This document shows, piece after piece, positions 1-64,000 of a stretch of 64,000 nt of DNA. The stretch comes from Microbacterium paraoxydans. GTDB taxonomy: Bacteria; Actinomycetota; Actinomycetes; Actinomycetales; Microbacteriaceae. A model generated the notes under the pieces. That model ran no database searches. It worked only from the letters and a program-made list of their open reading frames with translations, and was not told where the DNA came from. The stretch lies in NCBI RefSeq assembly GCF_020524545.1, contig NZ_JAIVLG010000004.1, forward strand, positions 1-64,000. The letters run 5' to 3'. Position numbers and translations under genes: made by a program. How positions within the stretch are numbered: the first letter of the stretch is position 1; the number at the start of each line of letters is the position of its first letter.

Positions 1-29
1 ACTGGTACTAATAAGCCGATGACTTGATA
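1..29 (+). rRNA. 23S rRNA, 3' end only
   Basis: The first bases carry the conserved 3'-terminal signature of bacterial 23S rRNA (GGTACTAATAAGCC followed by a short closing segment). The rest of the gene lies outside the window. The exact 3' end is an estimate. Positions 30-137 are the 23S-5S spacer, in which I see no tRNA. Confidence 0.85.
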
Positions 30-137
30 ACACACCGTTTGTTGGTGCTACGCGTCCACTGAGTGGTTCTCGATGTACGGTCGAGAACCGCATGACAACA
101 TTGACTTTGTTATGTGTTTGATTGAAACATCAATAGT

Positions 138-256
138 GTTTCGGCGGCCATAGCGTGAGGGAAACGCCCGGTTACATTCCGAACCCGGAAGCTAAGCCTC
201 ACAGCGCCGATGGTACTGCAGGGGGGACCCTGTGGGAGAGTAGGACACCGCCGGAC
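138..256 (+). rRNA. rrf: 5S rRNA
   Basis: About 119 nt with the actinobacterial 5S layout. The 5' strand GTTTCGGCGG pairs with the 3' strand CCGCCGGAC, and the internal CCCGAACCCGGAAGCTAAG block typical of 5S loop B/C is present. It directly follows the 23S end and precedes a strong terminator, so this is the tail of an rrn operon. Confidence 0.93.
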
Positions 257-267
257 TCCTTTTAAAC

Positions 268-299
268 AAAATGGCCACCCAACGCTGGGTGGCCATTTT
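268..299 (+). terminator. rho-independent terminator of the rrn operon
   Basis: A 14-bp perfect stem (AAAATGGCCACCCA paired with TGGGTGGCCATTTT) encloses a 4-nt loop and ends in a T-rich strand. It lies 12 nt after the 5S gene and ends 29 nt before the next start codon, which separates rRNA transcription from the protein genes downstream. Confidence 0.92.
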
Positions 300-328
300 G
301 CGTTCACACGAAGAGAATAGGGATCATC

Positions 329-1909
329 ATGCCGGAAGAGGAAGAGCGCCGTCCGCGTCGCAACGACGACAAGGGACCGCGCGGTAGTCGTTCCTCCGGT
401 AGGCCTTCTGATCGTGGCCGTGATGGTGCCGCCCCGCGTCGTGAGGGTGGATACGGCCGTGATGGTGCTGCCCCGCGTCGTGAGGGCGGTTACAAGCGTG
501 ATGGTGCCGCGCCGCGGCGTGAGGGCGGTTACAAGCGTGATGGTGCCGCGTCGCGTCGTGAGGGTGGATACATGCGTGATGGTGCTGCCCCGCGTCGTGA
601 GGGTGGATACAAGCGCGACGGTGCCGCGCCGCGTCGTGAGGGTGGATACATGCGTGATGGTGCTGCCCCGCGTCGTGAGGGCGGTTACAAGCGTGATGGT
701 GCCGCGCCGCGGCGTGAAGGCGGATACGGCCGTGATGGTGCCGCGCCGCGGCGTGAAGGCGGATACGGCCGTGATGGTGCCGCGCCGCGTCGTGAGGGCG
801 GATACGGCCGTGACGGTGGTGCCCCGCGTCGTGAGGGCGGATACAGCCGTGACGGTGGTGCCCCGCGTCGTGAGGGTGGATACAAGCGTGAGGGTGGATA
901 CAAGCGTGATGGTGCCGCGCCGCGTCGTGAGGGCGGATACAAGCGTGGCGGTGGTGCCCCGCGTCGTGAGGGCGGTGATCGGGATCGTTCGCGGTCCTTC
1001 CCGCAACGTGGGGGAGCCGGCCGCGAGCGTCTCACGCAGGCCGCGAATGAGCGTCCGCGATTCGATGAGCCGCAGATCCCGGATGACGTGACCGCTCGCG
1101 ATCTCAATGGAGCGGCTCGCAATGAGTTGAAGACACTGAGCAAGGAGAATGCCGAGCACGTCGCTCGTCATCTCGCGATGGCGTCTCGACTCATCGATGA
1201 GGACCCTGCGCTCGCCCACCGGCACGCACTGGCTGCCTCGCGCCGTGCTGGTCGTATCGCGATCGTACGAGAGACTCTCGGCATCACCGCCTACGCCACC
1301 GAGGACTTCGCTCTCGCTCTGCGCGAGTTGCGGACGTACCGCCGTATCTCGGGTAAGGATGATCAGATCGCGCTGATGGTCGACAGCGAGCGCGGCATCG
1401 GGCGCTCCGATCGCGCACTCGAGACCGGTAGGGCCGTCGATCGTTCGACGCTGGCTACGCCCGTCCGCGTTGCGTTGGCAATTGCGATGTCTGGTGCTCG
1501 GCTCGATCAGGGTGACCTTGAACTCGCGCTCGGTGAGCTCGAGATCCCGGAGCTGGATCCCGACCGCGCCTTCGAGTGGAGCCCCGCGCTGTTCGCTGCA
1601 CGCGCTGCCGTACTTGAGGACCTCGGCCGCACGGAAGAGGCCGAGTTCTGGGCGCACCGGGCTGAGGTCGCCGCCGAGGCTCTGGGAGTCGATGAGGCCG
1701 GCGACGAGGAGATCTTCATCGAGGACAGCATGACCGAGGTCGATCTCGTCGAGGATGGCATCGACACGACCGCCGGGCCTGTTCCCGCCGAGCCTGTTCC
1801 CGCCGAGCCTGTTCCGGCCGAGTCGGAGGCCCTGGAGCCCACGGTCGAGGACGAAGTGCGCGAGCTCCTGGGCGAAGACGAGGCCGACGGCACGGACCCG
1901 GAGGCGTAG
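329..1909 (+). CDS. TPR-like protein with an N-terminal 13-residue RDGAAPRREGGY repeat array
   Basis: A 526-residue protein in three parts. Residues 1-29 are charged. Residues 30-217 hold 14 full copies and one short copy of a 13-residue unit (consensus x-R-D-G-A-A-P-R-R-E-G-G-Y), basic and disordered-looking, reminiscent of RG-rich RNA-binding tails. Residues about 250-455 are helical and TPR-like, with Ala/Leu-rich helices. The acidic C-terminus contains three PVPAE repeats. The ATG is preceded by AGGG. It opens a co-directional run, and its stop TAG shares one base with the GTG of the HAD gene. Function unknown; an RNA- or ribosome-associated role is only suggested by composition and by the rRNA operon upstream. 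Confidence 0.85.
   Translation: MPEEEERRPRRNDDKGPRGSRSSGRPSDRGRDGAAPRREGGYGRDGAAPRREGGYKRDGAAPRREGGYKRDGAASRREGGYMRDGAAPRREGGYKRDGAAPRREGGYMRDGAAPRREGGYKRDGAAPRREGGYGRDGAAPRREGGYGRDGAAPRREGGYGRDGGAPRREGGYSRDGGAPRREGGYKREGGYKRDGAAPRREGGYKRGGGAPRREGGDRDRSRSFPQRGGAGRERLTQAANERPRFDEPQIPDDVTARDLNGAARNELKTLSKENAEHVARHLAMASRLIDEDPALAHRHALAASRRAGRIAIVRETLGITAYATEDFALALRELRTYRRISGKDDQIALMVDSERGIGRSDRALETGRAVDRSTLATPVRVALAIAMSGARLDQGDLELALGELEIPELDPDRAFEWSPALFAARAAVLEDLGRTEEAEFWAHRAEVAAEALGVDEAGDEEIFIEDSMTEVDLVEDGIDTTAGPVPAEPVPAEPVPAESEALEPTVEDEVRELLGEDEADGTDPEA
416..979 (+). repeat. 39-bp in-frame tandem repeat array (about 14.5 units)
   Basis: Units of 39 bp (one unit of 18 bp) encode the 13-residue repeat of the overlapping gene. 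Copies are nearly identical at DNA level: most differences are in the codon before Arg (Gly, Lys, Met or Ser) and in third bases. This points to recent expansion by slippage or unequal exchange rather than long independent evolution. All units are in the same reading frame. Confidence 0.95.
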
Positions 1910-2946
1910 TGGCGCTCTTCTCCCGCAGGCGCTCGCTCCGCACACCCCTCGACGGCGTCGACACGGTCCTCGCAGATCTGGACGGCGTGGTCTACGCCGG
2001 ACCCGGTGCCCTGCCGTTCGCGGTGGACAGCCTCAATGAGGCAGCGAAGTCTGCACGACTCGGTTACATCACCAACAACGCGGCGCGCACCGATGCCTCT
2101 GTCGCGGAACATCTGAGCAGTCTCGGGCTCCGGGTCGAGGCGTCCGAGGTCGTGACGAGTCCCCAGGCTGCTATGCGCCTGATGTCCACGATCGTGCCGG
2201 CACCGGCGACCATCCTGGTCGTGGGTGGTGACGGTCTCGTCGATGAGGTGCAGAAGGCGGGCTATACGGTCACGCGCAGCGCGGAGGACGCGCCGAGTGC
2301 CGTGGTGCAGGGGTTCGCTCCGGAGGTCGCCTGGACCGATCTCGCCGAGGCGGCGTACGCGCTCAAGCTTCCGGAAGAAGAGGGCGGCATCCCCTGGATC
2401 GCGACGAACACGGACTGGACGATTCCTCGCGAGCGGGGGGTCGCCCCGGGGAACGGCACGCTGGTATCCGCCGTCCATACGGCCATCGGTCGGCTGGCGA
2501 CCGTGGCAGGCAAGCCTGAGGCCCCCATCTTCGAAGAGGCGCTCGCCCGTTTCGGGGCGCAGAAGGCCCTCTTCATCGGCGACCGCCTGGACACCGACAT
2601 CATGGGGGCGAGTCGTGTCGGCATCGATTCGGTGCTCGTGCTCACGGGAATCGATCGTCCCAAGCATGTCCTCGCGGCGCCCGAGGGCTCGCGTCCGACG
2701 TACATCCTCGGCGACCTCCGCGAATTGCACGAGCCTTATCCGGAGGTCATCGAGCGAGACGGTGCCTTCCACGTGAACGGTGCCGCCGTGCGCGTCTCCG
2801 GGGCCGACGTCGAGATCGTGTCGGAGTCAGACTCGCAGATCGACCTGCTGCGTGCCGGCGCTGCTGCCATCTGGGCGTCGGGCACACCGGTGTTCGTCTT
2901 GCGCGTTCCCGAGCGCCTCTACGACGATCCCTTCCATCGCCCCTGA
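1909..2946 (+). CDS. HAD-superfamily hydrolase, NagD / 4-nitrophenylphosphatase-like
   Basis: A 345-residue class IIA HAD phosphatase. Motif I is DLDGVVYAG (Asp23/Asp25 as nucleophile and acid/base), the ITNNAART segment fits motif II, and GDRLDTDIMGA fits the Mg2+-binding motif. This family removes phosphate from small phosphorylated metabolites; the substrate cannot be read from sequence. The GTG start overlaps the previous stop by one base, so the two are probably translationally coupled. Residues after about 265 form an extra C-terminal part that may not belong to the HAD fold. Confidence 0.88.
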   Translation: MALFSRRRSLRTPLDGVDTVLADLDGVVYAGPGALPFAVDSLNEAAKSARLGYITNNAARTDASVAEHLSSLGLRVEASEVVTSPQAAMRLMSTIVPAPATILVVGGDGLVDEVQKAGYTVTRSAEDAPSAVVQGFAPEVAWTDLAEAAYALKLPEEEGGIPWIATNTDWTIPRERGVAPGNGTLVSAVHTAIGRLATVAGKPEAPIFEEALARFGAQKALFIGDRLDTDIMGASRVGIDSVLVLTGIDRPKHVLAAPEGSRPTYILGDLRELHEPYPEVIERDGAFHVNGAAVRVSGADVEIVSESDSQIDLLRAGAAAIWASGTPVFVLRVPERLYDDPFHRP

Positions 2947-2999
2947 GCCATCTCGCGTGGCTCCTTCGCGCGTCTGCGGTGCCGCGTACAGTGGAACTC

Positions 3000-3176
3000 G
3001 TGAGTGATGAGAAGACGAGCGAGCCGACCGACGGCCTGTGGAGCCGTCTGCGCCTGATCGAGGGGCAGCCGCTTCCCGTGCGCGCCGCCGCTTACACGGC
3101 CGTGCACGACGAGCTCTCCCGCCGCCTCGAGAGCGGCGCGAAGCTCGATCATCGGGAGACGTCGGGATCCCGATGA
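3000..3176 (+). CDS. small conserved protein upstream of tlyA
   Basis: A 58-residue acidic protein starting at GTG (VSDEKTSEP...). The stop overlaps the tlyA start as ATGA, so it is part of the same operon. A farther upstream in-frame ATG at 2979 exists but would lie close to the previous stop with no better ribosome binding site. No domain recognised; the central part looks helical (LSRRLESGAK). Function unknown. Confidence 0.65.
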   Translation: MSDEKTSEPTDGLWSRLRLIEGQPLPVRAAAYTAVHDELSRRLESGAKLDHRETSGSR

Positions 3177-3970
3177 CGCGACTCGACGCTGCCCTCGCCG
3201 CCCGAGGACTCGCCCGATCGCGCAGCCATGCGGCGACACTCATCGCCGAGGGACTCGTGAGCGTCGCCGGCCGTCAGGTCGTGAAGGCATCCACCGCCGT
3301 GGACGATGAGATCGAGATCACCATCGCCGGCTCCGACCACTACGTCGGCCGCGCGGCCCACAAACTCATCGCCGGGCTCGACGGCTTCGAGATCCCGGTG
3401 GAGGGACGGCTCGCGCTCGACATGGGGGCGTCCACGGGAGGGTTCACCCAGGTGCTGCGCGAGCGCGGCGCTCGAACCGTGCTCGCTGTCGACGTCGGCC
3501 ACGGCCAGATGGCCCCTTCCATCGGCACCGACCCCGGGGTCATCACCGTCGAGGGCTTCAACGTCCGATACATGACGCGCGAGAACCTGGCAGAGGCGAC
3601 GGGCGTCGTGGGGGCGCCGGACCTCGTGGTCGGCGACCTCTCCTTCATCTCCCTGGAGCTCGTGCTGCCGGCCGTCGCAGCGGTCGCGACACCCGAGTCC
3701 GACATCCTGCTGCTCGTGAAACCGCAGTTCGAGGTCGGACGGACGGCGGTGCGCGGGGGACTGGTCACCGACCCCGCCACCCGTGCCGATGCCGTCGCGC
3801 GCACCGTGTGGAGCGCCTGGGACGTCGGCCTCGGGATGCTCGGCATCCTTCCCTCGCCGCTTCTGGGAACGCACGGCAACGCTGAATATCTCGTGCACCT
3901 CGCGCCGGGGCGTGGCAGCAATCCGACAGAATGGTTGGACACCATCAATCGACTGGCAGGAGGACGATGA
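3173..3970 (+). CDS. tlyA: TlyA family rRNA (cytidine-2'-O)-methyltransferase
   Basis: A 265-residue protein with an N-terminal S4 RNA-binding domain (residues about 1-60, TRLDAALAARGLARSRS) followed by an FtsJ/RrmJ-type SAM methyltransferase fold (LALDMGASTGGFTQVL as the SAM loop, LAVDVGHGQM next). TlyA enzymes methylate ribose in 16S and/or 23S rRNA and influence capreomycin susceptibility in mycobacteria. The start is the ATG overlapping the upstream stop (ATGA), and its own stop overlaps the NAD kinase start in the same way. The tlyA-nadK-recN order is a well-known actinobacterial cluster. Confidence 0.93.
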   Translation: MTRLDAALAARGLARSRSHAATLIAEGLVSVAGRQVVKASTAVDDEIEITIAGSDHYVGRAAHKLIAGLDGFEIPVEGRLALDMGASTGGFTQVLRERGARTVLAVDVGHGQMAPSIGTDPGVITVEGFNVRYMTRENLAEATGVVGAPDLVVGDLSFISLELVLPAVAAVATPESDILLLVKPQFEVGRTAVRGGLVTDPATRADAVARTVWSAWDVGLGMLGILPSPLLGTHGNAEYLVHLAPGRGSNPTEWLDTINRLAGGR

Positions 3971-4887
3971 ACGAGCGCAACATCCTGGTCGTCGCCCATG
4001 CCGGCCGGGTCGAGACGGTCGACGCGGCGCGACGCGTGATCGACGCCCTTCGGGAAGCAGGTGCACGGCCGGTCCTGGCCGCTGACGACCACGAGGCCCT
4101 TGCTGCGGTGGACGATTTCTTCGCAGGCACCGATGTTCTCGGACGCTCCGTCGATCCCGCGGATCTCGAGCTCGCGATCGTGCTGGGCGGGGACGGGACG
4201 ATCCTGCGCGCGGCCGAGTTGGTCCGCGACACGGGTGCGCCCGTGCTCGGCATCAACATGGGCCACGTCGGATTCCTCGCCGAGATCGATCGTGACGACA
4301 TGGACAAGGCCGTGCGCCGAGTCATCGACCGCGACTACGAGGTCGAGGAGCGGCTCGCGCTGTCCGTGCGTGTGAAGGACGCTGCCGGAGCCGTCGTGTA
4401 CGAGACCTGGGCGCTCAACGAGGCGACCGTGGAGAAGGCCAGCCGCGAGCGGATGATCGAGGTCGTGCTGGAGATCGACGGCAGGCCGTTGTCGAGCTTC
4501 GGCTGCGACGGCATGGTGATCTCCACTCCCACCGGATCGACCGCCTACAACTTCTCGGCCGGCGGGCCGGTCATCTGGCCCAGCGTCGAGGCGATCGCGG
4601 TGGTGCCGCTGTCGGCGCACGCGCTGTTCGCCAAGCCCCTCGTCGTCAGCCCCGGCGCCGCCGTCGCGATCGAGATGCTCGAGCGCACCGACGGTTCGGG
4701 GATCCTCTGGTGCGACGGTCGTCGCTCCCACGATCTGCCGCCCGGCGCGCGGGTCGTCGTCCGCCGATCGTCCCGTCCCGTGAGGCTCGCGCGTCTGCAC
4801 CCCACCGCTTTCACCGACCGGCTCGTGCGCAAGTTCCAGCTCCCCGTCGAAGGATGGCGCGGCCAAGCCCTGGGGGCGCCGTCATGA
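3967..4887 (+). CDS. nadK: NAD kinase
   Basis: A 306-residue ATP/polyphosphate-NAD kinase making NADP+ from NAD+. The hallmark GGDGT motif is at residues 74-78, with NMGHVGFLAEID after it and the conserved CDGMVISTPTGSTAY substrate loop. Length is normal for actinobacterial enzymes. Start and stop both sit in ATGA overlaps with tlyA and recN, indicating translational coupling. Confidence 0.95.
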   Translation: MNERNILVVAHAGRVETVDAARRVIDALREAGARPVLAADDHEALAAVDDFFAGTDVLGRSVDPADLELAIVLGGDGTILRAAELVRDTGAPVLGINMGHVGFLAEIDRDDMDKAVRRVIDRDYEVEERLALSVRVKDAAGAVVYETWALNEATVEKASRERMIEVVLEIDGRPLSSFGCDGMVISTPTGSTAYNFSAGGPVIWPSVEAIAVVPLSAHALFAKPLVVSPGAAVAIEMLERTDGSGILWCDGRRSHDLPPGARVVVRRSSRPVRLARLHPTAFTDRLVRKFQLPVEGWRGQALGAPS

Positions 4888-6575
4888 TCGAGGAGATGCG
4901 CATGCAGGGGCTCGGCGTCATCGCCGACGCGGTGCTGCCGCTGGGCCCTGGGTTCACGGCGATCACCGGCGAGACGGGTGCGGGCAAGACCATGGTCGTC
5001 ACCGGTCTGGGGCTGCTGCTGGGCCAGCGCGCCGACTCGGGTGCCGTCAGGGCCGGCGCTGCACAGGCATCGGTCGCGGGCGTCTGGATCGTCCCGGAAA
5101 GCGGCGACGTCGCCGAGATCGTCGAGGACGCGGGCGGTGAGCTGGAGCCCGCCGGAGCGGGCACGGCGGAGTTGTACGTCTCGCGCACGCTGAGTGCCGA
5201 AGGGCGCAGCAGAGCGAGCGTCGGCGGCCGGGCAGCGCCCGCAGGGGTGCTCTCGTCCCTGGCGGACTCGCTCGTCGTGGTGCACGGACAGTCCGAGCAG
5301 CTGCGTCTGCGCTCCGCCGCCGCGCAGCGCGACGCACTCGACCGCTTCGGTGGGACACCGATCGCGGACGCGCTCGCGAAGTACGCGGATTCCTTCACGC
5401 GCTGGCGGGCACTGGACGCCGAGATCACCGAGATCACCGAGAACCGCGACCGTCGCGCCGAGGAGGGGGCCCGTCTCCGAGAGGCGCTCGCGCTGATCGA
5501 GGCGACGGCACCCGAGCCGGGCGAGGACCAAGAGCTCGCCGATCGGGCCGAGCGCCTGGCGAATGCCGAAGAGCTGCGTCTCGCGGCGTCGCTCGCCCAC
5601 GGGGCGCTCTCGAACGAGGACGGTGAGCCCGACGCCTCTGCACTCGTCGCAGAGGCCCGTCGCGTGCTCGAGCGCGCGGCCGACGCCAAGCTCACCGAGA
5701 TCGGTGAGAGCCTCGCTGACATCGGCTACCGGATCACGGATGCTGCGGGACTCCTGTCGGCCTACCTCGCCGACCTCGACGAGTCCGGTCCTCATGAGCT
5801 CGCTGCCGTGGAAGAACGCCGAGCTGCGTTAGGTGTCCTCGTGCGCGCTCACGGGTCCCTCGATGAGGCTTTGTCTCTCTGGCAGACCGGATCCGCGCGG
5901 CTCGCCGAGCTCGACGACGACGGCGACCGCATCGAGCGACTCGTCGCCGAGCGCGATGCGGCACGCGCCGAACTGGACGCCGACGCGGCGAAGCTGACGG
6001 CGACACGTACCGATGCGGCCACCCGTCTCGGCGAGGCCGTGACCGCGGAGCTCCACGCCCTCGCGATGCCCGATGCGCGGCTCGAGGTCTCGGTCTCCGA
6101 GGGTGCGGAGAGCAGCCATGGTCGCGATGACGTCGCGATCCTCCTCGCGCCGCATCCCGGCGCCGAGCCCCGCTCGGTCTCGAAGGGCGCCTCGGGCGGA
6201 GAGCTGTCCCGCGTCATGCTGGCCATCGAGGTCGTCATCGCCGCGACCGACCCCGTCCCGACCTTCGTCTTCGACGAGGTCGATGCGGGTATCGGAGGCG
6301 CTGCCGCCATCGAAGTCGGGCGGCGACTCGCCCGACTCGCCGAGAAGTCACAGGTCATCGCCGTCACTCACCTCGCGCAGGTCGCAGCCTTCGCGAACAA
6401 CCACCTGTCCGTCGTCAAGGCCAATGACGGTGCGGTCACCGCCTCCAGCGTCCGGCGTCTGGAAGGCGATGAGCGGGAAGCAGAGATGGCACGACTGCTC
6501 TCGGGACTCGCCGATTCCGATGCTGCTCTCACCCACGCGCGCGAACTTCTCAGCCTCCGCGCCCCCGCCGCCTGA
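4884..6575 (+). CDS. recN: DNA repair protein RecN
   Basis: A 563-residue SMC-like ATPase acting in double-strand-break repair. Walker A GETGAGKT is at residues 29-36, then a long helical/coiled-coil centre. The C-terminal ABC signature ([15 protein letters not shown]) and Walker B ([12 protein letters not shown]) close the head domain, and [10 protein letters not shown] is the typical switch region. The ATG at 4884 overlaps the nadK stop and starts the conserved [12 protein letters not shown] strand, so upstream in-frame starts inside nadK are rejected. Confidence 0.95.
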
Positions 6576-6589
6576 TAGGATCGAAGCCC

Positions 6590-8287
6590 GTGATGAACTC
6601 TTCTTCCGCGGCACCCAAGAACGACACGACCAAGCACATCTTCGTGACTGGTGGTGTCGTTTCGTCTTTGGGTAAGGGACTGACGGCAGCCAGTCTCGGC
6701 AACCTCCTCACCGCCCGCGGTCTGCGCGTCGTGATGCAGAAGCTCGACCCGTACCTGAACGTCGATCCCGGCACCATGAACCCGTTCCAGCACGGTGAGG
6801 TGTTCGTCACGGACGACGGCGCGGAGACCGACCTCGACATCGGTCACTACGAGCGCTTCCTCGACATCAACCTGTCCGAAGCCGCCAACGTGACGACGGG
6901 CCAGATCTACTCGCAGGTCATCGCGCGCGAGCGCCGCGGCGAGTACCTCGGCGACACGGTGCAGGTCATCCCGCACATCACCGACGAGATCAAGCGACGC
7001 ATGCGTCTGCAGGCGAGCGAAGACCCGCGCCCCGACGTGATCATCACCGAGGTCGGCGGCACGGTCGGCGACATCGAGTCGCAGCCGTTCCTCGAATCCG
7101 CCCGCCAGCTCCGTCACGAGCTCGGACGCGACAGCGTGTTCTTCGTCCACGTGTCGCTGGTGCCGTTCATGGGCGCTTCGGGTGAGCAGAAGACCAAGCC
7201 CACCCAGCACTCCGTCGCGGCTCTCCGCCAGGTCGGCATCCAGCCCGATGCGCTCGTGCTCCGCAGTGACCGTCCGGTCAGCGCGAGCAACCGGAACAAG
7301 ATCGCCCTCATGTGCGACGTCGACGTCGAAGGCGTCATCAACACGGTCGACCTGCCGAGCATCTACGACATCCCGTCGACGCTGAACGAGCAGGGCCTGG
7401 ATTCGTACATCGTGCGTCGGCTCGGCCTCGACCAGAAGGCGGCCGACGTCGACTGGACCCGCTGGAACAAGGTGCTCCACGCCGTGCATAACCCCAAGCA
7501 CGAGGTGACGATCGGCCTGGTCGGGAAGTACATCGACCTTCCCGACGCGTACCTCTCGGTGACCGAAGCGCTCAAGGCGGGCGGCTTCGCGCAGGAGACC
7601 AAGGTCAACATCCGTTGGATCCCCTCGGACCTGTGCGAGACGCCCGAGGGCGCGCAGGAGCAGCTGGCCGAGCTCGACGGCATCTGCGTGCCCGGCGGGT
7701 TCGGCATCCGCGGTATCGAGGGCAAGCTCGGCGCGCTCAAGTTCGCCCGAGAGCAGGGCATCCCCACTCTCGGACTGTGCCTGGGCCTGCAGTGCATGGT
7801 CATCGAATACGCGCGGGATGTCGCCGGCATCGCGGGCGCGTCTTCCAGCGAGTTCGACCCGGAGACCGCCGAGCCCGTGATCGCGACGATGGCGGAGCAG
7901 GTCGACATCCTCGACGGCGGCGACCTCGGCGGCACCATGCGTCTCGGTCTGTACCAGGCGGCACTCGCCGAGGGATCCCTCGCCCGCGAGCTGTACGGGA
8001 CTCCGGAGGCCGCCGAGCGACACCGTCACCGTTACGAAGTCAACAACGCCTACCGCGATCGCCTCACCGCTGCCGGTCTGATGTTCTCCGGACTCAACCC
8101 GGAACTCGACCTGGTCGAGTACGTCGAGCTGCCGCGCGACGTGCACCCGTACTACATCGCCACGCAGGCCCACCCGGAGCTGCGCTCGCGTCCGACCGAC
8201 CCGCACCCGCTGTTCCGCGGTCTCGTCGGCGCCGCGATCGAACGTCACCGCGCGAGCGAGCTGTTCGACGTCAGTGCCGATGACTGA
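6590..8287 (+). CDS. pyrG: CTP synthase
   Basis: A 565-residue CTP synthase (UTP + ATP + glutamine to CTP). The N-terminal synthetase domain starts with [21 protein letters not shown]. The C-terminal glutaminase domain has the nucleophile elbow GLCLGLQCM and a late His-Pro-Glu (AHPEL). Two starts are possible (GTG 6590, ATG 6593); a TAGGA Shine-Dalgarno at 6576-6580 fits either. It lies 14 nt after recN and overlaps the Nudix gene by 8 nt. Confidence 0.96.
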
Positions 8288-8861
8288 GTCGGCGGGGCAC
8301 CTTCGCGACGAGCCTTTCGAGCCCGAGGTCCTCCACAGCGACCTCGTCTACGAAGGCTGGGTCTGGGACGTGCGCTCCGACCGGGTGCGCTACGGCGACG
8401 GCGAGATCGTGCGCGAGTACGTCGCGCACACCGGCGCCGTGGCGATCCTCGCGCTCGACGACGAGGAGCGCGTGCTGCTGATCCAGCAGTACCGCCACCC
8501 GATTCGTCACCGCGACTGGGAGCTGCCCGCCGGTCTACTCGACGTGGACGGAGAGGCGCCGCTCGAAGCCGCTCGTCGCGAACTCGCCGAGGAGGCCGAC
8601 CTCGTCGCCGCGCACTGGGAGCCGCTGGTGTCCTCATGGACCACCCCGGGGGGAAACGACGAGATGATCCACATCTTCCTCGCCACCGGGATCACTGCTG
8701 CCGCCTCCGCGCACGAACGGGAGGACGAGGAGGCGGACATCCGCGTCGAATGGGTACCGCTGGCGGACGCCGTCGATGCCGTCCTCGCCGGGCGGATGCA
8801 CAACGGCATCCTCACGATCGGTGTGCTGGCTGCGGCGCAGAGGCTGCGCGATCGGGACTGA
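8280..8861 (+). CDS. Nudix hydrolase, ADP-ribose pyrophosphatase-like
   Basis: A 193-residue Nudix protein with a clear Nudix box ([13 protein letters not shown]) inside a fold typical of ADP-ribose or nucleoside-diphosphate sugar pyrophosphatases ([22 protein letters not shown] before the box). It probably cleaves ADP-ribose to AMP and ribose-5-phosphate; the exact substrate is inferred. The ATG at 8280 gives an ATGACTGA overlap with pyrG, favoured over GTG at 8274. xerD follows after 3 nt. Confidence 0.88.
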
Positions 8862-8864
8862 CCC

Positions 8865-9767
8865 ATGCTGTTGGAGCGCGCTCTCGATGCCTACCTGCGT
8901 CACGTCACGATCGAGCGCGGTCTGAGCGAGCACACGATCGCGGCCTACCGGCGTGACCTCGGTGGATACTGCGAGTGGCTGGCCGGGGAGGGGATCGCCG
9001 ACACGTCGGAGGTGACACCGACGGTTGTCGACCGCTTCATCTCGGAGCGTGCGTCGGCAGACCCCGCCCCTGCCTCCACCTCGCTCGCACGCCTGCAGTC
9101 CTCCGTGCGGGGCTGGCACCGGTTCCTGGCGCGTGAGGGGATCGAGGTCGACGACCCGAGCGGGAGACTGCGTCCGCCCAAGGCGCCGCGCCGGCTGCCC
9201 AAGGCGCTGACCATCGACCAGGTCGAGAGACTGCTCGCCGCACCGTCGCCCGAGGATCCGATCGGCGTGCGGGATCGCGCTCTCCTCGAGCTCCTCTATG
9301 CCACCGGCGCCCGCGTCTCGGAGGCGACCGGGCTCGACGTCGACGACCTGGCCCACGGCGATGTGCTGCGGCTGCGCGGAAAGGGCTCGAAGGAGCGCAT
9401 CGTGCCGATCGGATCGTATGCGCGCGAGGCCGTCGACGCCTATCTCACGAGGGTGCGCCCGGCGCTCGCGGCGAAGGGACGGGCGTCCGCGCGGTTGTTC
9501 CTCGGCGCCCGTGGAGCGCCCCTGTCACGTCAGAGCGCCTGGCTGGTGATCCGCGCCGCCGCGGAGAAGGCGCAGATCACGGCGGAGGTGTCGCCGCACA
9601 CGCTGCGCCATTCCTTCGCCACGCACCTGCTGCAGGGAGGAGCCGACGTCCGCGTCGTGCAGGAGCTGCTCGGGCACTCCTCGGTCGCGACGACCCAGAT
9701 CTACACCCACGTCTCGGTCGACACCCTGCGGGACATCTACGCGACCTCTCACCCGCGCGCTCGCTGA
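8865..9767 (+). CDS. xerD: site-specific tyrosine recombinase XerD
   Basis: A 300-residue tyrosine recombinase that resolves chromosome dimers at dif. The SAM-like core-binding domain is at residues 1-90. Catalytic residues are visible: Arg in [10 protein letters not shown], Lys in GKGSKER, His-x-x-Arg in [10 protein letters not shown], His in LGHSS and the nucleophile Tyr in QIYTHV. Size and its place between pyrG/Nudix and parA-scpAB match chromosomal XerD rather than a phage integrase. Confidence 0.93.
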
Positions 9768-9864
9768 CGCCGCCGATCCGCGAGAGCCCGTGCCGCGTGC
9801 CGAGGCGGCTGCGGAACGGGGCGCCCGGTACAATCGACCAAGCACGAACGGAGCGGGAGAATCG

Positions 9865-10755
9865 GTGGCTGAGAAAGTGGCGAAGTCCAGGGCGAAGGCG
9901 CAGAAGGCCGACGAGACCCCCATGGGACCCACGGGCCGTCCGTATCACGGGTTCCCGACCCCCGAACCGTTGAAGTCCCACGGGCCTGCGCGCATCATCG
10001 CGCTGTGCAACCAGAAGGGCGGCGTCGGCAAGACGACCACGTCGATCAACCTGGCCGCGGCACTCGCCGAGTACGGCCGCAAGGTGCTCGCGGTCGACTT
10101 CGATCCGCAGGGCGCCCTCTCCGCCGGGCTCGGCATCCCCACCCACGACGTGCCGACGATCTACGACCTCCTGCTCGACACCAAGCGCGATGCCCATGAC
10201 GCGATCGTGCAGTCGAGCGTCGAAGGTCTCGACGTCATGCCGGCGAACATCGATCTGTCCGCCGCCGAAGTGCACCTGGTCAACGAAGTCGCCCGGGAGA
10301 CGATCCTCGCTCGCGTACTGCGACAGGTCGCGGGGGAGTACGACGTCATCCTCGTCGACTGCCAGCCGTCTCTCGGCATCCTCACGGTCAACGCGCTGAC
10401 GGCGGCGCACGGCGTGATCATCCCGCTCGAGTGCGAGTTCTTCGCGCTGCGCGGTGTCGCACTGCTCATCGAGACGATCGACAAGGTCCGCGACCGGCTG
10501 AATCCCTCCATCACGATGGACGGGCTGCTGGCCACGATGTACGACCCGCGCACCCTGCATTCACGCGAGGTGCTCGAGCGTGTCGTCGAAGCATTCGGAG
10601 ACGATGTGCTCGAGACCGTGATCGGCCGCACCGTGAAGTTCCCCGACGCCTCGGTGTCGGGCGTGCCCATCACCGAGTTCGCCCCCGAGCACGCGGCCGC
10701 TCAGGCATACCTGCGGCTGGCGCGGGAGCTGGTCGCCCGTGGCGCTGTCGCCTAG
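9865..10755 (+). CDS. ParA/Soj-family ATPase upstream of scpAB
   Basis: A 296-residue Walker-type ATPase with the deviant Walker A KGGVGKTTTSIN, DFDPQGALSAGLG and DCQPSLGILTVNAL, all ParA hallmarks. A Lys/Ala-rich N-terminal extension of about 45 residues precedes the fold. The chosen GTG at 9865 follows GGGAGA. In actinobacteria this gene is regularly found next to scpA and scpB and is probably linked to chromosome organisation; it is not the oriC-linked parA, since no parB is adjacent. Overlaps scpA by 17 nt. Confidence 0.9.
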   Translation: MAEKVAKSRAKAQKADETPMGPTGRPYHGFPTPEPLKSHGPARIIALCNQKGGVGKTTTSINLAAALAEYGRKVLAVDFDPQGALSAGLGIPTHDVPTIYDLLLDTKRDAHDAIVQSSVEGLDVMPANIDLSAAEVHLVNEVARETILARVLRQVAGEYDVILVDCQPSLGILTVNALTAAHGVIIPLECEFFALRGVALLIETIDKVRDRLNPSITMDGLLATMYDPRTLHSREVLERVVEAFGDDVLETVIGRTVKFPDASVSGVPITEFAPEHAAAQAYLRLARELVARGAVA

Positions 10756-11623
10756 CGGAGAGTCCGTCGAGCCTTCGGACGTCGCGCCCTCCGAAGGCGC
10801 GAGAAGCGGGTCGGAGTCGCCCGCAGAGTCCGACCCGATCGAACCGGGCTTCCGGGTCTCCCTGTCGAACTTCGACGGACCGTTCGACCTGCTTCTGAAC
10901 CTCATCTCGAAACACGAGATGGACATCACCGAGGTCTCGTTGAGCGCGGTCACGAACGAGTTCATCGCCTACCTGGGTGAGCTCGAGAACGACGAGGAAC
11001 TCGATCAGGCCTCCGAGTTCCTCGTGGTGGCTGCGACGCTGCTCGACATGAAGGTGGCCGGGCTCCTCCCGCAGGGCGAGCTCGTGGACGCCGAGGCCGT
11101 CGCGTTGCTCGAGGCACGCGACCTGCTGTTCGCCCGCCTGCTGCAGTACCGGGCCTTCAAAGAGGTCTCGGCGTGGTTCTCCCGCTGCCTGCAGCGCGAG
11201 GACAGGCGCCACGTGCGTGCGGCGCGCCTCGACGAGAAGCACCGCTCGCAGACGCCGGAGCTCGTATGGTCGCTCACGGTGGACGACTTCGCGGCACTCG
11301 CGCTGCTGGCGTTCGCGCCGAAGGAGATCCCGCATGTCGGGCTCGACCATCTGCACGCACCGCTGGTCAGCATCCGCGAGCAGGCGGCGATCGTGGTCAC
11401 CCTCTTGCGCGGCACCGAGTCACTGAGCTTCCGCGAACTCGTCGCGGGAGTGAGCGAGCCCGGCATCGTCGTGGCACGCTTCATCTCGGTGCTGGAGCTG
11501 TACCGGCACGCGGCGCTGACCTTCGAACAACTGGAACCGCTCGGCGAGCTCACGCTGCGCTGGGCAGCCGACTCCTGGTCGGACGAGACACTGGCGAGCT
11601 TGGGGGCCGACTATGACCGATGA
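10739..11623 (+). CDS. scpA: segregation and condensation protein A
   Basis: A 294-residue kleisin subunit of the SMC-ScpAB condensin. About 35 Ser/Glu-rich residues precede the conserved N-terminal block (FDGPFDLLLNLISKHEMDITEVSL). The C-terminal winged helix contains VTLLRGTESLSFREL. It starts at a GTG inside the end of parA and overlaps scpB by 11 nt, consistent with coupled synthesis of the complex partners. Confidence 0.94.
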   Translation: MALSPSGESVEPSDVAPSEGARSGSESPAESDPIEPGFRVSLSNFDGPFDLLLNLISKHEMDITEVSLSAVTNEFIAYLGELENDEELDQASEFLVVAATLLDMKVAGLLPQGELVDAEAVALLEARDLLFARLLQYRAFKEVSAWFSRCLQREDRRHVRAARLDEKHRSQTPELVWSLTVDDFAALALLAFAPKEIPHVGLDHLHAPLVSIREQAAIVVTLLRGTESLSFRELVAGVSEPGIVVARFISVLELYRHAALTFEQLEPLGELTLRWAADSWSDETLASLGADYDR

Positions 11624-12239
11624 CCTGACCGAGATCGACACCGACGTGGAGACGGCGGACGAGGCGATCGGAGCGGCGACCGAGATCCCGCTCTCCGAAC
11701 GCGTCGAGGCCATTCTGCTGATCGTCGACGAGCCGCTGGGACTGGTGGCTCTCGCCGCCGCCGTCGGCTCACCGGTGCCGGCGGTGCGACAGACGCTCGA
11801 GACGCTCGTCGACGACTACGACGGCAACGGCACGGGGCCTCGCCGCGGATTCGAACTGCGCGAGGTCGGCGGCGGCTGGCGACTCTACGTCCGTGAGGAA
11901 CTCGACACGCTCGTCGCGGCGTTCGTCGGCGGGCAGGCTCCCGCGCGGCTGTCGCAGGCGGCCCTCGAGACGCTGGCCGTGATCGCCTACAAGCAGCCCG
12001 TGACGCGCAGCCAGGTCGCGTCCATCCGCGCCGTCAACGTCGATTCCGTCGTGCGCACCCTGCTCGCCCGCGGCCTGATCACTGAACTGTTCGCCGACTC
12101 CGAGACCGGCGCGATCAACTACGGAACGACCGACGCACTCCTGCAGCACCTGGGCATCAACTCGCTCGACGAGCTGCCCCCGATCTCCCCTCTGCTCGAT
12201 GACGGCGCAGACGGTTTCGACGAAGGGACCATCCGATGA
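11613..12239 (+). CDS. scpB: segregation and condensation protein B
   Basis: A 208-residue ScpB with two winged-helix domains. An acidic N-terminal tail precedes SERVEAILLIVDEPL, and the strongly conserved ALETLAVIAYKQPVTRSQ segment lies mid-protein. It dimerises and binds ScpA in the SMC condensin complex. The ATG start lies in the end of scpA, and its stop overlaps the next gene by 4 nt (ATGA). Confidence 0.94.
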   Translation: MTDDLTEIDTDVETADEAIGAATEIPLSERVEAILLIVDEPLGLVALAAAVGSPVPAVRQTLETLVDDYDGNGTGPRRGFELREVGGGWRLYVREELDTLVAAFVGGQAPARLSQAALETLAVIAYKQPVTRSQVASIRAVNVDSVVRTLLARGLITELFADSETGAINYGTTDALLQHLGINSLDELPPISPLLDDGADGFDEGTIR

Positions 12240-13042
12240 CCGGCTTCGAGGCAACTGCAGGATCCGAGAGTGCGCCCGAGGGCGTGCGCCTCCAGAAGGT
12301 GCTCGCCGGCGCGGGAGTGGCGTCGCGCCGAGTGGTGGAGCAGTACATCACGGAGGGGCGGATCCGCGTCAACGGCGTGATCGTCACGGAGCTCGGGCGT
12401 CGGATCGACCCCGAGCGCGACCTCGTGGACGTGGACGGCACCGCGGTGCAGCTCGACGTCTCCAAGCGCTACGTCATGCTCAACAAGCCGACCGGCATCG
12501 TCAGCAGCATGAAGGATGAGAACGGCAGGCCCGATCTGCGCCGCTTCACGGACCAGTTCGAAGAGCGCCTGTACAACGTCGGACGCCTCGACGCCGAGAC
12601 CAGCGGGCTCCTGATCCTCACGAATGACGGCGCGCTCGCCCACGTGCTCGCCCACCCGTCGTTCGGCGTGACGAAGGTGTACATCGCGAAGGTCGAGGGG
12701 ACGGTGCTGCCCCAGACGATCTCGAAGCTCACCAAGGGCATCGAGCTCGAAGACGGCCGCATCGCCGCGGACAAGGCACGGCTGCTGGACACCTCACGCG
12801 GGTCGAGCCTGGTCGAGTTGACCCTGCACTCGGGGCGCAACCGGATCGTCCGGCGGATGCTCGCCGCAGTCGGTCATCCGGTCACGGAGCTCGTGCGCCG
12901 GCAGTTCGGGCCGCTCCACCTGGGAACCCTCCCGGCCGGGAAGACGCGGGAACTGACTAAAATCGAACTCGGCGCGCTTTTGACCTTGTCGCGCCGTGAA
13001 TCCGGTGTCGCCGAGGCGCCAGGCGAGCAGGAGAACGAATGA
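12236..13042 (+). CDS. rluB: 23S rRNA pseudouridine synthase, RluB/RsuA family
   Basis: A 268-residue enzyme with an N-terminal S4 domain (RLQKVLAGAGVASRR) and the RsuA/RluB/E/F catalytic core, whose motif GRLDAETSGLLILTNDG carries the catalytic Asp. C-terminal conserved GRNRIVRRML follows. It isomerises a uridine in 23S rRNA, by analogy U2605 (E. coli numbering), an assignment based on family and genome position after scpB. Start and stop are both ATGA overlaps. Confidence 0.92.
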   Translation: MTGFEATAGSESAPEGVRLQKVLAGAGVASRRVVEQYITEGRIRVNGVIVTELGRRIDPERDLVDVDGTAVQLDVSKRYVMLNKPTGIVSSMKDENGRPDLRRFTDQFEERLYNVGRLDAETSGLLILTNDGALAHVLAHPSFGVTKVYIAKVEGTVLPQTISKLTKGIELEDGRIAADKARLLDTSRGSSLVELTLHSGRNRIVRRMLAAVGHPVTELVRRQFGPLHLGTLPAGKTRELTKIELGALLTLSRRESGVAEAPGEQENE

Positions 13043-14172
13043 CCGATACGAGTGCGCCCACGGCGCGGAAGGCAGGTGCCGTCGCGCCTCGTCTCTCCGG
13101 GACCGTCCGCGTCGTCGGTGCCGGTCTGCTCGGGGCGAGCGTCGGCCACGCGCTCCGGTCGAAGGGTGTCGACGTCGTCCTGACGGATGCCTCGCCCGCG
13201 CAGCTGCGCCTCGCCGTCGACTACGGTGCCGGTCGCCTCGCCACCGACGACGACACCCCCTCGCTCATCGTGGTCGCCGTGCCGCCGGACGTGACCGCGG
13301 ATGTCATCCAGGCCGAACTCGAACGCTTCCCCGAGGCCGTGGTGACCGACGTCGCGAGCGTGAAGCTCGAGCCGTTCCGCACCCTGCAGTCGCGGGGTGT
13401 CGACCTCACCCGGTACATCGGGTCGCACCCGCTTGCGGGCCGCGAACGCGGCGGGGCCATCTCCGCCCGCGCCGATCTGTTCGTCGGGCGACCATGGGTC
13501 GTGTGCCGCGACGAGGACACGAAGGCGACGGATCTCGCACTGGTCGAGGCTCTCGCCCTCGACGTCGGCGCGATGCCGCTCGAGATGACGCCGGAAGAAC
13601 ATGACCGTTCGGTCGCGCTCACCTCGCACGTGCCTCAGGTCGTCGCGAGTCTGCTCGCCGCCCGCCTCGCGGTGGCCGAAGAGGGCGCACTTCGCCTCGC
13701 AGGTCAGGGTGTTCGTGACACGACGCGCATCGCGGCTTCGGCTCCCGAGCTGTGGGTGCAGATCCTGGGCGCCAACGCCAGCCCTGTGGTCGAGATCCTC
13801 GACGCTCTCGCCGCCGATCTCGGAGAAGTGGCGGCCGCATTGCGCGAGCCGAGCGCGCCGGGAGCGCGACGTGTCGTCGCCGAGACGATCCGCCAAGGCA
13901 ACGACGGCGTCGACCGCCTGCCCGGAAAGCACGGACAGAACCAGCGCTTCGAATCGCTCGTGGTCATGGTCGACGACACCGCCGGTCAACTCGGCCGCCT
14001 CTTCGGCGAACTCGGCGAACTCGGCGTCAACGTGGAAGACCTCCGACTCGAGCACTCGCCAGGGGCACAGTTCGGCCTCGCAGAGATCAGCGTCGACCCG
14101 GCAGCGCTGCACGGGGCGATCACCGGACTCCAGGAACGCGGCTGGCGGATTGCGGGGAACACCAATGACTGA
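13039..14172 (+). CDS. tyrA: prephenate dehydrogenase
   Basis: A 377-residue NAD(P)-dependent enzyme of tyrosine synthesis (prephenate to 4-hydroxyphenylpyruvate). The Rossmann loop [15 protein letters not shown], catalytic [12 protein letters not shown] and the helical dimerisation domain are present. Residues after about 305 ([20 protein letters not shown]) form a C-terminal ACT-like domain, which usually senses an amino acid, so tyrosine feedback is likely but inferred. Overlaps cmk by 8 nt. Confidence 0.92.
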
Positions 14173-14887
14173 CACCTCGAGCGCGTCCACGGCGCCCGCA
14201 CACGTGGCCGATGCGACGAAGTTCATCGCGATCGACGGACCGGCCGGTTCAGGCAAGTCCAGCGTGTCGAAGGCCGTCGCGCGCAAGCTCGGCTTCGGAT
14301 ACCTCGACACCGGTTCCGCCTACCGGGCACTCGCCTGGCATGTGCTCGACCGCGGCGCCGACACCTCGGACCCGGAGGCGGTCCGCGCGGCGGCATCCGA
14401 CTTCCCGGTGCGCCTGGGCCTGGATCCTGACGACCGCACGGTTCGCGTCGGCGACACCGAGATCACCGAGGCCATCCGTGATTCGCGCGTGTCCGCCGCG
14501 GTGAGCGGCGTGGCCCGCGTGCCCGAGGTGCGCGCCCAGGTCAACGAGCTGTTCCGCGCGCTCGTCTCCGAGGCCGCCTACCCCGCCGTGGTGGTCGAAG
14601 GCCGTGACATCACGACCGTCGTCGCTCCGGATGCGCCCGTGCGGATCCTGCTCACCGCGGCACCCGACGTCCGTGCCGCTCGACGCGCCGGCGAACTCGC
14701 GGGCGAGAACGCGGCTGCTGTCGCCGCGGCGCTCCACAAGCGCGATGCCTCAGACAGTGCCGTTGTCGACTTCCTGAACGCCGCGGACGGCGTCGAGGTC
14801 GTCGACTCGACGGAACTCGATTTCCCCCAGACCATCGACGCCGTGCTCGCGGTGATCGAGCGAATCCAAGGAGCACACCGTGGCTGA
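14165..14887 (+). CDS. cmk: cytidylate kinase
   Basis: A 240-residue CMP/dCMP kinase. After about 17 variable residues comes [19 protein letters not shown] (P-loop) and [12 protein letters not shown], the conserved CMP-binding element; [12 protein letters not shown] and [15 protein letters not shown] follow. The ATG at 14165 overlaps the tyrA stop in ATGACTGA; the much longer open frame upstream is antisense-free noise inside tyrA. Its stop overlaps the GTG of der by 8 nt, keeping the classical cmk-der pair. Confidence 0.94.
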
Positions 14888-16400
14888 CGACGAATACGAA
14901 GGCGGCCCCGACCAGCTCGCCGAGAAGATGGACCAACTCGACGAGACTCTCGCCGAGCAGCGCGCGGAGACCTTGCGTGCTGGCCTCTCCGACTACGAGC
15001 TCGACGACGAAGACGCTGCGCTCCTCGCCGGTGTCACGCTCGGCGAGGACGGCATCCACTACAGCCCGGCTCTTCCCGTGGTGGCGATCGTCGGACGCCC
15101 GAACGTGGGCAAGTCCGCGCTGGTGAACCGCATCCTGGGGCGCCGTGAGGCCGTCGTGGAGGACACCCCGGGTGTGACCCGCGACCGCGTGACCTACAAG
15201 GCCGAGTGGGGCGAGCGCCGCTTCTCGCTCGTCGACACCGGCGGCTGGGAGCCCGACGCGCGTGGCATCGACCGCTCGGTCGCGATGCAGGCCGAGGTCG
15301 CGATCGACCTCGCCGACCTCGTGCTGTTCGTCGTCGACGCGATGGTCGGTGCGACCTCGACCGACGAGCACGTGGTGAAACTGCTGCGCAAGAGCGGCAA
15401 GCCGGTGTTCCTCGTCGCCAACAAGATCGATGATGCCCGGCAGGAGCCGGAGACGGCCCCGCTCTGGAGCCTCGGGCTGGGCGAGCCCCATCCTGTCTCG
15501 GCCATTCATGGGCGGGGTGTCGCCGACCTGTTGGATGCCGTGCTGAAGAAGCTCCCCGAGGTCTCGGCCGTCGCGAAGCAGGAGATCGGCGGGCCTCGTC
15601 GTGTGGCCATCCTCGGCCGCCCGAACGTGGGCAAGTCGTCGCTGCTGAACAAGGCCGCCGGTGAGGAACGTGTCGTCGTCAACGACCTGGCCGGCACGAC
15701 GCGGGACCCGGTGGACGAGGTGGTGGAGCTCGGCGGGAAGATGTGGCGCCTGGTCGACACCGCAGGGATCCGCCGTCGCGTGCACATGGCTCAGGGGGCG
15801 GACTTCTACGCCTCTCTCCGCACCTCGGCCGCGCTGGAGAAGGCCGAGGTCGCCGTCGTCGTGCTCGATGTCTCCGAGTCGATCAGCGAGCAGGACGTAC
15901 GCATCATCGACCTCGTGCTCGAGTCGGGCCGTGCTCTCGTGCTTGCGTTCAACAAGTGGGATCGCTTGAACGATGACGACCTCGAGAACGCCGACCGTCG
16001 CCGCTACCTCGAGCGTGAGATCGAGCAGGACCTGGCGCACGTCGCGTGGGCGCCGCGCGTCAACATCTCGGCGAAGACGGGGCGTCACCTCGACAAGCTC
16101 GTCCCCGCGTTGGAGACCGCGCTGGAGAACTGGGACCGCCGCATCCCGACCGGCAAGTTCAACGCGTTCCTCGCCGAGCTCGTGGCCGAGCACCCGCACC
16201 CGTTGCGTGGGGGCAAGCAGCCGCGCATCCTGTTCGGCACCCAGGCGTCGACCCGCCCGCCCACGTTCGTGCTGTTCACCACCGGCTTCCTCGACCCGGG
16301 GTACCGCCGGTTCATCCAGCGCCGACTGCGTGAGCTGTACTCCTTCGAGGGCACGCCGATCGTGATCAACATGCGGGTGCGCGAGAAGCGTCAGCGCTGA
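14880..16400 (+). CDS. der: ribosome biogenesis GTPase Der (EngA)
   Basis: A 506-residue protein with two consecutive GTPase domains. Both begin with GRPNVGKS (residues about 75 and 247); each has a DTGGWE or DTAGIRR switch II, and NKID/NKWD motifs. A KH-like C-terminal domain follows. About 60 acidic residues precede the first G domain, common in actinobacterial Der. It acts in 50S subunit assembly. Start GTG overlaps cmk. Confidence 0.95.
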
Positions 16401-16420
16401 TCTGTTCCGACGCATGTCGT

Positions 16421-16444
16421 GCATCGGGGCCACGGCCCCGATGC
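16421..16444 (+). terminator. GC-rich hairpin after der, likely terminator
   Basis: A perfect 10-bp stem (GCATCGGGGC / GCCCCGATGC) with a 4-nt loop lies 21 nt after the der stop. There is no clear T run, so termination strength is uncertain. It is the first sizeable break in the long housekeeping run. Confidence 0.6.
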
Positions 16445-16461
16445 TGTGAAAGGCTGAGGGA

Positions 16462-17367
16462 GTGACGGTCGTACCTCCTGCTTCTGGTGAGCCGCGTCGC
16501 CCGGACGGGCCGCGGAACCCGGGCGATGCCTGGGTGATCGCGGAGTCGGGCGAGAAGTACTGGGGACGTTTCGGCGCCGCTGGTCTTCTCGCGTACGACC
16601 CGGCGCGGGGGATCCTGCTGCAGCACCGCGTCTCCTGGAGCCACTTCGGTGGTACGTGGGGGCTGCCCGGTGGGGCGCTGCACGAGGGGGAGAGCGCGAT
16701 CATCGGTGCGATCCGCGAGGCCCAGGAAGAGGCGGGTGTGCCTGACGGTGCTGTCCGTCCGCGATTCACGAGCGTGCTCGACCTGGGCATCTGGTCCTAC
16801 ACGACGGTCATCGCCGATGTGCAGGTGCCTTTCGAACCGGTGATCAGCGATCCGGAGAGCGTAGCGCTCGAGTGGGTGCCTATCGACGAGGTCGACGCGC
16901 GACCGCTGCACCCCGGTTTCGGCGCGGCGTGGCCGACGCTGCGGGCGCTGCTCGAGGTGCGGCCGCTGATCCTGGTCGACGCGGCGAACGTCGTGGGCTC
17001 CGTGCCCGATGGCTGGTGGAAGGACCGTGCAGGAGCTGCTGCGCGCCTTCGTCATCGCCTGGAGAGGTTGTCCGTCCCCGCGGAGGATCTGGGTCTCGGG
17101 GGAGAGGTGTGGTTCCCCGAGGTCACGATGGTGGTCGAGGGGCAGGCGCGGGGCATCGATGACGAAGCGAGCCCGGTCGTCGTGCTCCGAGCCGAGGCAG
17201 CGGGCGATGACGCGATCGTCGCCGAAGTCGAGCGCCGCGCCGCCGGTCTGCGCCCGGTCGTCGTGGTGACCAGCGACCGGGGCCTCGGTGAACGAGCCGA
17301 GCAGGCCGGTGCCGTGAAGGTACGGTCCGCCGGTTGGCTGCTCCAACTCCTCGCGACGCACGGCTGA
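16462..17367 (+). CDS. Nudix hydrolase fused to a NYN/PIN-like domain
   Basis: A 301-residue two-domain protein. Residues about 25-165 form a Nudix hydrolase (GGALHEGESAIIGAIREAQEEAG is close to the Nudix box consensus, with the RExxEE core as REAQEEAG). Residues about 170-301 start with ILVDAANVVGSVPDGWW, resembling NYN/YacP-type nucleases that use clustered acidic residues, and end with VVVTSDRGLGERAEQAGA, also typical of that fold. A nucleotide-pool or RNA-processing enzyme is plausible; substrate unknown. GTG start at 16462 follows GAGGGA. Confidence 0.8.
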   Translation: MTVVPPASGEPRRPDGPRNPGDAWVIAESGEKYWGRFGAAGLLAYDPARGILLQHRVSWSHFGGTWGLPGGALHEGESAIIGAIREAQEEAGVPDGAVRPRFTSVLDLGIWSYTTVIADVQVPFEPVISDPESVALEWVPIDEVDARPLHPGFGAAWPTLRALLEVRPLILVDAANVVGSVPDGWWKDRAGAAARLRHRLERLSVPAEDLGLGGEVWFPEVTMVVEGQARGIDDEASPVVVLRAEAAGDDAIVAEVERRAAGLRPVVVVTSDRGLGERAEQAGAVKVRSAGWLLQLLATHG

Positions 17368-17396
17368 CTCCCGCTCCCGCGTCACCGACATCTTCA

Positions 17397-18812
17397 TCAG
17401 ACGAACATCACGCGTCGGGGCGGTGGGTCGGCGTAGTCACGGCCCAGCGGGCTGTGCCAGGTGACGCTGCCGTCCTTCTCCTGCTGCGCGTTCCAGCGAT
17501 GCGGGTCGGGGATGTCCGGATGCTTGAGCGTGTGGTGGCCCCGGCAGAAGTGGCCGAGGTTGTCGAGCCTGGTCTTCCCGCCCTTCGCGTGGTCGTGGTT
17601 GTGATCGATCTCGCACCGGTGCACGGGCATGCGGCACCCCGGGAACCGGCAGTGCTGGTCTCGTGCGCGCAGGTAGCGCCTCATCCCTTCGGTGGGTGTG
17701 TACGTGTCGGTCTCGACGACCATGCCGACCGGGTCGAGGAAGAGCCGCGTCCACCCGGTGTTCCGCCCCGCGAGATCACGGGCGATGTCGGGGTGCAGCG
17801 GTCCGTGGCCGTCGAGCTCTGCCGGGTTGTCATCGGCGCCTGCAAGCGTGGTCGCGGCGACAGTTATCTGGACGCGGGCGTGAATGCCGTCGAGACCGTC
17901 TCCGTTCGCGGCGCTGGGTTCTGCGGTCAGGAGGAGATCGGTGAAGAGGTCGGCTTCCGTCTGCGCCCACGTCCGCGTATCGACGGGGAGGTGCTCGACG
18001 GCCGGGTCGGTCGTGAACGTGCCACCCTCGGCGCCGTGGATCACGCTGCTGTCGAACAGGTCGAATGCCGCGTCGTCGAGCGAGATGTCTTCGGGATCGA
18101 TGCCATGGCCGTCATCATCGAACCACCAGGGGCGCGGCACGATCTCGCGGTCGGCGCGGGCGCGCACGACCGCGCGAGTCATGCGGCTCAGCCGGTCAGC
18201 GATCGCGGTGGCGATCCATTCGGGGAGTACGGCGGTGAGCACGGCCAACCCGTCATCGAGCGATTTGACCGTCACGCATCGCTCTTCGGCGGCACGCCGG
18301 TGGCGCTCCACGACTGTCTCGCTGACGAGGGCGGCAGCGACCTGCTGTGCATGCGCTTTCGTGCGCGCTGCCGTGTCTTGTTCGGCGACCACGAGCACCG
18401 CGGTTTCGAACAACTCCATGACCGCGGCATCGACCGTCTGGTTCCGGATGGCCTCGGCGATGATCGCGCTGGCCCTCGCGATCTCGCGTACGTGTTGGAC
18501 GCTGATGGCACCACTCGCGAAGGAGGCGCGGACGGTGGGGAGGTGGGTGAGCAACGCTCGGGCATCGGCGAAGGCGAACTCCACGGAGCCCTTCGAGAGA
18601 TGGCCGGCGGCGGAGAACTCCGCGATCATCGAGCGGTAGATCGCCTCGCGATGGAACGGGCTCGCGGTGACATCGGCGTCGTGGAGGGCGATCTGCTCGA
18701 CGAGTAGCTCTGCAGCTTCCGCTTCGAGCGCGGCGATGCGACGTCTTGTCACGACCCACTCATCCACGATGCGACGTCGTTCGTCGAGGTCGAGATCGGT
18801 CGCTTCGGGCAT
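17397..18812 (-). CDS. DUF222 / 13E12-family HNH endonuclease-like protein
   Basis: A 471-residue protein of the actinobacterial DUF222 + HNH family. The long helical DUF222 part covers residues about 20-330. The C-terminal HNH motif has a zinc-type Cys pair (CRFPGCRMP), then CEIDHNHDHAKGG and FCRGHHTLKH, containing the HNH catalytic His and Asn residues. These genes occur in many paralogous copies, sometimes move, and have no settled function. The ATG is preceded by TTGAGGC. Just upstream lies a LexA-like palindrome. Confidence 0.88.
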   Translation of the reverse strand: MPEATDLDLDERRRIVDEWVVTRRRIAALEAEAAELLVEQIALHDADVTASPFHREAIYRSMIAEFSAAGHLSKGSVEFAFADARALLTHLPTVRASFASGAISVQHVREIARASAIIAEAIRNQTVDAAVMELFETAVLVVAEQDTAARTKAHAQQVAAALVSETVVERHRRAAEERCVTVKSLDDGLAVLTAVLPEWIATAIADRLSRMTRAVVRARADREIVPRPWWFDDDGHGIDPEDISLDDAAFDLFDSSVIHGAEGGTFTTDPAVEHLPVDTRTWAQTEADLFTDLLLTAEPSAANGDGLDGIHARVQITVAATTLAGADDNPAELDGHGPLHPDIARDLAGRNTGWTRLFLDPVGMVVETDTYTPTEGMRRYLRARDQHCRFPGCRMPVHRCEIDHNHDHAKGGKTRLDNLGHFCRGHHTLKHPDIPDPHRWNAQQEKDGSVTWHSPLGRDYADPPPRRVMFV

Positions 18813-18822
18813 GCCTCAAGTT

Positions 18823-18838
18823 TAGAAGATATGTTCTA
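18823..18838 (-). promoter_or_regulatory. near-palindromic SOS/LexA-like box before the HNH gene
   Basis: TAGAAGATATGTTCTA is a 16-bp near-palindrome (one mismatched pair) with the half-site TTC/GAA spacing of Gram-positive LexA boxes (GAAC-N4-GTTC type). It ends 11 bp before the HNH start codon, overlapping the expected promoter. LexA control is inferred from the pattern only. Confidence 0.45.
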
Positions 18839-18875
18839 TTCAGTCGAGAGTGTGGAGGCGATGTATGCCGGGATA

Positions 18876-19247
18876 TCAGTTCAGCCGATCGTCGCTCCGA
18901 CCGCGCAGTCTGTCGATGTCGCGGCGTTCGCGTTTGGTGGGTCGTCCTGCGCCACGGTCGCGCAGGCCCAGGGCGGCCTGCGGCTCGCGTGCAGGAGTCT
19001 TGTCCTCATAGGCGAGCACCGCGAGGGGAGCTCCGACGCGCTTGACCAGAAGCTGGCGGACGATGAGGATCCGGTCGAATCCAGCGATGCGGATGCGCAG
19101 TTCATCACCCACCCTGATCTGCTGTGCCGCCTTGACCTTGTCGCCGTTCACGCGTACGTGCCCCGCGCGGCATGCCGTGGTCGCCGCCGACCGCGTCTTA
19201 AAGATGCGGATGGCCCAGAGCCAGCTGTCGACGCGTACAGCATCCAT
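18876..19247 (-). CDS. S4-domain RNA-binding protein, Hsp15 (HslR)-like
   Basis: A 123-residue protein whose N-terminal S4 domain reads VRVDSWLWAIRIFKTRSAAT, followed by GHVRVNGDKVKAAQQIRVGDEL, the classic S4 loop. The basic C-terminal tail (RPTKRERRDIDRL) is typical of HslR/Hsp15 proteins, which bind stalled 50S subunits carrying nascent chains. The ATG shares one base with the stop of the upstream YhhN gene (TGATG), so they form one operon. Confidence 0.87.
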   Translation of the reverse strand: MDAVRVDSWLWAIRIFKTRSAATTACRAGHVRVNGDKVKAAQQIRVGDELRIRIAGFDRILIVRQLLVKRVGAPLAVLAYEDKTPAREPQAALGLRDRGAGRPTKRERRDIDRLRGRSDDRLN

Positions 19248-19966
19248 CAGGAGGCCCGCTTCCGCAACGTGGTCACAGCGCCGGCGACGATGAGGCCTTG
19301 GCCGAGGGTGTAGGTGAGCATCACGGCAGGACTGCTCCACGCCGGGAGACCGTCGGGGAGGAAAAGTCGGAACGCGAGGAGCGTGTCGCTCGCGAGGAAG
19401 AACGCCCCGCCGACCGCGATCAGCGGATGACAGCGGGTCGAGAACGCCGCCGTGCCGCCGAGAACGAGTCCGTACACAGCCACCGCGAGCAAGAGACCGC
19501 CTGTGTGCGGCCCCACCGCGGCGATCATCGCGACCCACCATGCTGCGTAGGCGAGTGCCCACCACGGCATGCGCCGTCGTGCGAGATGGCGTGCGAAGAG
19601 GAGGATGTACGCCACGTGCGCGACGCCGAAGAAGAGCAGCATCAGCGGCAGCTCCGGCGCGCCCGGGAAGAAGGCGCCCGCGCCGTCGCCCAGCCACGAG
19701 AACAGGACGGCTGCGAAGAGCAGGGCGAGTGCCGCCGGGGGTTGCAGCCGACGAGCGGACAGCGCCACCGGAAGAGCCAGCAACGGCATCAGGAGGAGCT
19801 TGGTGGGGCCGGCGAGCGGACTGTCCACGGCGAGCAGCGCCACGTGCACGAGAGAGACCGCGGCGTAAGGCAGAAATGCCCACGCGAGCGACGAGGAAGG
19901 CACGCGCTGCGGCATCTCCCCATCGTAGGGGCGAGGTGTCGCGGGCTCAGGCGTCGGACTCTTCAC
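19247..19966 (-). CDS. YhhN-family integral membrane protein (lysoplasmalogenase-like)
   Basis: A hydrophobic protein of up to 239 residues with about seven to eight predicted membrane segments. It has the YhhN/TMEM86 features LFSWLGDGAGAFFPG and FFLASDTLLAFRLF, with the conserved Asp residues thought to be catalytic. Family members cleave the vinyl-ether bond of lysoplasmalogens; whether this bacterium has plasmalogens is not shown. The GTG at 19966 lies 8 nt after the preceding stop; an ATG at 19915 is an alternative start. Confidence 0.82.
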   Translation of the reverse strand: MKSPTPEPATPRPYDGEMPQRVPSSSLAWAFLPYAAVSLVHVALLAVDSPLAGPTKLLLMPLLALPVALSARRLQPPAALALLFAAVLFSWLGDGAGAFFPGAPELPLMLLFFGVAHVAYILLFARHLARRRMPWWALAYAAWWVAMIAAVGPHTGGLLLAVAVYGLVLGGTAAFSTRCHPLIAVGGAFFLASDTLLAFRLFLPDGLPAWSSPAVMLTYTLGQGLIVAGAVTTLRKRAS

Positions 19967-19974
19967 ACGGACAC

Positions 19975-20430
19975 TCAGGATTCGACGGTGACCTGCACGA
20001 CGGTGTCGTTGACACCCAGATGTGCGGCGGGCCAGTATCCCTCTGGGAAGTGCTCGCCGCAGCTGTCCGTGAGGTGCAGGATCACTCTCCCATCGGAGGA
20101 TGCCTCGATCGTCTCGAGTTCGAGGTCGGCGAAAGCGTCATCGAGCTCCTGCGGCTCCGGCTCGCCGGTACTGAAGTTCGTGACCACGGCATCCGTCGCC
20201 AGTCGTCGCAGCACGTCCAGTCGCGCGACGACCTCGCGCAGCCGGGGGAGGAGCGGTGCCACGTCGTCGAGGCTCGTTCCTTCGAGCATCAGGTCGAGTT
20301 CCGTGCCTCCGACCGAGACAGTACCGACGAACCAGTCGTGGGTGAGCACGGAGCCATCGGTGAGTTCGGAGGTCGCGCGGGCGAGGGTGCCGAGTTCGGG
20401 ATCGTCGATGGTCGGGTGTGAGTCGGTCAT
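19975..20430 (-). CDS. hypothetical acidic protein
   Basis: A 151-residue soluble, acidic protein. It has a beta-rich first half (VLTHDWFVGTVSVGGTELDLML), a helical DVAPLLPRLREVVARLDVLRR segment and a C-terminal FPEGYWPAAHLGVNDTVVQVT. It may belong to the DUF2262-type family, which I cannot confirm. Probably co-transcribed with the YhhN and S4 genes downstream (8 nt gap). Function unknown. Confidence 0.65.
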   Translation of the reverse strand: MTDSHPTIDDPELGTLARATSELTDGSVLTHDWFVGTVSVGGTELDLMLEGTSLDDVAPLLPRLREVVARLDVLRRLATDAVVTNFSTGEPEPQELDDAFADLELETIEASSDGRVILHLTDSCGEHFPEGYWPAAHLGVNDTVVQVTVES

Positions 20431-20466
20431 TCCTTCACGCTAGCGCCAGATGGGCACGGCGCACGC

Positions 20467-21051
20467 TCACGCGACGAGGTCGAGTGCGACGAGAGAGCGC
20501 CCCGGTTTGAGTGGCGACTTCTCGGTGAAGCCGGCGGCCAGGAACGTGCCGAGCGTGCCGTGGAACAGGTCGTTGGCCCGCTGCTTCTCGCCTCGCGTGT
20601 CGACCGGATAGCCCTCGATCACGCGGGCACCGGATCCGCGTGCATATTCGACCGCGGCGTCCAGCAAGGTGCGGTTGAGCCCGGCCCCGCGATGCTCGCG
20701 CCGGACGACGAAGCACGTCACCGCCCAGACCGACTCGTCGTCGAAGGGCTCGGTCGTCGCAGCGGCGATGATGCGGGTGCGGGGGATCCGTGCCTGCCGC
20801 ATGCGGGGGCCGATCCGGATCCACCCGGCAGCCTCGCCGTCGATGTAGGCGATGATGCCCGGCGGCGGCCCGGCGTCGATCTCGGCGTGAAACATCTCGG
20901 TTCGCTGCGGCGTCGTCGTCGTGTTCCACTCCTTGTTCGTCAGGACCGGCCAGATGCACTGACAGCTGGCGCCGTCGCCACCGCCTGTGAGTGCGTGCTG
21001 GACATCATCCCAGCGGGAAGCCGTTGCCACCTCGGTCGTGATCGTCACCAT
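20467..21051 (-). CDS. GNAT-family N-acetyltransferase
   Basis: A 194-residue GNAT acetyltransferase: strand pair VWAVTCFVVRREHRGAGLNRTLLDAAVEYA contains the acetyl-CoA-binding R-x-x-G-x-G/A element, and the C-terminal FLAAGFTEKS is typical. An early Cys pair (SCQCIWP) is common in a GNAT subfamily with Trp-rich N-termini. The ATG at 21051 is chosen because the longer open frame would run back through tRNA sequence. It lies just left of the tRNA-Pro locus. Confidence 0.85.
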   Translation of the reverse strand: MVTITTEVATASRWDDVQHALTGGGDGASCQCIWPVLTNKEWNTTTTPQRTEMFHAEIDAGPPPGIIAYIDGEAAGWIRIGPRMRQARIPRTRIIAAATTEPFDDESVWAVTCFVVRREHRGAGLNRTLLDAAVEYARGSGARVIEGYPVDTRGEKQRANDLFHGTLGTFLAAGFTEKSPLKPGRSLVALDLVA

Positions 21052-21158
21052 GCACGTGACGGTACGCGCGACCTCCGACACCCGCAACGGCTCGGTTCGC
21101 GGAGGCGGTCGAGATGCGGCTAAGATAGGGGAGTTGCCTGCGCGAGAGTGCAGAACAA

Positions 21159-21197
21159 CGGGCTGTGGCGCAGCTTGGTAGCGCACTTGACTGGGGG
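21159..21197 (+). pseudogene. 5' half of the disrupted native tRNA-Pro(GGG)
   Basis: Thirty-nine bases give a tRNA-Pro acceptor strand (CGGGCTG), D arm (GCGC...GCGC), anticodon 5' strand CTTGA and the complete anticodon loop CTGGGGG, and then homology stops. The missing 35 nt are found at 36505-36539, whose CAGCCCG and TCAAG strands pair perfectly with this half. The gene was therefore cut inside or at the edge of its anticodon loop. A TAAGAT -10-like element at 21121-21126 may be its promoter. Confidence 0.92.
21191..21197. other. left attachment core (attL), 7 bp
   Basis: CTGGGGG, the anticodon loop of tRNA-Pro(GGG). Left of it is native tRNA sequence; right of it is unrelated element DNA. 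Identical to the copy at 36498-36504. Confidence 0.8.
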
Positions 21198-21242
21198 ATG
21201 CGTTGGCTAACTCGGTCGAAAACAGCCTCGAAAATTCAACAA

Positions 21243-21316
21243 CGGGATGTGGCGCAGCTTGGTAGCGCACCTGACTGGGGGTCAGGGGGTCGCAGGTTCA
21301 AATCCTGTCATCCCGA
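21243..21316 (+). tRNA. tRNA-Pro(GGG), complete, carried by the element
   Basis: A 74-nt gene with all arms closing: acceptor CGGGATG/CATCCCG, D arm GCGC/GCGC, anticodon arm CCTGA-CTGGGGG-TCAGG (anticodon GGG, 34-36), T arm GCAGG/CCTGT with TTCAAAT loop; discriminator A, no encoded CCA. It is 70/74 identical to the reconstructed native gene; all four differences form two compensated base pairs (5:68 and 28:42). It starts 45 nt after the broken 5' half, so the native promoter could still transcribe it. Confidence 0.95.
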
Positions 21317-21500
21317 CAGAAAAAGCCTGATGAGAGTGGATTTCTAGATGTCCGATTCTCGCCAGGCCATCTTAGCTCGCCGCTGATTCTGTGGTCCCGA
21401 TTTGTGTTTCCTATGAGACCGACGGCGGATCTTGGAGAGACTTAACTGGTCCCACTTTGTTCCCACGCCCCCTGACCCCTACAAATCAAAGTCAAGTGGT

Positions 21501-22643
21501 TTAGGAGGACCCTCCGATCCATCTGAGATGCCGGTTCGTCTGTTCCGCGGCGAGCGTGAGCTCCGTGGTGTCGGTGTGCAAGTAGCTCTTGGTCGTCTCG
21601 ATCGAGGCGTGTCCGAGGATGTCACGGACGATGTGAAGCGGTACGCCGGCGTTCGCGAACCATGTGGCTCCAGCGTGTCTGAGGTCGTGTCGTCGTAGAC
21701 CGGGGTGCCCGAGTCTTTGCACCAAGTTGGTCCAGTCGGTTGCTCGCGAGAGCGTTCCGGTGGTGAGGACCCCGCCCCGGGGCCCCCGGAGCAGCGGCTG
21801 ATCATGTTCGCGGCCGTCGGTAATGCGTCGGAGCACGGGCTCCAACGGCTTGAGGATCGGCACCCTCCGTGCTTGCCTGCTCTTGGTGGGCTTGAGGCAT
21901 AACCCGTTCGAGCCGGGGAAGTGCTGTCGTGCGATGGTGACGAGGCGGTTGTCCCAATCGATGTCGCTGACCACCAGACCTGCGACTTCGGACACTCGCG
22001 CGGCGAGAAGAGCGGAGAGGAGGACGAAGTCCCCATACGCCGCGTGAACACGACGGCACTCGTCCGCAAGGCTTCGAACCTCGCCGAGAGTCGGAATCTT
22101 GCGCGCGAGATCGGCTGTCGACGACCGTCTCCGTCGTCTTGCGCGTGTTCGTGCGGGGTTCGCGGCGATGATCTCGTCTCGCACCGCTTCGTCGAGCACT
22201 CGTGTGAGGGCTGACACGGTGTTCTTCAGTGTCGACGGCGAGCAGTCGTTTTCCCACCGGTCGATCGTCCTATCGATGACGGCCGTGCTGATCGATCGCA
22301 CGGCCAGGTGCCCCAGGGCAGGAAGAATGCGGACCCTGATGCTGGCGCGATACCCGCTCGCCGTCGACGACGGATCGAGTCCTCGAAGATACCGGTCCCC
22401 GATCTCGGCGATGTAGTCGGCGAGTGAGATCAGCGGGTTGCTCGCGATGTGCGTTCGTGACTGGAGCTGTTCCAGGAACGTTCTGGCTTCTTCCTCCCGA
22501 TCGAACGTGGCTGAGTAACTTCGCCGTTCGTGTGAGGTGGGGTCGGACCATCGGGCGCGAGCGCGGAATCGGCCGTGGCGATTCGCTATGTCTCGCGTGA
22601 GGTGTACTCCGATAGGAGGGATGTGACGATGGTTAGTGTTCAT
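21501..22643 (-). CDS. int: tyrosine-type site-specific integrase of the element
   Basis: A 380-residue integrase. Residues about 1-70 form an arm-binding-like N-terminus (GRFRARARWSDPTSHERRSYSATF), then a core-binding domain (IAEIGDRYLRGL...). The catalytic domain has Arg in AARVSEVAGL, Lys in PTKSRQARRVPI, HDLRHAGATWF, LGHASIETT and the nucleophile Tyr in KSYLHT. Start ATG at 22643. It lies 185 nt from the element's tRNA-Pro and points toward attL, the usual phage/ICE arrangement. No separate excisionase gene is adjacent. Confidence 0.93.
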   Translation of the reverse strand: MNTNHRHIPPIGVHLTRDIANRHGRFRARARWSDPTSHERRSYSATFDREEEARTFLEQLQSRTHIASNPLISLADYIAEIGDRYLRGLDPSSTASGYRASIRVRILPALGHLAVRSISTAVIDRTIDRWENDCSPSTLKNTVSALTRVLDEAVRDEIIAANPARTRARRRRRSSTADLARKIPTLGEVRSLADECRRVHAAYGDFVLLSALLAARVSEVAGLVVSDIDWDNRLVTIARQHFPGSNGLCLKPTKSRQARRVPILKPLEPVLRRITDGREHDQPLLRGPRGGVLTTGTLSRATDWTNLVQRLGHPGLRRHDLRHAGATWFANAGVPLHIVRDILGHASIETTKSYLHTDTTELTLAAEQTNRHLRWIGGSS

Positions 22644-22759
22644 CTGCTCGAAGCTGGCAGGGAAGTCGCGCTGCCGCGCGGAGGCGCTGGGGCGCGAGCC
22701 CGAGGCGGCACGCGCGACTTCGGCGCCGTCCGATACACTAGGAGTAGGCTGGCCGCGTC

Positions 22760-22948
22760 ATGAGCACCATGATCCAGATCAGTCAGCCGGCGGCAGAGTC
22801 GCTTGCTCGTTGGCGTGCGCTCAGCGATGAGCAGAAGCGCGAGGCGCGGTTCGCTGTGGTGGTTGACCGGGTTGCCGCGAGCATGGCGATGGAGAACGAG
22901 CCGGTCTCGGACGCATGGATCCAGCAGGCGAAGCAGACGGGAGTCTGA
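22760..22948 (+). CDS. small hypothetical protein, possibly antitoxin-like
   Basis: A 62-residue protein, predicted mostly helical (AAESLARWRALSDEQKREARF), starting at ATG with a TACACT -10-like hexamer 21 nt upstream. Size and shape recall antitoxins, but no known antitoxin motif is seen. A second small frame overlaps its 3' end. Function unknown. Confidence 0.5.
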   Translation: MSTMIQISQPAAESLARWRALSDEQKREARFAVVVDRVAASMAMENEPVSDAWIQQAKQTGV

Positions 22949-23085
22949 CCCAGCGGTTCGCCACAGGCCGTGGCGACCTCACCTACGCGGAGCTCGCCGA
23001 CGCGATGGCGAAGGCGCGCGGGTTCCAGGTGGCGATCAGCAGGTTCGAGGACGACTTTGCCGGGACCAGCTCCGCGATTGCCTGA
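22915..23085 (+). CDS. possible small overlapping gene or remnant
   Basis: A 56-codon frame from ATG 22915, overlapping the previous gene by 34 nt in another frame. Its middle (GDLTYAELADAMAKARGFQV) looks like a real helical protein segment. No ribosome binding site is obvious. It could be the partner of the 62-residue protein or the stump of a longer gene; low confidence. Confidence 0.3.
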   Translation: MDPAGEADGSLTQRFATGRGDLTYAELADAMAKARGFQVAISRFEDDFAGTSSAIA

Positions 23086-23228
23086 CGAGCCCGCTCCGCG
23101 CCCGCCGCCACATCCGCCGGAATCTTCACGTTCCTAGCCAAGTAGTTCGGATCGCAGCTCGTCCACTATCGATCCACTCAACGTCGAATGGTTCTCGCGA
23201 GAGAATGGATACCGGAAGGGATCGACTG

Positions 23229-23456
23229 ATGGTCAAAGGCGACATCGAGACGTACTTCGAAGACGGGGTCTGGAAGAACCGACCGCAGGGCAACGAGCGG
23301 GCGTCCAATACTGCGCCCAGGAAGTCGGAAGCTCAGCAGAAGGGCCGAGAGATGGCAAAGGACCGCAAGGTCGAGCACGTCATCAAGAAGAAGGACGGCA
23401 CGATCGGTCAGCGCAATTCGTACAAGAAGCCGGACCCTTATCCGCCGAAGGGATAG
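23229..23456 (+). CDS. DUF2188-type small protein
   Basis: A 75-residue basic protein. The C-terminal half (VEHVIKKKDGTIGQRNSYKKPDPYPPKG) fits the DUF2188 pattern of a short beta-hairpin with a conserved dGtI...nSY...P.P motif. GGAAGGG at 23213-23219 is a good Shine-Dalgarno 9 nt before the ATG. An open frame upstream joins it in phase but its sequence is not protein-like. Function unknown; such proteins are common in accessory DNA. Confidence 0.65.
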   Translation: MVKGDIETYFEDGVWKNRPQGNERASNTAPRKSEAQQKGREMAKDRKVEHVIKKKDGTIGQRNSYKKPDPYPPKG

Positions 23457-23497
23457 CGCGGCGCGCGCGTCTCACGGCATTGTCGGAGGACGGGTGG

Positions 23498-23680
23498 ATG
23501 CTTGAGCGAGAACCAGTCCACCCCAACGAGACGAGACCCATGTGCAGCGAAGAGATTGAGCGGAAGTTTGAGGTCCCTATCCCGGAAGGTGTGAGCGCTG
23601 CCGAGAAAGAGCGCCTCATTCAGGCCGCGACCGACCGCGAGGTCGACAAGTTGCTCGACGACCTCGATCTGTTCAAGTAG
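23498..23680 (+). CDS. small hypothetical protein
   Basis: A 60-residue acidic, helical protein (SAAEKERLIQAATDREVDKLLDDLDLF). The ATG at 23498 is chosen because a strong GGAGGA lies 7 nt upstream (23485-23490); ATG 23540 and TTG 23480 are alternatives. It precedes the 370-residue gene by 19 nt and may be co-transcribed. No family recognised. Confidence 0.5.
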   Translation: MLEREPVHPNETRPMCSEEIERKFEVPIPEGVSAAEKERLIQAATDREVDKLLDDLDLFK

Positions 23681-23699
23681 CTCGCTTTCTGACCGGCAG

Positions 23700-24812
23700 A
23701 TGGCTCAACCTGACTACTCGTGGCTGCCTCTCCACCAGCAGCATGTCGCCTACACGCTTGCCCACGCCGATAGCCTCATCGCCCAGGCGGCGGAGGTGCT
23801 CTTCGATTACCTCAAGCCCGGACCGCTTGAGCTTGCCAACGTTGCGGATGGTGATCTCGCGCATGTCACCGTGGCCGGCGTCGCGGTGCTTCCTTCTGCA
23901 GTGGCGCGGTTTGCTGCAGACGCTCTGACGCAGATTCGAGCCGCGATCGAGCACACGATCTTCGCCGAGGTCGAGTACCAGCTCGGACGAGGACTCACCG
24001 AGGAGGAGGCTCGGCGAATTGAGATGCCGGCCTGTCTGACGGAGGACGATTTCAAGAAGTGGCTGGCGGGTCGTCGTCGTCCCGAGCTGGAACCATTTCG
24101 TACCGGCTCAGTGCTGGTTGGCAGGATTCGGGATTTGCAGCCGTACCACCGCCGCGACGTCGACCAGCATCCGCTACGCGTTCTCGCTGAACACACCAAC
24201 CTCGCCAAACATCGCACGCCCGCAGTTGCGGCGACGCTGATCGGCGCCGTCATCCCCGACTGGCAGGACCCGACGCTTGTTCTGCCGACCGGCGAAGATC
24301 GGCCGCTGGTGGCGGGTGATGTCCTGGCGAGCGGCCCGCGTGATAAGTACGTGCCGCTCTCGATCTGGCCGAAGGTGTCAATCCAGCGACCGCACAGCGG
24401 CACCTGGCACGTTCTCATGACGGAGCTCGGGGAGATCGAAGAGTGGGTACGCACCGTCGCGATTCCGCACTTGATTCTCGGACACCACGACGCCGACCCA
24501 TTGCCGCCCCAACTCGACACCACCGTCGGGCACGTTGACCTCCCTGCCGCCCTCTTGGCCGCCGGTCATGTCCCCGCGGCCACCCGCTCGTCGCAGCACA
24601 TTCAAGCTGACTTTATACGTGACGAACTAGCCGAGACCCTCGCGATGCACCCCGTCAAGTCCGACCCGGAGGTCATCCGAAAGTGGATCGAGACGCTCGA
24701 CGACATCGAAGTGCTTGAGCGACATGACCGATTGGCGGAGCCAGCCAGTCGGCGGGATCTTCCCGGCGTGGATCGAGTCGTGCGGAAGTCGATCGCGGAA
24801 GCTTCCCAGTGA
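23700..24812 (+). CDS. hypothetical protein (370 aa) of the integrative element
   Basis: An uncharacterised soluble protein. The N-terminal half is helical and His-rich (SWLPLHQQHVAYTLAHADSL) and carries a conserved-looking block (ADALTQIRAAIEHTIFAEVE, RIEMPACLTEDDFKKWLAGRR, RDLQPYHRRD, LAEHTNLAKHRTPA). The central part is beta-rich. The repeated His/Glu/Arg positions hint at an enzyme or a HEPN-like helical domain, but no diagnostic RxxxxH motif of HEPN is evident. The gene converges on the 1320-residue gene. Confidence 0.6.
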   Translation: MAQPDYSWLPLHQQHVAYTLAHADSLIAQAAEVLFDYLKPGPLELANVADGDLAHVTVAGVAVLPSAVARFAADALTQIRAAIEHTIFAEVEYQLGRGLTEEEARRIEMPACLTEDDFKKWLAGRRRPELEPFRTGSVLVGRIRDLQPYHRRDVDQHPLRVLAEHTNLAKHRTPAVAATLIGAVIPDWQDPTLVLPTGEDRPLVAGDVLASGPRDKYVPLSIWPKVSIQRPHSGTWHVLMTELGEIEEWVRTVAIPHLILGHHDADPLPPQLDTTVGHVDLPAALLAAGHVPAATRSSQHIQADFIRDELAETLAMHPVKSDPEVIRKWIETLDDIEVLERHDRLAEPASRRDLPGVDRVVRKSIAEASQ

Positions 24813-24834
24813 TCCATCGTTGTTGAGGCGAGTC

Positions 24835-27800
24835 TTATCCGTCGTCGCCCATTCGTTCCGCTTCTGCGTCGTTACGGCGGGCTTCATGCTGATAGCTATC
24901 CGCGATGCCCCGCAGGATGCGAGCCGTGCGTGGCCACCGTGTGGCGATCTTGCTAGCCATCTCCCGGTACTGCTGTTCGAGCACCCGTTCCTGATCGCCG
25001 CCATCGAACACGCCACGCGAAGTCACACCACGTTGATTGGTCTTGCCGATGTGCAAGCCCGTATCGATCCGTGCATTGCCAACGTTTTCGATGACTTCGC
25101 GAACGGCTTCAGCTGGCCAAACCCCGTCTACCCCGACAGGGCTCGAGGCAAGTACCTGCCCGATCTGCTCGTCGCCGATCGATGCTCGCCCACTATCCGC
25201 GAGGGCAAGGCGGGCGGCACGTACCCATTCCGTGAGGTGGTCGGCGTCGATACTGCCGTCGTTTGCGAGTCCGGGGAGCGTGCGCCATTTGCGGAGCACT
25301 GAGAAGGATAGGTGCGCGAAGGCCTGCTCCTGTGGAGTGGGCGTTCGCTTGGGCTCCCCTTCCGCGCGGAAGATGGCGCTCACCATGTTGACGAAGTCAG
25401 TGGGATCCTTACTCAGCGCCCGATAGAGGGCGCCCGAAGGCTCATGGTCGTGGACAAGTTCAAAGAACATGAACTCGTAGCCTGGGAGCTCGTCGTCGTC
25501 GGGCACCCGTTGTTCCATGTATTCCAGAAGTTTGCCGACGTAGTAGCCGCTCATCGTGGTGTTCTGGGGAGGCTCCGTTCCTCGACGTAGTGCGTCGAAC
25601 ACCTCCTTGACGAGACTGATCTCCGGTTCCTGATGCTCGTGCAGCATGATGCTCAGAAGTGCCATCGCCTCCCAGGGGCGACCATGTTGAACGAACCGCC
25701 GAACACCCTCCGCCCGATCGTCAGAGGCCGCAGCGAAGGGCTGAGCTCGCTTCCAATAGGCCTCTTCGAGTCCTTCGCCCAGCGAGGACACCTCAGTCCA
25801 GTACTGGCGGGAGAGGGGAACTGCCTCCATCAGAATCTCTCGAGTTTCGGCCTCCTGAAGCGCCGGGCTTGCGAAGGCTTCCTTCAGCCACTCCATCCCG
25901 CCTTCGTGGATCTTCACGCTCACGTAGTTCAACGCTGCTTGATTCAAGTTGGGCTCCGATGAACTCAGCCACCCGAGAATCTCTTGATCTGGTGCGTTGG
26001 CCGTGCCTGCGAGCAGCCGTCCCACGACATGGGGTGTCTTGACATCGATGGTGAGCGAGCGCAGTGCATCTGAGCCGAGCACAAGTACGTGGTCGAGTGC
26101 CTCGCGTTGAAGTCGCGCGAGTTCGATGTCGTATCCTTCGTCGCCCAGCTTGAGATTGGGTAGGTGAGCCCGCCAGTCGAAGAGACTGGAGAACCGTCGC
26201 CCGTCCTGGGTGGGCGTGAGGGCCCCGGCAAGTTCGCGGAACGCGACCACGTCCTCAGCGGGCATAGCCCACTCGGCGTCGGAGTACTCCTCGTGCCGAT
26301 CTGCCTCGCTGCTCAGCGTTTCCCAAACCGCATACACGTCTTCGGGCGACCACTCTTGAGCGCTGATGACCTCGCGGAGCTTGGCTAGGACTGCGACCCG
26401 TTCCTGGCGCGGTAGTCCATCGATCTGCGGAACAAGCTCTTTCCAGCGTGCTGCGTCGGTCCCAGCAGCGGCGGTGACGAGGATCACGAGCTCATGAACG
26501 AAATGCCCCCAGTCCGCATAGGTGACCGATTGCCGGATGGGCGACCAGTCGCGATACGTCGGAGCGTGCGGCTGGAAAGCAACTGCGTGACTCTCAGGCC
26601 AGACGCCGAGGGCAAGCTTCCAGCCGACATCGGGTTCGCGCTGCATCAGGCGCGCGATGACGGCGAGTTTGTCGTCGACGCTCGCGCCGCTCTGAGGCAA
26701 CCAGCCCGCGACGACATTCTGCAGGCTCTCGATCGGACGATTGCTTAGCCGACCACCGGGATCCAGTGCGGACAGCCTTCCAAGAAGCGCTGCCGCCCGA
26801 CCGAAATAGGTCGGCGACCAGCACAGCGTCTCGAGTGCCCACAGCAAGTTGGGGTGTGGCGACGATGGTCCGAAAAGAGTGTCCGCGCCGCTGTCTTGGA
26901 ACATCGTGCGAAGAATCGGGTCGGTGCGGTCCAAGTCGAGTTCAACCGCATCCTGAAATACCTCCGGGGCGGCTTCCGCCAAGCTGGGCAGGACACTGGC
27001 CAGTCGAGCCCAGGTCGTTCCTGTGTCGTCGGCGTTCGCAGCTTGAAGTAGATCGTGAACGAGCCGGCTGACCCGCCCTTGCATGGTTAGGTCAGCGGGA
27101 AGCTCGACGTCGCTCGCGGCGGCGAGCGCTAGTCCGTCCGCCACGCCTTTCCTAAGCGTCTCCGAATGGGTCGGGTTGGTGCCTTGGGCGCTCGCGGTCA
27201 GACGAGCGACGGCATCCATGCCCTGGTAGGGGTCCGGTGCCAACAGGACATCTGCGACAACCTCGGCCCACCTCGCTAGTTCACCATCAGGGAGCGTCGG
27301 TAGGAGGAGAAGAGCAGCCTCTGCCGGCGAGGTGACACGCCAGGTGCCGCCCGAACGAACGAACGGTGCATCCGCACGGCCGGCGAGACTTTTCAGAAGG
27401 CGATCGATATCGTCGCGTGATCGTCCGGTCAGCCTTTCGATCACTGCGAGGTCGCCTTCAGCGTTCGTCCACGAACCAACCAGAACGAGCGGTGCGAGGA
27501 TAGCGGCTTTATCGGTATTGGTGACCCACTCTGGGGCTCGGAAGCGTGGCTCGCGCGCGATCGAACGAACGAGCGCGGGCACACTGCGACGCGCGAGGGC
27601 CACCATCGCCTCGGCCTTGTTCGAGTCGGACACGACGGCCTTAAGCGCCTCGCGAGCGGTTGCGCGGTCTACCTTGCGGAGCTCAATCTTCTTGGCGTTT
27701 CGAATGATGTCGCCTGGCTCGGCGATCAAGATCACCCGATGTCCGTTGTCGACGGCGGCCGCGAGGTCGGGCGCATCGGAAAACAACGGAACGAGAATCA

Positions 27801-28797
27801 GAGGAGACCGCGATTCGGTCAACCGCTGCCAGGCGGCGCTGTCGGTGACAACAATGGCCCGGTACAGAAGGTCGTTCTGCGCAGCCAAGGCGGCGAACGT
27901 GAAGGCAAGGGCCTCATCGCGCCACGGCGCTTGAATGGCCAAGATCGCATCGCCGGATCCTGCAGCAGTAAGGATTGCACGCAACTCGTCGGCCTCGGCG
28001 GTGCGTCCAGCCGCGAAGAAGTCGGCCGGGAGCGCCATCGTCGTGCGACCCTGAAAAGCCTGCCACCACCGCTCGATGGTCTGTGCGTCTCGCGGTCGGT
28101 AGCCTAATCGCTCCGAAATCCAACGATGTACGGACGGCGACTCTTGGAGCCAACTCTCCAGAGTGTGCGCATCGATGGCCTTCACGTCAGAGAACTTCTT
28201 CTCGGCGGCGCGATCGGAAGCCCACGCGATACCGCCAGCCCAGTTCCTCGGCGTGGCGAAGACAAAGGCTGAACTCGCGTCAGCGGGGAGCGCGAGCACC
28301 CGCTTGTCGTAGTCGCTCTGAGCCTTTCCTTTCGGGTTGGCGTCCGTGCCGAACTCAAAGCGCAGCTCGCCGACTGGAAGGTACGCACTACCTGCAGACG
28401 TGGCGGTGCCGTCCCAACCTGAGGCAGCCACACCCTCGTGGGCACGAACTTGCAGATTGCTGATCCCGGGAGTCACCGCGAGAAGACGACGCATCAGCTC
28501 GGGAAAGGCGGTCTTCGCATCATCGCGGGCAGCCCAAGTGTTCAGTTCGCTGGCGGTGATGAGCTCAGGCGCGTCCGTGCGGAGCGCGGGTGCGACCGAC
28601 GATGCGCTTGAGCCGCGTTCTTTCTGAAGGCGCAGGACCTCTTCTCGAGCAAAACGATGCTGCGTCGAGCCAGGAACACGAGCTGACACAAGGGTGCCTG
28701 CTGTGACCCAGTTCCTGACGGTGTTTTCGTGCACCCCAAGGAGCTTCGCGGTCTCACGAACGTTCAAGAATGGCTTCAGTCTATCCTCACTTTCCAT
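24835..28797 (-). CDS. 1320-aa protein: excisionase-like HTH + nuclease-like domain + STAND-like body
   Basis: Residues about 9-62 form a MerR/excisionase-type winged helix (FLNVRETAKLLGVHENTVRNW...HRFAREEVLRLQ). Residues about 90-230 resemble a restriction-endonuclease-like fold: ASGWDGTA, LRFEFGTDANPKGKA with spaced acidic and Lys residues, FVFATPRNW, and HTLESWLQESPSVHRWISERLGY. Residues about 265-460 have an NTPase layout with a degenerate P-loop region (AILAIQAPWRDEALAF lacks GxGKS) and ILVPLFSDAPDLAAAV. The remaining 800 residues are long, helical and Trp-containing, like repeat sensor regions of STAND proteins. I know similar 1200-1300 residue proteins without a name. A defence role is inferred. 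Promoter appears leaderless. Confidence 0.7.
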   Translation of the reverse strand: MESEDRLKPFLNVRETAKLLGVHENTVRNWVTAGTLVSARVPGSTQHRFAREEVLRLQKERGSSASSVAPALRTDAPELITASELNTWAARDDAKTAFPELMRRLLAVTPGISNLQVRAHEGVAASGWDGTATSAGSAYLPVGELRFEFGTDANPKGKAQSDYDKRVLALPADASSAFVFATPRNWAGGIAWASDRAAEKKFSDVKAIDAHTLESWLQESPSVHRWISERLGYRPRDAQTIERWWQAFQGRTTMALPADFFAAGRTAEADELRAILTAAGSGDAILAIQAPWRDEALAFTFAALAAQNDLLYRAIVVTDSAAWQRLTESRSPLILVPLFSDAPDLAAAVDNGHRVILIAEPGDIIRNAKKIELRKVDRATAREALKAVVSDSNKAEAMVALARRSVPALVRSIAREPRFRAPEWVTNTDKAAILAPLVLVGSWTNAEGDLAVIERLTGRSRDDIDRLLKSLAGRADAPFVRSGGTWRVTSPAEAALLLLPTLPDGELARWAEVVADVLLAPDPYQGMDAVARLTASAQGTNPTHSETLRKGVADGLALAAASDVELPADLTMQGRVSRLVHDLLQAANADDTGTTWARLASVLPSLAEAAPEVFQDAVELDLDRTDPILRTMFQDSGADTLFGPSSPHPNLLWALETLCWSPTYFGRAAALLGRLSALDPGGRLSNRPIESLQNVVAGWLPQSGASVDDKLAVIARLMQREPDVGWKLALGVWPESHAVAFQPHAPTYRDWSPIRQSVTYADWGHFVHELVILVTAAAGTDAARWKELVPQIDGLPRQERVAVLAKLREVISAQEWSPEDVYAVWETLSSEADRHEEYSDAEWAMPAEDVVAFRELAGALTPTQDGRRFSSLFDWRAHLPNLKLGDEGYDIELARLQREALDHVLVLGSDALRSLTIDVKTPHVVGRLLAGTANAPDQEILGWLSSSEPNLNQAALNYVSVKIHEGGMEWLKEAFASPALQEAETREILMEAVPLSRQYWTEVSSLGEGLEEAYWKRAQPFAAASDDRAEGVRRFVQHGRPWEAMALLSIMLHEHQEPEISLVKEVFDALRRGTEPPQNTTMSGYYVGKLLEYMEQRVPDDDELPGYEFMFFELVHDHEPSGALYRALSKDPTDFVNMVSAIFRAEGEPKRTPTPQEQAFAHLSFSVLRKWRTLPGLANDGSIDADHLTEWVRAARLALADSGRASIGDEQIGQVLASSPVGVDGVWPAEAVREVIENVGNARIDTGLHIGKTNQRGVTSRGVFDGGDQERVLEQQYREMASKIATRWPRTARILRGIADSYQHEARRNDAEAERMGDDG

Positions 28798-28801
28798 ACC
28801 A

Positions 28802-28830
28802 TTAGTATGTCAGATTGTGGACTTTGTGTA
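28802..28830 (-). promoter_or_regulatory. candidate leaderless promoter of the 1320-aa gene
   Basis: On the minus strand, TACACA (28830-28825) and TACTAA (28807-28802) are spaced by 17 bp and end 4 nt before the ATG at 28797. Transcription would start at or next to the start codon, and no Shine-Dalgarno is visible, consistent with a leaderless mRNA, common in actinobacteria. Confidence 0.45.
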
Positions 28831-29083
28831 CATAGGGTGCATCACCGGGCGGTTGGCCTGTGCGTGGGCCACCACTGGGTCTCATCGCCACTTCGGCCCG
28901 CAGAAGCGCAAGGCGCACACTCTGCTGGGCGAGGCCGAGCTCCCGCGCGACAGCCGTCAAGGACTTGCCCGCCTTGTAGAGGACGACTGCCTGGACAGTC
29001 TGGTTGGGCGTGATTGGCTGTCGGCGCATGGGCACGTTCGTGTCTTTCAGTAGGCGCAGGACCGTTAACTTCCCAATGCCGTA
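28802..29083 (-). pseudogene. recombinase/HTH C-terminal fragment
   Basis: About 93 codons read YGIGKLTVLRLLKDTNVPMRRQ, then AVVLYKAGKSLTAVARELGLAQQSVRLAL and AEVAMRP. This is the double helix-turn-helix tail seen in serine-recombinase-associated HTH proteins of Microbacteriaceae. The upstream in-frame sequence does not look like protein, and there is no recombinase catalytic domain, so it is a truncated relic or at most a 75-residue HTH protein from the internal ATG. It ends inside the promoter of the 1320-aa gene. Confidence 0.55.
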
Positions 29084-29226
29084 ACGCGGTGCGACGGCGG
29101 GCGGTGTCCTCGCAATCGGGCCTCTGCGTGGGATGCCGCGCGTGTGGGCGAGCGAGAAGAAGTTCTGTCTGCGCCCCACGGGAGAATGGACTCGACGCGA
29201 ACGCGAGCAAGCAGAGGGGAGCACGA

Positions 29227-30996
29227 GTGCTGAACTGGATCCGACGAGCGCTGAACCTCGCAACAGACGCCGTGCCCGTACCGGCAAGGTCCGAGAACCT
29301 CCACCAAGCGGTGCTTGGAGAGGCGGTTGTCTACTTCGCCCATACCGTTCCGACTTCGAAACCCATTGATCTCGGTAAGGCGGCGAAGCAACTCCTTGAT
29401 ACTGAACTCGCAGTGAGCGCAGCGTGGCCATCGGACAGGTCAGCGCGACTGCCTCCGTCCTTGGAGAGGATTGAACGAGACCTGACCCGCCTTCAACGGC
29501 TCAAGACATGGACCGACAACCTGAACGGGTTTCCGTCCTTGGTGAGGGGCGTTTTCTCGCATCCGGTGACTGCGTTCCGAGTATTCCGATTGCTTAAGGT
29601 AAAGCGCAACGACGTTCCGGACGAGGACGAGGAAAACTCGTCGCTCGAAACTGTGCGTGTCGAGGTCGAGAAGATCCTGGTGGACGCACAGAAGGTCACT
29701 CTTATGGAGAAAGAGATAGACGCTGATCTCTTCTGGAGCGAAAGAGAAGACCTCGACGCTTATGTGCGGTTCTTCCTGCGCGCGACGCAGCACACCATCC
29801 GAATCGGTGACAAGGAAGTGTCGATCACCCTTGAGCCTCGGCTGATGCTGCACCGTGAGGGTGTAGTGCAGATCACCGTCGGCGTGCACCTACCTCCAGG
29901 TTGCACGCCGGCAGATGCGATCGACGCATCCTTCCCAGGGTCACCGCTGTTCCACTCGTCGCGAGTGCCCGAACCGTATGCGTCGCGCGGTGCGAAATGG
30001 GCCGGAGGCGAGTGGGCAGAGCAGCCAGAGGGAGGGGTCAGGGTTCGAGTCTTCGATCACGAGGAACCCGCATCGCTGTACGAATGGCTCGAAGTTCTTG
30101 TCGGTCGGATCTTGCGGGGAATCGGCGCATTTGTCGGCGGCGCCTCCTATACCTATCCGATGATTATGGTCCAGGCAGGAGCATGCTGTACCGACTGGGC
30201 CGACAACCACGCCCGGGACATCGTGCACCTCGCGATTCGCAAGGTTCCGCGCGGTAGTGATCGGGTCACATTGGACCCCGGTCCCAACCTGAGCATTCAC
30301 GCTGGTATGCAAGTTCACGCCACCGGCGGTTCTGTGCTGCTGCTTCACCTGCGCACTTGGCGCGCCGGCATTCTGGACCTCCACCACACTCTCCTGTATG
30401 AACGAATCGGGCTTGTCTACGTGCGGTTGCGCCGGCTTGAACAGCGGATCTCAGACTTCCAGACGGGCAAGCGAGACATACTGCGGACCTATCGCAGAGT
30501 GTTGGAACTCGAGAAGGAAGTGCGTGGCGCGCATTATCGCGCAGGTACAGCACGCGACATCTCTCGCCACGTCCTGACCGCGCTGGGTGCCTTCGAGATC
30601 CTCGAAGTTGTCCGCAACGGTGCGAGCATGCTCGGTGAAAGGGCGAGCACGCGCGCGAGCCTACGTGCCGCGCGCGCGGCGAACAGGTTCGCACTGCTCG
30701 GGTTGACGGTCGCAATATTCGCAGCGATTCCGGCGATCCCGTCCATCCTCATGCTCATAGAGCAGCAGCGCCAGGCCGATCCGGAAGCAGGCTTCTGGTC
30801 GCTGATGCAGACCCTCGCAACATCACCACTTCTGCTGTCCGCCCTGATACTTGGCGCGGCTGTGCTTTATGGCGTAGCGGTCTTCTGCGTGCTCGCGTTC
30901 CGTGTGATCCGGTACCTCGTCAGGTTGCGCAAACGGGGGTACGTCTCACGGGTGGAAGGGTACGAGATCGTCCTCGACGAGCCGGTTGATGCCTGA
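29227..30996 (+). CDS. large membrane-anchored protein of unknown function
   Basis: A 589-residue protein starting at GTG 29227, 4-5 nt after AGAGGGGAG. Residues 1-490 are soluble, with charged helices (ERIERDLTRLQRLKTWTDNL) and beta segments (VQITVGVHLPPGC); a coiled-coil-prone region precedes the membrane part (RLRRLEQRISDFQTG). Near the C-terminus are two membrane segments (FALLGLTVAIFAAIPAIPSI and LLLSALILGAAVLYGVAVF) followed by a basic cytoplasmic tail. It converges on the kinase gene. A membrane effector or sensor paired with the kinase is possible, but this is inference. Confidence 0.65.
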   Translation: MLNWIRRALNLATDAVPVPARSENLHQAVLGEAVVYFAHTVPTSKPIDLGKAAKQLLDTELAVSAAWPSDRSARLPPSLERIERDLTRLQRLKTWTDNLNGFPSLVRGVFSHPVTAFRVFRLLKVKRNDVPDEDEENSSLETVRVEVEKILVDAQKVTLMEKEIDADLFWSEREDLDAYVRFFLRATQHTIRIGDKEVSITLEPRLMLHREGVVQITVGVHLPPGCTPADAIDASFPGSPLFHSSRVPEPYASRGAKWAGGEWAEQPEGGVRVRVFDHEEPASLYEWLEVLVGRILRGIGAFVGGASYTYPMIMVQAGACCTDWADNHARDIVHLAIRKVPRGSDRVTLDPGPNLSIHAGMQVHATGGSVLLLHLRTWRAGILDLHHTLLYERIGLVYVRLRRLEQRISDFQTGKRDILRTYRRVLELEKEVRGAHYRAGTARDISRHVLTALGAFEILEVVRNGASMLGERASTRASLRAARAANRFALLGLTVAIFAAIPAIPSILMLIEQQRQADPEAGFWSLMQTLATSPLLLSALILGAAVLYGVAVFCVLAFRVIRYLVRLRKRGYVSRVEGYEIVLDEPVDA

Positions 30997-31052
30997 GCGC
31001 GGCAATAATACGAGATCTCGGCGCAACCCCTGATCGCCGGCACGTCCGGGAC

Positions 31053-32351
31053 CTAGAGCATCCAGCGGCGAAGCGTCGTGCTTGAAATCTCGTTCCAGTC
31101 GTTCTCGAGGATGGAACGAACATACCGCTCAGTGGATGACGCGACGACAGCATTGAGCATGGCCTGCGCCGCAGCTTCATGCGACAGCGCCTTTAGCCAA
31201 CGCGCGATGGCGTCGCCGACCGGGTATTGATCGCAGGCTTGCGCTGCGGCGAACAGCGCGCTTGCCAATGACTCCGCAAGATCAAGCCTTCGTTTGCGCA
31301 TCAGGTGGCGGAGCACATCGAGAAGCCACAGCAGGGGAGGGCGGAGCCCCTCGCGTTCAAGCCCGCCGACGTCCTGACCGTCTCTGAGGAGATCACACAT
31401 ACTCTCGGCGAACTGCGCCATCCCCTCCGGGTCGATATCGAACCAAGTGCTGACGGTCGAGCGCTCGATGCGGCGAAGTTCGGGAAGGAACAAGGCGCCG
31501 TTATCTCGATGTGCGAGGGCGAAATCGTTGAACGCCTTGATATCGATTGGGTTAGTGAGGAGCCGCTCGAATTGGGTGCTGAGCGGGCCGCTCCCGCTTT
31601 CGATCTCACGTTCCATTGCTTCGAGCATGTCGTCGACAGTCGGATATCGCTGTGCCGGGGCCCGGCGGGTAGCGCGTGTGACCACTGTGCGAAATCTCTC
31701 GGACGGGAGCGGTACGTGCACGGGCGTAGGGAGCTCGCCGCTCATGATCCAGCCCACGATGGCGCCGAGGCTGTACACATCGGTTCGCGGGGTCGCGGAG
31801 TGCGCGTCGGCATGTTGCTCAGGAGCGGCCCATCGCTCGGTTCCGACCAGGTTGCCTTGCCGGGTGAGTTCTGCGGTCGTCGATCCAGGGGCGTTACGAG
31901 CAACACCGAAGTCCGACACTACCCATCGGGCACCGTTGTCATCATCAAGCCACAAGATGTTCTGCGGCTTCAGATCACGATGGACGCGACCCTCCACATG
32001 GAAACCGCGTAGCCCATGAGCAACCGCGCGCACAACAGCAAGCGCGAGCTCCTCACGGTCACTCAAGGAGAGGCCATCAATAGCGGGGGTGAGCTCACCC
32101 CTTGCGATTGGCATCGTGTACCACTCACCATCTGGGTCGACGTCGACCACTGACATTACGTTCGGACCAGCGGCCGCCCGCATCGCCTCGACCTCACGTG
32201 TGAACCTGCGTTCGACGTTTCCCGCGCCACGGCGCATCTTGACCGCATACTCAATCCCTGTCGTCAGATCGCGGCCGCACCCGACGATCGCATGCTCGGT
32301 GGGTGAGCCGAACACGCCGAGGATCTCGTACCGCTCGCTGGGGCTGCTCAT
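31053..32351 (-). CDS. Ser/Thr protein kinase, soluble
   Basis: A 432-residue protein from ATG 32351. The kinase domain spans residues about 8-275: Lys38 in EYAVKMRRG, HRDLKPQN at 124-131 (catalytic Asp126), DFG at 147-149 and APE at 176-178. The Gly-rich loop is weak. The C-terminal about 150 residues are helical and unrelated to PASTA or membrane domains, unlike the housekeeping PknA/PknB. Location in an integrative element next to other defence-type genes suggests a role similar to phage-triggered kinases such as Stk2, as inference. The target is not visible. Confidence 0.88.
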   Translation of the reverse strand: MSSPSERYEILGVFGSPTEHAIVGCGRDLTTGIEYAVKMRRGAGNVERRFTREVEAMRAAAGPNVMSVVDVDPDGEWYTMPIARGELTPAIDGLSLSDREELALAVVRAVAHGLRGFHVEGRVHRDLKPQNILWLDDDNGARWVVSDFGVARNAPGSTTAELTRQGNLVGTERWAAPEQHADAHSATPRTDVYSLGAIVGWIMSGELPTPVHVPLPSERFRTVVTRATRRAPAQRYPTVDDMLEAMEREIESGSGPLSTQFERLLTNPIDIKAFNDFALAHRDNGALFLPELRRIERSTVSTWFDIDPEGMAQFAESMCDLLRDGQDVGGLEREGLRPPLLWLLDVLRHLMRKRRLDLAESLASALFAAAQACDQYPVGDAIARWLKALSHEAAAQAMLNAVVASSTERYVRSILENDWNEISSTTLRRWML

Positions 32352-32501
32352 GTGCACATTCTCCCGTGGTTTGCTTCGACTCCAACTCGGCCATAGTTGC
32401 CCCGGCTTCGTATTGGTGCGCCAACCTCTTGGCCAACTCCCTCACAATGATGGAGGGTGCCACTAGCCTGAGCCCTCCAACCCGAAGTGAGGTGATTCAC
32501 G

Positions 32502-32930
32502 GTGACTTCCGACGCATATCAGTTCCCCGTCTCGATCTCGAGGCTCAGCAAGGGGGAGACCTCGCGTGAGCCGCAGAACATGCGCGCGATCAAGTGGCTC
32601 CTCGAACAGCCTGGCCGACCGTTGTCGTTGTGACGCCACAGAAGCAGTTCCACGGCGACAGCCTGAAGCGCCTGGTGGTGCAGCCTGGAGTGCAGCATCT
32701 CAGTTGGCGAGGGCTATCGACGGGATCGCTTTCCAGTCGTCGAGTGCTTTACGCCTGGCCAGACCGCAAGCACCTGAACGAACGGTGGGATGTCGATGCG
32801 GCCGCGCTCGTGGTGATTGAGTGGAATGAGGACGAGACAGTCGAGTGGATCGAGGACGCCAAGCCAGTCCCCGGTCTACGCGGAGAAGCACGATGGTCGA
32901 ATCGTCGGCGTCTATGTGAACGTGGCCTGA
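32502..32930 (+). pseudogene. hypothetical gene with two compensating frameshifts
   Basis: Starting at GTG 32502 (GAGGTGA upstream), the frame reads SDAYQFPVSISRLSKGET... IKWLLEQPGRPLSL and hits a stop at 32631. Protein-like sequence continues in the -1 frame (VTPQKQFHGDSLKRL ... LNERWDVDAAALVVIEW). Near the CCCC at about 32869 it returns to the first frame (VYAEKHDGRIVGVYVNVA) and ends at 32930. Net shift is zero over 143 codons. The DUF3800 gene starts 22 nt later, so they were probably an operon. Either a decayed gene or two sequencing errors. Confidence 0.6.
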
Positions 32931-32951
32931 TTCGCGCGTCGATCCGCCAGA

Positions 32952-33749
32952 ATGTGCTTCGTGCACTGGTTCATCGTCGACGAGACAAACCGCGACTACG
33001 CGGCCAACCACTTCTTCATCGTCGGCGGCCTGGTGTTCACCGCCGAGCAGATCGAGCCGGTCGATCAGGCCGTGCGTGAGATCCGAGAGCGCCACGGCTA
33101 TCTCCAGGGCGACAGCTTCAAGTTCGATACCCGCGCTCGCCCGGAGCAGGTCTCTATTGCGGAGTCGACTGCTGCGAAGGGCGAACTCATCGCGGCGTTG
33201 CAGGACATCGGCGTCCGGATGATCACATACGTGATCTTGCATGACCTGTGTATGAACCAGACCTACGACGTCCGAATGAACTTCGCCCTGAACACGCTCG
33301 CCTACGCCTACCACTCCCTTCTTGCGGAGGAGCGCGCGACCGGCGTGATGCTCATGGACCGGGACAACGACCGATACGGCCACCTGGAGAGCTTGTTCCA
33401 GACCGGGCTCCAGTTCCCGGGTGGTCGCACGTACCGTCTTGATTACCGGATAAAGCTCTTCGGCATGACCAACGACAACGCGTCGCACTTGAGCAGCGCA
33501 GCCGACATCGCGCTCGGCGCATTCAGATACTGCGTAAACACGGCTGGCGGATGGGGACGCGACGCAGTCGCTCGTGGCATGTTCCCAGGAGTATCCAGTC
33601 TGATGTGGGGCGTCGAGCAGGGAGACGTTCGCCGCATTGGAGGCTACGGATTCCACTCCCGGCCCCAGCGGGTCGGCAAGCAAGAGTTCCGAGACCTCTA
33701 CGACAACCTCCGGACTGGGCTGATGGCCTACGCGAACGCCGAGGACTAG
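32952..33749 (+). CDS. DUF3800 family protein
   Basis: A 265-residue protein. The start HWFIVDETNRD and FFIVGGLVFTAEQ matches the DUF3800 opening (DExx...ff.vgGl.v). LMDRDNDRYGH and TNDNASHLSSAADIALGAFRY supply further acidic positions, consistent with the RNase H-like fold proposed for the family. DUF3800 genes are frequent in phages and defence islands; biochemical activity is not established. Complete, in contrast to its upstream neighbour. Confidence 0.75.
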   Translation: MCFVHWFIVDETNRDYAANHFFIVGGLVFTAEQIEPVDQAVREIRERHGYLQGDSFKFDTRARPEQVSIAESTAAKGELIAALQDIGVRMITYVILHDLCMNQTYDVRMNFALNTLAYAYHSLLAEERATGVMLMDRDNDRYGHLESLFQTGLQFPGGRTYRLDYRIKLFGMTNDNASHLSSAADIALGAFRYCVNTAGGWGRDAVARGMFPGVSSLMWGVEQGDVRRIGGYGFHSRPQRVGKQEFRDLYDNLRTGLMAYANAED

Positions 33750-33915
33750 CCTCCGAGCGCCACAACCGGTGCGGGTGTAGTCCTCGCGGCTGCGATGTGC
33801 GCGGAGAACGCGGTGCGGTGAGCGCTGTAGTGGCGCTTGCGCAGGTGGGCTTAGACCTTGTTGTGACGGCCTCCGACTCGAGGCCCATCGCCACAGACAG
33901 CTCGTACATCGTCAG

Positions 33916-34421
33916 CGAGCGCGACTCGATCAACGACGATGTCGTCTTCGACGATCGAGCTGGTCAAGCAGGTCGAGATCAACGTCGACTACATCCTGAT
34001 GCTCGTCGAGAAGTACCGTGCCAGCTTCGGCGACGGCAAAGATATAGAAGTCCGCGCCCAGATCTCCCGCGTGGTGGACTCGAGCCCGAGCCTCCGCTCG
34101 AAACGCGACCTCGTCGAGTCGTTCGTCGACTCGGTCTCGACGGACGATACCGTCGATGAGCAGTGGCAAGCTTTCGTGGCCGCCAAGCATGAGGCAGAGC
34201 TCGAGGCGATCGTCGTCGAGCAGAAGCTCAAGCCTGAGCAGACCCGCGCGTACGTCGAGGCGGCCTTCCGGGATGGACAACTCCGCACAACGGGCACAGA
34301 GATCACCCATATCCTGCCGCCGGTGTCTCGCTTCAACCGCGAGGCTGGTCATGGCGACCTCAAGCGGCGCGTCGTCGAAGCCCTGACGGTCTTCTTCGAC
34401 CGGTTCTTCGGTCTCAGTTAG
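33916..34421 (+). pseudogene. 3' remnant of type I restriction subunit hsdR
   Basis: Residues read DSINDDVVFE-IELVKQVEINVDYILMLVEKY, then SSPSLRSKRDLVESFVDS, and end with a basic/aromatic tail (LTVFFDRFFGLS). This is the C-terminal helical domain of EcoR124-type HsdR, which contacts the methylase. Only about 170 of some 1000 residues remain; the motor and nuclease domains are absent. An extra C at about 33952 breaks the join between DDVVF and EIEL. Without the nuclease it cannot act in restriction. From ATG 33939 a 160-residue frame is open. It overlaps the next gene's stop by 4 nt, tail to tail. Confidence 0.75.
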
Positions 34422-36049
34422 GACGCGGTCGGTGGGGAGCTGACGTCTTCGACCGGTACGCGCGCGAGCGCGATCTTCGTGAAGCCGAGCCGGTTCAAGT
34501 CGCGGACTGTTTGCATAAGGGTGAGTCGGCTGAAGAACGGAAGCCACTCGATGCCCTTCGCCTTCGAGTTCGCGATCACTGCGTAGGTGACGATGACCTT
34601 GTCTCGTTCGGCGGCTGCGCCGTTGGGCGGCACCAGTGCCAGCCAGCTCGACGCGTCTGCGGACCCGGCTGCTTTGGTTATGGCCGCTCGCACTTGGTTG
34701 CGAAGCTGGCCATCGACGAGCGTTTCGGCCGAGACGTGCCCCTGCGCGAACAGGTGGCTCAGCGTGGACGAGCGTGACTTTCGCTTGACGTGGATCAGTG
34801 ATCCGTCGGTCGCGATGAGGTCGCAGAATTCGATTCTCGTGGTTGCGCCGCTCGGCGCGACCAATTGCCTGTCGAGGAGAGCAAGTTCGGCCGATCCTGC
34901 TGCTGCCCGTGTGTTGTAGTCGCCTTCCGACTCACCGGGACGTCCAGGCGGGAGTGCAACCGTCATTTCGGGTATCGCGGAAACTACCGAGTCCACCTGC
35001 TTCACGAGCGTGTTAGCGATCTCGAACCATCGCCCCTCGACGAGGGCATAGAGCTTGTCATTGACTCGCTGTTCGGACACGAGGCACTGGTACACGCTCC
35101 AACGGTCAACGGCTTCAGCGCTGCTGATGAACTTGACAGCGACCTTCCGCTGCTTGAGCTGCCCGACGGTCGTGTCAGCAGTCTTTGTCACCGGCTGCTG
35201 AAGGTATCGGTCCAGGTCGAGTTCGACGAACTGCGTCTGGCGGCGGGTAGGCGCGATCAGGAAGTACTCGATATCCTCCCAATCGAGGTTTTCCGGCATA
35301 GCCATGTGCGTCGAACTCGTGTCACTCGCCCTGAGCTGATCGACCAGTTGAGCATCAAGACGCTCCACGAGCGTGGGATCCTTGACTTCAGCGAGATGGT
35401 CTACCCACCCGAACGCGGCTTGGTAGTTGGTTGCGGTGTAGTGACTGTAGATATCGCGAAGCAGCTTCGGGAGATCCGTGACAGGTGACGCAACCCCGAG
35501 AACCAAGGCGTCTGCGCCGCTCACGCCCTTGTATCCCGTAGCCGCAGGAGCGATCCCGGTCACCGCCCGCACGATGTCGCGGAGAACGTCCACTCCGAAC
35601 GCTGGAAGCTCGGCCGTCCGACTGGTCTGCGTATTCTTCGACACCACCATCTCGTCGAAGAGCTTCGTGTCGAGGCTACGGATCTGCTTCTCATCGATCA
35701 GGTTGAGCGCAACCTTGAGGCCGAAGCGTCGTTCGATCTTGGCCTGATCAAGAAAGCTCCGGCCGTAGCCGAACGTAAGTGCGAAGGTGTGCTTGTCTAC
35801 CTGCAGTACGAGGAGCCCAGAGGCCGAAGCTGACTGCACACCGTGGATGCCGCCCTTAATGGCCGGCTCGACGTACTTGGCCCAACTCGGCGTGCTCGGG
35901 AAGTTCTTCTTGGAGTAGAAGCGGCCGGTAAGGCCGGACGCGTCGGCGAGTTCACTGATCTGCAGACCCGGCCCGGCATCGTCATCGATGGCGTCATCGA
36001 CCTGGTCGACGTCCCGCAGCAAGAAGATGGTCAGGCGTTGAGTACGCAC
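34418..36049 (-). CDS. TIGR04141 / DUF6119 family sporadically distributed protein
   Basis: A 543-residue protein beginning at GTG 36049 with GAGGAGG about 10 nt upstream. Hallmarks are the central HTFALTFGYGRSFLDQ block and the late CDLIATDGSLIHVKRKSRSSTLSHLFAQGHVSAE. Both match my recollection of the TIGR04141 (DUF6119) family, which is patchily distributed in accessory DNA and defence islands. The function is not established; the conserved Asp, His and Lys residues in the second block suggest an enzyme, possibly a nuclease. Last gene before attR. Confidence 0.72.
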   Translation of the reverse strand: MRTQRLTIFLLRDVDQVDDAIDDDAGPGLQISELADASGLTGRFYSKKNFPSTPSWAKYVEPAIKGGIHGVQSASASGLLVLQVDKHTFALTFGYGRSFLDQAKIERRFGLKVALNLIDEKQIRSLDTKLFDEMVVSKNTQTSRTAELPAFGVDVLRDIVRAVTGIAPAATGYKGVSGADALVLGVASPVTDLPKLLRDIYSHYTATNYQAAFGWVDHLAEVKDPTLVERLDAQLVDQLRASDTSSTHMAMPENLDWEDIEYFLIAPTRRQTQFVELDLDRYLQQPVTKTADTTVGQLKQRKVAVKFISSAEAVDRWSVYQCLVSEQRVNDKLYALVEGRWFEIANTLVKQVDSVVSAIPEMTVALPPGRPGESEGDYNTRAAAGSAELALLDRQLVAPSGATTRIEFCDLIATDGSLIHVKRKSRSSTLSHLFAQGHVSAETLVDGQLRNQVRAAITKAAGSADASSWLALVPPNGAAAERDKVIVTYAVIANSKAKGIEWLPFFSRLTLMQTVRDLNRLGFTKIALARVPVEDVSSPPTAS

Positions 36050-36497
36050 CTTGGCATCACCTCCTCGTTGACGGCTCTTGTGAGATTATCGAAAGCGCTC
36101 CATTCTGGCGGCGTTGACACGACTGCCGCTGCGAATAACAGAGCAGAGTTCGCGCAGGTGTTGCCGGCATGACCTCGGCGTCGAATCGCCTCCGTCGACA
36201 GCGCAGGCGGCTCGTGCGGGAGGACCGGCAGTCCTCGACCTGAGCGACTGCGGACCAGTTCCGCCTCTGTCAAGGGAACGCCTCCCGTACCTGTGTGTAG
36301 CAAGCGACGTACACAAAGTGAAGGAAGGCAGGTGCGAAATGAACCTCGGATGCTTGCCAGCGAGTAAAGCGAGCGCCATTGCCACTACCAAGCGCCGGGA
36401 CCTGGCCGGGACCTGACGCATGCAACGCATGGTATGAAACGCGCCCTCTGCGCAGCAGAGGGGCCCAGAAAGCGCGGAAAGCGCATGATCCGGCTAC
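36050..36497. other. 448-bp right-end region without a convincing gene
   Basis: Between the DUF6119 gene and attR I see no supported gene. One short frame (36339-36416, 25 codons, AAGGAAGG upstream) starts MNLGCLPASK but has no family. The region likely holds the DUF6119 promoter (minus strand) and integrase arm sites. Confidence 0.4.
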
Positions 36498-36504
36498 CTG
36501 GGGG
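36498..36504. other. right attachment core (attR), 7 bp
   Basis: CTGGGGG, identical to the attL core. To its left is element DNA (GATCCGGCTAC); to its right is the native tRNA-Pro 3' half. Confidence 0.8.
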
Positions 36505-36539
36505 TCAAGGGGTCGCAGGTTCAAATCCTGTCAGCCCGA
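36505..36539 (+). pseudogene. 3' half of the disrupted native tRNA-Pro(GGG)
   Basis: Thirty-five bases: anticodon 3' strand TCAAG, variable loop, T arm GCAGG-TTCAAAT-CCTGT, acceptor strand CAGCCCG and discriminator A. TCAAG and CAGCCCG pair perfectly with the CTTGA and CGGGCTG strands at 21159-21190, and less well with the element's tRNA. It is followed by the terminator at 36547. Confidence 0.92.
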
Positions 36540-36546
36540 CCGAAAC

Positions 36547-36576
36547 GCCCTGGTGGAAGGATTCTTTCACCAGGGC
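36547..36576 (+). terminator. native tRNA-Pro terminator
   Basis: A 9-bp stem GCCCTGGTG / CACCAGGGC with a 12-nt loop and a T-rich downstream side, 7 nt after the tRNA 3' half. It was probably the terminator of the intact tRNA-Pro transcript. Confidence 0.8.
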
Positions 36577-36664
36577 TTCGTCATTTCCGCACGTGAGCGG
36601 GTGCCCAGACCGACCGCTGTCAACCCCCTTCGCGGTGCGAGGGCATGCTTCGTACCGTGGCGCC

Positions 36665-37015
36665 ATGGCGATCGAACTGAACAACCCGGCACTGCGCCAC
36701 GCCCGCGAACTCGTTCGGGCCGGAAAGGTCGTCCGTGACGAGCGAGACGACTGGTCGGAGGCGGCGCCCTCGGCCGACGAGGAGAACGCCTTCATCGAGG
36801 AGAACGGCTGGACGGAGTTCTCGCACTGGCACCTCGGCGTCGACAAGACTGAGGACTCCGAGACGAAGCAGGCCTACAGCTTCCCGTTCGGCGACTTCCG
36901 ACGGGTCCACCGGGCGGGCGTGATCTCGGCGGAGAGCAGGGCGGGCCAGTATGACCACACGGAGATCAGAGATGCGTTGAAGTCCCTTCTCGCGCTCATC
37001 GACGAGGACGACTGA
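36665..37015 (+). CDS. conserved hypothetical protein
   Basis: A 116-residue acidic protein starting at ATG 36665 ([19 protein letters not shown]). The central [12 protein letters not shown]... [28 protein letters not shown] resembles small actinobacterial proteins without known function. The longer in-frame extension upstream would cross the tRNA half and is rejected. Chromosomal, upstream of xfp by 58 nt. Confidence 0.75.
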
Positions 37016-37073
37016 CCGAGGTCTCCATCCGCACTCGCCCGGGCGCGAGCCCGAGAAAGGTAGGGATGCCCGT

Positions 37074-39431
37074 ATGCGAGAAGAACAGCTCCGTCAGCTC
37101 GACGCCTGGTGGCGAGCCGCCAACTATCTCAGCGTGGGACAGATCTATCTGCGGGACAACCCGCTGCTCCGCCGCGACCTCACGGCCGACGATGTCAAGC
37201 CGAGGCTGCTCGGTCACTTCGGGACCGTTCCCGGGCTCAATCTGATCTACGCGCACGCAAACCGGCTGATCCGTGAGCGCGATCTCTCTACGTTGTACAT
37301 CGCCGGACCCGGCCACGGTGGCCCGGGGATGGTCGCCAACGCCTGGCTCGATGGGACCTACACCGAGCGCTATCCCTCCGTGACCCGTGACCTGGCCGGG
37401 ATGACGCGGCTCTTCCGCCAGTTCTCCGCGCCCGGAGGCATCCCGAGTCACGCGGCACCGGAGACGCCCGGATCGATTCACGAGGGCGGCGAGCTCGGCT
37501 ACTCGCTCAGCCACGCCTACGGGGCGGCCTTCGACAACCCCGATCTGACGGTGTTCTGCGTCGTGGGCGACGGTGAAGCCGAGACGGGGCCGCTCGCCAC
37601 CGGCTGGCATGGGAACAAGTTCCTCAACCCGTCGACGGACGGGGCGGTGCTGCCGATCCTCCACCTGAACGGATGGAAGATCGCCAATCCCACCCTGTTG
37701 GCGCGCATCCCCGAAGAGGAACTCGTCAGTCTGATGCGCGGCTACGGACACGATCCGATCATGGTGTCCTTCGAGGCGACGGATGCTGCGGAAGACGTGC
37801 ACCGTCGATTCGGCCACGCGCTCGAAACCGCCCTGGATCGCATCGCCGATATTCAGCGGACAGCGCGCGAAGGCGGCGGGGGCGACCGACCACTGTGGCC
37901 GATGCTCGTGCTGCGTTCCCCTAAAGGCTGGACCGGCCCGGTCGAGGTGGACGGCCTCCCCGTCGAGGGCACGTGGCGCGCACACCAGGTGCCGCTGCCG
38001 TCGGCGCGGGACAGCGAAGAGCACCTCGAGCAGCTCGAGCACTGGCTGCGGTCGTATCGCCCCGACGAACTGTTCGACGACAAGGGCGCGCCCCTGACCG
38101 ACACCGTCGCACTCGCCCCGGACGGCCACCGCCGGATGTCGGCGACCCCTCATGCGAACGGCGGCCTGCTGCGCCAGGAACTCGACCTCCCTGACTTCCG
38201 CGACTTCGCGGTCGAGGTCGAGTCGCCCGGCGCCGCGGACGCCCAGGCAACCGCTGTGCTCGGCCGATACCTGGCCGAGGTGATCCGGCGCAACCCGCTC
38301 ACGTTCCGTCTGTTCGGTCCCGACGAGACGGCATCGAACCGACTCGCTCCCGCCGTCTACGAAGCGACCGACAAGCAGTGGAACGCGCAGATCCTCGACC
38401 TCGACGAACACCTCGCCCGCGCCGGGCGGGTGATGGAGGTGCTGAGCGAGCACCAGTGCCAGGGCTGGTTGGAGGGCTACCTGCTCACCGGGAGACACGG
38501 CGTGTTCAACAGCTATGAGGCGTTCATCCACATCGTCGATTCGATGTTCAACCAGCACGCGAAGTGGCTCGAGGCGTCGTCGCAGATCCCCTGGCGCGCG
38601 CCGATCTCCTCGTTGAACTACCTGCTGTCCAGCCATGTCTGGCGACAGGATCACAACGGCTTCACGCACCAGGACCCCGGATTCCTGGACCTCGTCGTCA
38701 ACAAGAGCTCCGACGTCGTCCGGGTTTACCTGCCCTTCGACGCGAACACGTTGCTGAGTACGTACGATCACTGTCTGCGCAGCATCGACTACGTCAACGT
38801 CGTCGTGGCGGGCAAGCAGGAGAGTCCGCAGTGGCTGACGATGGATGAGGCGATCCTGCACTGCACACGAGGACTCGGCACCCTGCCGTGGGCGGGCACC
38901 GAATCGGACGGTGAGGAGCCCGACGTCGTCCTCGCCGCGGCCGGAGACGTGCCGACCGAGGAGATGCTGGCCGCTGCGGCGATCCTGCGCGAGCGGGCCC
39001 CCGAGATCGCGACGCGCATCATCAACGTCGTCGATCTGATGCGGCTGCAGTCGGAGGACGCCCATCCGCACGGACTCTCGGACGCCGACTTCGACGGACT
39101 GTTCACCACTGACCGGCCGATCATCTTCGCCTTCCACGGTTACCCGTGGCTGATCCATCGGCTGACCTACAAGCGGCACAACCATGGGAACCTGCACGTG
39201 CGCGGGTACAAGGAGAAGGGCACCACGACGACACCGTTCGACATGGTCCTGCTCAACGACCTCGATCGCTTCCAGCTGGTGATCGACGTCCTTGATCGAG
39301 TACCCGGCGCCTCCTCGCGTCACGCAGGCCTCCGCCAGGAACTGCACGACCGGCGGATCGAGGCACGCGCGTACACCCGCGAGCACGGCGAGGATGAGCC
39401 TGCGATCAGCTGCTGGCGCTGGTCGGGGTAG
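37074..39431 (+). CDS. xfp: phosphoketolase (xylulose-5-P / fructose-6-P)
   Basis: A 785-residue thiamine-diphosphate enzyme splitting xylulose-5-P (and often fructose-6-P) with phosphate to acetyl-phosphate plus glyceraldehyde-3-P or erythrose-4-P. The N-terminal [35 protein letters not shown], the ThDP motif region [22 protein letters not shown], and late HQDPGF and [15 protein letters not shown] are all phosphoketolase signatures. Full length. ATG at 37074 follows AAAGG. It feeds acetyl-phosphate into acetate or acetyl-CoA metabolism. Confidence 0.96.
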
Positions 39432-39500
39432 ATCGCTGCGGTCACCAGGGCGCGCGTTCCTGAACCAAGGAGGGTCTCGCCTTCGTCTCGTCACGCCCTT

Positions 39501-39521
39501 TATAATGAAGACATGTTCATT
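39501..39521 (+). promoter_or_regulatory. -10 element and TetR operator before the 39536 gene
   Basis: TATAAT at 39501-39506 is a perfect -10. Overlapping it, AATGAA-GACATG-TTCATT (39504-39521) is an inverted repeat with 6-bp arms. Its position suits autorepression of the TetR gene that starts 15 nt later. Confidence 0.65.
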
Positions 39522-39535
39522 TCAAAGGGGCGCTC

Positions 39536-40144
39536 GTGGTGAGATCGCCGGAGCAGAACGCCGCGCTACGCGACACCACGCGCGAACGGATCGAGGCCGC
39601 GGCTGTGCGCGTCTTCGCGAGGCACGGCTTCGCGGCGACGAGTATCAAGGACATCGCGGACGAGGCCGAGCTCAGTGCGGGATCGATCTACCGTCACTAC
39701 GCGAGCAAGGAGGCGTTGTTCGACGCGTTGCTCGAGCAGGCGTCCTCCGGTCTGGTCGCAGCGTCCGAGACGCTTTCCGGCGAGGCCAACCCGGTTGTCC
39801 TGGTGCGGGAGTTCACGCGTGTGTTCCTGACCGATCTGATGAACGGGAACGGCGAGGCCGAGTTCTTCCTGGTGATCAACCAGGGGTTCATGTCCGACAC
39901 CCCGGCCGGTACCGCCGAGCGATTGGCGCGCACGCAGCGCCCCCTCTGGGATGCCTTCGAGGCTCTCGTGCGTCGAGGCCAGGTCGCTGGCCGATTCGAA
40001 GACGGCGATCCGGCGCAGCTGACCGCCTACTACTTCGCGATGCTGTCGGGCATCGCCGGCATGCGAACGGTCATCCCCGATGCGATGAATGACGCGGGCG
40101 TCGACCTGGTGCTCCGCCTGCTGATCAGAGACGAAGCGTCGTGA
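39536..40144 (+). CDS. TetR-family transcriptional regulator
   Basis: A 202-residue repressor. The N-terminal HTH is clear: RIEAAAVRVFARHGFAATSIKDIADEAELSAGSIYRHYASKEALF split over residues 17-62. The C-terminal ligand domain is helical. GTG at 39536 or 39539 is the start; the palindrome overlapping its -10 points to autoregulation. Its stop overlaps the following GNAT start (GTGA), so both respond to the same operator. Confidence 0.9.
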   Translation: MVRSPEQNAALRDTTRERIEAAAVRVFARHGFAATSIKDIADEAELSAGSIYRHYASKEALFDALLEQASSGLVAASETLSGEANPVVLVREFTRVFLTDLMNGNGEAEFFLVINQGFMSDTPAGTAERLARTQRPLWDAFEALVRRGQVAGRFEDGDPAQLTAYYFAMLSGIAGMRTVIPDAMNDAGVDLVLRLLIRDEAS

Positions 40145-40737
40145 CGATCACGGTCGAACGCGGTGACACGTTGGGGGAGGGGTATCGCCGGCGCATCACC
40201 GAGGTCCTCGTTCGGGGATTCGCCGAAGACTTCGAGTACTTCTCCAAGGATCCGCAGGTCCTCGCCGACGCCTTCGAGCACATGCTCCTCCTGGATCGCT
40301 TCTACGTGGCGCTGGTCGACGGGGAGCCCGCGGCGATCGCCTCTGTCACCGAGGGGCAGCAGGAGTGCTTCGCCCCGGACCGGCGAGAGATACAGCGCCG
40401 ACTCGGGGGCGTGCACGGGCTCTTCTGCTCCTTCATCGTCCGGAGCCAGTTCCTCGGTGCGTACGACGGCGCGCGCCCCGGCCTGGCCGAGATCGGGTTC
40501 GTGACCACTGCTCCGCAGTACCAGGGGAAGGGTGTCGCGACGGCCCTGATGAGGCACCTGTTGCAGCTGCCCTACGACGAGTTCGTGCTTCGCGACATCA
40601 AGGACACGAACGCCCCGGCGCTCGGACTCTACCGAAAGCTCGGCTTCACGGCGTCGAGTAGCCGTCGAGTGCGGTTCGCCAAGCGGGCCGGATTCTCGGC
40701 CTACGTGTCGATGAGTCTGAGGACCGCCGCCCTGTAA
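40141..40737 (+). CDS. GNAT-family N-acetyltransferase
   Basis: A 198-residue acetyltransferase with AEIGFVTTAPQYQGKGVATALMRHLLQ (acetyl-CoA site, Q-x-x-G-x-A type) and LGLYRKLGFTAS in the C-terminal strand. GTG start overlaps the TetR stop. The coupling suggests the GNAT modifies the compound, perhaps a drug or amine, that induces the repressor; the substrate is unknown. Confidence 0.87.
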   Translation: MTITVERGDTLGEGYRRRITEVLVRGFAEDFEYFSKDPQVLADAFEHMLLLDRFYVALVDGEPAAIASVTEGQQECFAPDRREIQRRLGGVHGLFCSFIVRSQFLGAYDGARPGLAEIGFVTTAPQYQGKGVATALMRHLLQLPYDEFVLRDIKDTNAPALGLYRKLGFTASSSRRVRFAKRAGFSAYVSMSLRTAAL

Positions 40738-40771
40738 CCGTTCGCGGTGGGGTGTTGCTACGGTGTTTCGG

Positions 40772-41359
40772 ATGAGTCGCTCTTTCTTCATGATCCCGTT
40801 CGCGCTCACCTCCGCTCTGCTCCTGAGCGCCTGTTCCGCGCAGGATCCGGAGCCGCCCGGAGAAGACACGTCCGTGGGCGGCGAGGCGATGAGCGTCGAC
40901 GGTGGCCCCGATGTCTCCGACGTGTTCGACCGGATCGGCAGCTGTGACACCGTGGCCACGCATGTCGCGCCGTACATCGAGGGCCTCGTGCCGCTGGAGA
41001 CCAACGCCGTGGACGAATACGGCGCCTACTGCCAGTGGGAGGCTCCCGAAGGCATCGCCGATCTCGGTGACCTCGCGTCCGTCGAGGTCTCCATCGTTCC
41101 CAGTGAGACCAGCGAGGTGGAAGACCCCGACATCATCGAGCAGGCCGGGTTGACGCTCATCCCCGATGATGCGCTCGATGCGGCCGGAGGCATCGCCTAC
41201 GGCCTCGACGGCGAGACCGCTGTGGCCGCGGTTACCGTGACGTCCGTCCGCGTGCCCGGCATCAACATCGACATCACCGGTGGGCAGTGGGGTGACCGTC
41301 CCGCTCTCGACGGCCCCGCAGCCGTCGGCGTGGCGAAGGGGATCCTCGGTATCGGCTGA
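40772..41359 (+). CDS. putative lipoprotein
   Basis: A 195-residue exported protein. A short basic N-terminus and hydrophobic stretch end in a lipobox LLSAC with Cys21 to be lipidated. The mature part is acidic and has two Cys (SCDTV, YCQWEA) that may form a disulfide, a DUF3558-like layout. ATG 40772 is favoured over GTG 40763. Function unknown. Confidence 0.8.
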   Translation: MSRSFFMIPFALTSALLLSACSAQDPEPPGEDTSVGGEAMSVDGGPDVSDVFDRIGSCDTVATHVAPYIEGLVPLETNAVDEYGAYCQWEAPEGIADLGDLASVEVSIVPSETSEVEDPDIIEQAGLTLIPDDALDAAGGIAYGLDGETAVAAVTVTSVRVPGINIDITGGQWGDRPALDGPAAVGVAKGILGIG

Positions 41360-41530
41360 GCAGCAGCGCCGCGCCGTCGGTATCGAACGCCGGGGCTCGA
41401 CGTCGCGTCGACGCGCCTCCGCACTGGTGAACGGGCGCTCAATCGAGGAAGATGTCGATCACCGCCTCGGTGAAGCGATCGCATCCGATCGGATCGCCAC
41501 AGCACCTCGAACGAAAGGCCCACCGGAACG

Positions 41531-42622
41531 ATGACCACCCTCACGATCGGAACTTCTCTCGGCGATCCCGACGCCACAGTCGAGTTGGATGCGAGGCGTT
41601 TCAATCGACACACGTTCTGGGTCGGTCAGAGCGGAAGCGGCAAGACCTACGCGCTCGGCGTGGTGCTCGAGCAGCTCCTGCTGGAGACTGAGCTCCCCAT
41701 GGTCGTCTTCGACCCGAACGGCGACTTCACCCGGTTGCAGGAGACCCGGCTCACAGCGAGCGAGGCGGATGCGGCGAAGGTCGCGGAATCGGATATCCGG
41801 GTGTTCCGGTCCGGGGCGGGGGAGGGTGAGCGACTGCATGCGCGTTTCGTCGATCTCACGGCGGCCTCGAAGGCTGCGGTGCTGCAGATGGACCCGATCG
41901 CGGACGCGGACGAGTACAACGCCCTGATCCACCTGGAGCAGGATGCCGAGAGCCTGGACGGGTCCGGCATGGTGCCGGGCCTGCTCGCATCGGCCGACCC
42001 CGCGAAAGTGCGGCTCGCGAAGCGTATCGAGAATCTGCAGGTGCTCGAGTGGAACCTGTGGTCGCGTGGCGCCAGCTCCGTGGTCGACGTCGTCGATGAG
42101 CGGCCCCGGGTGACCGTCCTCGACCTCGGTGGCTTCGAGCACCCGGCGGAACCCAAGGTCGCGGCCCTCGCGGTGCTCGAGCACCTCTGGGCGCGGCGCG
42201 AAGAGCGGCGTCCCGTCTTGATCGTGATCGACGAGGCGCACAACCTCTGCTCGCCGAATCCGACGACGGCGGTCGAACGGGCTCTCACCGAGCAGCTCGT
42301 GCAGATCGCTGCCGAGGGACGGAAGTTCGGTCTGTGGCTGCTGCTCTCCACCCAAAGGCCGACGAAGATCCACCCCAACGTGCTGTCGCAGTGCGACAAC
42401 CTGGCGTTGATGCGCGTCAACGCGCCGCGGGACCTCGCGGAGCTCGCCGACGTGTTCGGCTTCGCCTCCGAGGAGGCCATCCGGCGATCGGCGGAGTTCG
42501 TGCAGGGGCAGGCCCTCTTCGCGGGCGGGTTCATCTCGACGCCGACGTTCGTGCAGATGGGGGCGCGGATCACGGAGGAAGCCGGCGGAGACGTCAAGGT
42601 GCCGCTGCGTGCCGAGCGTTGA
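41531..42622 (+). CDS. HerA-like ATP-binding protein (DUF87 family)
   Basis: A 363-residue P-loop ATPase of the HerA/FtsK branch. Walker A GQSGSGKT is at residues 32-39 with an FDPNGDF strand after it, Walker B VLIVIDEAHNLC, and a LLLSTQRPTKIHPNV sensor. Family members act as DNA translocases, often paired with a NurA nuclease. No nurA is nearby; a small membrane protein follows instead. Role unknown in this orphan setting. Confidence 0.87.
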   Translation: MTTLTIGTSLGDPDATVELDARRFNRHTFWVGQSGSGKTYALGVVLEQLLLETELPMVVFDPNGDFTRLQETRLTASEADAAKVAESDIRVFRSGAGEGERLHARFVDLTAASKAAVLQMDPIADADEYNALIHLEQDAESLDGSGMVPGLLASADPAKVRLAKRIENLQVLEWNLWSRGASSVVDVVDERPRVTVLDLGGFEHPAEPKVAALAVLEHLWARREERRPVLIVIDEAHNLCSPNPTTAVERALTEQLVQIAAEGRKFGLWLLLSTQRPTKIHPNVLSQCDNLALMRVNAPRDLAELADVFGFASEEAIRRSAEFVQGQALFAGGFISTPTFVQMGARITEEAGGDVKVPLRAER

Positions 42623-42635
42623 GAGGGTGTTCGGT

Positions 42636-43190
42636 GTGACAGGTGAGAGGAAGACGCGGCGGTCGGCTGCGGACGACGGGATCCTCCGCGTCCACCGCGC
42701 GTTGAGGTCGGGATTCGGGACCGAGGCTGCCGTCTACGGCACGATTCTGGTCAGTGGTCTCGTCGCGGTCTCCTCCGCGCACGGCGAGACGTCGTTGGCG
42801 GTGCTGGTGACCGTCGCGGTCACCGTTCTCGTGTTCTGGGGAGCCCATGTCTATGCCGGAACGGTGGCGAGGGTTAGCGACCGTGCGGAGCGAGAGCAGG
42901 GGGAAGCCGTCGGGGCGCGGGCAGCGTTCGCCGCCTCCGTGAAGCACTCCCTCGGCATGCTCAGTTCCGCGACCGTGCCGGCCGTCATCCTGCTCGCGGG
43001 TACCACACGGGTGATCCCCGACGGGCTCGCGAACGACCTCGCGCTCTGGTCGGGAGTCGTGATCCTGGCCTTCCTCGGCTACGTCGCCTTCCTCCACCGC
43101 GGGAGTCCGCTCTTCGTCCGCATTCTCGGCGCGCTGGGTACCGCGTCGTTCGGGCTCGTGTTCGTGGTGCTCAAGGCTCTCGTGCACTAG
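42636..43190 (+). CDS. small integral membrane protein
   Basis: A 184-residue protein with four hydrophobic segments: VYGTILVSGLVAVSS, SLAVLVTVAVTVLVFWGAHV, HSLGMLSSATVPAVILLAG, and a C-terminal pair (VVILAFLGYVAFL, GTASFGLVFVVLKAL). GTG 42636 follows AGAGGG at good distance; GTG 42627 and 42609 are alternatives. No family recognised. Confidence 0.65.
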   Translation: MTGERKTRRSAADDGILRVHRALRSGFGTEAAVYGTILVSGLVAVSSAHGETSLAVLVTVAVTVLVFWGAHVYAGTVARVSDRAEREQGEAVGARAAFAASVKHSLGMLSSATVPAVILLAGTTRVIPDGLANDLALWSGVVILAFLGYVAFLHRGSPLFVRILGALGTASFGLVFVVLKALVH

Positions 43191-43193
43191 CGA

Positions 43194-44783
43194 CTAGGCC
43201 TCGAACACCGTGCGACCCCCGATCACGGTACGCACGACCCGAGCGGTCAGCAGCGTCTCGGGATCGGTGCCGAACGGATCGGTGTCGAGCACGGCGAAGT
43301 CGGCGACGTTCCCCACCGTGATGCGTCCTCGCCGGCTCCCCTCGCCGATCGAGGCAGCGGCGTCCCGCGTGGCATGCGCGATCGCCCGTTCGAGCGGGAG
43401 CGCCAGATCCGGGTGCACGGCTGCCATGCCGGGCGCCAGAGCGGAAGCTCGAGTCGATGCGACGAACATGTTCGGGAGCGCCTGATGCGGAGCAGTCGGC
43501 GCATCGGTCGAGAAGGCGAGAAGCGCTCCCGCCTCTTCGTATTCCGACCAGGCGAACGCACGGTCTACCCTTTCGTCGCCGAGCTGTGCCGCCCAATTCC
43601 CGAAGATCGCCGGGTCGGCATGCACAGGCTGCATGGAGGCGGTGACGCCGAGTCGCGCCATCCGCTCGGCCGTTCCCGGCGCCGCGTACTCGAGGTGTTC
43701 GATCCGGTGTAGGCGCGGTCGTTCGCCGTTCGTCGCGATCGCGTGCTCGATCGCGTCGAGGGCGAGCGCGCTCGCGGCATCGCCGATCGCGTGCATGGCG
43801 ATCTGCAGCCCCGCCGCGTCCGCCGCCGCGACAACCGGGAGCAGGCGTTCGGCGGGCCAGATCGGGCCAGCGTTCGTCCCGTCCGCGTACGGAGCTCCCA
43901 TGGCTGCGGTACACGCATCGATGGTGCCGTCGAGCACGAGCTTGATCCCGATGATCCGCGAGCCTGCGGTGTTCGTCTCGGCGCGCGCTGCGGCCTGCGC
44001 GACCTGAGTGAGGTTCGCGGCATCATCGCCCGTGTTCGCAACGAACCAGTGTGCCGCGACACGCAGAGGCAGCTCGCCGCGCTCGGCCGCACGTTCGAGA
44101 GCGGCGAGCCCGAGCTCGTCGAAGGCCATGTCCACAGCACCCGTCACTCCGGCGGCGACGTAGGCGGACACGACTCGCCGGACCGCTGCGTCGCGTTGCG
44201 CGTCGGTGGTGTTCGCGTCGAGGTGCGCCCAGGCGTGCAGCTGAGCGGCGGTCTCGTACAGCATTCCGGTCGGCTCACCGGATGCGTCACGGGCGATGCG
44301 ACCGCCGAGGGGATCGGGGGTGTCGCGGGTGATCCCCAGCTCGATCAGAGCCGCGGTGTTCACCCAGCAGGAGTGGTAGTCGTTCGCGTCGAGATAGACC
44401 GGGACATCGTCGACGACCGCATCGATCATCGCAGCGGTCGGCTCGCCGTCCGGGATCGCGTCGAACAGCCACCCGCGCCCGCGCAGCACGCCGGATGTCG
44501 TCTTGCGCGCACTGCGCAGTCGGTGCTGGATGTCTTCGAGGGAGGCGGCGTCGGTGAGCCCCACCTGTCCGAGAGCCTCGCCCATCATCAGCAGGTGGGT
44601 GTGCGCGTCCGTGAACCCGGGGAGCACGGTGCGGCCTTCCAGGTCGACCACCGTGTCCGTGGCGGGCGCGTCGGTGTCGGATCCGACGTGGATGAACACG
44701 TCGTCCTCGACGACGACGGCTTCAGCCCATCGTGATTCATCTCCGGTGAAGATCCGGCCGTTCCGGTAGAGGGTGCGGGTCAT
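43194..44783 (-). CDS. amidohydrolase, YtcJ-like (amidohydrolase 3 family)
   Basis: A 529-residue metal-dependent hydrolase. The N-terminal small beta domain leads to the metal-binding PGFTDAHTHLLMMG. LHRIEHLEYAAPG and FSTDAPTAPHQALPNMF supply the later metal ligands; the C-terminal NVADFAVLDTDPF is standard. A cytoplasmic amidase or deacylase of unknown substrate. Its start overlaps the stop of the MFS gene (ATGA), so transporter and enzyme form one operon, probably for uptake and cleavage of an amide. Confidence 0.88.
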   Translation of the reverse strand: MTRTLYRNGRIFTGDESRWAEAVVVEDDVFIHVGSDTDAPATDTVVDLEGRTVLPGFTDAHTHLLMMGEALGQVGLTDAASLEDIQHRLRSARKTTSGVLRGRGWLFDAIPDGEPTAAMIDAVVDDVPVYLDANDYHSCWVNTAALIELGITRDTPDPLGGRIARDASGEPTGMLYETAAQLHAWAHLDANTTDAQRDAAVRRVVSAYVAAGVTGAVDMAFDELGLAALERAAERGELPLRVAAHWFVANTGDDAANLTQVAQAAARAETNTAGSRIIGIKLVLDGTIDACTAAMGAPYADGTNAGPIWPAERLLPVVAAADAAGLQIAMHAIGDAASALALDAIEHAIATNGERPRLHRIEHLEYAAPGTAERMARLGVTASMQPVHADPAIFGNWAAQLGDERVDRAFAWSEYEEAGALLAFSTDAPTAPHQALPNMFVASTRASALAPGMAAVHPDLALPLERAIAHATRDAAASIGEGSRRGRITVGNVADFAVLDTDPFGTDPETLLTARVVRTVIGGRTVFEA

Positions 44784-46015
44784 GCGTCGCTCTCCTGTGC
44801 GGTGAGGCGTTCTACGCGGGTCGAGACGAGGGCGATCGCTCCGGCGGGGACGGCCAGGACGAAGCTCGCGATCCCGAGCGCGACGACGAAGCCCTGGTAA
44901 CCGAGGGCGCCGACGAGCGCCGCGCCGATCACGGGCGTGAGCGCCGATCCGACAAGATACACGGCCAGCAACGGGCCCGACCAGCGGCCGTCCGCATCCA
45001 GTGCGGCCGACGTCGAGACGAAGTACATGAACGCGATGGCATACACGGAGTTCCACGCGATGAAGACGATGATGAAGGTGCTCGGGTCGGTCACGAACCC
45101 CTCGAGGATCTTCAGGGCTCCACCGGCGATCAGCAGGATCACGAGCGGGACAGCGCGTCCGAGGCGGGCTCCGACGATCATCAGCAGGAGCGAACCGAGC
45201 AGTCCGCCGGCGGTCGCACCGCTGAGTGCGATCCCGAGGCCTTCCGGCGTCAGGGCCGCTTGTTCCGCACCCATCACACCGGCCATGGCCCACAGCGAGT
45301 CCTCGCTCACGGCCCACAGCGCGAAGGTGACGAGAAGTCCGAAGCCTGCGATCGTGACTTTCCTGGACCGTGCCGGGGAGACGCGAATCGTCCCGGTCGG
45401 CGGGATCTCGATCGGCATCGCCTCGGCGACGGCCGCGCCCGCCTGCGGAGCGATGACCGGCGCGGCGGGAAGCCACACAGACGCGACCAGACCGATCAGA
45501 TTGAACAGTGCCAGGGCGCCGAAGACATCGATCGGCGCGAGCCCGATGAGGGGGATGACGGCGAGTACCACGGTGATGACGCCGCGATTGGCGAGGCCGT
45601 TGAAGCCGGCGACCCTGTCCGGATTGCGGAACGCGGCGAGGGCGGCGCCGGAGGCGGCGACGGCACCGCCGGCTCCGACGCCTCCCAGGAGCAGTCCGGG
45701 GAGGAGGGCGGCGGGAGCGAGCGCAGCCGTCGCGAAGCCGACCACGGCCAGCGTGAGGCCGGCGCGTGCCACGGTCCGACGGTGGATGCCGGCGCACAGC
45801 GGTGCGATGGCCAAGCCGGTGACCGCAGTGAGCAGGAGGGTCGCGGTGACCAGCCAGCTCGCGGAGAGGACGTCGAGGCCGAGGCCGCTCTGTGCGGCGG
45901 TGATCATGTACGGCGACAGGTTGACCCCGAGATAGCCCGCGATACCGATGGCGAAGGTCGCGGTGGCGGTGGGGAGACGGAGCGGGATCCTAGTTCGGAG
46001 ATCGAGAGCGGTCAT
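44780..46015 (-). CDS. MFS transporter
   Basis: A 411-residue permease with about 12 hydrophobic segments, e.g. TFAIGIAGYLGVNLSPYMI, VVGFATAALAPAALLPGLLLG and VYAIAFMYFVSTSAAL. ATG 46015 is chosen because TTTGGAG lies 6-8 nt upstream and the reading beyond it is not protein-like. First gene of the operon with the amidohydrolase and divergent from a TetR gene, whose operators lie in the shared region. Confidence 0.87.
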   Translation of the reverse strand: MTALDLRTRIPLRLPTATATFAIGIAGYLGVNLSPYMITAAQSGLGLDVLSASWLVTATLLLTAVTGLAIAPLCAGIHRRTVARAGLTLAVVGFATAALAPAALLPGLLLGGVGAGGAVAASGAALAAFRNPDRVAGFNGLANRGVITVVLAVIPLIGLAPIDVFGALALFNLIGLVASVWLPAAPVIAPQAGAAVAEAMPIEIPPTGTIRVSPARSRKVTIAGFGLLVTFALWAVSEDSLWAMAGVMGAEQAALTPEGLGIALSGATAGGLLGSLLLMIVGARLGRAVPLVILLIAGGALKILEGFVTDPSTFIIVFIAWNSVYAIAFMYFVSTSAALDADGRWSGPLLAVYLVGSALTPVIGAALVGALGYQGFVVALGIASFVLAVPAGAIALVSTRVERLTAQESDA

Positions 46016-46087
46016 GAGGCTCCAAAGGAGAGGGCACGGCGGTGTGCGCGAGAAGAAGGGCGGCGGGCGTGCGTCGGTGGGCACGAG

Positions 46088-46132
46088 TTCATAAACGAAT
46101 GGTGTTCGTAAACGAATGGTGTTCACTATTAT
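46088..46132. promoter_or_regulatory. tandem TetR operators and promoter in the divergent region
   Basis: Two operator-like palindromes, TTCATAAACGAA (46088-46099) and TTCGTAAACGAA (46105-46116), lie exactly 17 bp apart within a 16-bp direct repeat (TAAACGAATGGTGTTC at 46092-46107 and 46109-46124). TATTAT at 46127-46132 is a -10 for the TetR gene. The spacing of about 1.6 helical turns suits two dimers binding side by side. Confidence 0.7.
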
Positions 46133-46199
46133 GCACAGGAGGGGGTTTCTGCGGAACCCCCGATCTTCACGTCCGGTCCCCGGAGAAAGCGAGCCCACG

Positions 46200-46802
46200 A
46201 TGCCCAGGCCCTCTTCCCCGCTGCTCTCGCCGGAGATCATCGGGGCCGCAGGGCTCGCGCTCGCGAAAGCGGGGCAGCCGTTCGGCGTCAACGCGATCGC
46301 CCGCGAGTTGGGCGTGCGGCCATCATCGCTCTACAACCATGCGGACGGGATGGACGGGATCGTCGAGCTCATGCGGGGCAGGCTCGTGGAGCAGTATCGC
46401 GTCGAGTGGAAGGGCGAGCCCTGGCCCGAGTTCCTGTACCTGATGCTCCGCACGCAACGTCGGATGTATGCCGACCACCCGCAGCTCGTGCCGTTGCTGG
46501 TCGGCAAGACGATCACGAGCCCCACCGTGATCGCGGCCTACGATGACCTGGCCTCGGTGCTCGTCGATGGAGGGTTCCCCGAAGACGAGGTGCTCTCGGT
46601 GATCGCCGTGCTCGACGCCTTCGCCATCGGCTTCGGTCTCGACCTGGCCTCGCCGGACGAGATCTGGCAGCCCGAGGGCGAGACGCGCACTCTGGGACGT
46701 CTCATCGACGGAGCCGAACGGGGGAGTGCGCGATCGGATCGGACGTTCGAGCTCGGCGTCAGCCTCCTTATCGACTCCTTGCGTGCGCGGCTCGCCCGCT
46801 GA
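46200..46802 (+). CDS. TetR-family regulator of the amidohydrolase-MFS operon
   Basis: A 200-residue regulator. The HTH is GVNAIARELGVRPSSLYNHADGMDGI (read over residues about 25-50), and the C-terminal domain resembles the TetR_C group seen in drug and metabolite-responsive members. ATG 46200 begins PRPSSPLLSPE. It is divergently transcribed from the MFS gene across the tandem operators, so it probably represses both directions. Confidence 0.88.
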   Translation: MPRPSSPLLSPEIIGAAGLALAKAGQPFGVNAIARELGVRPSSLYNHADGMDGIVELMRGRLVEQYRVEWKGEPWPEFLYLMLRTQRRMYADHPQLVPLLVGKTITSPTVIAAYDDLASVLVDGGFPEDEVLSVIAVLDAFAIGFGLDLASPDEIWQPEGETRTLGRLIDGAERGSARSDRTFELGVSLLIDSLRARLAR

Positions 46803-46873
46803 GCGATCGTGAGAGTTCCCGCGATCTGACGTAGCATGCACTCTGCCTCATCCATCGACCCCGAGGAGGACCC

Positions 46874-47248
46874 ATGACGAACTGGAACCCTGAAGAGCTC
46901 GCCCGCATCGCCGAGCCGGAGATGTTCGACCTCTCCGCGCAGCTCGCGGATGGGACGATGCCGAAGACGGTCGGCATCTGGGCGGTCGCCGTGGATGGCC
47001 GTCTGTTCGTGCGCTCCTATACGGGCCTTGGCGGCAAGTGGTACGCCCCGGCGCTCGCGAGTCTGCGGGGGCGCGTGTCGGCCGGTGGCGTCACGAAAGA
47101 CGTCCGCTTCGAGCCGGTCACCGATGAAGAGACCAACGTGGCGATCGATGCGGAGTACCTCGACAAGTACACGCCGAGTCCCTACGCGCCGGATATGGGG
47201 CAGGAACCCGTGCGCTCGAACACCCTCGAGGTCATCCCGATCGACTGA
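46874..47248 (+). CDS. DUF2255 family protein
   Basis: A 124-residue protein resembling small flavin-fold, nitroreductase-related DUF2255 proteins: LARIAEPEMFDLSAQLADG, then IWAVAVDGRLFVRSYTGLGGKWY, and a C-terminal DEEYLDKY-like segment (IDAEYLDKYTPSPYAP). A strong GAGGAGG lies about 6 nt before the ATG. No enzymatic activity can be assigned. Confidence 0.75.
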   Translation: MTNWNPEELARIAEPEMFDLSAQLADGTMPKTVGIWAVAVDGRLFVRSYTGLGGKWYAPALASLRGRVSAGGVTKDVRFEPVTDEETNVAIDAEYLDKYTPSPYAPDMGQEPVRSNTLEVIPID

Positions 47249-47531
47249 CTGCGATTTTGGGGCCGCGGGTGTCATTGAGGTGGCCCTCCCGAACGATCCG
47301 CCCCAGACGTATCGTCGAGAGGGCTCTCCGTCCTTCCCGGACGGTGGGGGAGGCGGCGAAGTTCGCTGCGCTCACGGCTGATTCCCCAGTCCATCAGCCT
47401 CGTAGCCCCCGCTACGTGAGCAGAGTACCGCTTAATCGCCTTGTCCGCCATTTGGGGGACAAAGAAACTTTCGGATTTCCCTCACAGAGACGTCCTGTTG
47501 CCTTCACGGCGGCGTTGCCTAGGGTGGACTC

Positions 47532-47915
47532 ATGGACAGGTTGCTCGTCGTCGCCGCGCACGTCGCCATCGCCCACGGGCATCGGGTCGAGGTGACGGAG
47601 CAGATCGATCCGCTCGCCGGAGAGCCCGTCGTCCTCGGCATCGTCGACCTCGATACCGGGATCCGCTACCGACGTGCAGAGCATCCGGGTGGTGACCTCT
47701 CCCGGTGGATCGGACGTGTGCTGGAGTGCACCGTGACGATCGAGGGAGCCGACGCCCACACCTCGCTGCTCGTCGACCCCATCGGTCCGGGGGCGACCGG
47801 AGCGAAACGCGCGCTGCGCGGAGCGGACGCAGCCGCGGATGCGGCGAAGGCCGAGGCCGACCGGTGGGGCGGTGCCGACCGTCCGCCGCCCGAGGAGCAC
47901 GAGCGCTTCTGGTGA
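47532..47915 (+). CDS. hypothetical protein
   Basis: A 127-residue protein with a mixed alpha/beta first part (LLVVAAHVAIAHGHRVEVTEQI, LGIVDLDTGIRYRRAEH) and an acidic Ala-rich tail ending EEHERFW. No family recognised. The 283 bases before it (47249-47531) contain no gene that I can support. Confidence 0.55.
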   Translation: MDRLLVVAAHVAIAHGHRVEVTEQIDPLAGEPVVLGIVDLDTGIRYRRAEHPGGDLSRWIGRVLECTVTIEGADAHTSLLVDPIGPGATGAKRALRGADAAADAAKAEADRWGGADRPPPEEHERFW

Positions 47916-47944
47916 CGTCGAGACCGGTGCAGGGCTCCTGGCGC

Positions 47945-50900
47945 TCATCGGAAGTCCCTGGACCGGTGCGTGAGACCGGTACGGAGATCCTCGAATCCGT
48001 CGGCGAGCACATTGACCACCCCCTCGTTCGACCGTTCCAGGATGCCGCGGATGATGAGAGCCGGTGAATCCCGGGCGATGCGACGGTAGCGGTTCCATAC
48101 CCCTGCCGAGCAGACGACGTTCACCAAGCCGCTCTCGTCCTCGAGATTCACGAACGTGATCCCGGACGCCGTCGCCGGTCGCTGCCTATGGGTGACGAGT
48201 CCCGCGACCTCGATGCGCCGACCGACCTCATGGCTTTGCAGATCGACGGCAGTGAGTACCCCTCGGGTGTGCAGCGCCTCCCGGAAATGCGCCATCGGAT
48301 GGTCATCGGTGGACACGCCGGTCGCCCAGAGATCGGCGGAGAGGCGCTCAAAGCTGCTCTGATCGGCGAACAGGGGCGGCTGCACGGCGACCGTGGTCCC
48401 GGGGAGGAAGCGTGAGCGGTCGTCCGCCGCGGCCCCGGCCAACCAGATCGCCTCTCGGCGCTCCAACCCCAGGCAGTCGAAGGCGCCCGCCGTGGCGAGA
48501 GCCTCCAACTGCGCAGCGGTGGCATCCGTACGCCGCACCAGGTCGTGCAGGTCACGGTAGAGTCCGTGTGCATCACGCTCGGCGACGATCTTCTCCGCCA
48601 ACGTCACACCGATCCCTCGGATGCCGCTGAGGCCCAGCCGAACTGCGAACCCACCGTCCCTGCGGTGCGCAGCGGACTCATCGGCAGCTTCTCGGTCGAA
48701 GCGGAGAACAGGCGGTTGAGGGTCGGCGAGGCATTCCGTCCTTCCAGTGGGACCACCACCGGAAGCAGCGTCGAGCGGCTCCAACGAATCCGTCGACCCG
48801 GATAGGTGCAGGTCGGGGCGGTGGACCTCCACGCCATGTCGCCGTGCATCCGCGGTGAGAGTCGCGGCGGAGTAGAAGCCCATCGGCTGCGCGCGCAACA
48901 GACCGGCGAGGAATGCGGCGGGATAGTGCAGTTTCACCCAGGAGCTGGCATAGACCAGCAGGGCGAATGACAGCGAGTGCGACTCGGCGAACCCGAAGTT
49001 CGAGAATGCCTGGATCTGCGCGTAGATCCGGTCGGCGGCCTCGGCATCGATCCCGCGTCTGCGCATCCCCTCGTAGAGCTTGCCCCTGACCTTCTCGATC
49101 TTCTCGAGACCGCGCTTGGAGCCCATGGCGCGTCGTAGCAGGTCGGCCTCATCCGCGGTGCAGTCGCCGATCGCCGTCGCCATCTGGATGAGCTGCTCCT
49201 GGAAGATCGGGATGCCCAGCGTGCGTTTCAGGATGTCTTCCAGATCACTGTGCGGATAGGGGATCATGAACTCCACGGGGTCCTCACCACGCCGTGCGCG
49301 CTCTCGGTTCTCCTCGTCGACACGATCCTTGGCGATCTTCCGCCGCACGAACGGATGCACCGCACCGCCCTGGATGGGGCCGGGACGGATCAGGGCGATC
49401 TGGATGGCGAGGTCATAGAAGCTCCGCGGCTGCAGGCGGGGGAGCAGCCCGATCTGTGCGCGGGACTCCACCTGGAAGACACCGATGGAGTCCGCACGAC
49501 AGAGCATGTCGTAGACGGCGGGCTCTTCCTTGGGGATGGTCTCGAGCCGCCACTGCTCACCCGTCGCCTGTCGGATCAGATCGAAGCAGTGCTGGAGGGC
49601 GGCGAGCATCCCGAGCCCCAGCAGATCGAACTTCACGAGTCCCATGAAGGCGGAGTCGTCCTTGTCCCACTGGATGACGGTGCGGTTCTCCATGCGCGCA
49701 TGCTCCACCGGCACGACCTCGCCGACAGGGCGTGCGGTGAGCACCATGCCCCCGGAGTGGATGCCGAGGTGGCGCGGGGCTTTGAGTAACTCGCCGGCAT
49801 AGGCGAGCACGTTCTCCGGGATATCGTGCCCCTCCGCCGGTTCCAGCCCGGCCCCCCAGCCGTCGACCTGACGGGACCAGGCGTCCTGCTGGCCGGGAGA
49901 ATGCCCGAGCGCTCTGGCCATGTCGCGCACCGCGTTCTTCGGTCGGTACTGGATGACATTCGCGACCTGGGCCGCCCGTTCCCTGCCGTACTCCTGGTAG
50001 ACCCACTGGATGATCTCCTCGCGACGGTCGGAGTCGAAGTCCACGTCGATGTCGGGCTCCTCCGTGCGCGTGGTCGCGAGGAACCTCTCGAAGGGGAGGC
50101 GGTAGAGGATCGGGTCGACCGCCGTGATGCCCAGCAGGTAGCAGACCGCGCTCGCCGCGGCCGAACCGCGACCCTGGCAGAGGATGTCGCGTCTGCGTGC
50201 CTCGGTGACGATGCCGTGCACGATCAGGAAGTACCCGGGGAAGTCCTTCTCCTCGATCACGTCCAGCTCGCGTGCGATCCGGTGGCGGCCCTCATCGTCC
50301 AGACGCGGATACTTCGACGGCACGGCCTCCCAGACCAGGTGACGCAGCCAGCTCATCGGCGTGTGTCCCTCCGGCACCTTCTGCTGCGGGAGCGCGGGTC
50401 GGGCCAGGCGCAGGGGGAAAGCGGAGGCCGCCGCCACCTCCAGCCCGTAGGAGATCGCTCCGGGATGCCGGTGGAAGCGTGCCGACATCTCTGCGCCGCT
50501 GCGCAGGTGCGCGCCTCCGTGCGCGGGCAGCCAGCCGTCGAGCTCGTCCATGCTGCGCACCGCGCGGACCGCGGCCACGGCCTCGGCGAGTGGCGCCTGT
50601 GCGGGAGTGGCGTAGTGCACGTTGTTGGTCGCCACCACCGGCAACCGCATGCGACGTGCGAGCCCGGCGAGAGCGTCGTTGCGGCGGGTGTCCAACGGAT
50701 CGCCGTGGTCGAAGAGCTCGACGACGACGTGATCGCTCCCGAACAGATCGACCAGGGTTCGCAGCGGGGTGATGCCGTCACCTGCTTCGAGCCCGCGGCG
50801 CACGGCGCCTTTGCGGCAGCCGGTCAGGATCGTCCAGTGACCGCCTGCGCGCTCAGCGAGATCGTCGAGGTCGTATACCGGTCGTCCTTTCTCGCCCCCG

Positions 50901-51409
50901 CGCAACTGCGCCGCGGTGATCGCCCCCGAGAGCCGGTGATACCCCTCCTTCCCCCTGGCGAGGACCAGCAGATGCTCTCCCGCGGGGTCGGCGGAACCTC
51001 GTTGTGGGGCGGGCAGGTCCAGTGACAGCTCTGCCCCGAACACGGTCTGCAGGGGGCTTTCCATGAGGTCGGCGACTTCGGCGAAGCGCGCGGCACCGTA
51101 GAAGCCGTCGTGGTCCGTGAGGGCGAGGGCGGTCAGTCCGAGGCGGTCGGCTTCGGCGAGAAGATCCTCCGGGGACGAGGCCCCGTCGAGGAAGGAGTAG
51201 GACGAATGGGCGTGCAGCTCGGCGTAGGGCACGGCGTCTTGCGGACGAGGGATGCCGACGGGGGGAGTGCGCTTGCGACGACGGCTCACCGGTCCGGGAT
51301 CGCTCCGCGTGCCCTTCGGTTCGGCACCAGGCGGGGGCGGAGGAGACTTCTCGCCGCTGAGGGTGCGTTCCAACTCGTTCCAGGACAGGGGTGGATTATG
51401 CCAGCCCAT
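47945..51409 (-). CDS. dnaE2: error-prone DNA polymerase DnaE2
   Basis: A 1154-residue C-family polymerase used in damage-induced translesion synthesis. The PHP domain begins YAELHAHSSYSFLDGASSPEDL. The palm contains PDIDVDFDSDRREEI (catalytic Asp pair), and GRGSAAASAVCYLLG is conserved; an OB-fold domain (VAGLVTHRQRPA, FVNLEDESGLVNVV) is C-terminal. Start ATG 51409 (GWHNPPLSWNELE) shares one base with the imuB stop, so translation is coupled. Confidence 0.94.
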   Translation of the reverse strand: MGWHNPPLSWNELERTLSGEKSPPPPPGAEPKGTRSDPGPVSRRRKRTPPVGIPRPQDAVPYAELHAHSSYSFLDGASSPEDLLAEADRLGLTALALTDHDGFYGAARFAEVADLMESPLQTVFGAELSLDLPAPQRGSADPAGEHLLVLARGKEGYHRLSGAITAAQLRGGEKGRPVYDLDDLAERAGGHWTILTGCRKGAVRRGLEAGDGITPLRTLVDLFGSDHVVVELFDHGDPLDTRRNDALAGLARRMRLPVVATNNVHYATPAQAPLAEAVAAVRAVRSMDELDGWLPAHGGAHLRSGAEMSARFHRHPGAISYGLEVAAASAFPLRLARPALPQQKVPEGHTPMSWLRHLVWEAVPSKYPRLDDEGRHRIARELDVIEEKDFPGYFLIVHGIVTEARRRDILCQGRGSAAASAVCYLLGITAVDPILYRLPFERFLATTRTEEPDIDVDFDSDRREEIIQWVYQEYGRERAAQVANVIQYRPKNAVRDMARALGHSPGQQDAWSRQVDGWGAGLEPAEGHDIPENVLAYAGELLKAPRHLGIHSGGMVLTARPVGEVVPVEHARMENRTVIQWDKDDSAFMGLVKFDLLGLGMLAALQHCFDLIRQATGEQWRLETIPKEEPAVYDMLCRADSIGVFQVESRAQIGLLPRLQPRSFYDLAIQIALIRPGPIQGGAVHPFVRRKIAKDRVDEENRERARRGEDPVEFMIPYPHSDLEDILKRTLGIPIFQEQLIQMATAIGDCTADEADLLRRAMGSKRGLEKIEKVRGKLYEGMRRRGIDAEAADRIYAQIQAFSNFGFAESHSLSFALLVYASSWVKLHYPAAFLAGLLRAQPMGFYSAATLTADARRHGVEVHRPDLHLSGSTDSLEPLDAASGGGPTGRTECLADPQPPVLRFDREAADESAAHRRDGGFAVRLGLSGIRGIGVTLAEKIVAERDAHGLYRDLHDLVRRTDATAAQLEALATAGAFDCLGLERREAIWLAGAAADDRSRFLPGTTVAVQPPLFADQSSFERLSADLWATGVSTDDHPMAHFREALHTRGVLTAVDLQSHEVGRRIEVAGLVTHRQRPATASGITFVNLEDESGLVNVVCSAGVWNRYRRIARDSPALIIRGILERSNEGVVNVLADGFEDLRTGLTHRSRDFR

Positions 51410-52947
51410 CAGCGATACCTCCCCTCGGCCCACCAGCGCTCGCCGGTGTGGAACACCAGCCATGCGCGATCCTTGTCATCGACGATCTGGAGCCGGTGTC
51501 CGTGCTTTCCGCCCCCCGCTGCCCAGCGGCGTTCGTGAACGGGCCAGGGGCCGGCCCATGCCCGCACGGGAACCCCCTCGATGCGGGCGGGGTCTTGTGA
51601 GAGGGCTCCGCGTTCATCGACGCCGACCGTGGTCTCATCCGCGGCGAGCACTCCGATGGGGCGTGGGGGGAGGAACACTTCTGCGGGCAGGGGGTCGGGG
51701 AGGCTGCCCGGCCACGGCGACGCCGGGTCCCGTGGGGGGACGACGCGCTCTCCCCACGGGGTGAGCACCTGACGATCGGCGAGCCAGCGGCCACCGGAGA
51801 CCGCCGCGGTGACCACGCCCTGATGACCCAACATGGTCTGCACACGCGAGACGGCGTGGTGCAGGCGTTCATCGGTGCCGGAGCCGAAGAGCCCCGGTTG
51901 GTGGTGGGCGGCATCGTCCACAGCGGCGGGGGCGATCCGTACGGCGGTGATGCCGCCGAATGCTCGGGCGTCGTCGACCGGTTCCTTCGCTGCGTGGGCG
52001 GCCAGAGCCTCCAATTGCCAGCGCACCCGATCGACGAGGTCGGAGGCGTCGAAACAGGTGGGGTGCAACCAGGACCGCGAGAAGACCGCCCCGTTGTCGT
52101 CGGTCAGGTCGATCCGCACCTCCGTGCAGACGACCGAGGCCTCACCGAGAGCGAGCATCACCGCGTCCGCTGTCTGCCGCACCGCGAAGGCGACCTGATC
52201 GGCCCCGCCCAGCGGCGAGTCGAACTCGATGCTGCGCAGGAGTTCGGGATCGGGTGGGCGCGGGGTCAGGGGGCGGGAGTCGGCACCCGCGGCGAGTGCG
52301 TGCAGACGGGCGCCGTGTTCACCGAAGCGGTCGCGCACGTCATGCGCGGCGAGGGCGGTGAACTCGCCGAGGGTGCGTATGCCGAGCCGGAGGAGGAGGC
52401 CGGTGATCTGTTCGTCGCGCAGCACCTGCACGGGATAGGGAGCCAGGAACTCCCGCGCGGTACCGGACGGCACGATCGTCCAGGGGGAGGGGCCTCGCGC
52501 GGCGATCTCAGCGGTGAAGGGGCCGTCCGCGACGCCGACGCGCACCTCGGGGAAGCCGGCTTCTCCGAGGACGGCGGCGAGTGACGCGGCGGCCTCCGCT
52601 TCCCCACCGTGATAGCGGGCAATGCCTCTGGCGCGGAGGATCGCGAGTCCGGGGCGCAGCAGGGTGACCTCCGGGGCGTTCTTCTCGATGAGCTGGAGCA
52701 CGGGAAGGAAGGCACGTTCGTCACGGCCAGGGTCGTGCGGGAGCACCTGGAGCGAGGAGAGATAGCCCTGTGCGACTCGGCGGCGCTGACCGGTGCGCAC
52801 GCCGTGCTCCCTGGCGGAGGCGGTACACGCGACGATCGTGTTGGCCTGTACCAGAGCGGTGGGCGGATGCGGGGGTGCGCCGCCGAGCGCGGCTCGCATC
52901 GGCCAGTCCGGGAACCATAGGACGAGGACACGGAGGGGAGCGTTCAT
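51409..52947 (-). CDS. imuB: ImuB-like Y-family polymerase subunit
   Basis: A 512-residue Y-family-type protein (LRVLVLWFPDWPMRAAL, TACTASAREHGVRTGQ-like region, GIRTLGEFTALAAHDVRDRFG). As in ImuB, the catalytic acidic residues of true Y polymerases appear absent from the expected positions, so it is likely an adaptor linking ImuA and DnaE2 to the beta clamp. ATG 52947 overlaps the imuA stop by 4 nt (ATGA). Confidence 0.9.
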   Translation of the reverse strand: MNAPLRVLVLWFPDWPMRAALGGAPPHPPTALVQANTIVACTASAREHGVRTGQRRRVAQGYLSSLQVLPHDPGRDERAFLPVLQLIEKNAPEVTLLRPGLAILRARGIARYHGGEAEAAASLAAVLGEAGFPEVRVGVADGPFTAEIAARGPSPWTIVPSGTAREFLAPYPVQVLRDEQITGLLLRLGIRTLGEFTALAAHDVRDRFGEHGARLHALAAGADSRPLTPRPPDPELLRSIEFDSPLGGADQVAFAVRQTADAVMLALGEASVVCTEVRIDLTDDNGAVFSRSWLHPTCFDASDLVDRVRWQLEALAAHAAKEPVDDARAFGGITAVRIAPAAVDDAAHHQPGLFGSGTDERLHHAVSRVQTMLGHQGVVTAAVSGGRWLADRQVLTPWGERVVPPRDPASPWPGSLPDPLPAEVFLPPRPIGVLAADETTVGVDERGALSQDPARIEGVPVRAWAGPWPVHERRWAAGGGKHGHRLQIVDDKDRAWLVFHTGERWWAEGRYR

Positions 52948-53729
52948 CCTGCTTCCGCCCATCGCAACAGTTCCGGGGGAGCGGATTCAGCGAGGGTGGA
53001 CCTCTCCGGCGAGAGTGCAGGGAGTGCGGTGAGCTCTGCCCCGACGGCCTCGAGAGCGCCGTGCCCTCCCGGTAGCTGCACACGTACGCTCGAGGGGCTG
53101 GGGCTGTGCCGCGTCTGCGCCGTCACCGTCACGGTGCAGTCGGAGAGCAACCCCCAGCCGGTGCCGAGACCGTGCCAGTGCGGGTCGTGAAGACGTATCG
53201 TGCCCTCGCTCTGCGGCCAGCGTCCTGTGTGGGGGGACTCGGTGACCAGAAGCGTGCAGCCGCGATCACGCAGGCGTGCGCTCAGACGGGAGACATCGGC
53301 GTCTCCGGCCCGGGTCCCGGGGGCGACGGCGATCAGGGGTACGACCTCGGCCAGCGCGGAGGTCGCCGCGAGCCAGCGCTCGCCGGGGGTGGGCACGAGG
53401 ATCAGGCGGGTGAGGTCGATGCCGAACGCGGCCGCTGCTTCGACGCCGAGCGTGGGCATGCCCACCACCGCGCACCAGTGCCCCTTCCGGGAGGCGGCGC
53501 TGAGCAGCGCGAGCACCAGGCTCGGCGAGGGGGAGACGGTGTAGGACGTGCCGGCCTGCAGGCCCTTTTCCGGCAGGAGCGCTGCGAAGGCGGGGTCGAG
53601 GGGGAGCAGCGTATGCTCGCTGCGGCGTCGCTGCATCCTGCTGATCTCGCGACGCAGTCGCAGTACTTCTCCCGCGCGGGAGTCGCTCGCCGGAGAGAGC
53701 GAGGTCACCGCATCGAGCCCGATCACCAT
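52944..53729 (-). CDS. imuA: ImuA-like protein of the mutasome
   Basis: A 261-residue RecA-like protein without a convincing Walker A, as is common in actinobacterial ImuA (ImuA'). The order of segments is LRRLREISRMQ-type helix, LLPEKGLQAGTSYTVSPSPSLVLALLSAASRKGHWCAVVG, FGIDLTRLILVPTPGERW, and a basic C-terminus. ATG 53729 begins VIGLDAVTSL. First gene of the imuA-imuB-dnaE2 operon, normally LexA controlled. Confidence 0.85.
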   Translation of the reverse strand: MVIGLDAVTSLSPASDSRAGEVLRLRREISRMQRRRSEHTLLPLDPAFAALLPEKGLQAGTSYTVSPSPSLVLALLSAASRKGHWCAVVGMPTLGVEAAAAFGIDLTRLILVPTPGERWLAATSALAEVVPLIAVAPGTRAGDADVSRLSARLRDRGCTLLVTESPHTGRWPQSEGTIRLHDPHWHGLGTGWGLLSDCTVTVTAQTRHSPSPSSVRVQLPGGHGALEAVGAELTALPALSPERSTLAESAPPELLRWAEAG

Positions 53730-53747
53730 GCCTCCATTCTCGAAGTT

Positions 53748-53792
53748 ATGTACGAAGAAAACAAGTCGCATGGATGACGATAGTTCGTACAT
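53748..53792. promoter_or_regulatory. possible SOS-control region of the imu operon
   Basis: A 9-bp perfect inverted repeat, ATGTACGAA (53748-53756) and TTCGTACAT (53784-53792), lies between imuA and the divergent peptidase gene. The first half sits within TCGAAGTTATGTACGA, a degenerate LexA-like palindrome. LexA binding is inferred. Confidence 0.35.
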
Positions 53793-53858
53793 CGGACATC
53801 GGGTCGAGTTCTCCACAGGGGCCCCGCAGGCGATCCGCCGATCTCCTAACCTGCCGGG

Positions 53859-54329
53859 ATGGACATCCGGTTCGCGCTCATCGCCCTCGTGCACGTCGCC
53901 CTGATCGTCGTCGGCGGAGCGCTGATCGTGATCGACGTCCGCACGCACCGGCTGCCCGACCTGATCGTGCTGCCGACGCTCGCATCGCTCGCGGCTCTCA
54001 CCACGATCGACGCCCTGGTCACCGGGCACGGTGATGCACTCCTCCGCGCCTTCCTCGGCATGCTGATCCTCGGCGGGTTCTATGCCGTGCTGCGAGCGAT
54101 CAGCCGCGCGGGGATGGGCGGTGGGGACGTGAAGCTCGCCGCGGTGATCGGTCTCGTGCTCGGGTGGCACGGGTGGGAGTCGCTCGCGATCGGCGCCGCG
54201 GCGGCATTCGTGCTTGGCGCGTGCTACGCACTGGCGCTCATCCTCCTGCGTCGAGCGACCGGCGCGACCCGCATCGCCTTCGGGCCCTGGATGATCGCCG
54301 GAGCCCTTCTCGGCATCGTCCTGGGCTGA
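53859..54329 (+). CDS. A24-family prepilin-type peptidase
   Basis: A 156-residue polytopic membrane protein containing the aspartyl-protease motif GMGGGDVKLAAVIGL (GxGD with the second catalytic Asp) and an early Asp in VIDVRTHRLPDLIVLP. About five to six hydrophobic segments. It lacks the N-terminal methylase domain of TadV/PilD long forms, typical of short TadV/CpaA-like peptidases. No pilin genes are adjacent. Confidence 0.85.
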   Translation: MDIRFALIALVHVALIVVGGALIVIDVRTHRLPDLIVLPTLASLAALTTIDALVTGHGDALLRAFLGMLILGGFYAVLRAISRAGMGGGDVKLAAVIGLVLGWHGWESLAIGAAAAFVLGACYALALILLRRATGATRIAFGPWMIAGALLGIVLG

Positions 54330-54378
54330 ATCCGCCCGTCCTCGTGCCGACGCCGCGAGGACGGGCTACCCTGAGCAC

Positions 54379-54591
54379 ATGGCACTCGCACGACTTCACG
54401 GCGGCCCGCTGGACGGGCAGATCATCCCCCTCGGTGATGCGGACGACAAGCTGATCGTCCCTTACAGCGAGACGCAGGTGGTGTACAACCGCCGGGGTGG
54501 GCCTCAGAACACCGGTCCGAACGATGGGCCCACGGAGGTCGACTACTGGTTCGACGAGTCTCTCGAGGACCTCACACTCGACGATGACTGA
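54379..54591 (+). CDS. small conserved hypothetical protein
   Basis: A 70-residue acidic protein (ALARLHGGPLDGQIIPLGD, VVYNRRGGPQNTG, DYWFDESLEDLTLDDD). The HGGPLDG start is common in actinobacterial proteins of unknown role. Its stop overlaps the CYTH start in ATGACTGA, so they are coupled. Confidence 0.7.
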   Translation: MALARLHGGPLDGQIIPLGDADDKLIVPYSETQVVYNRRGGPQNTGPNDGPTEVDYWFDESLEDLTLDDD

Positions 54592-55198
54592 ACCGTCTCG
54601 CACCGTCGAGGTGGAACGCAAGTACGACGTCGACGTCGAGACTCCAGTGCCACGCTGGGACGCGATCCCCGGCGTCGACGCCGTCACACCCGGCGAGAGG
54701 CGCGCACTGGACGCCCGATACTTCGACACCGCCGACGGCGCACTCGCACGTGCCGGCGTGGCGTTGCGTCGTCGCACCGGCGGCCCGGACGCAGGCTGGC
54801 ACGTGAAGGGGCCACGCCACGGCGACGGTCGGCTCGAACTCGGCTGGCCGCTCGGCGACGGCGATGACCTCCCTCCGGCCGTCGCGGAGACCGTCGCGCA
54901 CTGGACGACCGCACCGCTCACCCCGCTCGCGCGCATCGAGAACGATCGCACCGCGTACCTGCTCACCGGCGCCGACGGGATCGTGGCCGAGTTCGTCGAC
55001 GACCGTGTGCGGGCCACCGATCTCCGCGGCGGCGTGCAGCGCGAATGGCGCGAGTGGGAGATGGAGTTGGGGCCAGCAGCTCTCGACGATGAGCAGTGGC
55101 GCACTGCGTTCTTCGACGCCGTGGAGCAGGCCGTCTTCCTCGCGGGAGGCCGTGAATCGGCATCCGGCTCCAAGCTCGCCCGCGCACTCGGGTTCTAG
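54584..55198 (+). CDS. CYTH-domain protein (triphosphate-binding)
   Basis: A 204-residue protein with the ExExK signature VEVERKYDV near the N-terminus. Basic and acidic residues alternate through the tunnel strands (ARYFDTADGALARAGVALRRRTGG, WHVKGPRHGDGR, EWREWEMELG). CYTH enzymes bind triphosphate groups (thiamine triphosphatase, adenylate cyclase, inorganic triphosphatase). No CHAD domain is fused. Substrate unknown. Confidence 0.87.
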   Translation: MTEPSRTVEVERKYDVDVETPVPRWDAIPGVDAVTPGERRALDARYFDTADGALARAGVALRRRTGGPDAGWHVKGPRHGDGRLELGWPLGDGDDLPPAVAETVAHWTTAPLTPLARIENDRTAYLLTGADGIVAEFVDDRVRATDLRGGVQREWREWEMELGPAALDDEQWRTAFFDAVEQAVFLAGGRESASGSKLARALGF

Positions 55199-55261
55199 GC
55201 AGAGGCCGCACGGGAATGCAACCCCTTCCCCCCGGGGCGCGCTGCATGCTTGAGTGACAGC

Positions 55262-56422
55262 ATGAGCCGACCGCCTGTGCTTCGATCGCTGCAGACGATC
55301 GTCCCGGATACCGTCCTCGTGCAGGAGCAGGTGCGCGACGTCTTCGCTCAACAGCCTGATCTCGGACGACTGGCGCAGCGGATCGTGACGACGTCGTTCA
55401 ACGTCTCGGGCATCGACACCCGGCACACCGTGATCGATGAGCTGTCGCTGGAATCGGACCCGACCGAGCCTGTCTTCTTCGACCGTCGAACCGGGATGCT
55501 CCTCGCTCCCGGAACGAGAGCACGCAACGACCTGTACACCCGCAAAGCGGCGAGGCTCTTCGTCGAGGTCGCGCAGCGGGCTCTCGACGCCGATCCGGAG
55601 ATCGGCCCCGAAGACATCACCCATGTCATCACGGTCTCCTGCACCGGGTTCCATGCCCCGGGCCCGGAGTACGAGATCGTGCGCGGGCTCGGGCTGTCCG
55701 ATGCGGTGCAGCGCTTCCACCTCGGCTTCATGGGCTGCTACGCGTCGATGCCGGCGCTGCGTGCGGCGAGCCAGTTCTGCGCAGCCGACGAGAACGCCGT
55801 GGTCCTGGTCGTCAGCGTCGAGCTGTGCACGCTGCATCTGCGCTCCTCCGAAGACCCGGACACGATCGTGGCATCCTCTTTGTTCGCCGACGGGGCGGCA
55901 GCAGGCATCGTTACGGCGCGTGACCTTCCGTCGCCGTCGTCCTCGCTGCGACTGGACCGTTTCCACACGGCCATCGCACCGGAGGGCGAGAAGGACATGG
56001 CGTGGACGATCGGCGATTCCGGCTTCGAGATGATCCTCTCGACATCGGTTCCGCAGATCATCGGGGAGACGATCATCGGTGCCCTCAGACCGCTGTATGC
56101 CGCCGAGGGAGGTCTGGCCGAAGCCTTCGAGGCGGGGAGAGTGGGGGACCGGGTCCAGCACTGGGCCATTCACCCCGGCGGGCGCAGCATCCTCGACCGG
56201 GTGCAGGAGCGGATGCAGCTCAGTGACGCGCAATTGCACCCGGCACGGGAGGTCTTGCGAGAAAACGGCAACATGTCGAGCGCAACGGTGCTCTTCGTGC
56301 TCCGTCACATCCTGGAAGAAGAGGGAGCCCTCGACGGAGAGCGGGTGGCGGCGATGGCGTTCGGGCCAGGGCTCACCGCCGAGAGCGCACTGATGACCGT
56401 CATCGCGCCGACAGGGTCATGA
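55262..56422 (+). CDS. type III polyketide synthase
   Basis: A 386-residue chalcone/stilbene-synthase-type enzyme. The catalytic triad is visible: Cys159 in HLGFMGCYAS, His304 in WAIHPGGRSILD and Asn337 in RENGNMSSAT. It probably extends a fatty acyl starter with malonyl-CoA to alkylresorcinol or alkylpyrone products, judged by its neighbours; the starter cannot be read. ATG 55262 is preferred over TTG 55250. Its stop overlaps the methyltransferase start (ATGA). Confidence 0.9.
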   Translation: MSRPPVLRSLQTIVPDTVLVQEQVRDVFAQQPDLGRLAQRIVTTSFNVSGIDTRHTVIDELSLESDPTEPVFFDRRTGMLLAPGTRARNDLYTRKAARLFVEVAQRALDADPEIGPEDITHVITVSCTGFHAPGPEYEIVRGLGLSDAVQRFHLGFMGCYASMPALRAASQFCAADENAVVLVVSVELCTLHLRSSEDPDTIVASSLFADGAAAGIVTARDLPSPSSSLRLDRFHTAIAPEGEKDMAWTIGDSGFEMILSTSVPQIIGETIIGALRPLYAAEGGLAEAFEAGRVGDRVQHWAIHPGGRSILDRVQERMQLSDAQLHPAREVLRENGNMSSATVLFVLRHILEEEGALDGERVAAMAFGPGLTAESALMTVIAPTGS

Positions 56423-57144
56423 CCGCTGATCTCGCGGTGCGCGACGTGGACGTCCGCGAGCGGATGGACGACCCGCACGCGGACGCGCGGAAGCTGGCGC
56501 GGACATACGGACGGTTCGGCCTCGTCAACGCGCTCGTCTCCCGGCCCGGTACGATCTATCGGCGCGACATCCGACCCCGTGCGGCGCGTGCCGGACGGTT
56601 GCGGATCCTCGATGTGGGGGCAGGCGCAGGGGACCTCTGCCGGTTGCTCGCATGGCGTCTTCGTCGGGATGGTCTCGCAGCGGAGGTCACCGCGCTCGAC
56701 GCCGACGACCGTGCGACCCGCTGGGCATCGACCCACGATGGCGGCGCAGGGGTCCGCTACCGCTGCGCGCTGACCTCCGAGCTCGTCGCCGCGGGCGAGA
56801 CCTACGACGTCGTCGTCTCCAATCATGTGCTCCACCATCTCGACGACGCCGAACTCCAGGGCGTGCTCCGCGACTCTGCGCGGCTCGTCGCTCCCGGCGG
56901 GGTGGTGGCGCACCACGACATCGCCCGCAGCCGTGCCGCGTACGCCCTCTTCGACGCGGCCACCTGGCCGATCTCCCGCAGCCTCCTCGCCGACTCCTTC
57001 ATCCGGGAGGACGGCCTCATCAGCATCCGCCGCTCCTACACCGTCGCCGAGCTCGCGGCGGTCGTCCCGGACGGGTGGATCGTGCGCGGCGGTGCGCCGT
57101 TCCGCGTGGAGCTGCGCTGGGACGGGGCCCATGCCCGACCATGA
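56419..57144 (+). CDS. SAM-dependent methyltransferase of the PKS operon
   Basis: A 241-residue class I methyltransferase: motif I ILDVGAGAGDLCRLLA, acidic VTALDADDRATRWAS, and VSNHVLHHLDDAELQGVL, with a C-terminal SIRRSYTVAELAAVV. It likely methylates the polyketide ring or a hydroxyl, as proposed for phenolic-lipid operons. ATGA overlap with the PKS; overlap of 14 nt with the next gene. Confidence 0.87.
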   Translation: MTADLAVRDVDVRERMDDPHADARKLARTYGRFGLVNALVSRPGTIYRRDIRPRAARAGRLRILDVGAGAGDLCRLLAWRLRRDGLAAEVTALDADDRATRWASTHDGGAGVRYRCALTSELVAAGETYDVVVSNHVLHHLDDAELQGVLRDSARLVAPGGVVAHHDIARSRAAYALFDAATWPISRSLLADSFIREDGLISIRRSYTVAELAAVVPDGWIVRGGAPFRVELRWDGAHARP

Positions 57145-58249
57145 CGTGCTGATCGTGGGTGCGGGGCCGGTGGGCCTGCTCCTGGGGTGCCTGCTACTTC
57201 AGCGCGGTCTGCGGGTGGCCGTCTGCGAGCGCCGCACCGAGGTCGACCAACGCACCAGAGCGATCGGCATCCACCGTCCGGGGCTGGACGCCTTGGACGC
57301 CGCGGGCATCGGGGACGATGTGCGCGCAGAGGCGCTTCGGCTCGAGGGCGGTGAGGTGCGCAGCCGTCGGCGTACCCTGGCGGCACTCGACTTCGCCCCG
57401 GAGCGTCCGGTCCTGATCCTTCCGCAACCGCGAAGCGGCGCACTGCTGCGTGACCGGCTGCGTTCGCTCTCGGAGCGGGCGCTGATCACCGGGTGCACCG
57501 TGCGTCTCGTCCGACAACAGGCGGATGCTGTGCACGTCACCGTGGAATCCGCGGAGGGACCGAGCGTGATCTCGGCAGCCGTGGTCGTCGTCGCCGACGG
57601 CGTACGGAGCCGTCTGCGCGAGCAACTCGATGCGGGATGGCATCGTCGGACCGGACGTGGAACGTATTCGATGCTCGATGTCGAGGACCCGACGTCGGAG
57701 AGCCGGGCCATCCTGCACTGCGAGCCGGAAGGTCTGGTCGAGTCCTTCCCCCTGCCGGGCGGTCTTCGTCGATGGGTCGTGCGGGGGAGCGCAGAGGCCC
57801 TCCACACCGCCGATGACTTCCGTGCGACGATCGAACGGCGCACAGGGATCGGCATCGAACCGGCCGCCGAGGACGCCCCTGTTTCGTTCCTCGCTGCACA
57901 GCATGCGGCGAGACGCCTGCATTCCGGCCGGGTGGTGCTTCTGGGCGATGCCGCACACGAGATCAGCCCGATCGGCGGACAGGGCATGAACCTCGGGTGG
58001 GTCGATGCCGTTCGCCTCGCGGAGCGACTCGCCTGCACACGGAAGGGCGCGGTGCCGGACCTGGCCCCGTACGACCGACGAGTGCGCCGTTCGGCGGCCC
58101 GGGCGCAGCATCGTTCGGCGTTCTACATGGCGATGGGCGCGCCCGCGCCGGCGCCGGTCGTGCGCGGTCGAGAGATCGTGATGCGCGCGCTCGGGGCGGC
58201 CCCGCTGCGCGGCTGGACGGCAGAGCTCCTCACGATGCGCGGGCTGTGA
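57131..58249 (+). CDS. FAD-dependent monooxygenase of the PKS operon
   Basis: A 372-residue aromatic hydroxylase of the UbiH/PHBH type. FAD motifs are DVLIVGAGPVGLLLGCLLLQRGL (GxGxxG), VVADGVRSRLRE (DG motif) and VVLLGDAAHEISPIGGQGMNLGWVDA (GD motif). It is expected to hydroxylate the polyketide ring, possibly on the way to a quinone. Starts at ATG 57131 inside the methyltransferase end; followed by a strong terminator that closes the operon. Confidence 0.9.
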   Translation: MPDHDVLIVGAGPVGLLLGCLLLQRGLRVAVCERRTEVDQRTRAIGIHRPGLDALDAAGIGDDVRAEALRLEGGEVRSRRRTLAALDFAPERPVLILPQPRSGALLRDRLRSLSERALITGCTVRLVRQQADAVHVTVESAEGPSVISAAVVVVADGVRSRLREQLDAGWHRRTGRGTYSMLDVEDPTSESRAILHCEPEGLVESFPLPGGLRRWVVRGSAEALHTADDFRATIERRTGIGIEPAAEDAPVSFLAAQHAARRLHSGRVVLLGDAAHEISPIGGQGMNLGWVDAVRLAERLACTRKGAVPDLAPYDRRVRRSAARAQHRSAFYMAMGAPAPAPVVRGREIVMRALGAAPLRGWTAELLTMRGL

Positions 58250-58251
58250 CG

Positions 58252-58292
58252 CACGACGGCCCGGTCCGCGAAACGCGAACCGGGCCGTCGTG
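58252..58292. terminator. bidirectional terminator between the PKS operon and lpdA
   Basis: A 19-nt-arm hairpin (CACGACGGCCCGGTCCGCG / CGCGAACCGGGCCGTCGTG, one mismatch) with an AAA loop, placed between convergent genes. Confidence 0.88.
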
Positions 58293-58302
58293 ATGAGGAG
58301 GA

Positions 58303-59700
<1,398 letters not shown>

Positions 59701-59709
59701 GCCTTAAGC

Positions 59710-60363
59710 CTATCGCTCCGACGGGGCGTCGGAATCGGTCGGAGCCCCACCTCGGCGGCGGCTCGCGACGATCCAGATGACCACTCCGGCGACGACCAGG
59801 ACGGCGACGATCGCGAGTACCCAGACCCAGGCGGAACCGGCATCGGCATCGTCGGGGATCGGCGCCGGTGTCGTTGTCACCTCGGGCTCCGTGGTCTGTT
59901 CTTCCGTCGGCGCCGCGCTGGTCGGGGCGGCCGTGGGCTCCGCGGTCGCAGACCCGTCGTCGCCGACGGTCACCAGGAAGGAGTACTCGCCGGACGTGGG
60001 GTGCCCGTCGCTGGAGACCACCTTCCAGATCACGTGGTACTCGCCGGCCGGACCGGACCCTTGCAGGGGCTGGGTGACGATCGCGCCATCGACCGTCGCC
60101 GCGCCGTCGGTGACCGAGGTGCCGTCGGGATCGGTCACGACGACCTCCGTCGCACCCTCCCCGTCGATGAGCTTGGCGCTGAAGGTCAGCGTGAGCTCTT
60201 CCGGGACGGTCTCGACCGATTCATCGGCAGCGGGCGACGACGACACGAGCGCGTCGTGCGCGGACGCCGAGAGCGGGGAGAAGAGCACGAGGAACGCGGC
60301 GAGCAGGGTCGCGGCGAGGGCGATCGGAGCGGTCGACTGGCGCAGAGCTTTGGTCTTCACCAC
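59710..60363 (-). CDS. CopC-domain exported protein
   Basis: A 217-residue protein: signal peptide (LAATLLAAFLVLFSPLSASA) cleaved before HDALVSSSPAADESV, so the mature N-terminus would be His, a copper ligand in CopC proteins. A CopC beta-sandwich follows (LTLTFSAKLIDGEGATEVVV, GHPTSGEYSFLVTVG, with a second His). Then a Thr/Pro/Glu-rich linker, a C-terminal membrane anchor (WVLAIVAVLVVAGVVIWIVA) and a basic tail. GTG 60363 or 60360. No copD is adjacent. Confidence 0.87.
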   Translation of the reverse strand: MVKTKALRQSTAPIALAATLLAAFLVLFSPLSASAHDALVSSSPAADESVETVPEELTLTFSAKLIDGEGATEVVVTDPDGTSVTDGAATVDGAIVTQPLQGSGPAGEYHVIWKVVSSDGHPTSGEYSFLVTVGDDGSATAEPTAAPTSAAPTEEQTTEPEVTTTPAPIPDDADAGSAWVWVLAIVAVLVVAGVVIWIVASRRRGGAPTDSDAPSER

Positions 60364-60460
60364 CCCAGCTTATGGATGAGCCGTATGTGGCGGCTGTGTA
60401 TGAATGCGACCTCCCGCGAGCGCCTCGGCATCCGTTAGTCTGGATGACCAGGAGGGCACA

Positions 60461-60946
60461 GTGACAGACAGCGACAGCCGACCGGCCGGTGAAGCCGCGA
60501 TCCACCGTTCCGGCGAGCAGAAACACGACGTGACGCAGACGTTCGGACACGACTCCGACTTGTCCTTCGTGCCGTTCGGGGTGGAATTGACCGATGTGGA
60601 GCAGTCGGCCATCGCCGCGCTGCCTGCGGGATCGGCGTTGCTGCTGGTGCGTTCCGGCGCTCTCGCCGGTGCGCGCTATCTGCTCGATACCGACGTGACC
60701 ACGGTCGGGCGGCACCCCGAGGCGGACATCTTCTTCGATGATGTGACCGTCTCGCGTCGGCACGCGGAGATCACCCGCAGCGGGTCGACCTTCGAGATCA
60801 TCGACCAGCGCTCCCTCAACGGAACGTACGTGAACGGCGAACGCGTCGATCGCAGCCCGCTCGTGGACGGCTCCGAGGTGCGTGTCGGCAAGTTCCGCCT
60901 GAACTTCTTCGTCTCCCCCCACGATCGCGCGGCGGCGAACGACTGA
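60461..60946 (+). CDS. FHA-domain signalling protein, GarA/OdhI-like
   Basis: A 161-residue protein. Residues about 70-150 form an FHA domain (TVGRHPEADIFFDDVTVSRRHAEITRSG, SLNGTYVNGERV), which binds phosphothreonine. The N-terminus has a DVTQTFGHD segment where GarA/OdhI carry the phosphorylated ETTS motif; here the match is incomplete. GarA homologues inhibit 2-oxoglutarate dehydrogenase in the absence of kinase action. GTG 60461 follows AGGAGGG. Overlaps the MerR start by one base. Confidence 0.87.
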   Translation: MTDSDSRPAGEAAIHRSGEQKHDVTQTFGHDSDLSFVPFGVELTDVEQSAIAALPAGSALLLVRSGALAGARYLLDTDVTTVGRHPEADIFFDDVTVSRRHAEITRSGSTFEIIDQRSLNGTYVNGERVDRSPLVDGSEVRVGKFRLNFFVSPHDRAAAND

Positions 60947-61632
60947 TGGCGGCCACTCCCGCCCGCGAACGTTCCGCGTCCGCGGGCTTGCTGAGTATCG
61001 GCCAGGTCCTTGCTCGGCTCACACCGGAGTTCCCCGACCTCACGTCCAGCAAGCTGCGCTTCCTCGAAGTGCAGGGCATCGTCAGTCCGTCCCGCACGGA
61101 GTCGGGCTACCGCAAGTTCTCGGCCTCCGACATCGAGCGGCTGCGCCTGGGTCTGACCCTGCAGCGCGATCACTACCTTCCGCTGAGCGTCATCCGCGAG
61201 CAGCTCGATGAAGCTGCCGCGGGTGGGGAGGCGTCTGCTCTCGCTCCGCCGCCCTCGATCGCACCCACGCCGCGCCGATACCGCCGAGACGAGTTGCTCG
61301 CCGCCGCCGGTGCTGGGCCGCAGCTGCTCAACGACGCGATCAGCACCGGCGTCATCACGGCGCAGGAGAGCTACCAGGAATCGACCGTCACCCTGCTGCG
61401 CGGTCTCGTCGCCCTGGACCGCCACGGCATCGAACCGCGCCACCTGCGGTCGTTGCGCCAGGGGGCCGAGCGGGAGGTCGCGCTCATCGAATCAGCGATG
61501 TCCGCTCTCCTGCGACGGACGGACGCCACCTCTCGTGCGAAGGCCAACGAACTGGCGCCCGAACTGGCGACGCGGATCGATGAGGTGCGCTCGCTCTTCG
61601 TCAAAGACGCACTGTCGCGAGTGCTTTCGTAA
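60946..61632 (+). CDS. ftsR: MerR-type regulator, FtsR-like
   Basis: A 228-residue MerR-family protein: LLSIGQVLARLTPEFPDLTSSKLRFLEVQGIVSP is a MerR HTH read over residues about 14-50, with an ESGYRKF wing. The long C-terminal helical part (LRGLVALDRHGIEPRHLRSLRQG) resembles FtsR of Corynebacterium, an activator of ftsZ encoded next to the FHA gene odhI. Start shares one base with the FHA stop (TGATGG). Confidence 0.8.
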   Translation: MAATPARERSASAGLLSIGQVLARLTPEFPDLTSSKLRFLEVQGIVSPSRTESGYRKFSASDIERLRLGLTLQRDHYLPLSVIREQLDEAAAGGEASALAPPPSIAPTPRRYRRDELLAAAGAGPQLLNDAISTGVITAQESYQESTVTLLRGLVALDRHGIEPRHLRSLRQGAEREVALIESAMSALLRRTDATSRAKANELAPELATRIDEVRSLFVKDALSRVLS

Positions 61633-61731
61633 CGAACTGATTGCGACACACCTTCGTGGTCGCACGGATGTCATTGCCGGTGCCCAGGCACTGCTCTACC
61701 GTGGAAGAAACCGTTCCAGGGAGGATTTCAG

Positions 61732-62277
61732 ATGAATGCGGATGAGCTCGCAGGCGACCCGCGGTTCGTACCCGAACTCCTCTTCACCGACGGACTGCCG
61801 GCCATGGACGACGAAGTCGGATACCGGGGCGCCGTCGCCGCTCGTGCGGCCGGCATCACGTACCGTCAGCTCGACTACTGGGCACGCACCGAGTTGGTGG
61901 AGCCCACCGTGCGGGGCGCCAGCGGGTCCGGTTCGCAGCGCCTCTACGGCTTCCGCGACATCCTCGTCCTGAAGCTCGTGAAGAGCCTTCTCGATACCGG
62001 CATCTCCCTCCAGCAGATCCGCACCGCCGTCGAAGAACTGCGCCGCGCCGGTATCCGCGACCTCGCGGGCACGACTCTGATGAGCGACGGTGCTTCGGTC
62101 TATCTCTGCACGTCGAACGACGAGGTCATCGACCTCGTGAGCCGTGGCCAGGGCGTCTTCGGCATCGCCGTCGGCAAGGTTCTCCGTGAAGTGGAGTCCA
62201 CGCTGGTGGCGTTCGATCCGACAGCCCCGGACCCCGTCGACGAACTCACCGCTCGTCGCGCGAAGCGATCCGCCTGA
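61732..62277 (+). CDS. second MerR-family transcriptional regulator
   Basis: A 181-residue regulator with the HTH GYRGAVAARAAGITYRQLDYWARTELVEP (residues about 30-60) and wing SQRLYGFRD, then a helix (ILVLKLVKSLLDTGISLQQIRTAV). A strong AGGGAGGA is 7-8 nt before the ATG. Actinobacterial FHA-MerR-MerR clusters often have a bifunctional nuclease gene between the two; here there is none. Confidence 0.85.
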   Translation: MNADELAGDPRFVPELLFTDGLPAMDDEVGYRGAVAARAAGITYRQLDYWARTELVEPTVRGASGSGSQRLYGFRDILVLKLVKSLLDTGISLQQIRTAVEELRRAGIRDLAGTTLMSDGASVYLCTSNDEVIDLVSRGQGVFGIAVGKVLREVESTLVAFDPTAPDPVDELTARRAKRSA

Positions 62278-62302
62278 CCACGAGTTTCCGCGTCATACGG
62301 AG

Positions 62303-62331
62303 AACGGCCGCCCTCGATGAGGGCGGCCGTT
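62303..62331. terminator. bidirectional terminator
   Basis: A 13-bp perfect stem, AACGGCCGCCCTC / GAGGGCGGCCGTT, with a 3-nt loop and a T-rich flank on both sides; between the convergent MerR and ParA genes. Confidence 0.9.
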
Positions 62332-62352
62332 TCGTCGTGTGCGTCGTGCGGG

Positions 62353-63174
62353 TCAGCTCTGCGGGCCGTTCTCGGGAACGGCGATCCGACCGGTACGGAT
62401 GATCCTGTCCAGAAGCTGGTCGAAGTCGGCGGCGAGTTCCTGCGCCGAGTCCCCGGGCCAGATGTGCAAGGGCTTCGCGGCGCCTTGGGCCTGCTGCAGC
62501 GAGGTGCGCTCGGGCAGCTGCGGGGAGAGCACGAGGGGACCGAACATGTCGCGCAGCTCCTTGATGCGGAACTGGTGCTCGATGGACTGCGGGCGCACGC
62601 GGTTCACGACGATGCCGAGGGGCTGGAGTCGCGGCGAGAGTCCCCGGCGGATCTCCTCGATGGCGCGGAGGGCGCGGTCGGCGGCCGCGACCGAGAACAG
62701 GCCGGGCTCCGTGACCACCATGACGCGGTCGCTCGCGGCCCAGGCAGTGCGCGTGAGCGCGTTCAGGGAGGGAGCGCAATCGACGAGGACGAGGTCGTAG
62801 TCGGTCTCGACCGCGGCGAGTGCCTCCTCGAGCTTCCACACGTCGCGAACACTCGGGTGCGGTCCGTCGAAGTTGATCGCCGAGGGGCTCCCGATCAGCA
62901 CGTCGATGGTGCCGGGGTGGACCTTCGCCCATCCGCTCGAGGTGATCGCCTGTCGGACGACCTTCTCCTTCGGGTTGGCCAGGACGTCGGCGATGTTGAG
63001 CCGCCCCGCCACCTGGATGTCCATCCCGGTGGAGACGTCGGACTGAGGATCGAGGTCGACGACGAGAGTCCGGACGCCCCGGGCGAAAGCCGCTGAGGCC
63101 AGCCCGAGTGTCACGGTCGTCTTGCCGACGCCCCCTTTGAGAGAGCTGACGCTGAGTACGTGCACGGACTCCAC
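62353..63174 (-). CDS. ParA/MinD-family ATPase
   Basis: A 273-residue P-loop ATPase with deviant Walker A LKGGVGKTTVTLGLA, DLDPQSDVSTGMD and LVDCAPSLNALTRTAW. It lacks a ParB partner nearby and is distinct from the ParA at 9865. Such orphan ParA-like proteins next to the FHA/MerR genes are common in actinobacteria; a positioning or partitioning role is assumed by family. Start ATG 63174. Confidence 0.85.
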   Translation of the reverse strand: MESVHVLSVSSLKGGVGKTTVTLGLASAAFARGVRTLVVDLDPQSDVSTGMDIQVAGRLNIADVLANPKEKVVRQAITSSGWAKVHPGTIDVLIGSPSAINFDGPHPSVRDVWKLEEALAAVETDYDLVLVDCAPSLNALTRTAWAASDRVMVVTEPGLFSVAAADRALRAIEEIRRGLSPRLQPLGIVVNRVRPQSIEHQFRIKELRDMFGPLVLSPQLPERTSLQQAQGAAKPLHIWPGDSAQELAADFDQLLDRIIRTGRIAVPENGPQS

Positions 63175-63258
63175 GTTACCTTCCCCTAGGCTGGGGGAAC
63201 ACTCAGCCCCGCCCCATGCGCATCGAAAACGCTGTGCATCGAGCTCTCAGAGGTGTGC

Positions 63259-64000
63259 ATGTTCCAGAAGATCCTTGTGGCGAACCGCGGCGAGATCGCG
63301 ATCCGCGCCTTCCGTGCGGCTGTCGAGGTGGGGGCGCGCACCGTCGCCGTCTTCCCCCATGAGGATCGGGGGTCTGTGCATCGGCTCAAGGCCGATGAGG
63401 CCTACGAGATCGGCGAGCGCGGGCATCCGGTGCGCGCATACCTCGATGTCGACGAGATCATCCGGGTCGCGTTGGAGTCGGGGGCGGACGCGATCTATCC
63501 GGGCTACGGCTTCCTCTCGGAGAATCCCGAACTCGCGGAGAAGGCCGCGGCGAACGGCATCGTCTTCGTCGGACCTCCCTCGAACGTGCTCGAGATGGCG
63601 GGGAACAAGGTCGAGGCCAAGCGCCACGCGATCGAAGCGGGAGTCCCGGTCCTGAGGTCCACCGAGGCATCGGACGATGTCGACGCGCTCGTCTCGCAGG
63701 CGGAGGACATCGGCTTCCCGCTCTTCGCGAAGGCGGTCGCCGGTGGTGGCGGCCGTGGGATGCGCCGTGTCGAGACCTTCGGCGATCTCGCCCCGGCGTT
63801 GGCCGAGGCCATGCGCGAGGCCGCGAGCGCGTTCGGCGATGCGCGGATGTTCCTGGAGCAGGCGGTCGTGCGCCCCCGGCACATCGAGGTGCAGATCCTC
63901 GCAGACAAGACTGGCGAGACGGTCCATCTGTTCGAACGTGACTGCTCCGTGCAGCGTCGCCACCAGAAAGTCGTCGAGATCGCTCCGGCACCGAACCTCG
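63259..64000 (+). CDS. pyc: pyruvate carboxylase, N-terminal part (cut by window end)
   Basis: The first 247 codons of a biotin-dependent carboxylase. FQKILVANRGEIAIRAFRAA begins the biotin carboxylase domain; SVHRLKADEAYEIG favours pyruvate carboxylase over acetyl/propionyl-CoA carboxylase. YPGYGFLSENPE, AVAGGGGRGMR (ATP grasp Gly loop) and FERDCSVQRRHQKVVE follow. ATG 63259 is preceded by AGAGG. It carboxylates pyruvate to oxaloacetate. The rest lies beyond the window. Confidence 0.88.
   Translation, partial: MFQKILVANRGEIAIRAFRAAVEVGARTVAVFPHEDRGSVHRLKADEAYEIGERGHPVRAYLDVDEIIRVALESGADAIYPGYGFLSENPELAEKAAANGIVFVGPPSNVLEMAGNKVEAKRHAIEAGVPVLRSTEASDDVDALVSQAEDIGFPLFAKAVAGGGGRGMRRVETFGDLAPALAEAMREAASAFGDARMFLEQAVVRPRHIEVQILADKTGETVHLFERDCSVQRRHQKVVEIAPAPNL

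Follow-up and report, generated by a model that had tools for sequence, protein, structure and literature searches.

A candidate autorepressed sensor-nuclease with a P-loop-free STAND-like core in a genomic island of Microbacterium paraoxydans

The 64,000-nucleotide stretch of Microbacterium paraoxydans DNA analysed here (the window) encodes a 1320-residue protein that joins an excisionase-like HTH, a predicted PD-(D/E)xK nuclease fold, a STAND-like core with a degenerate ATP-binding loop and a predicted C-terminal superhelix (Table 1). We favour, with a probability of roughly 0.63, the reading that it is an autorepressed Avs/NLR-like sensor-nuclease that acts as a one-protein system, probably against phages, and works without nucleotide switching. 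The superhelix would recognise an intruder's protein (by analogy with Avs4), and this recognition would free or cluster the N-terminal nuclease, which, judging by its fold and invariant residues, would cut DNA. The core would be a mere scaffold or lever, because the ATP-binding loop is gone from the sequence of every aligned member, and the HTH, bound to a 9-bp repeat by the start codon, would repress its own gene and so keep the toxic nuclease low. NLR/STAND immune receptors are generally held to need an ATP/ADP switch, and a P-loop-free family would offer a natural test of receptor switching without nucleotide. A role in phage defence is plausible, the family may represent a widespread kind of such defence, and a one-gene protein is simple to test experimentally.

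Table 1. Positions of the features described, numbered from the first letter of the window.
Feature	Residues	Position	Strand	Basis or remark
Gene for the 1320-aa HTH / PD-(D/E)xK / pseudo-STAND / ARM-like protein		24838..28797	-	stop codon 24835-24837
HTH, BldC/Xis-like	10-61	28615..28770	-	Pfam, NCBIfam, predicted structure
PD-(D/E)xK nuclease fold	82-230	28108..28554	-	predicted structure; D129, E148, K158, D162, R166 conserved
STAND/AAA+ core without Walker A/B	235-418	27544..28095	-	predicted structure, alignment
P-loop site ILAIQAPWRDEALAF	285-299	27901..27945	-	position 295 acidic in 67/67
Winged-helix-like domain after the core	428-490	27328..27516	-	position and secondary structure only
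ARM/HEAT-like all-helical superhelix, putative sensor	491-1320	24838..27327	-	AlphaFold model
Putative operator, 9-bp direct repeat GTACACAAAGTCCACAA		28815..28831	-	genome and family comparison
-10-like CATACT, 6 bp before the ATG		28804..28809	-	seen by eye
Att-like direct repeat at the 3' part of tRNA-Pro (tRNA 21243-21317)		21275..21332	+	
Att-like direct repeat, 88% identical copy, opposite island end		36498..36555	+	
Tyrosine integrase of the island		21501..22643	-	

The preliminary description had placed a 1320-residue protein at 24835-28797; the protein stands, and its strand is corrected to minus, where an uninterrupted ORF with an ATG start fills this interval, while the plus strand of this interval has many stops in the one frame that was translated. 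Because full-length homologues extend from 95% down to ~24% identity and whole-gene dN/dS between the window gene and four close relatives is 0.20-0.24, we conclude from these comparisons that the ORF is a genuine gene. The genome carries one copy of it, inside a 15-kb island at tRNA-Pro that is bounded by 58-nt att-like repeats. The profile phrog_18693 spans residues 79-1314 (E 3.7e-147) and likewise has matches in all four of the related loci that were scanned; on this evidence the window protein belongs to the phrog_18693 family, for which PHROGs gives no function, whose match begins after the HTH and which occurs in many bacterial phyla and in archaea. At least 582 matching stretches were found with one peptide pattern as query. 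Homologues are not confined to core genomes: their distribution is patchy (7/199, 7/396, 6/394 and 4/396 genomes, the own genome counted) and they are often plasmid-borne, with a family member in 22 of 72,556 plasmid records. Family members were seen on plasmids, islands and prophages.

Near-identical copies of the gene occupy different contexts, from which we infer transfer of the gene as a unit. The window copy and its relatives at 92-95% identity have the gene alone in common. Among these relatives, L023 and L024 have 12.3 kb in common, L025 has another 4.3 kb in common with these two, lying downstream and corresponding to an Avs2 homologue, and L026, like the window, has only the gene in common with the other three. 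The Avs2 homologue (PDB 9o4e, E 2e-86), in which Walker A is present, thus lies directly downstream in three of the four relatives (L023, L024 and L025), at a distance of 218-263 nt. An ORF of at least 900 residues with Walker A was found within 1.5 kb in 5 of 93 loci, these three included, and in the window's genome a search run without a positive control found nothing that matches the Avs2-like protein. Some copies could act with an Avs2-like partner.

The excisionase-like HTH of the preliminary description is borne out by matches of the window protein above cut-off to Pfam HTH_17 (residues 10-61, E 2.4e-9) and NCBIfam excise (residues 11-55, E 2.6e-7), and by Foldseek matches to 6ama, 6amk and 4j2n, each with a probability of 1.00. 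The window protein has this fold and a putative 9-bp direct-repeat site in common with BldC and phage Xis, but BldC is a free-standing protein of 68 residues, whereas the HTH described here forms the tip of a putative nuclease receptor. The putative operator GTACACAAAGTCCACAA, at which a lag of 9 bp is the strongest periodicity, has a single match genome-wide at two or fewer mismatches, namely at the gene's own promoter. With motifs derived from the very sequences in which they were counted, and with every HTH class except the window protein's own assigned by reading N-termini rather than by a library, the 9-bp direct repeat precedes the start codon in 15 of 20 HTH_17-type, 0 of 17 XRE-type and 0 of 54 other genes (missing in 5/20 of the HTH_17 type), and a palindrome does so in 9 of 17 XRE-type, 0 of 20 HTH_17-type and 0 of 54 other genes (missing in 8/17 of the XRE type). 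In sequences new to the motif set, the repeat was exact in 1/1 and the palindrome was found in 3/4. The HTH therefore probably switches off its own gene through the 9-bp repeat as putative site; the earlier suggestion of binding to the own promoter thereby gains a likely site, with the binding itself still presumed. Its alternative, that the protein binds the DNA of an invader, gained no support, nor did any counter-evidence arise. A promoter scan upstream of the gene did not find the sigma-70 consensus, and by eye the -10-like CATACT might give rise to a leaderless transcript.

An HTH was not found in 51 of the 88 tree members, 43 of the 88 tree rows have the nuclease module without a recognised HTH, and HTH types are exchanged among members. 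As it was not found in these 51 members, sequence comparison places the HTH outside the sensing core, as an exchangeable add-on, and the preliminary description is corrected on this point. That presumed autorepressors of different HTH types replace one another, two types each having a putative operator of its own, would point to a general way to silence a toxic immune nuclease. A bolder version, which we consider unlikely, is a widespread class of bacterial receptors without nucleotide switching in which DNA is the off-switch: the HTH would park the receptor on its own promoter, binding of an intruder's protein by the superhelix would release it, freeing the nuclease and derepressing the gene, and this arrangement would have been built separately in each lineage with different HTHs and operators. 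If this were true, detection and amplification would be one event.

The predicted structure, from two AlphaFold models (one of residues 1-560 with pLDDT 93 and pTM 0.83, the other with pLDDT 91), contains an AAA+/STAND fold followed by helical repeats, with a probable winged helix behind the core, and so agrees with the STAND-like body proposed before. For the N-terminal part Foldseek gave just four matches at E <= 0.001, all to Avs4 (2.1e-5 at best) or Avs5 chains (4.8e-4 at best), with Dark, NLRP9 and Apaf-1 next in line; TM-scores by query length were low (at most 0.30 among the 50 matches listed). VIA-align gave Z 8.8 for both CED-4 and EfAvs5, a modest level (Z of 8-10), and absences in VIA-align were left out of the evidence. 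Walker A (GxxxxGK[ST]) occurs at the P-loop site in 0 of 67 aligned members, the window protein included, and the degenerate P-loop APWRDEALAF that had been singled out in the window protein (residues 290-299) proved degenerate in all 67; position 295 is E in 56 and D in 11. A GxxxxGKT pattern in L103 lies outside the core. L061, L071 and L102 have no more than a GKS triplet, which in L102 is in the loop and lacks the first glycine. The Walker-B position 337 is acidic in 0/67 (P in 45), and acidic residues stand one to four positions after it in 5, 16, 36 and 37 of the 67. R265, kept in 67/67, occupies the position of the STAND 'GR' motif. Because the loop is degenerate in every aligned sequence, its loss is a family trait and not decay of the window copy. 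Judged by the same kind of comparison, the core itself is dispensable, because another N-terminal module replaces residues ~80-410 in seven members of an enterobacterial/viral type, of which four are nearly identical, and L112 begins at the body, without a core. By eye, the N-terminus of the 1182-residue enterobacterial type had looked DUF4297/Cap4-like, a resemblance for which sequence searches of Pfam, NCBIfam and the PDB gave no support.

The core fold and the fixed R265 would also suit a nucleotide-dependent Avs-type receptor, with an unrecognised divergent ATP site or with switching supplied by a partner, for example the Avs2-like neighbour, whose Walker A lies next to the gene in three relatives. 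Caulobacter LypA offers a precedent, since it lacks Walker A/B residues and its authors, in the part of the paper available (PMC13236601), argue for possible ATP binding. We nevertheless hold this reading to be quite improbable, given the missing Walker A, the fixed acidic residue 295 in the loop, the non-acidic position 337, the members whose entire core is replaced or missing, and a neighbouring Walker A ORF in just 5/93 loci with none matched in the window's genome.

Avs4 and Avs5, the best Foldseek matches, likewise combine an N-terminal effector, a STAND core and C-terminal helical repeats, but Walker A is present in Avs5 and, according to the accessible text of PMC12931631, is required for immunity by PaAvs5, whereas the window family has lost it in 67/67. 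The accessible portions of the Avs literature name none with an N-terminal HTH. The iSTANDs, as far as the available sections of PMC7159879 describe them, have an inactive STAND domain and N-terminal effector-type domains, as does the window protein, but they are part of three-gene MoxR-vWA systems and hardly occur in actinobacteria. The 10 ORFs scanned in and beside the island include neither a MoxR nor a vWA gene, and neither was among the best 25 of 136 Pfam families in 140 ORFs flanking homologues. GiPD474, considered as a relative, is ParA-like with Walker A and hence unrelated (accessible part of PMC12724215). The literature yielded no phage-resistance experiment for any family member.

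A PD-(D/E)xK core fold is present in the predicted structure, so that both a nuclease fold and a degenerate NTPase core are predicted, as the preliminary description required. VIA-align aligned it, with likewise modest scores, to FokI (Z 8.7; residues 76-222, 135 aligned, 4.0 A) and MspJI (Z 8.4). D129, E148 and R166 are invariant (67/67) and K158 is kept in 64/67 aligned members; the canonical E-x-K lysine place is G150, and K158 sits in the next helix, a migration known from other PD-(D/E)xK families (available text of PMC1913061). Since the lysine lies outside the canonical place, the domain may lack activity or serve for binding only. Sequence libraries gave weak matches: the PD-Lambda-4_A profile did not match the window protein in PADLOC and matched one of six relatives scanned (L041, E 0.0023, 13.6 bits). 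Beyond the HTH, Pfam, NCBIfam and PADLOC gave nothing but sub-threshold matches for the window protein, and PADLOC at E <= 1, with a library that presumably includes Avs models, returned mad1 and MTase_II alone, both on the HTH. Pfam and PADLOC gave no convincing match in the six relatives; of three relatives searched with NCBIfam, two had no match and L072, an XRE-type member, weakly matched a HipB-like antitoxin (E 2.1e-5, below cut-off). A PDB sequence profile search with A1 as query was without significant match.

MalT is a classical STAND protein with an HTH output, and this output is transcription. MalT and AfsR, like the window protein, combine an HTH with a STAND core and repeats, and AfsR consists of a SARP domain, a nucleotide-binding oligomerization domain and TPR (accessible part of PMC10936776). 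The window protein might by this precedent be a STAND-type transcription regulator, its HTH the output and its nuclease-like domain a dead remnant, and the good BldC/Xis match and the likely operator adjoining the gene would fit. We find this very doubtful: AfsR and MalT act on transcription, whereas in the window protein a nuclease module follows an HTH that is dispensable and swapped for other types, with the module standing without a recognised HTH in nearly half of the tree rows; the nuclease D/E/R residues are invariant; and, at two or fewer mismatches, the sole genomic copy of the site is at the own promoter.

Least probable is a role in addiction or in the maintenance of mobile elements, in which a toxic nuclease that represses its own gene would stabilise plasmids and islands and phage defence would come second or not at all. 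The carriage by plasmids, islands and prophages, the HipB-like match of L072 and an autoregulation of the kind typical of toxin-antitoxin loci speak for this reading, and against it stand close copies without a common antitoxin gene (the window has the gene alone in common), the Avs2 homologue as the gene common to three relatives directly downstream, and a superhelix of 830 residues, large for an addiction toxin. The Avs2 homologue downstream of close relatives makes a defence role for the proposed sensor-nuclease slightly likelier, and addiction less so. In a coarse comparison whose control came from the own bacterial family only, PADLOC families around homologues numbered 133 versus 30 in the control. 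Inspected by eye and uncontrolled, 8 of 13 annotated plasmid stretches named a TA, Abi, SIR2, restriction or Shedu gene.

The gene belongs to a family of predicted Avs/NLR-like sensor-nucleases in which the NTPase core appears dead in every aligned member and the HTHs are exchangeable and probably autoregulatory. The open frame that the preliminary description placed at 24835-28797 is real, but it lies on the minus strand, and it is single-copy in its own genome (3.58 Mb). Pfam HTH_17 (residues 10-61, E 2.4e-9) and an NCBIfam excisionase domain, both above cut-off, bear out the proposed excisionase-like HTH, and neither library gave any further above-cut-off match to the protein. AlphaFold2 models were built for residues 1-560 (67 family sequences; mean pLDDT 93.0, pTM 0.83) and 400-1320 (70 sequences; best model pLDDT 91.3, pTM 0.78, the other four 82-84). 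Foldseek comparison of the N-terminal model with the PDB returned four matches at E <= 0.001, all of them Avs4 (2.1e-5 and 6.9e-4) or Avs5 filament chains (4.8e-4 and 6.2e-4), with Dark, NLRP9, FokI, BldC, phage Xis and Apaf-1 among the next in rank. The suggested nuclease-like domain is predicted to adopt a PD-(D/E)xK fold, as residues 76-222 align with FokI in VIA-align (Z 8.7, 135 aligned, 4.0 A), MspJI scoring 8.4. The STAND-like body likewise finds support in the model: 269 residues align with CED-4 at 5.1 A and 278 with EfAvs5 at 5.2 A, both at Z 8.8, scores on a par with those of AAA+ proteins, ClpA among them (Z 9.9); Z values of such size are modest, and rows within 1 of each other count as ties. 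The C-terminal part is modelled as an all-helical superhelix similar to PP2A-A, importins and CAND1, a widespread arrangement and no sign of kinship. Residues 533-646 of one relative (L041) match PADLOC PD-Lambda-4_A weakly (E 0.0023), which may reflect distant kinship of the helical body.

The P-loop, read as degenerate in the window protein, is lost throughout: Walker A is absent at this site in 67/67 aligned members, window included, and the consensus reads A-x-S-x-[DE]-[ED]-A-x-A-F, position 295 being E in 56 members and D in the other 11. Four stray pattern matches occur: L061, L071 and L102 each contain a bare GKS triplet, which in L102 falls within the P-loop but lacks the first glycine, and L103 has a GxxxxGKT near residue 75, outside the core. 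The Walker-B position is P in 45/67 and acidic in none, acidic residues being found 1-4 positions further on, and R265 never varies. In seven members of viral or enterobacterial type, four of which are almost the same, a different N-terminal module takes the place of residues ~80-410, and one member starts at the body, so the core is dispensable. Inactive STAND domains (iSTAND; PMC7159879) and LypA, another ATPase domain reported to lack Walker residues (PMC13236601), are already on record, and the idea of a dead ATPase-type domain is thus not new; literature searches over open-licence papers turned up no stand-alone family of this inactive-STAND type. The architecture resembles that of Avs, and an Avs2 homologue adjoins three of the four nearest copies. 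STAND NTPases, however, are defined by Walker motifs, and Walker A is reported to be required for immunity by PaAvs5 (PMC12931631), whereas the present family fails these motifs and is therefore not classed as Avs.

The nuclease looks intact but unusual from its residues, and its activity is predicted: D129, G130, E148 and R166 are present in 67/67 aligned members and D162 in 62/67, whereas glycine (G150; 58/67) occupies the canonical lysine place, and K158, in the helix that follows, is kept in 64/67. Migration of the lysine into the following helix is described for other PD-(D/E)xK families (PMC1913061).

A FastTree phylogeny of the body, built from 88 rows of which 85 differ, requires 9 changes of N-terminal type and has XRE-type HTHs at three separate places, corresponding to three gains or to fewer gains plus losses; HigA-like N-termini occur in three more plasmid loci. 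Two of the HTH types go with upstream motifs of their own. Once duplicate upstream stretches and rows showing <120 bases had been removed, CACAAAGTCCACA was found at <=1 mismatch upstream of the start codon in 15/20 HTH_17-type genes, 0/17 XRE-type and 0/54 others (HTH-less or with different N-termini), with 0.02 expected in HTH_17-type at 2 mismatches from single-base shuffles, and TCATAT-N5-ATATGA in 9/17 XRE-type, 0/20 HTH_17-type and 0/54 others at 1 mismatch (1/54 at 2; 0.22 expected in XRE-type at 2), counts in which related genes are not independent and the motifs derive from the same sequences. Among new sequences, the former was exact in the single HTH_17-type gene and the latter lay within 1 mismatch in 3/4 XRE-type genes, and neither motif came within 3 mismatches in four additional new loci whose type was different or unclear. 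In 14 stretches picked for the motif, a 9-bp lag was strongest (autocorrelation 0.373, reached by 0/500 shuffles); lag 11 (0.307) likewise beat every shuffle, and lags 7 and 8 beat every one except 2. Even allowing 2 mismatches, the candidate site occurs in the own genome only upstream of the family gene. Against autoregulation count the absence of the motif from 5/20 HTH_17-type and 8/17 XRE-type genes and a sigma-70 promoter scan that recognised none at the gene. On these sequence patterns the HTH is a predicted exchangeable autoregulator with a putative operator at its own gene. Silent divergence of the window copy from its close relatives is far higher over the HTH and upstream region than over the rest of the gene: HTH codons give dS 0.86-1.09 against 0.11-0.21 over the whole gene, with the protein kept (dN 0.07-0.11), and relative-relative pairs are likewise less alike there, to a smaller degree. 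HTH and operator of the window copy may have been exchanged as a unit.

The distribution of the family is patchy. Homologues were found in 22/72,556 plasmid records (18 of them covering >=80% of the query at a single place), in 1/50,697 phage records, in 11 further IMG/VR entries and, by one peptide pattern, in at least 582 stretches of GTDB species genomes; the best 80 of these, many of them MAGs, include by title members of Actinomycetota, Pseudomonadota, Bacteroidota, Bacillota, Planctomycetota, Chloroflexota, Acidobacteriota and Nitrospirota as well as the archaeon Methanosaeta. PHROGs lists the family as phrog_18693, function unknown. Own genome included, matches came from 13/199 genomes of the same family of bacteria (beyond the HTH, 7/199), 7/396 of the order and 6/394 of the class at E 1e-20, and 4/396 of the phylum with a body profile at E 1e-10; none of the 17 same-genus genomes among those listed in the order-level search matched. 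An 1182-residue relative occurs in 8/5426 complete E. coli genomes (>=80% of the protein in 7), adjoined by prophage genes in the one inspected. A 931-residue relative lacks nuclease and NTPase core, a short HSGAGHNIARD segment leading straight into the body, and Hymenobacter has a tandem pair made up of a truncated N-terminal paralogue and, right after it, a full-length copy.

The family most likely serves in anti-phage defence. With its dead core and exchangeable HTHs it is a variant on the Avs/NLR architecture, set apart by the missing Walker motifs. Among the 13 annotated plasmid stretches inspected (three further records carry no gene table there), 8 name a defence- or TA-type neighbour within flanks of 4-8 kb: toxin-antitoxin, AbiEi/AbiEii, abortive infection, SIR2, type I restriction, restriction endonuclease or Shedu. 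PADLOC at 1e-10 matched 133 families on 140 flanking ORFs (31 loci) versus 30 on 129 control ORFs, which we take as weak support, since many of the families are hits to one and the same protein, ORFs longer than 900 aa were excluded, and the control (12 chosen regions from four genomes of the same family of bacteria) is phylogenetically unmatched. In the window the gene sits in an island that encodes a tyrosine integrase, together with the kinase-like, restriction-subunit, PDC-S16 and DUF6119/TIGR04141 proteins tabulated below, and has a G+C of 0.622 versus 0.685 and 0.681 on its flanks. The restriction-subunit ORF has the appearance of a stand-alone fragment, and the divergent 613-residue protein has, by eye, likely membrane helices near its C-terminus.

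Features of the window and of loci carrying relatives (L handles)
Feature	Location	Strand	Size	Remarks
Family gene	24838-28797	-	1320 aa	
Putative operator	28815-28831	-		9-bp direct repeat
HTH plus upstream region	28520-28857	-		raised silent divergence
Island	21275-36555		15.2 kb	58-nt att-like direct repeats, 88% identical, at tRNA-Pro(ggg)
DUF2188 protein, in island	23229-23456	+	small	PADLOC PDC-S16, E 5e-19
613-aa protein	29155-30996	+	613 aa	divergent to family gene; no Pfam, NCBIfam or PADLOC match; inside stretch common to L033
Ser/Thr kinase-like protein	31053-32357	-		best PADLOC match PD-T4-6, E 1.8e-32; also matched by generic kinase models
Type I restriction R subunit, C-terminal part only	33939-34421	+	160 aa	EcoR124_C, E 1.3e-32
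DUF6119/TIGR04141 'sporadically distributed' protein, in island	34418-36049	-		nearly full length, E 5e-147
Avs2 homologue	L023:14220-18389; also L024, L025		1389 aa	directly downstream of family gene
tRNA-Pro, Pseudoclavibacter	L025:23108-23183			97% to that of window
M. elymi gene copy	L033:10041-13964			frameshifted
Hymenobacter tandem pair	L063:9992-11203 and 11234-15079			
Relative without nuclease or core	L112:9908-12700		931 aa	

Copies of 92-95% nucleotide identity are found in Propionicimonas (L023), Tessaracoccus (L024), Pseudoclavibacter (L025) and Agrococcus (L026, where the sequence compared extends 154 bp before and 1.8 kb past the gene). They match the window from 24,687-24,805 to 28,828-28,831, that is, over the gene plus ~34 bp on its upstream and 30-148 bp on its downstream side, and the rest of the window gave no further match to them except tRNA-Pro in L025, which lies ~9 kb from that copy with otherwise different flanks. 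L023 and L024 have 12.3 kb in common, and L025 shares with them a further 4.3 kb downstream (88-89%) encoding, on the same strand and 218-263 nt after the family gene, an ORF with an intact Walker A (GPAGIGKT) that is homologous to Avs2 (PDB 9o4e, E 2e-86, residues 178-997). These three loci place a predicted active STAND receptor beside a dead-core one. By tblastn the Avs2-like protein had no match in the window, L026 or ten other loci, nor in the own genome (a search without positive control), and ORFs of >=900 aa with a Walker A pattern lie within 1.5 kb in 5/93 family loci (these three, L079 and L088); the Avs2-like gene is therefore a companion of some nearest copies, not an obligatory partner. 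In L088, a 1270-residue open frame with the Walker A pattern GLSGVGKT directly precedes the family gene, with which it shares the strand and from which it lies ~220 nt away; it is possibly another active companion. Microbacterium elymi (L033) has 11 kb of the island in common with the window at 94%, and its frameshifted gene copy is either a pseudogene or a sequencing error.
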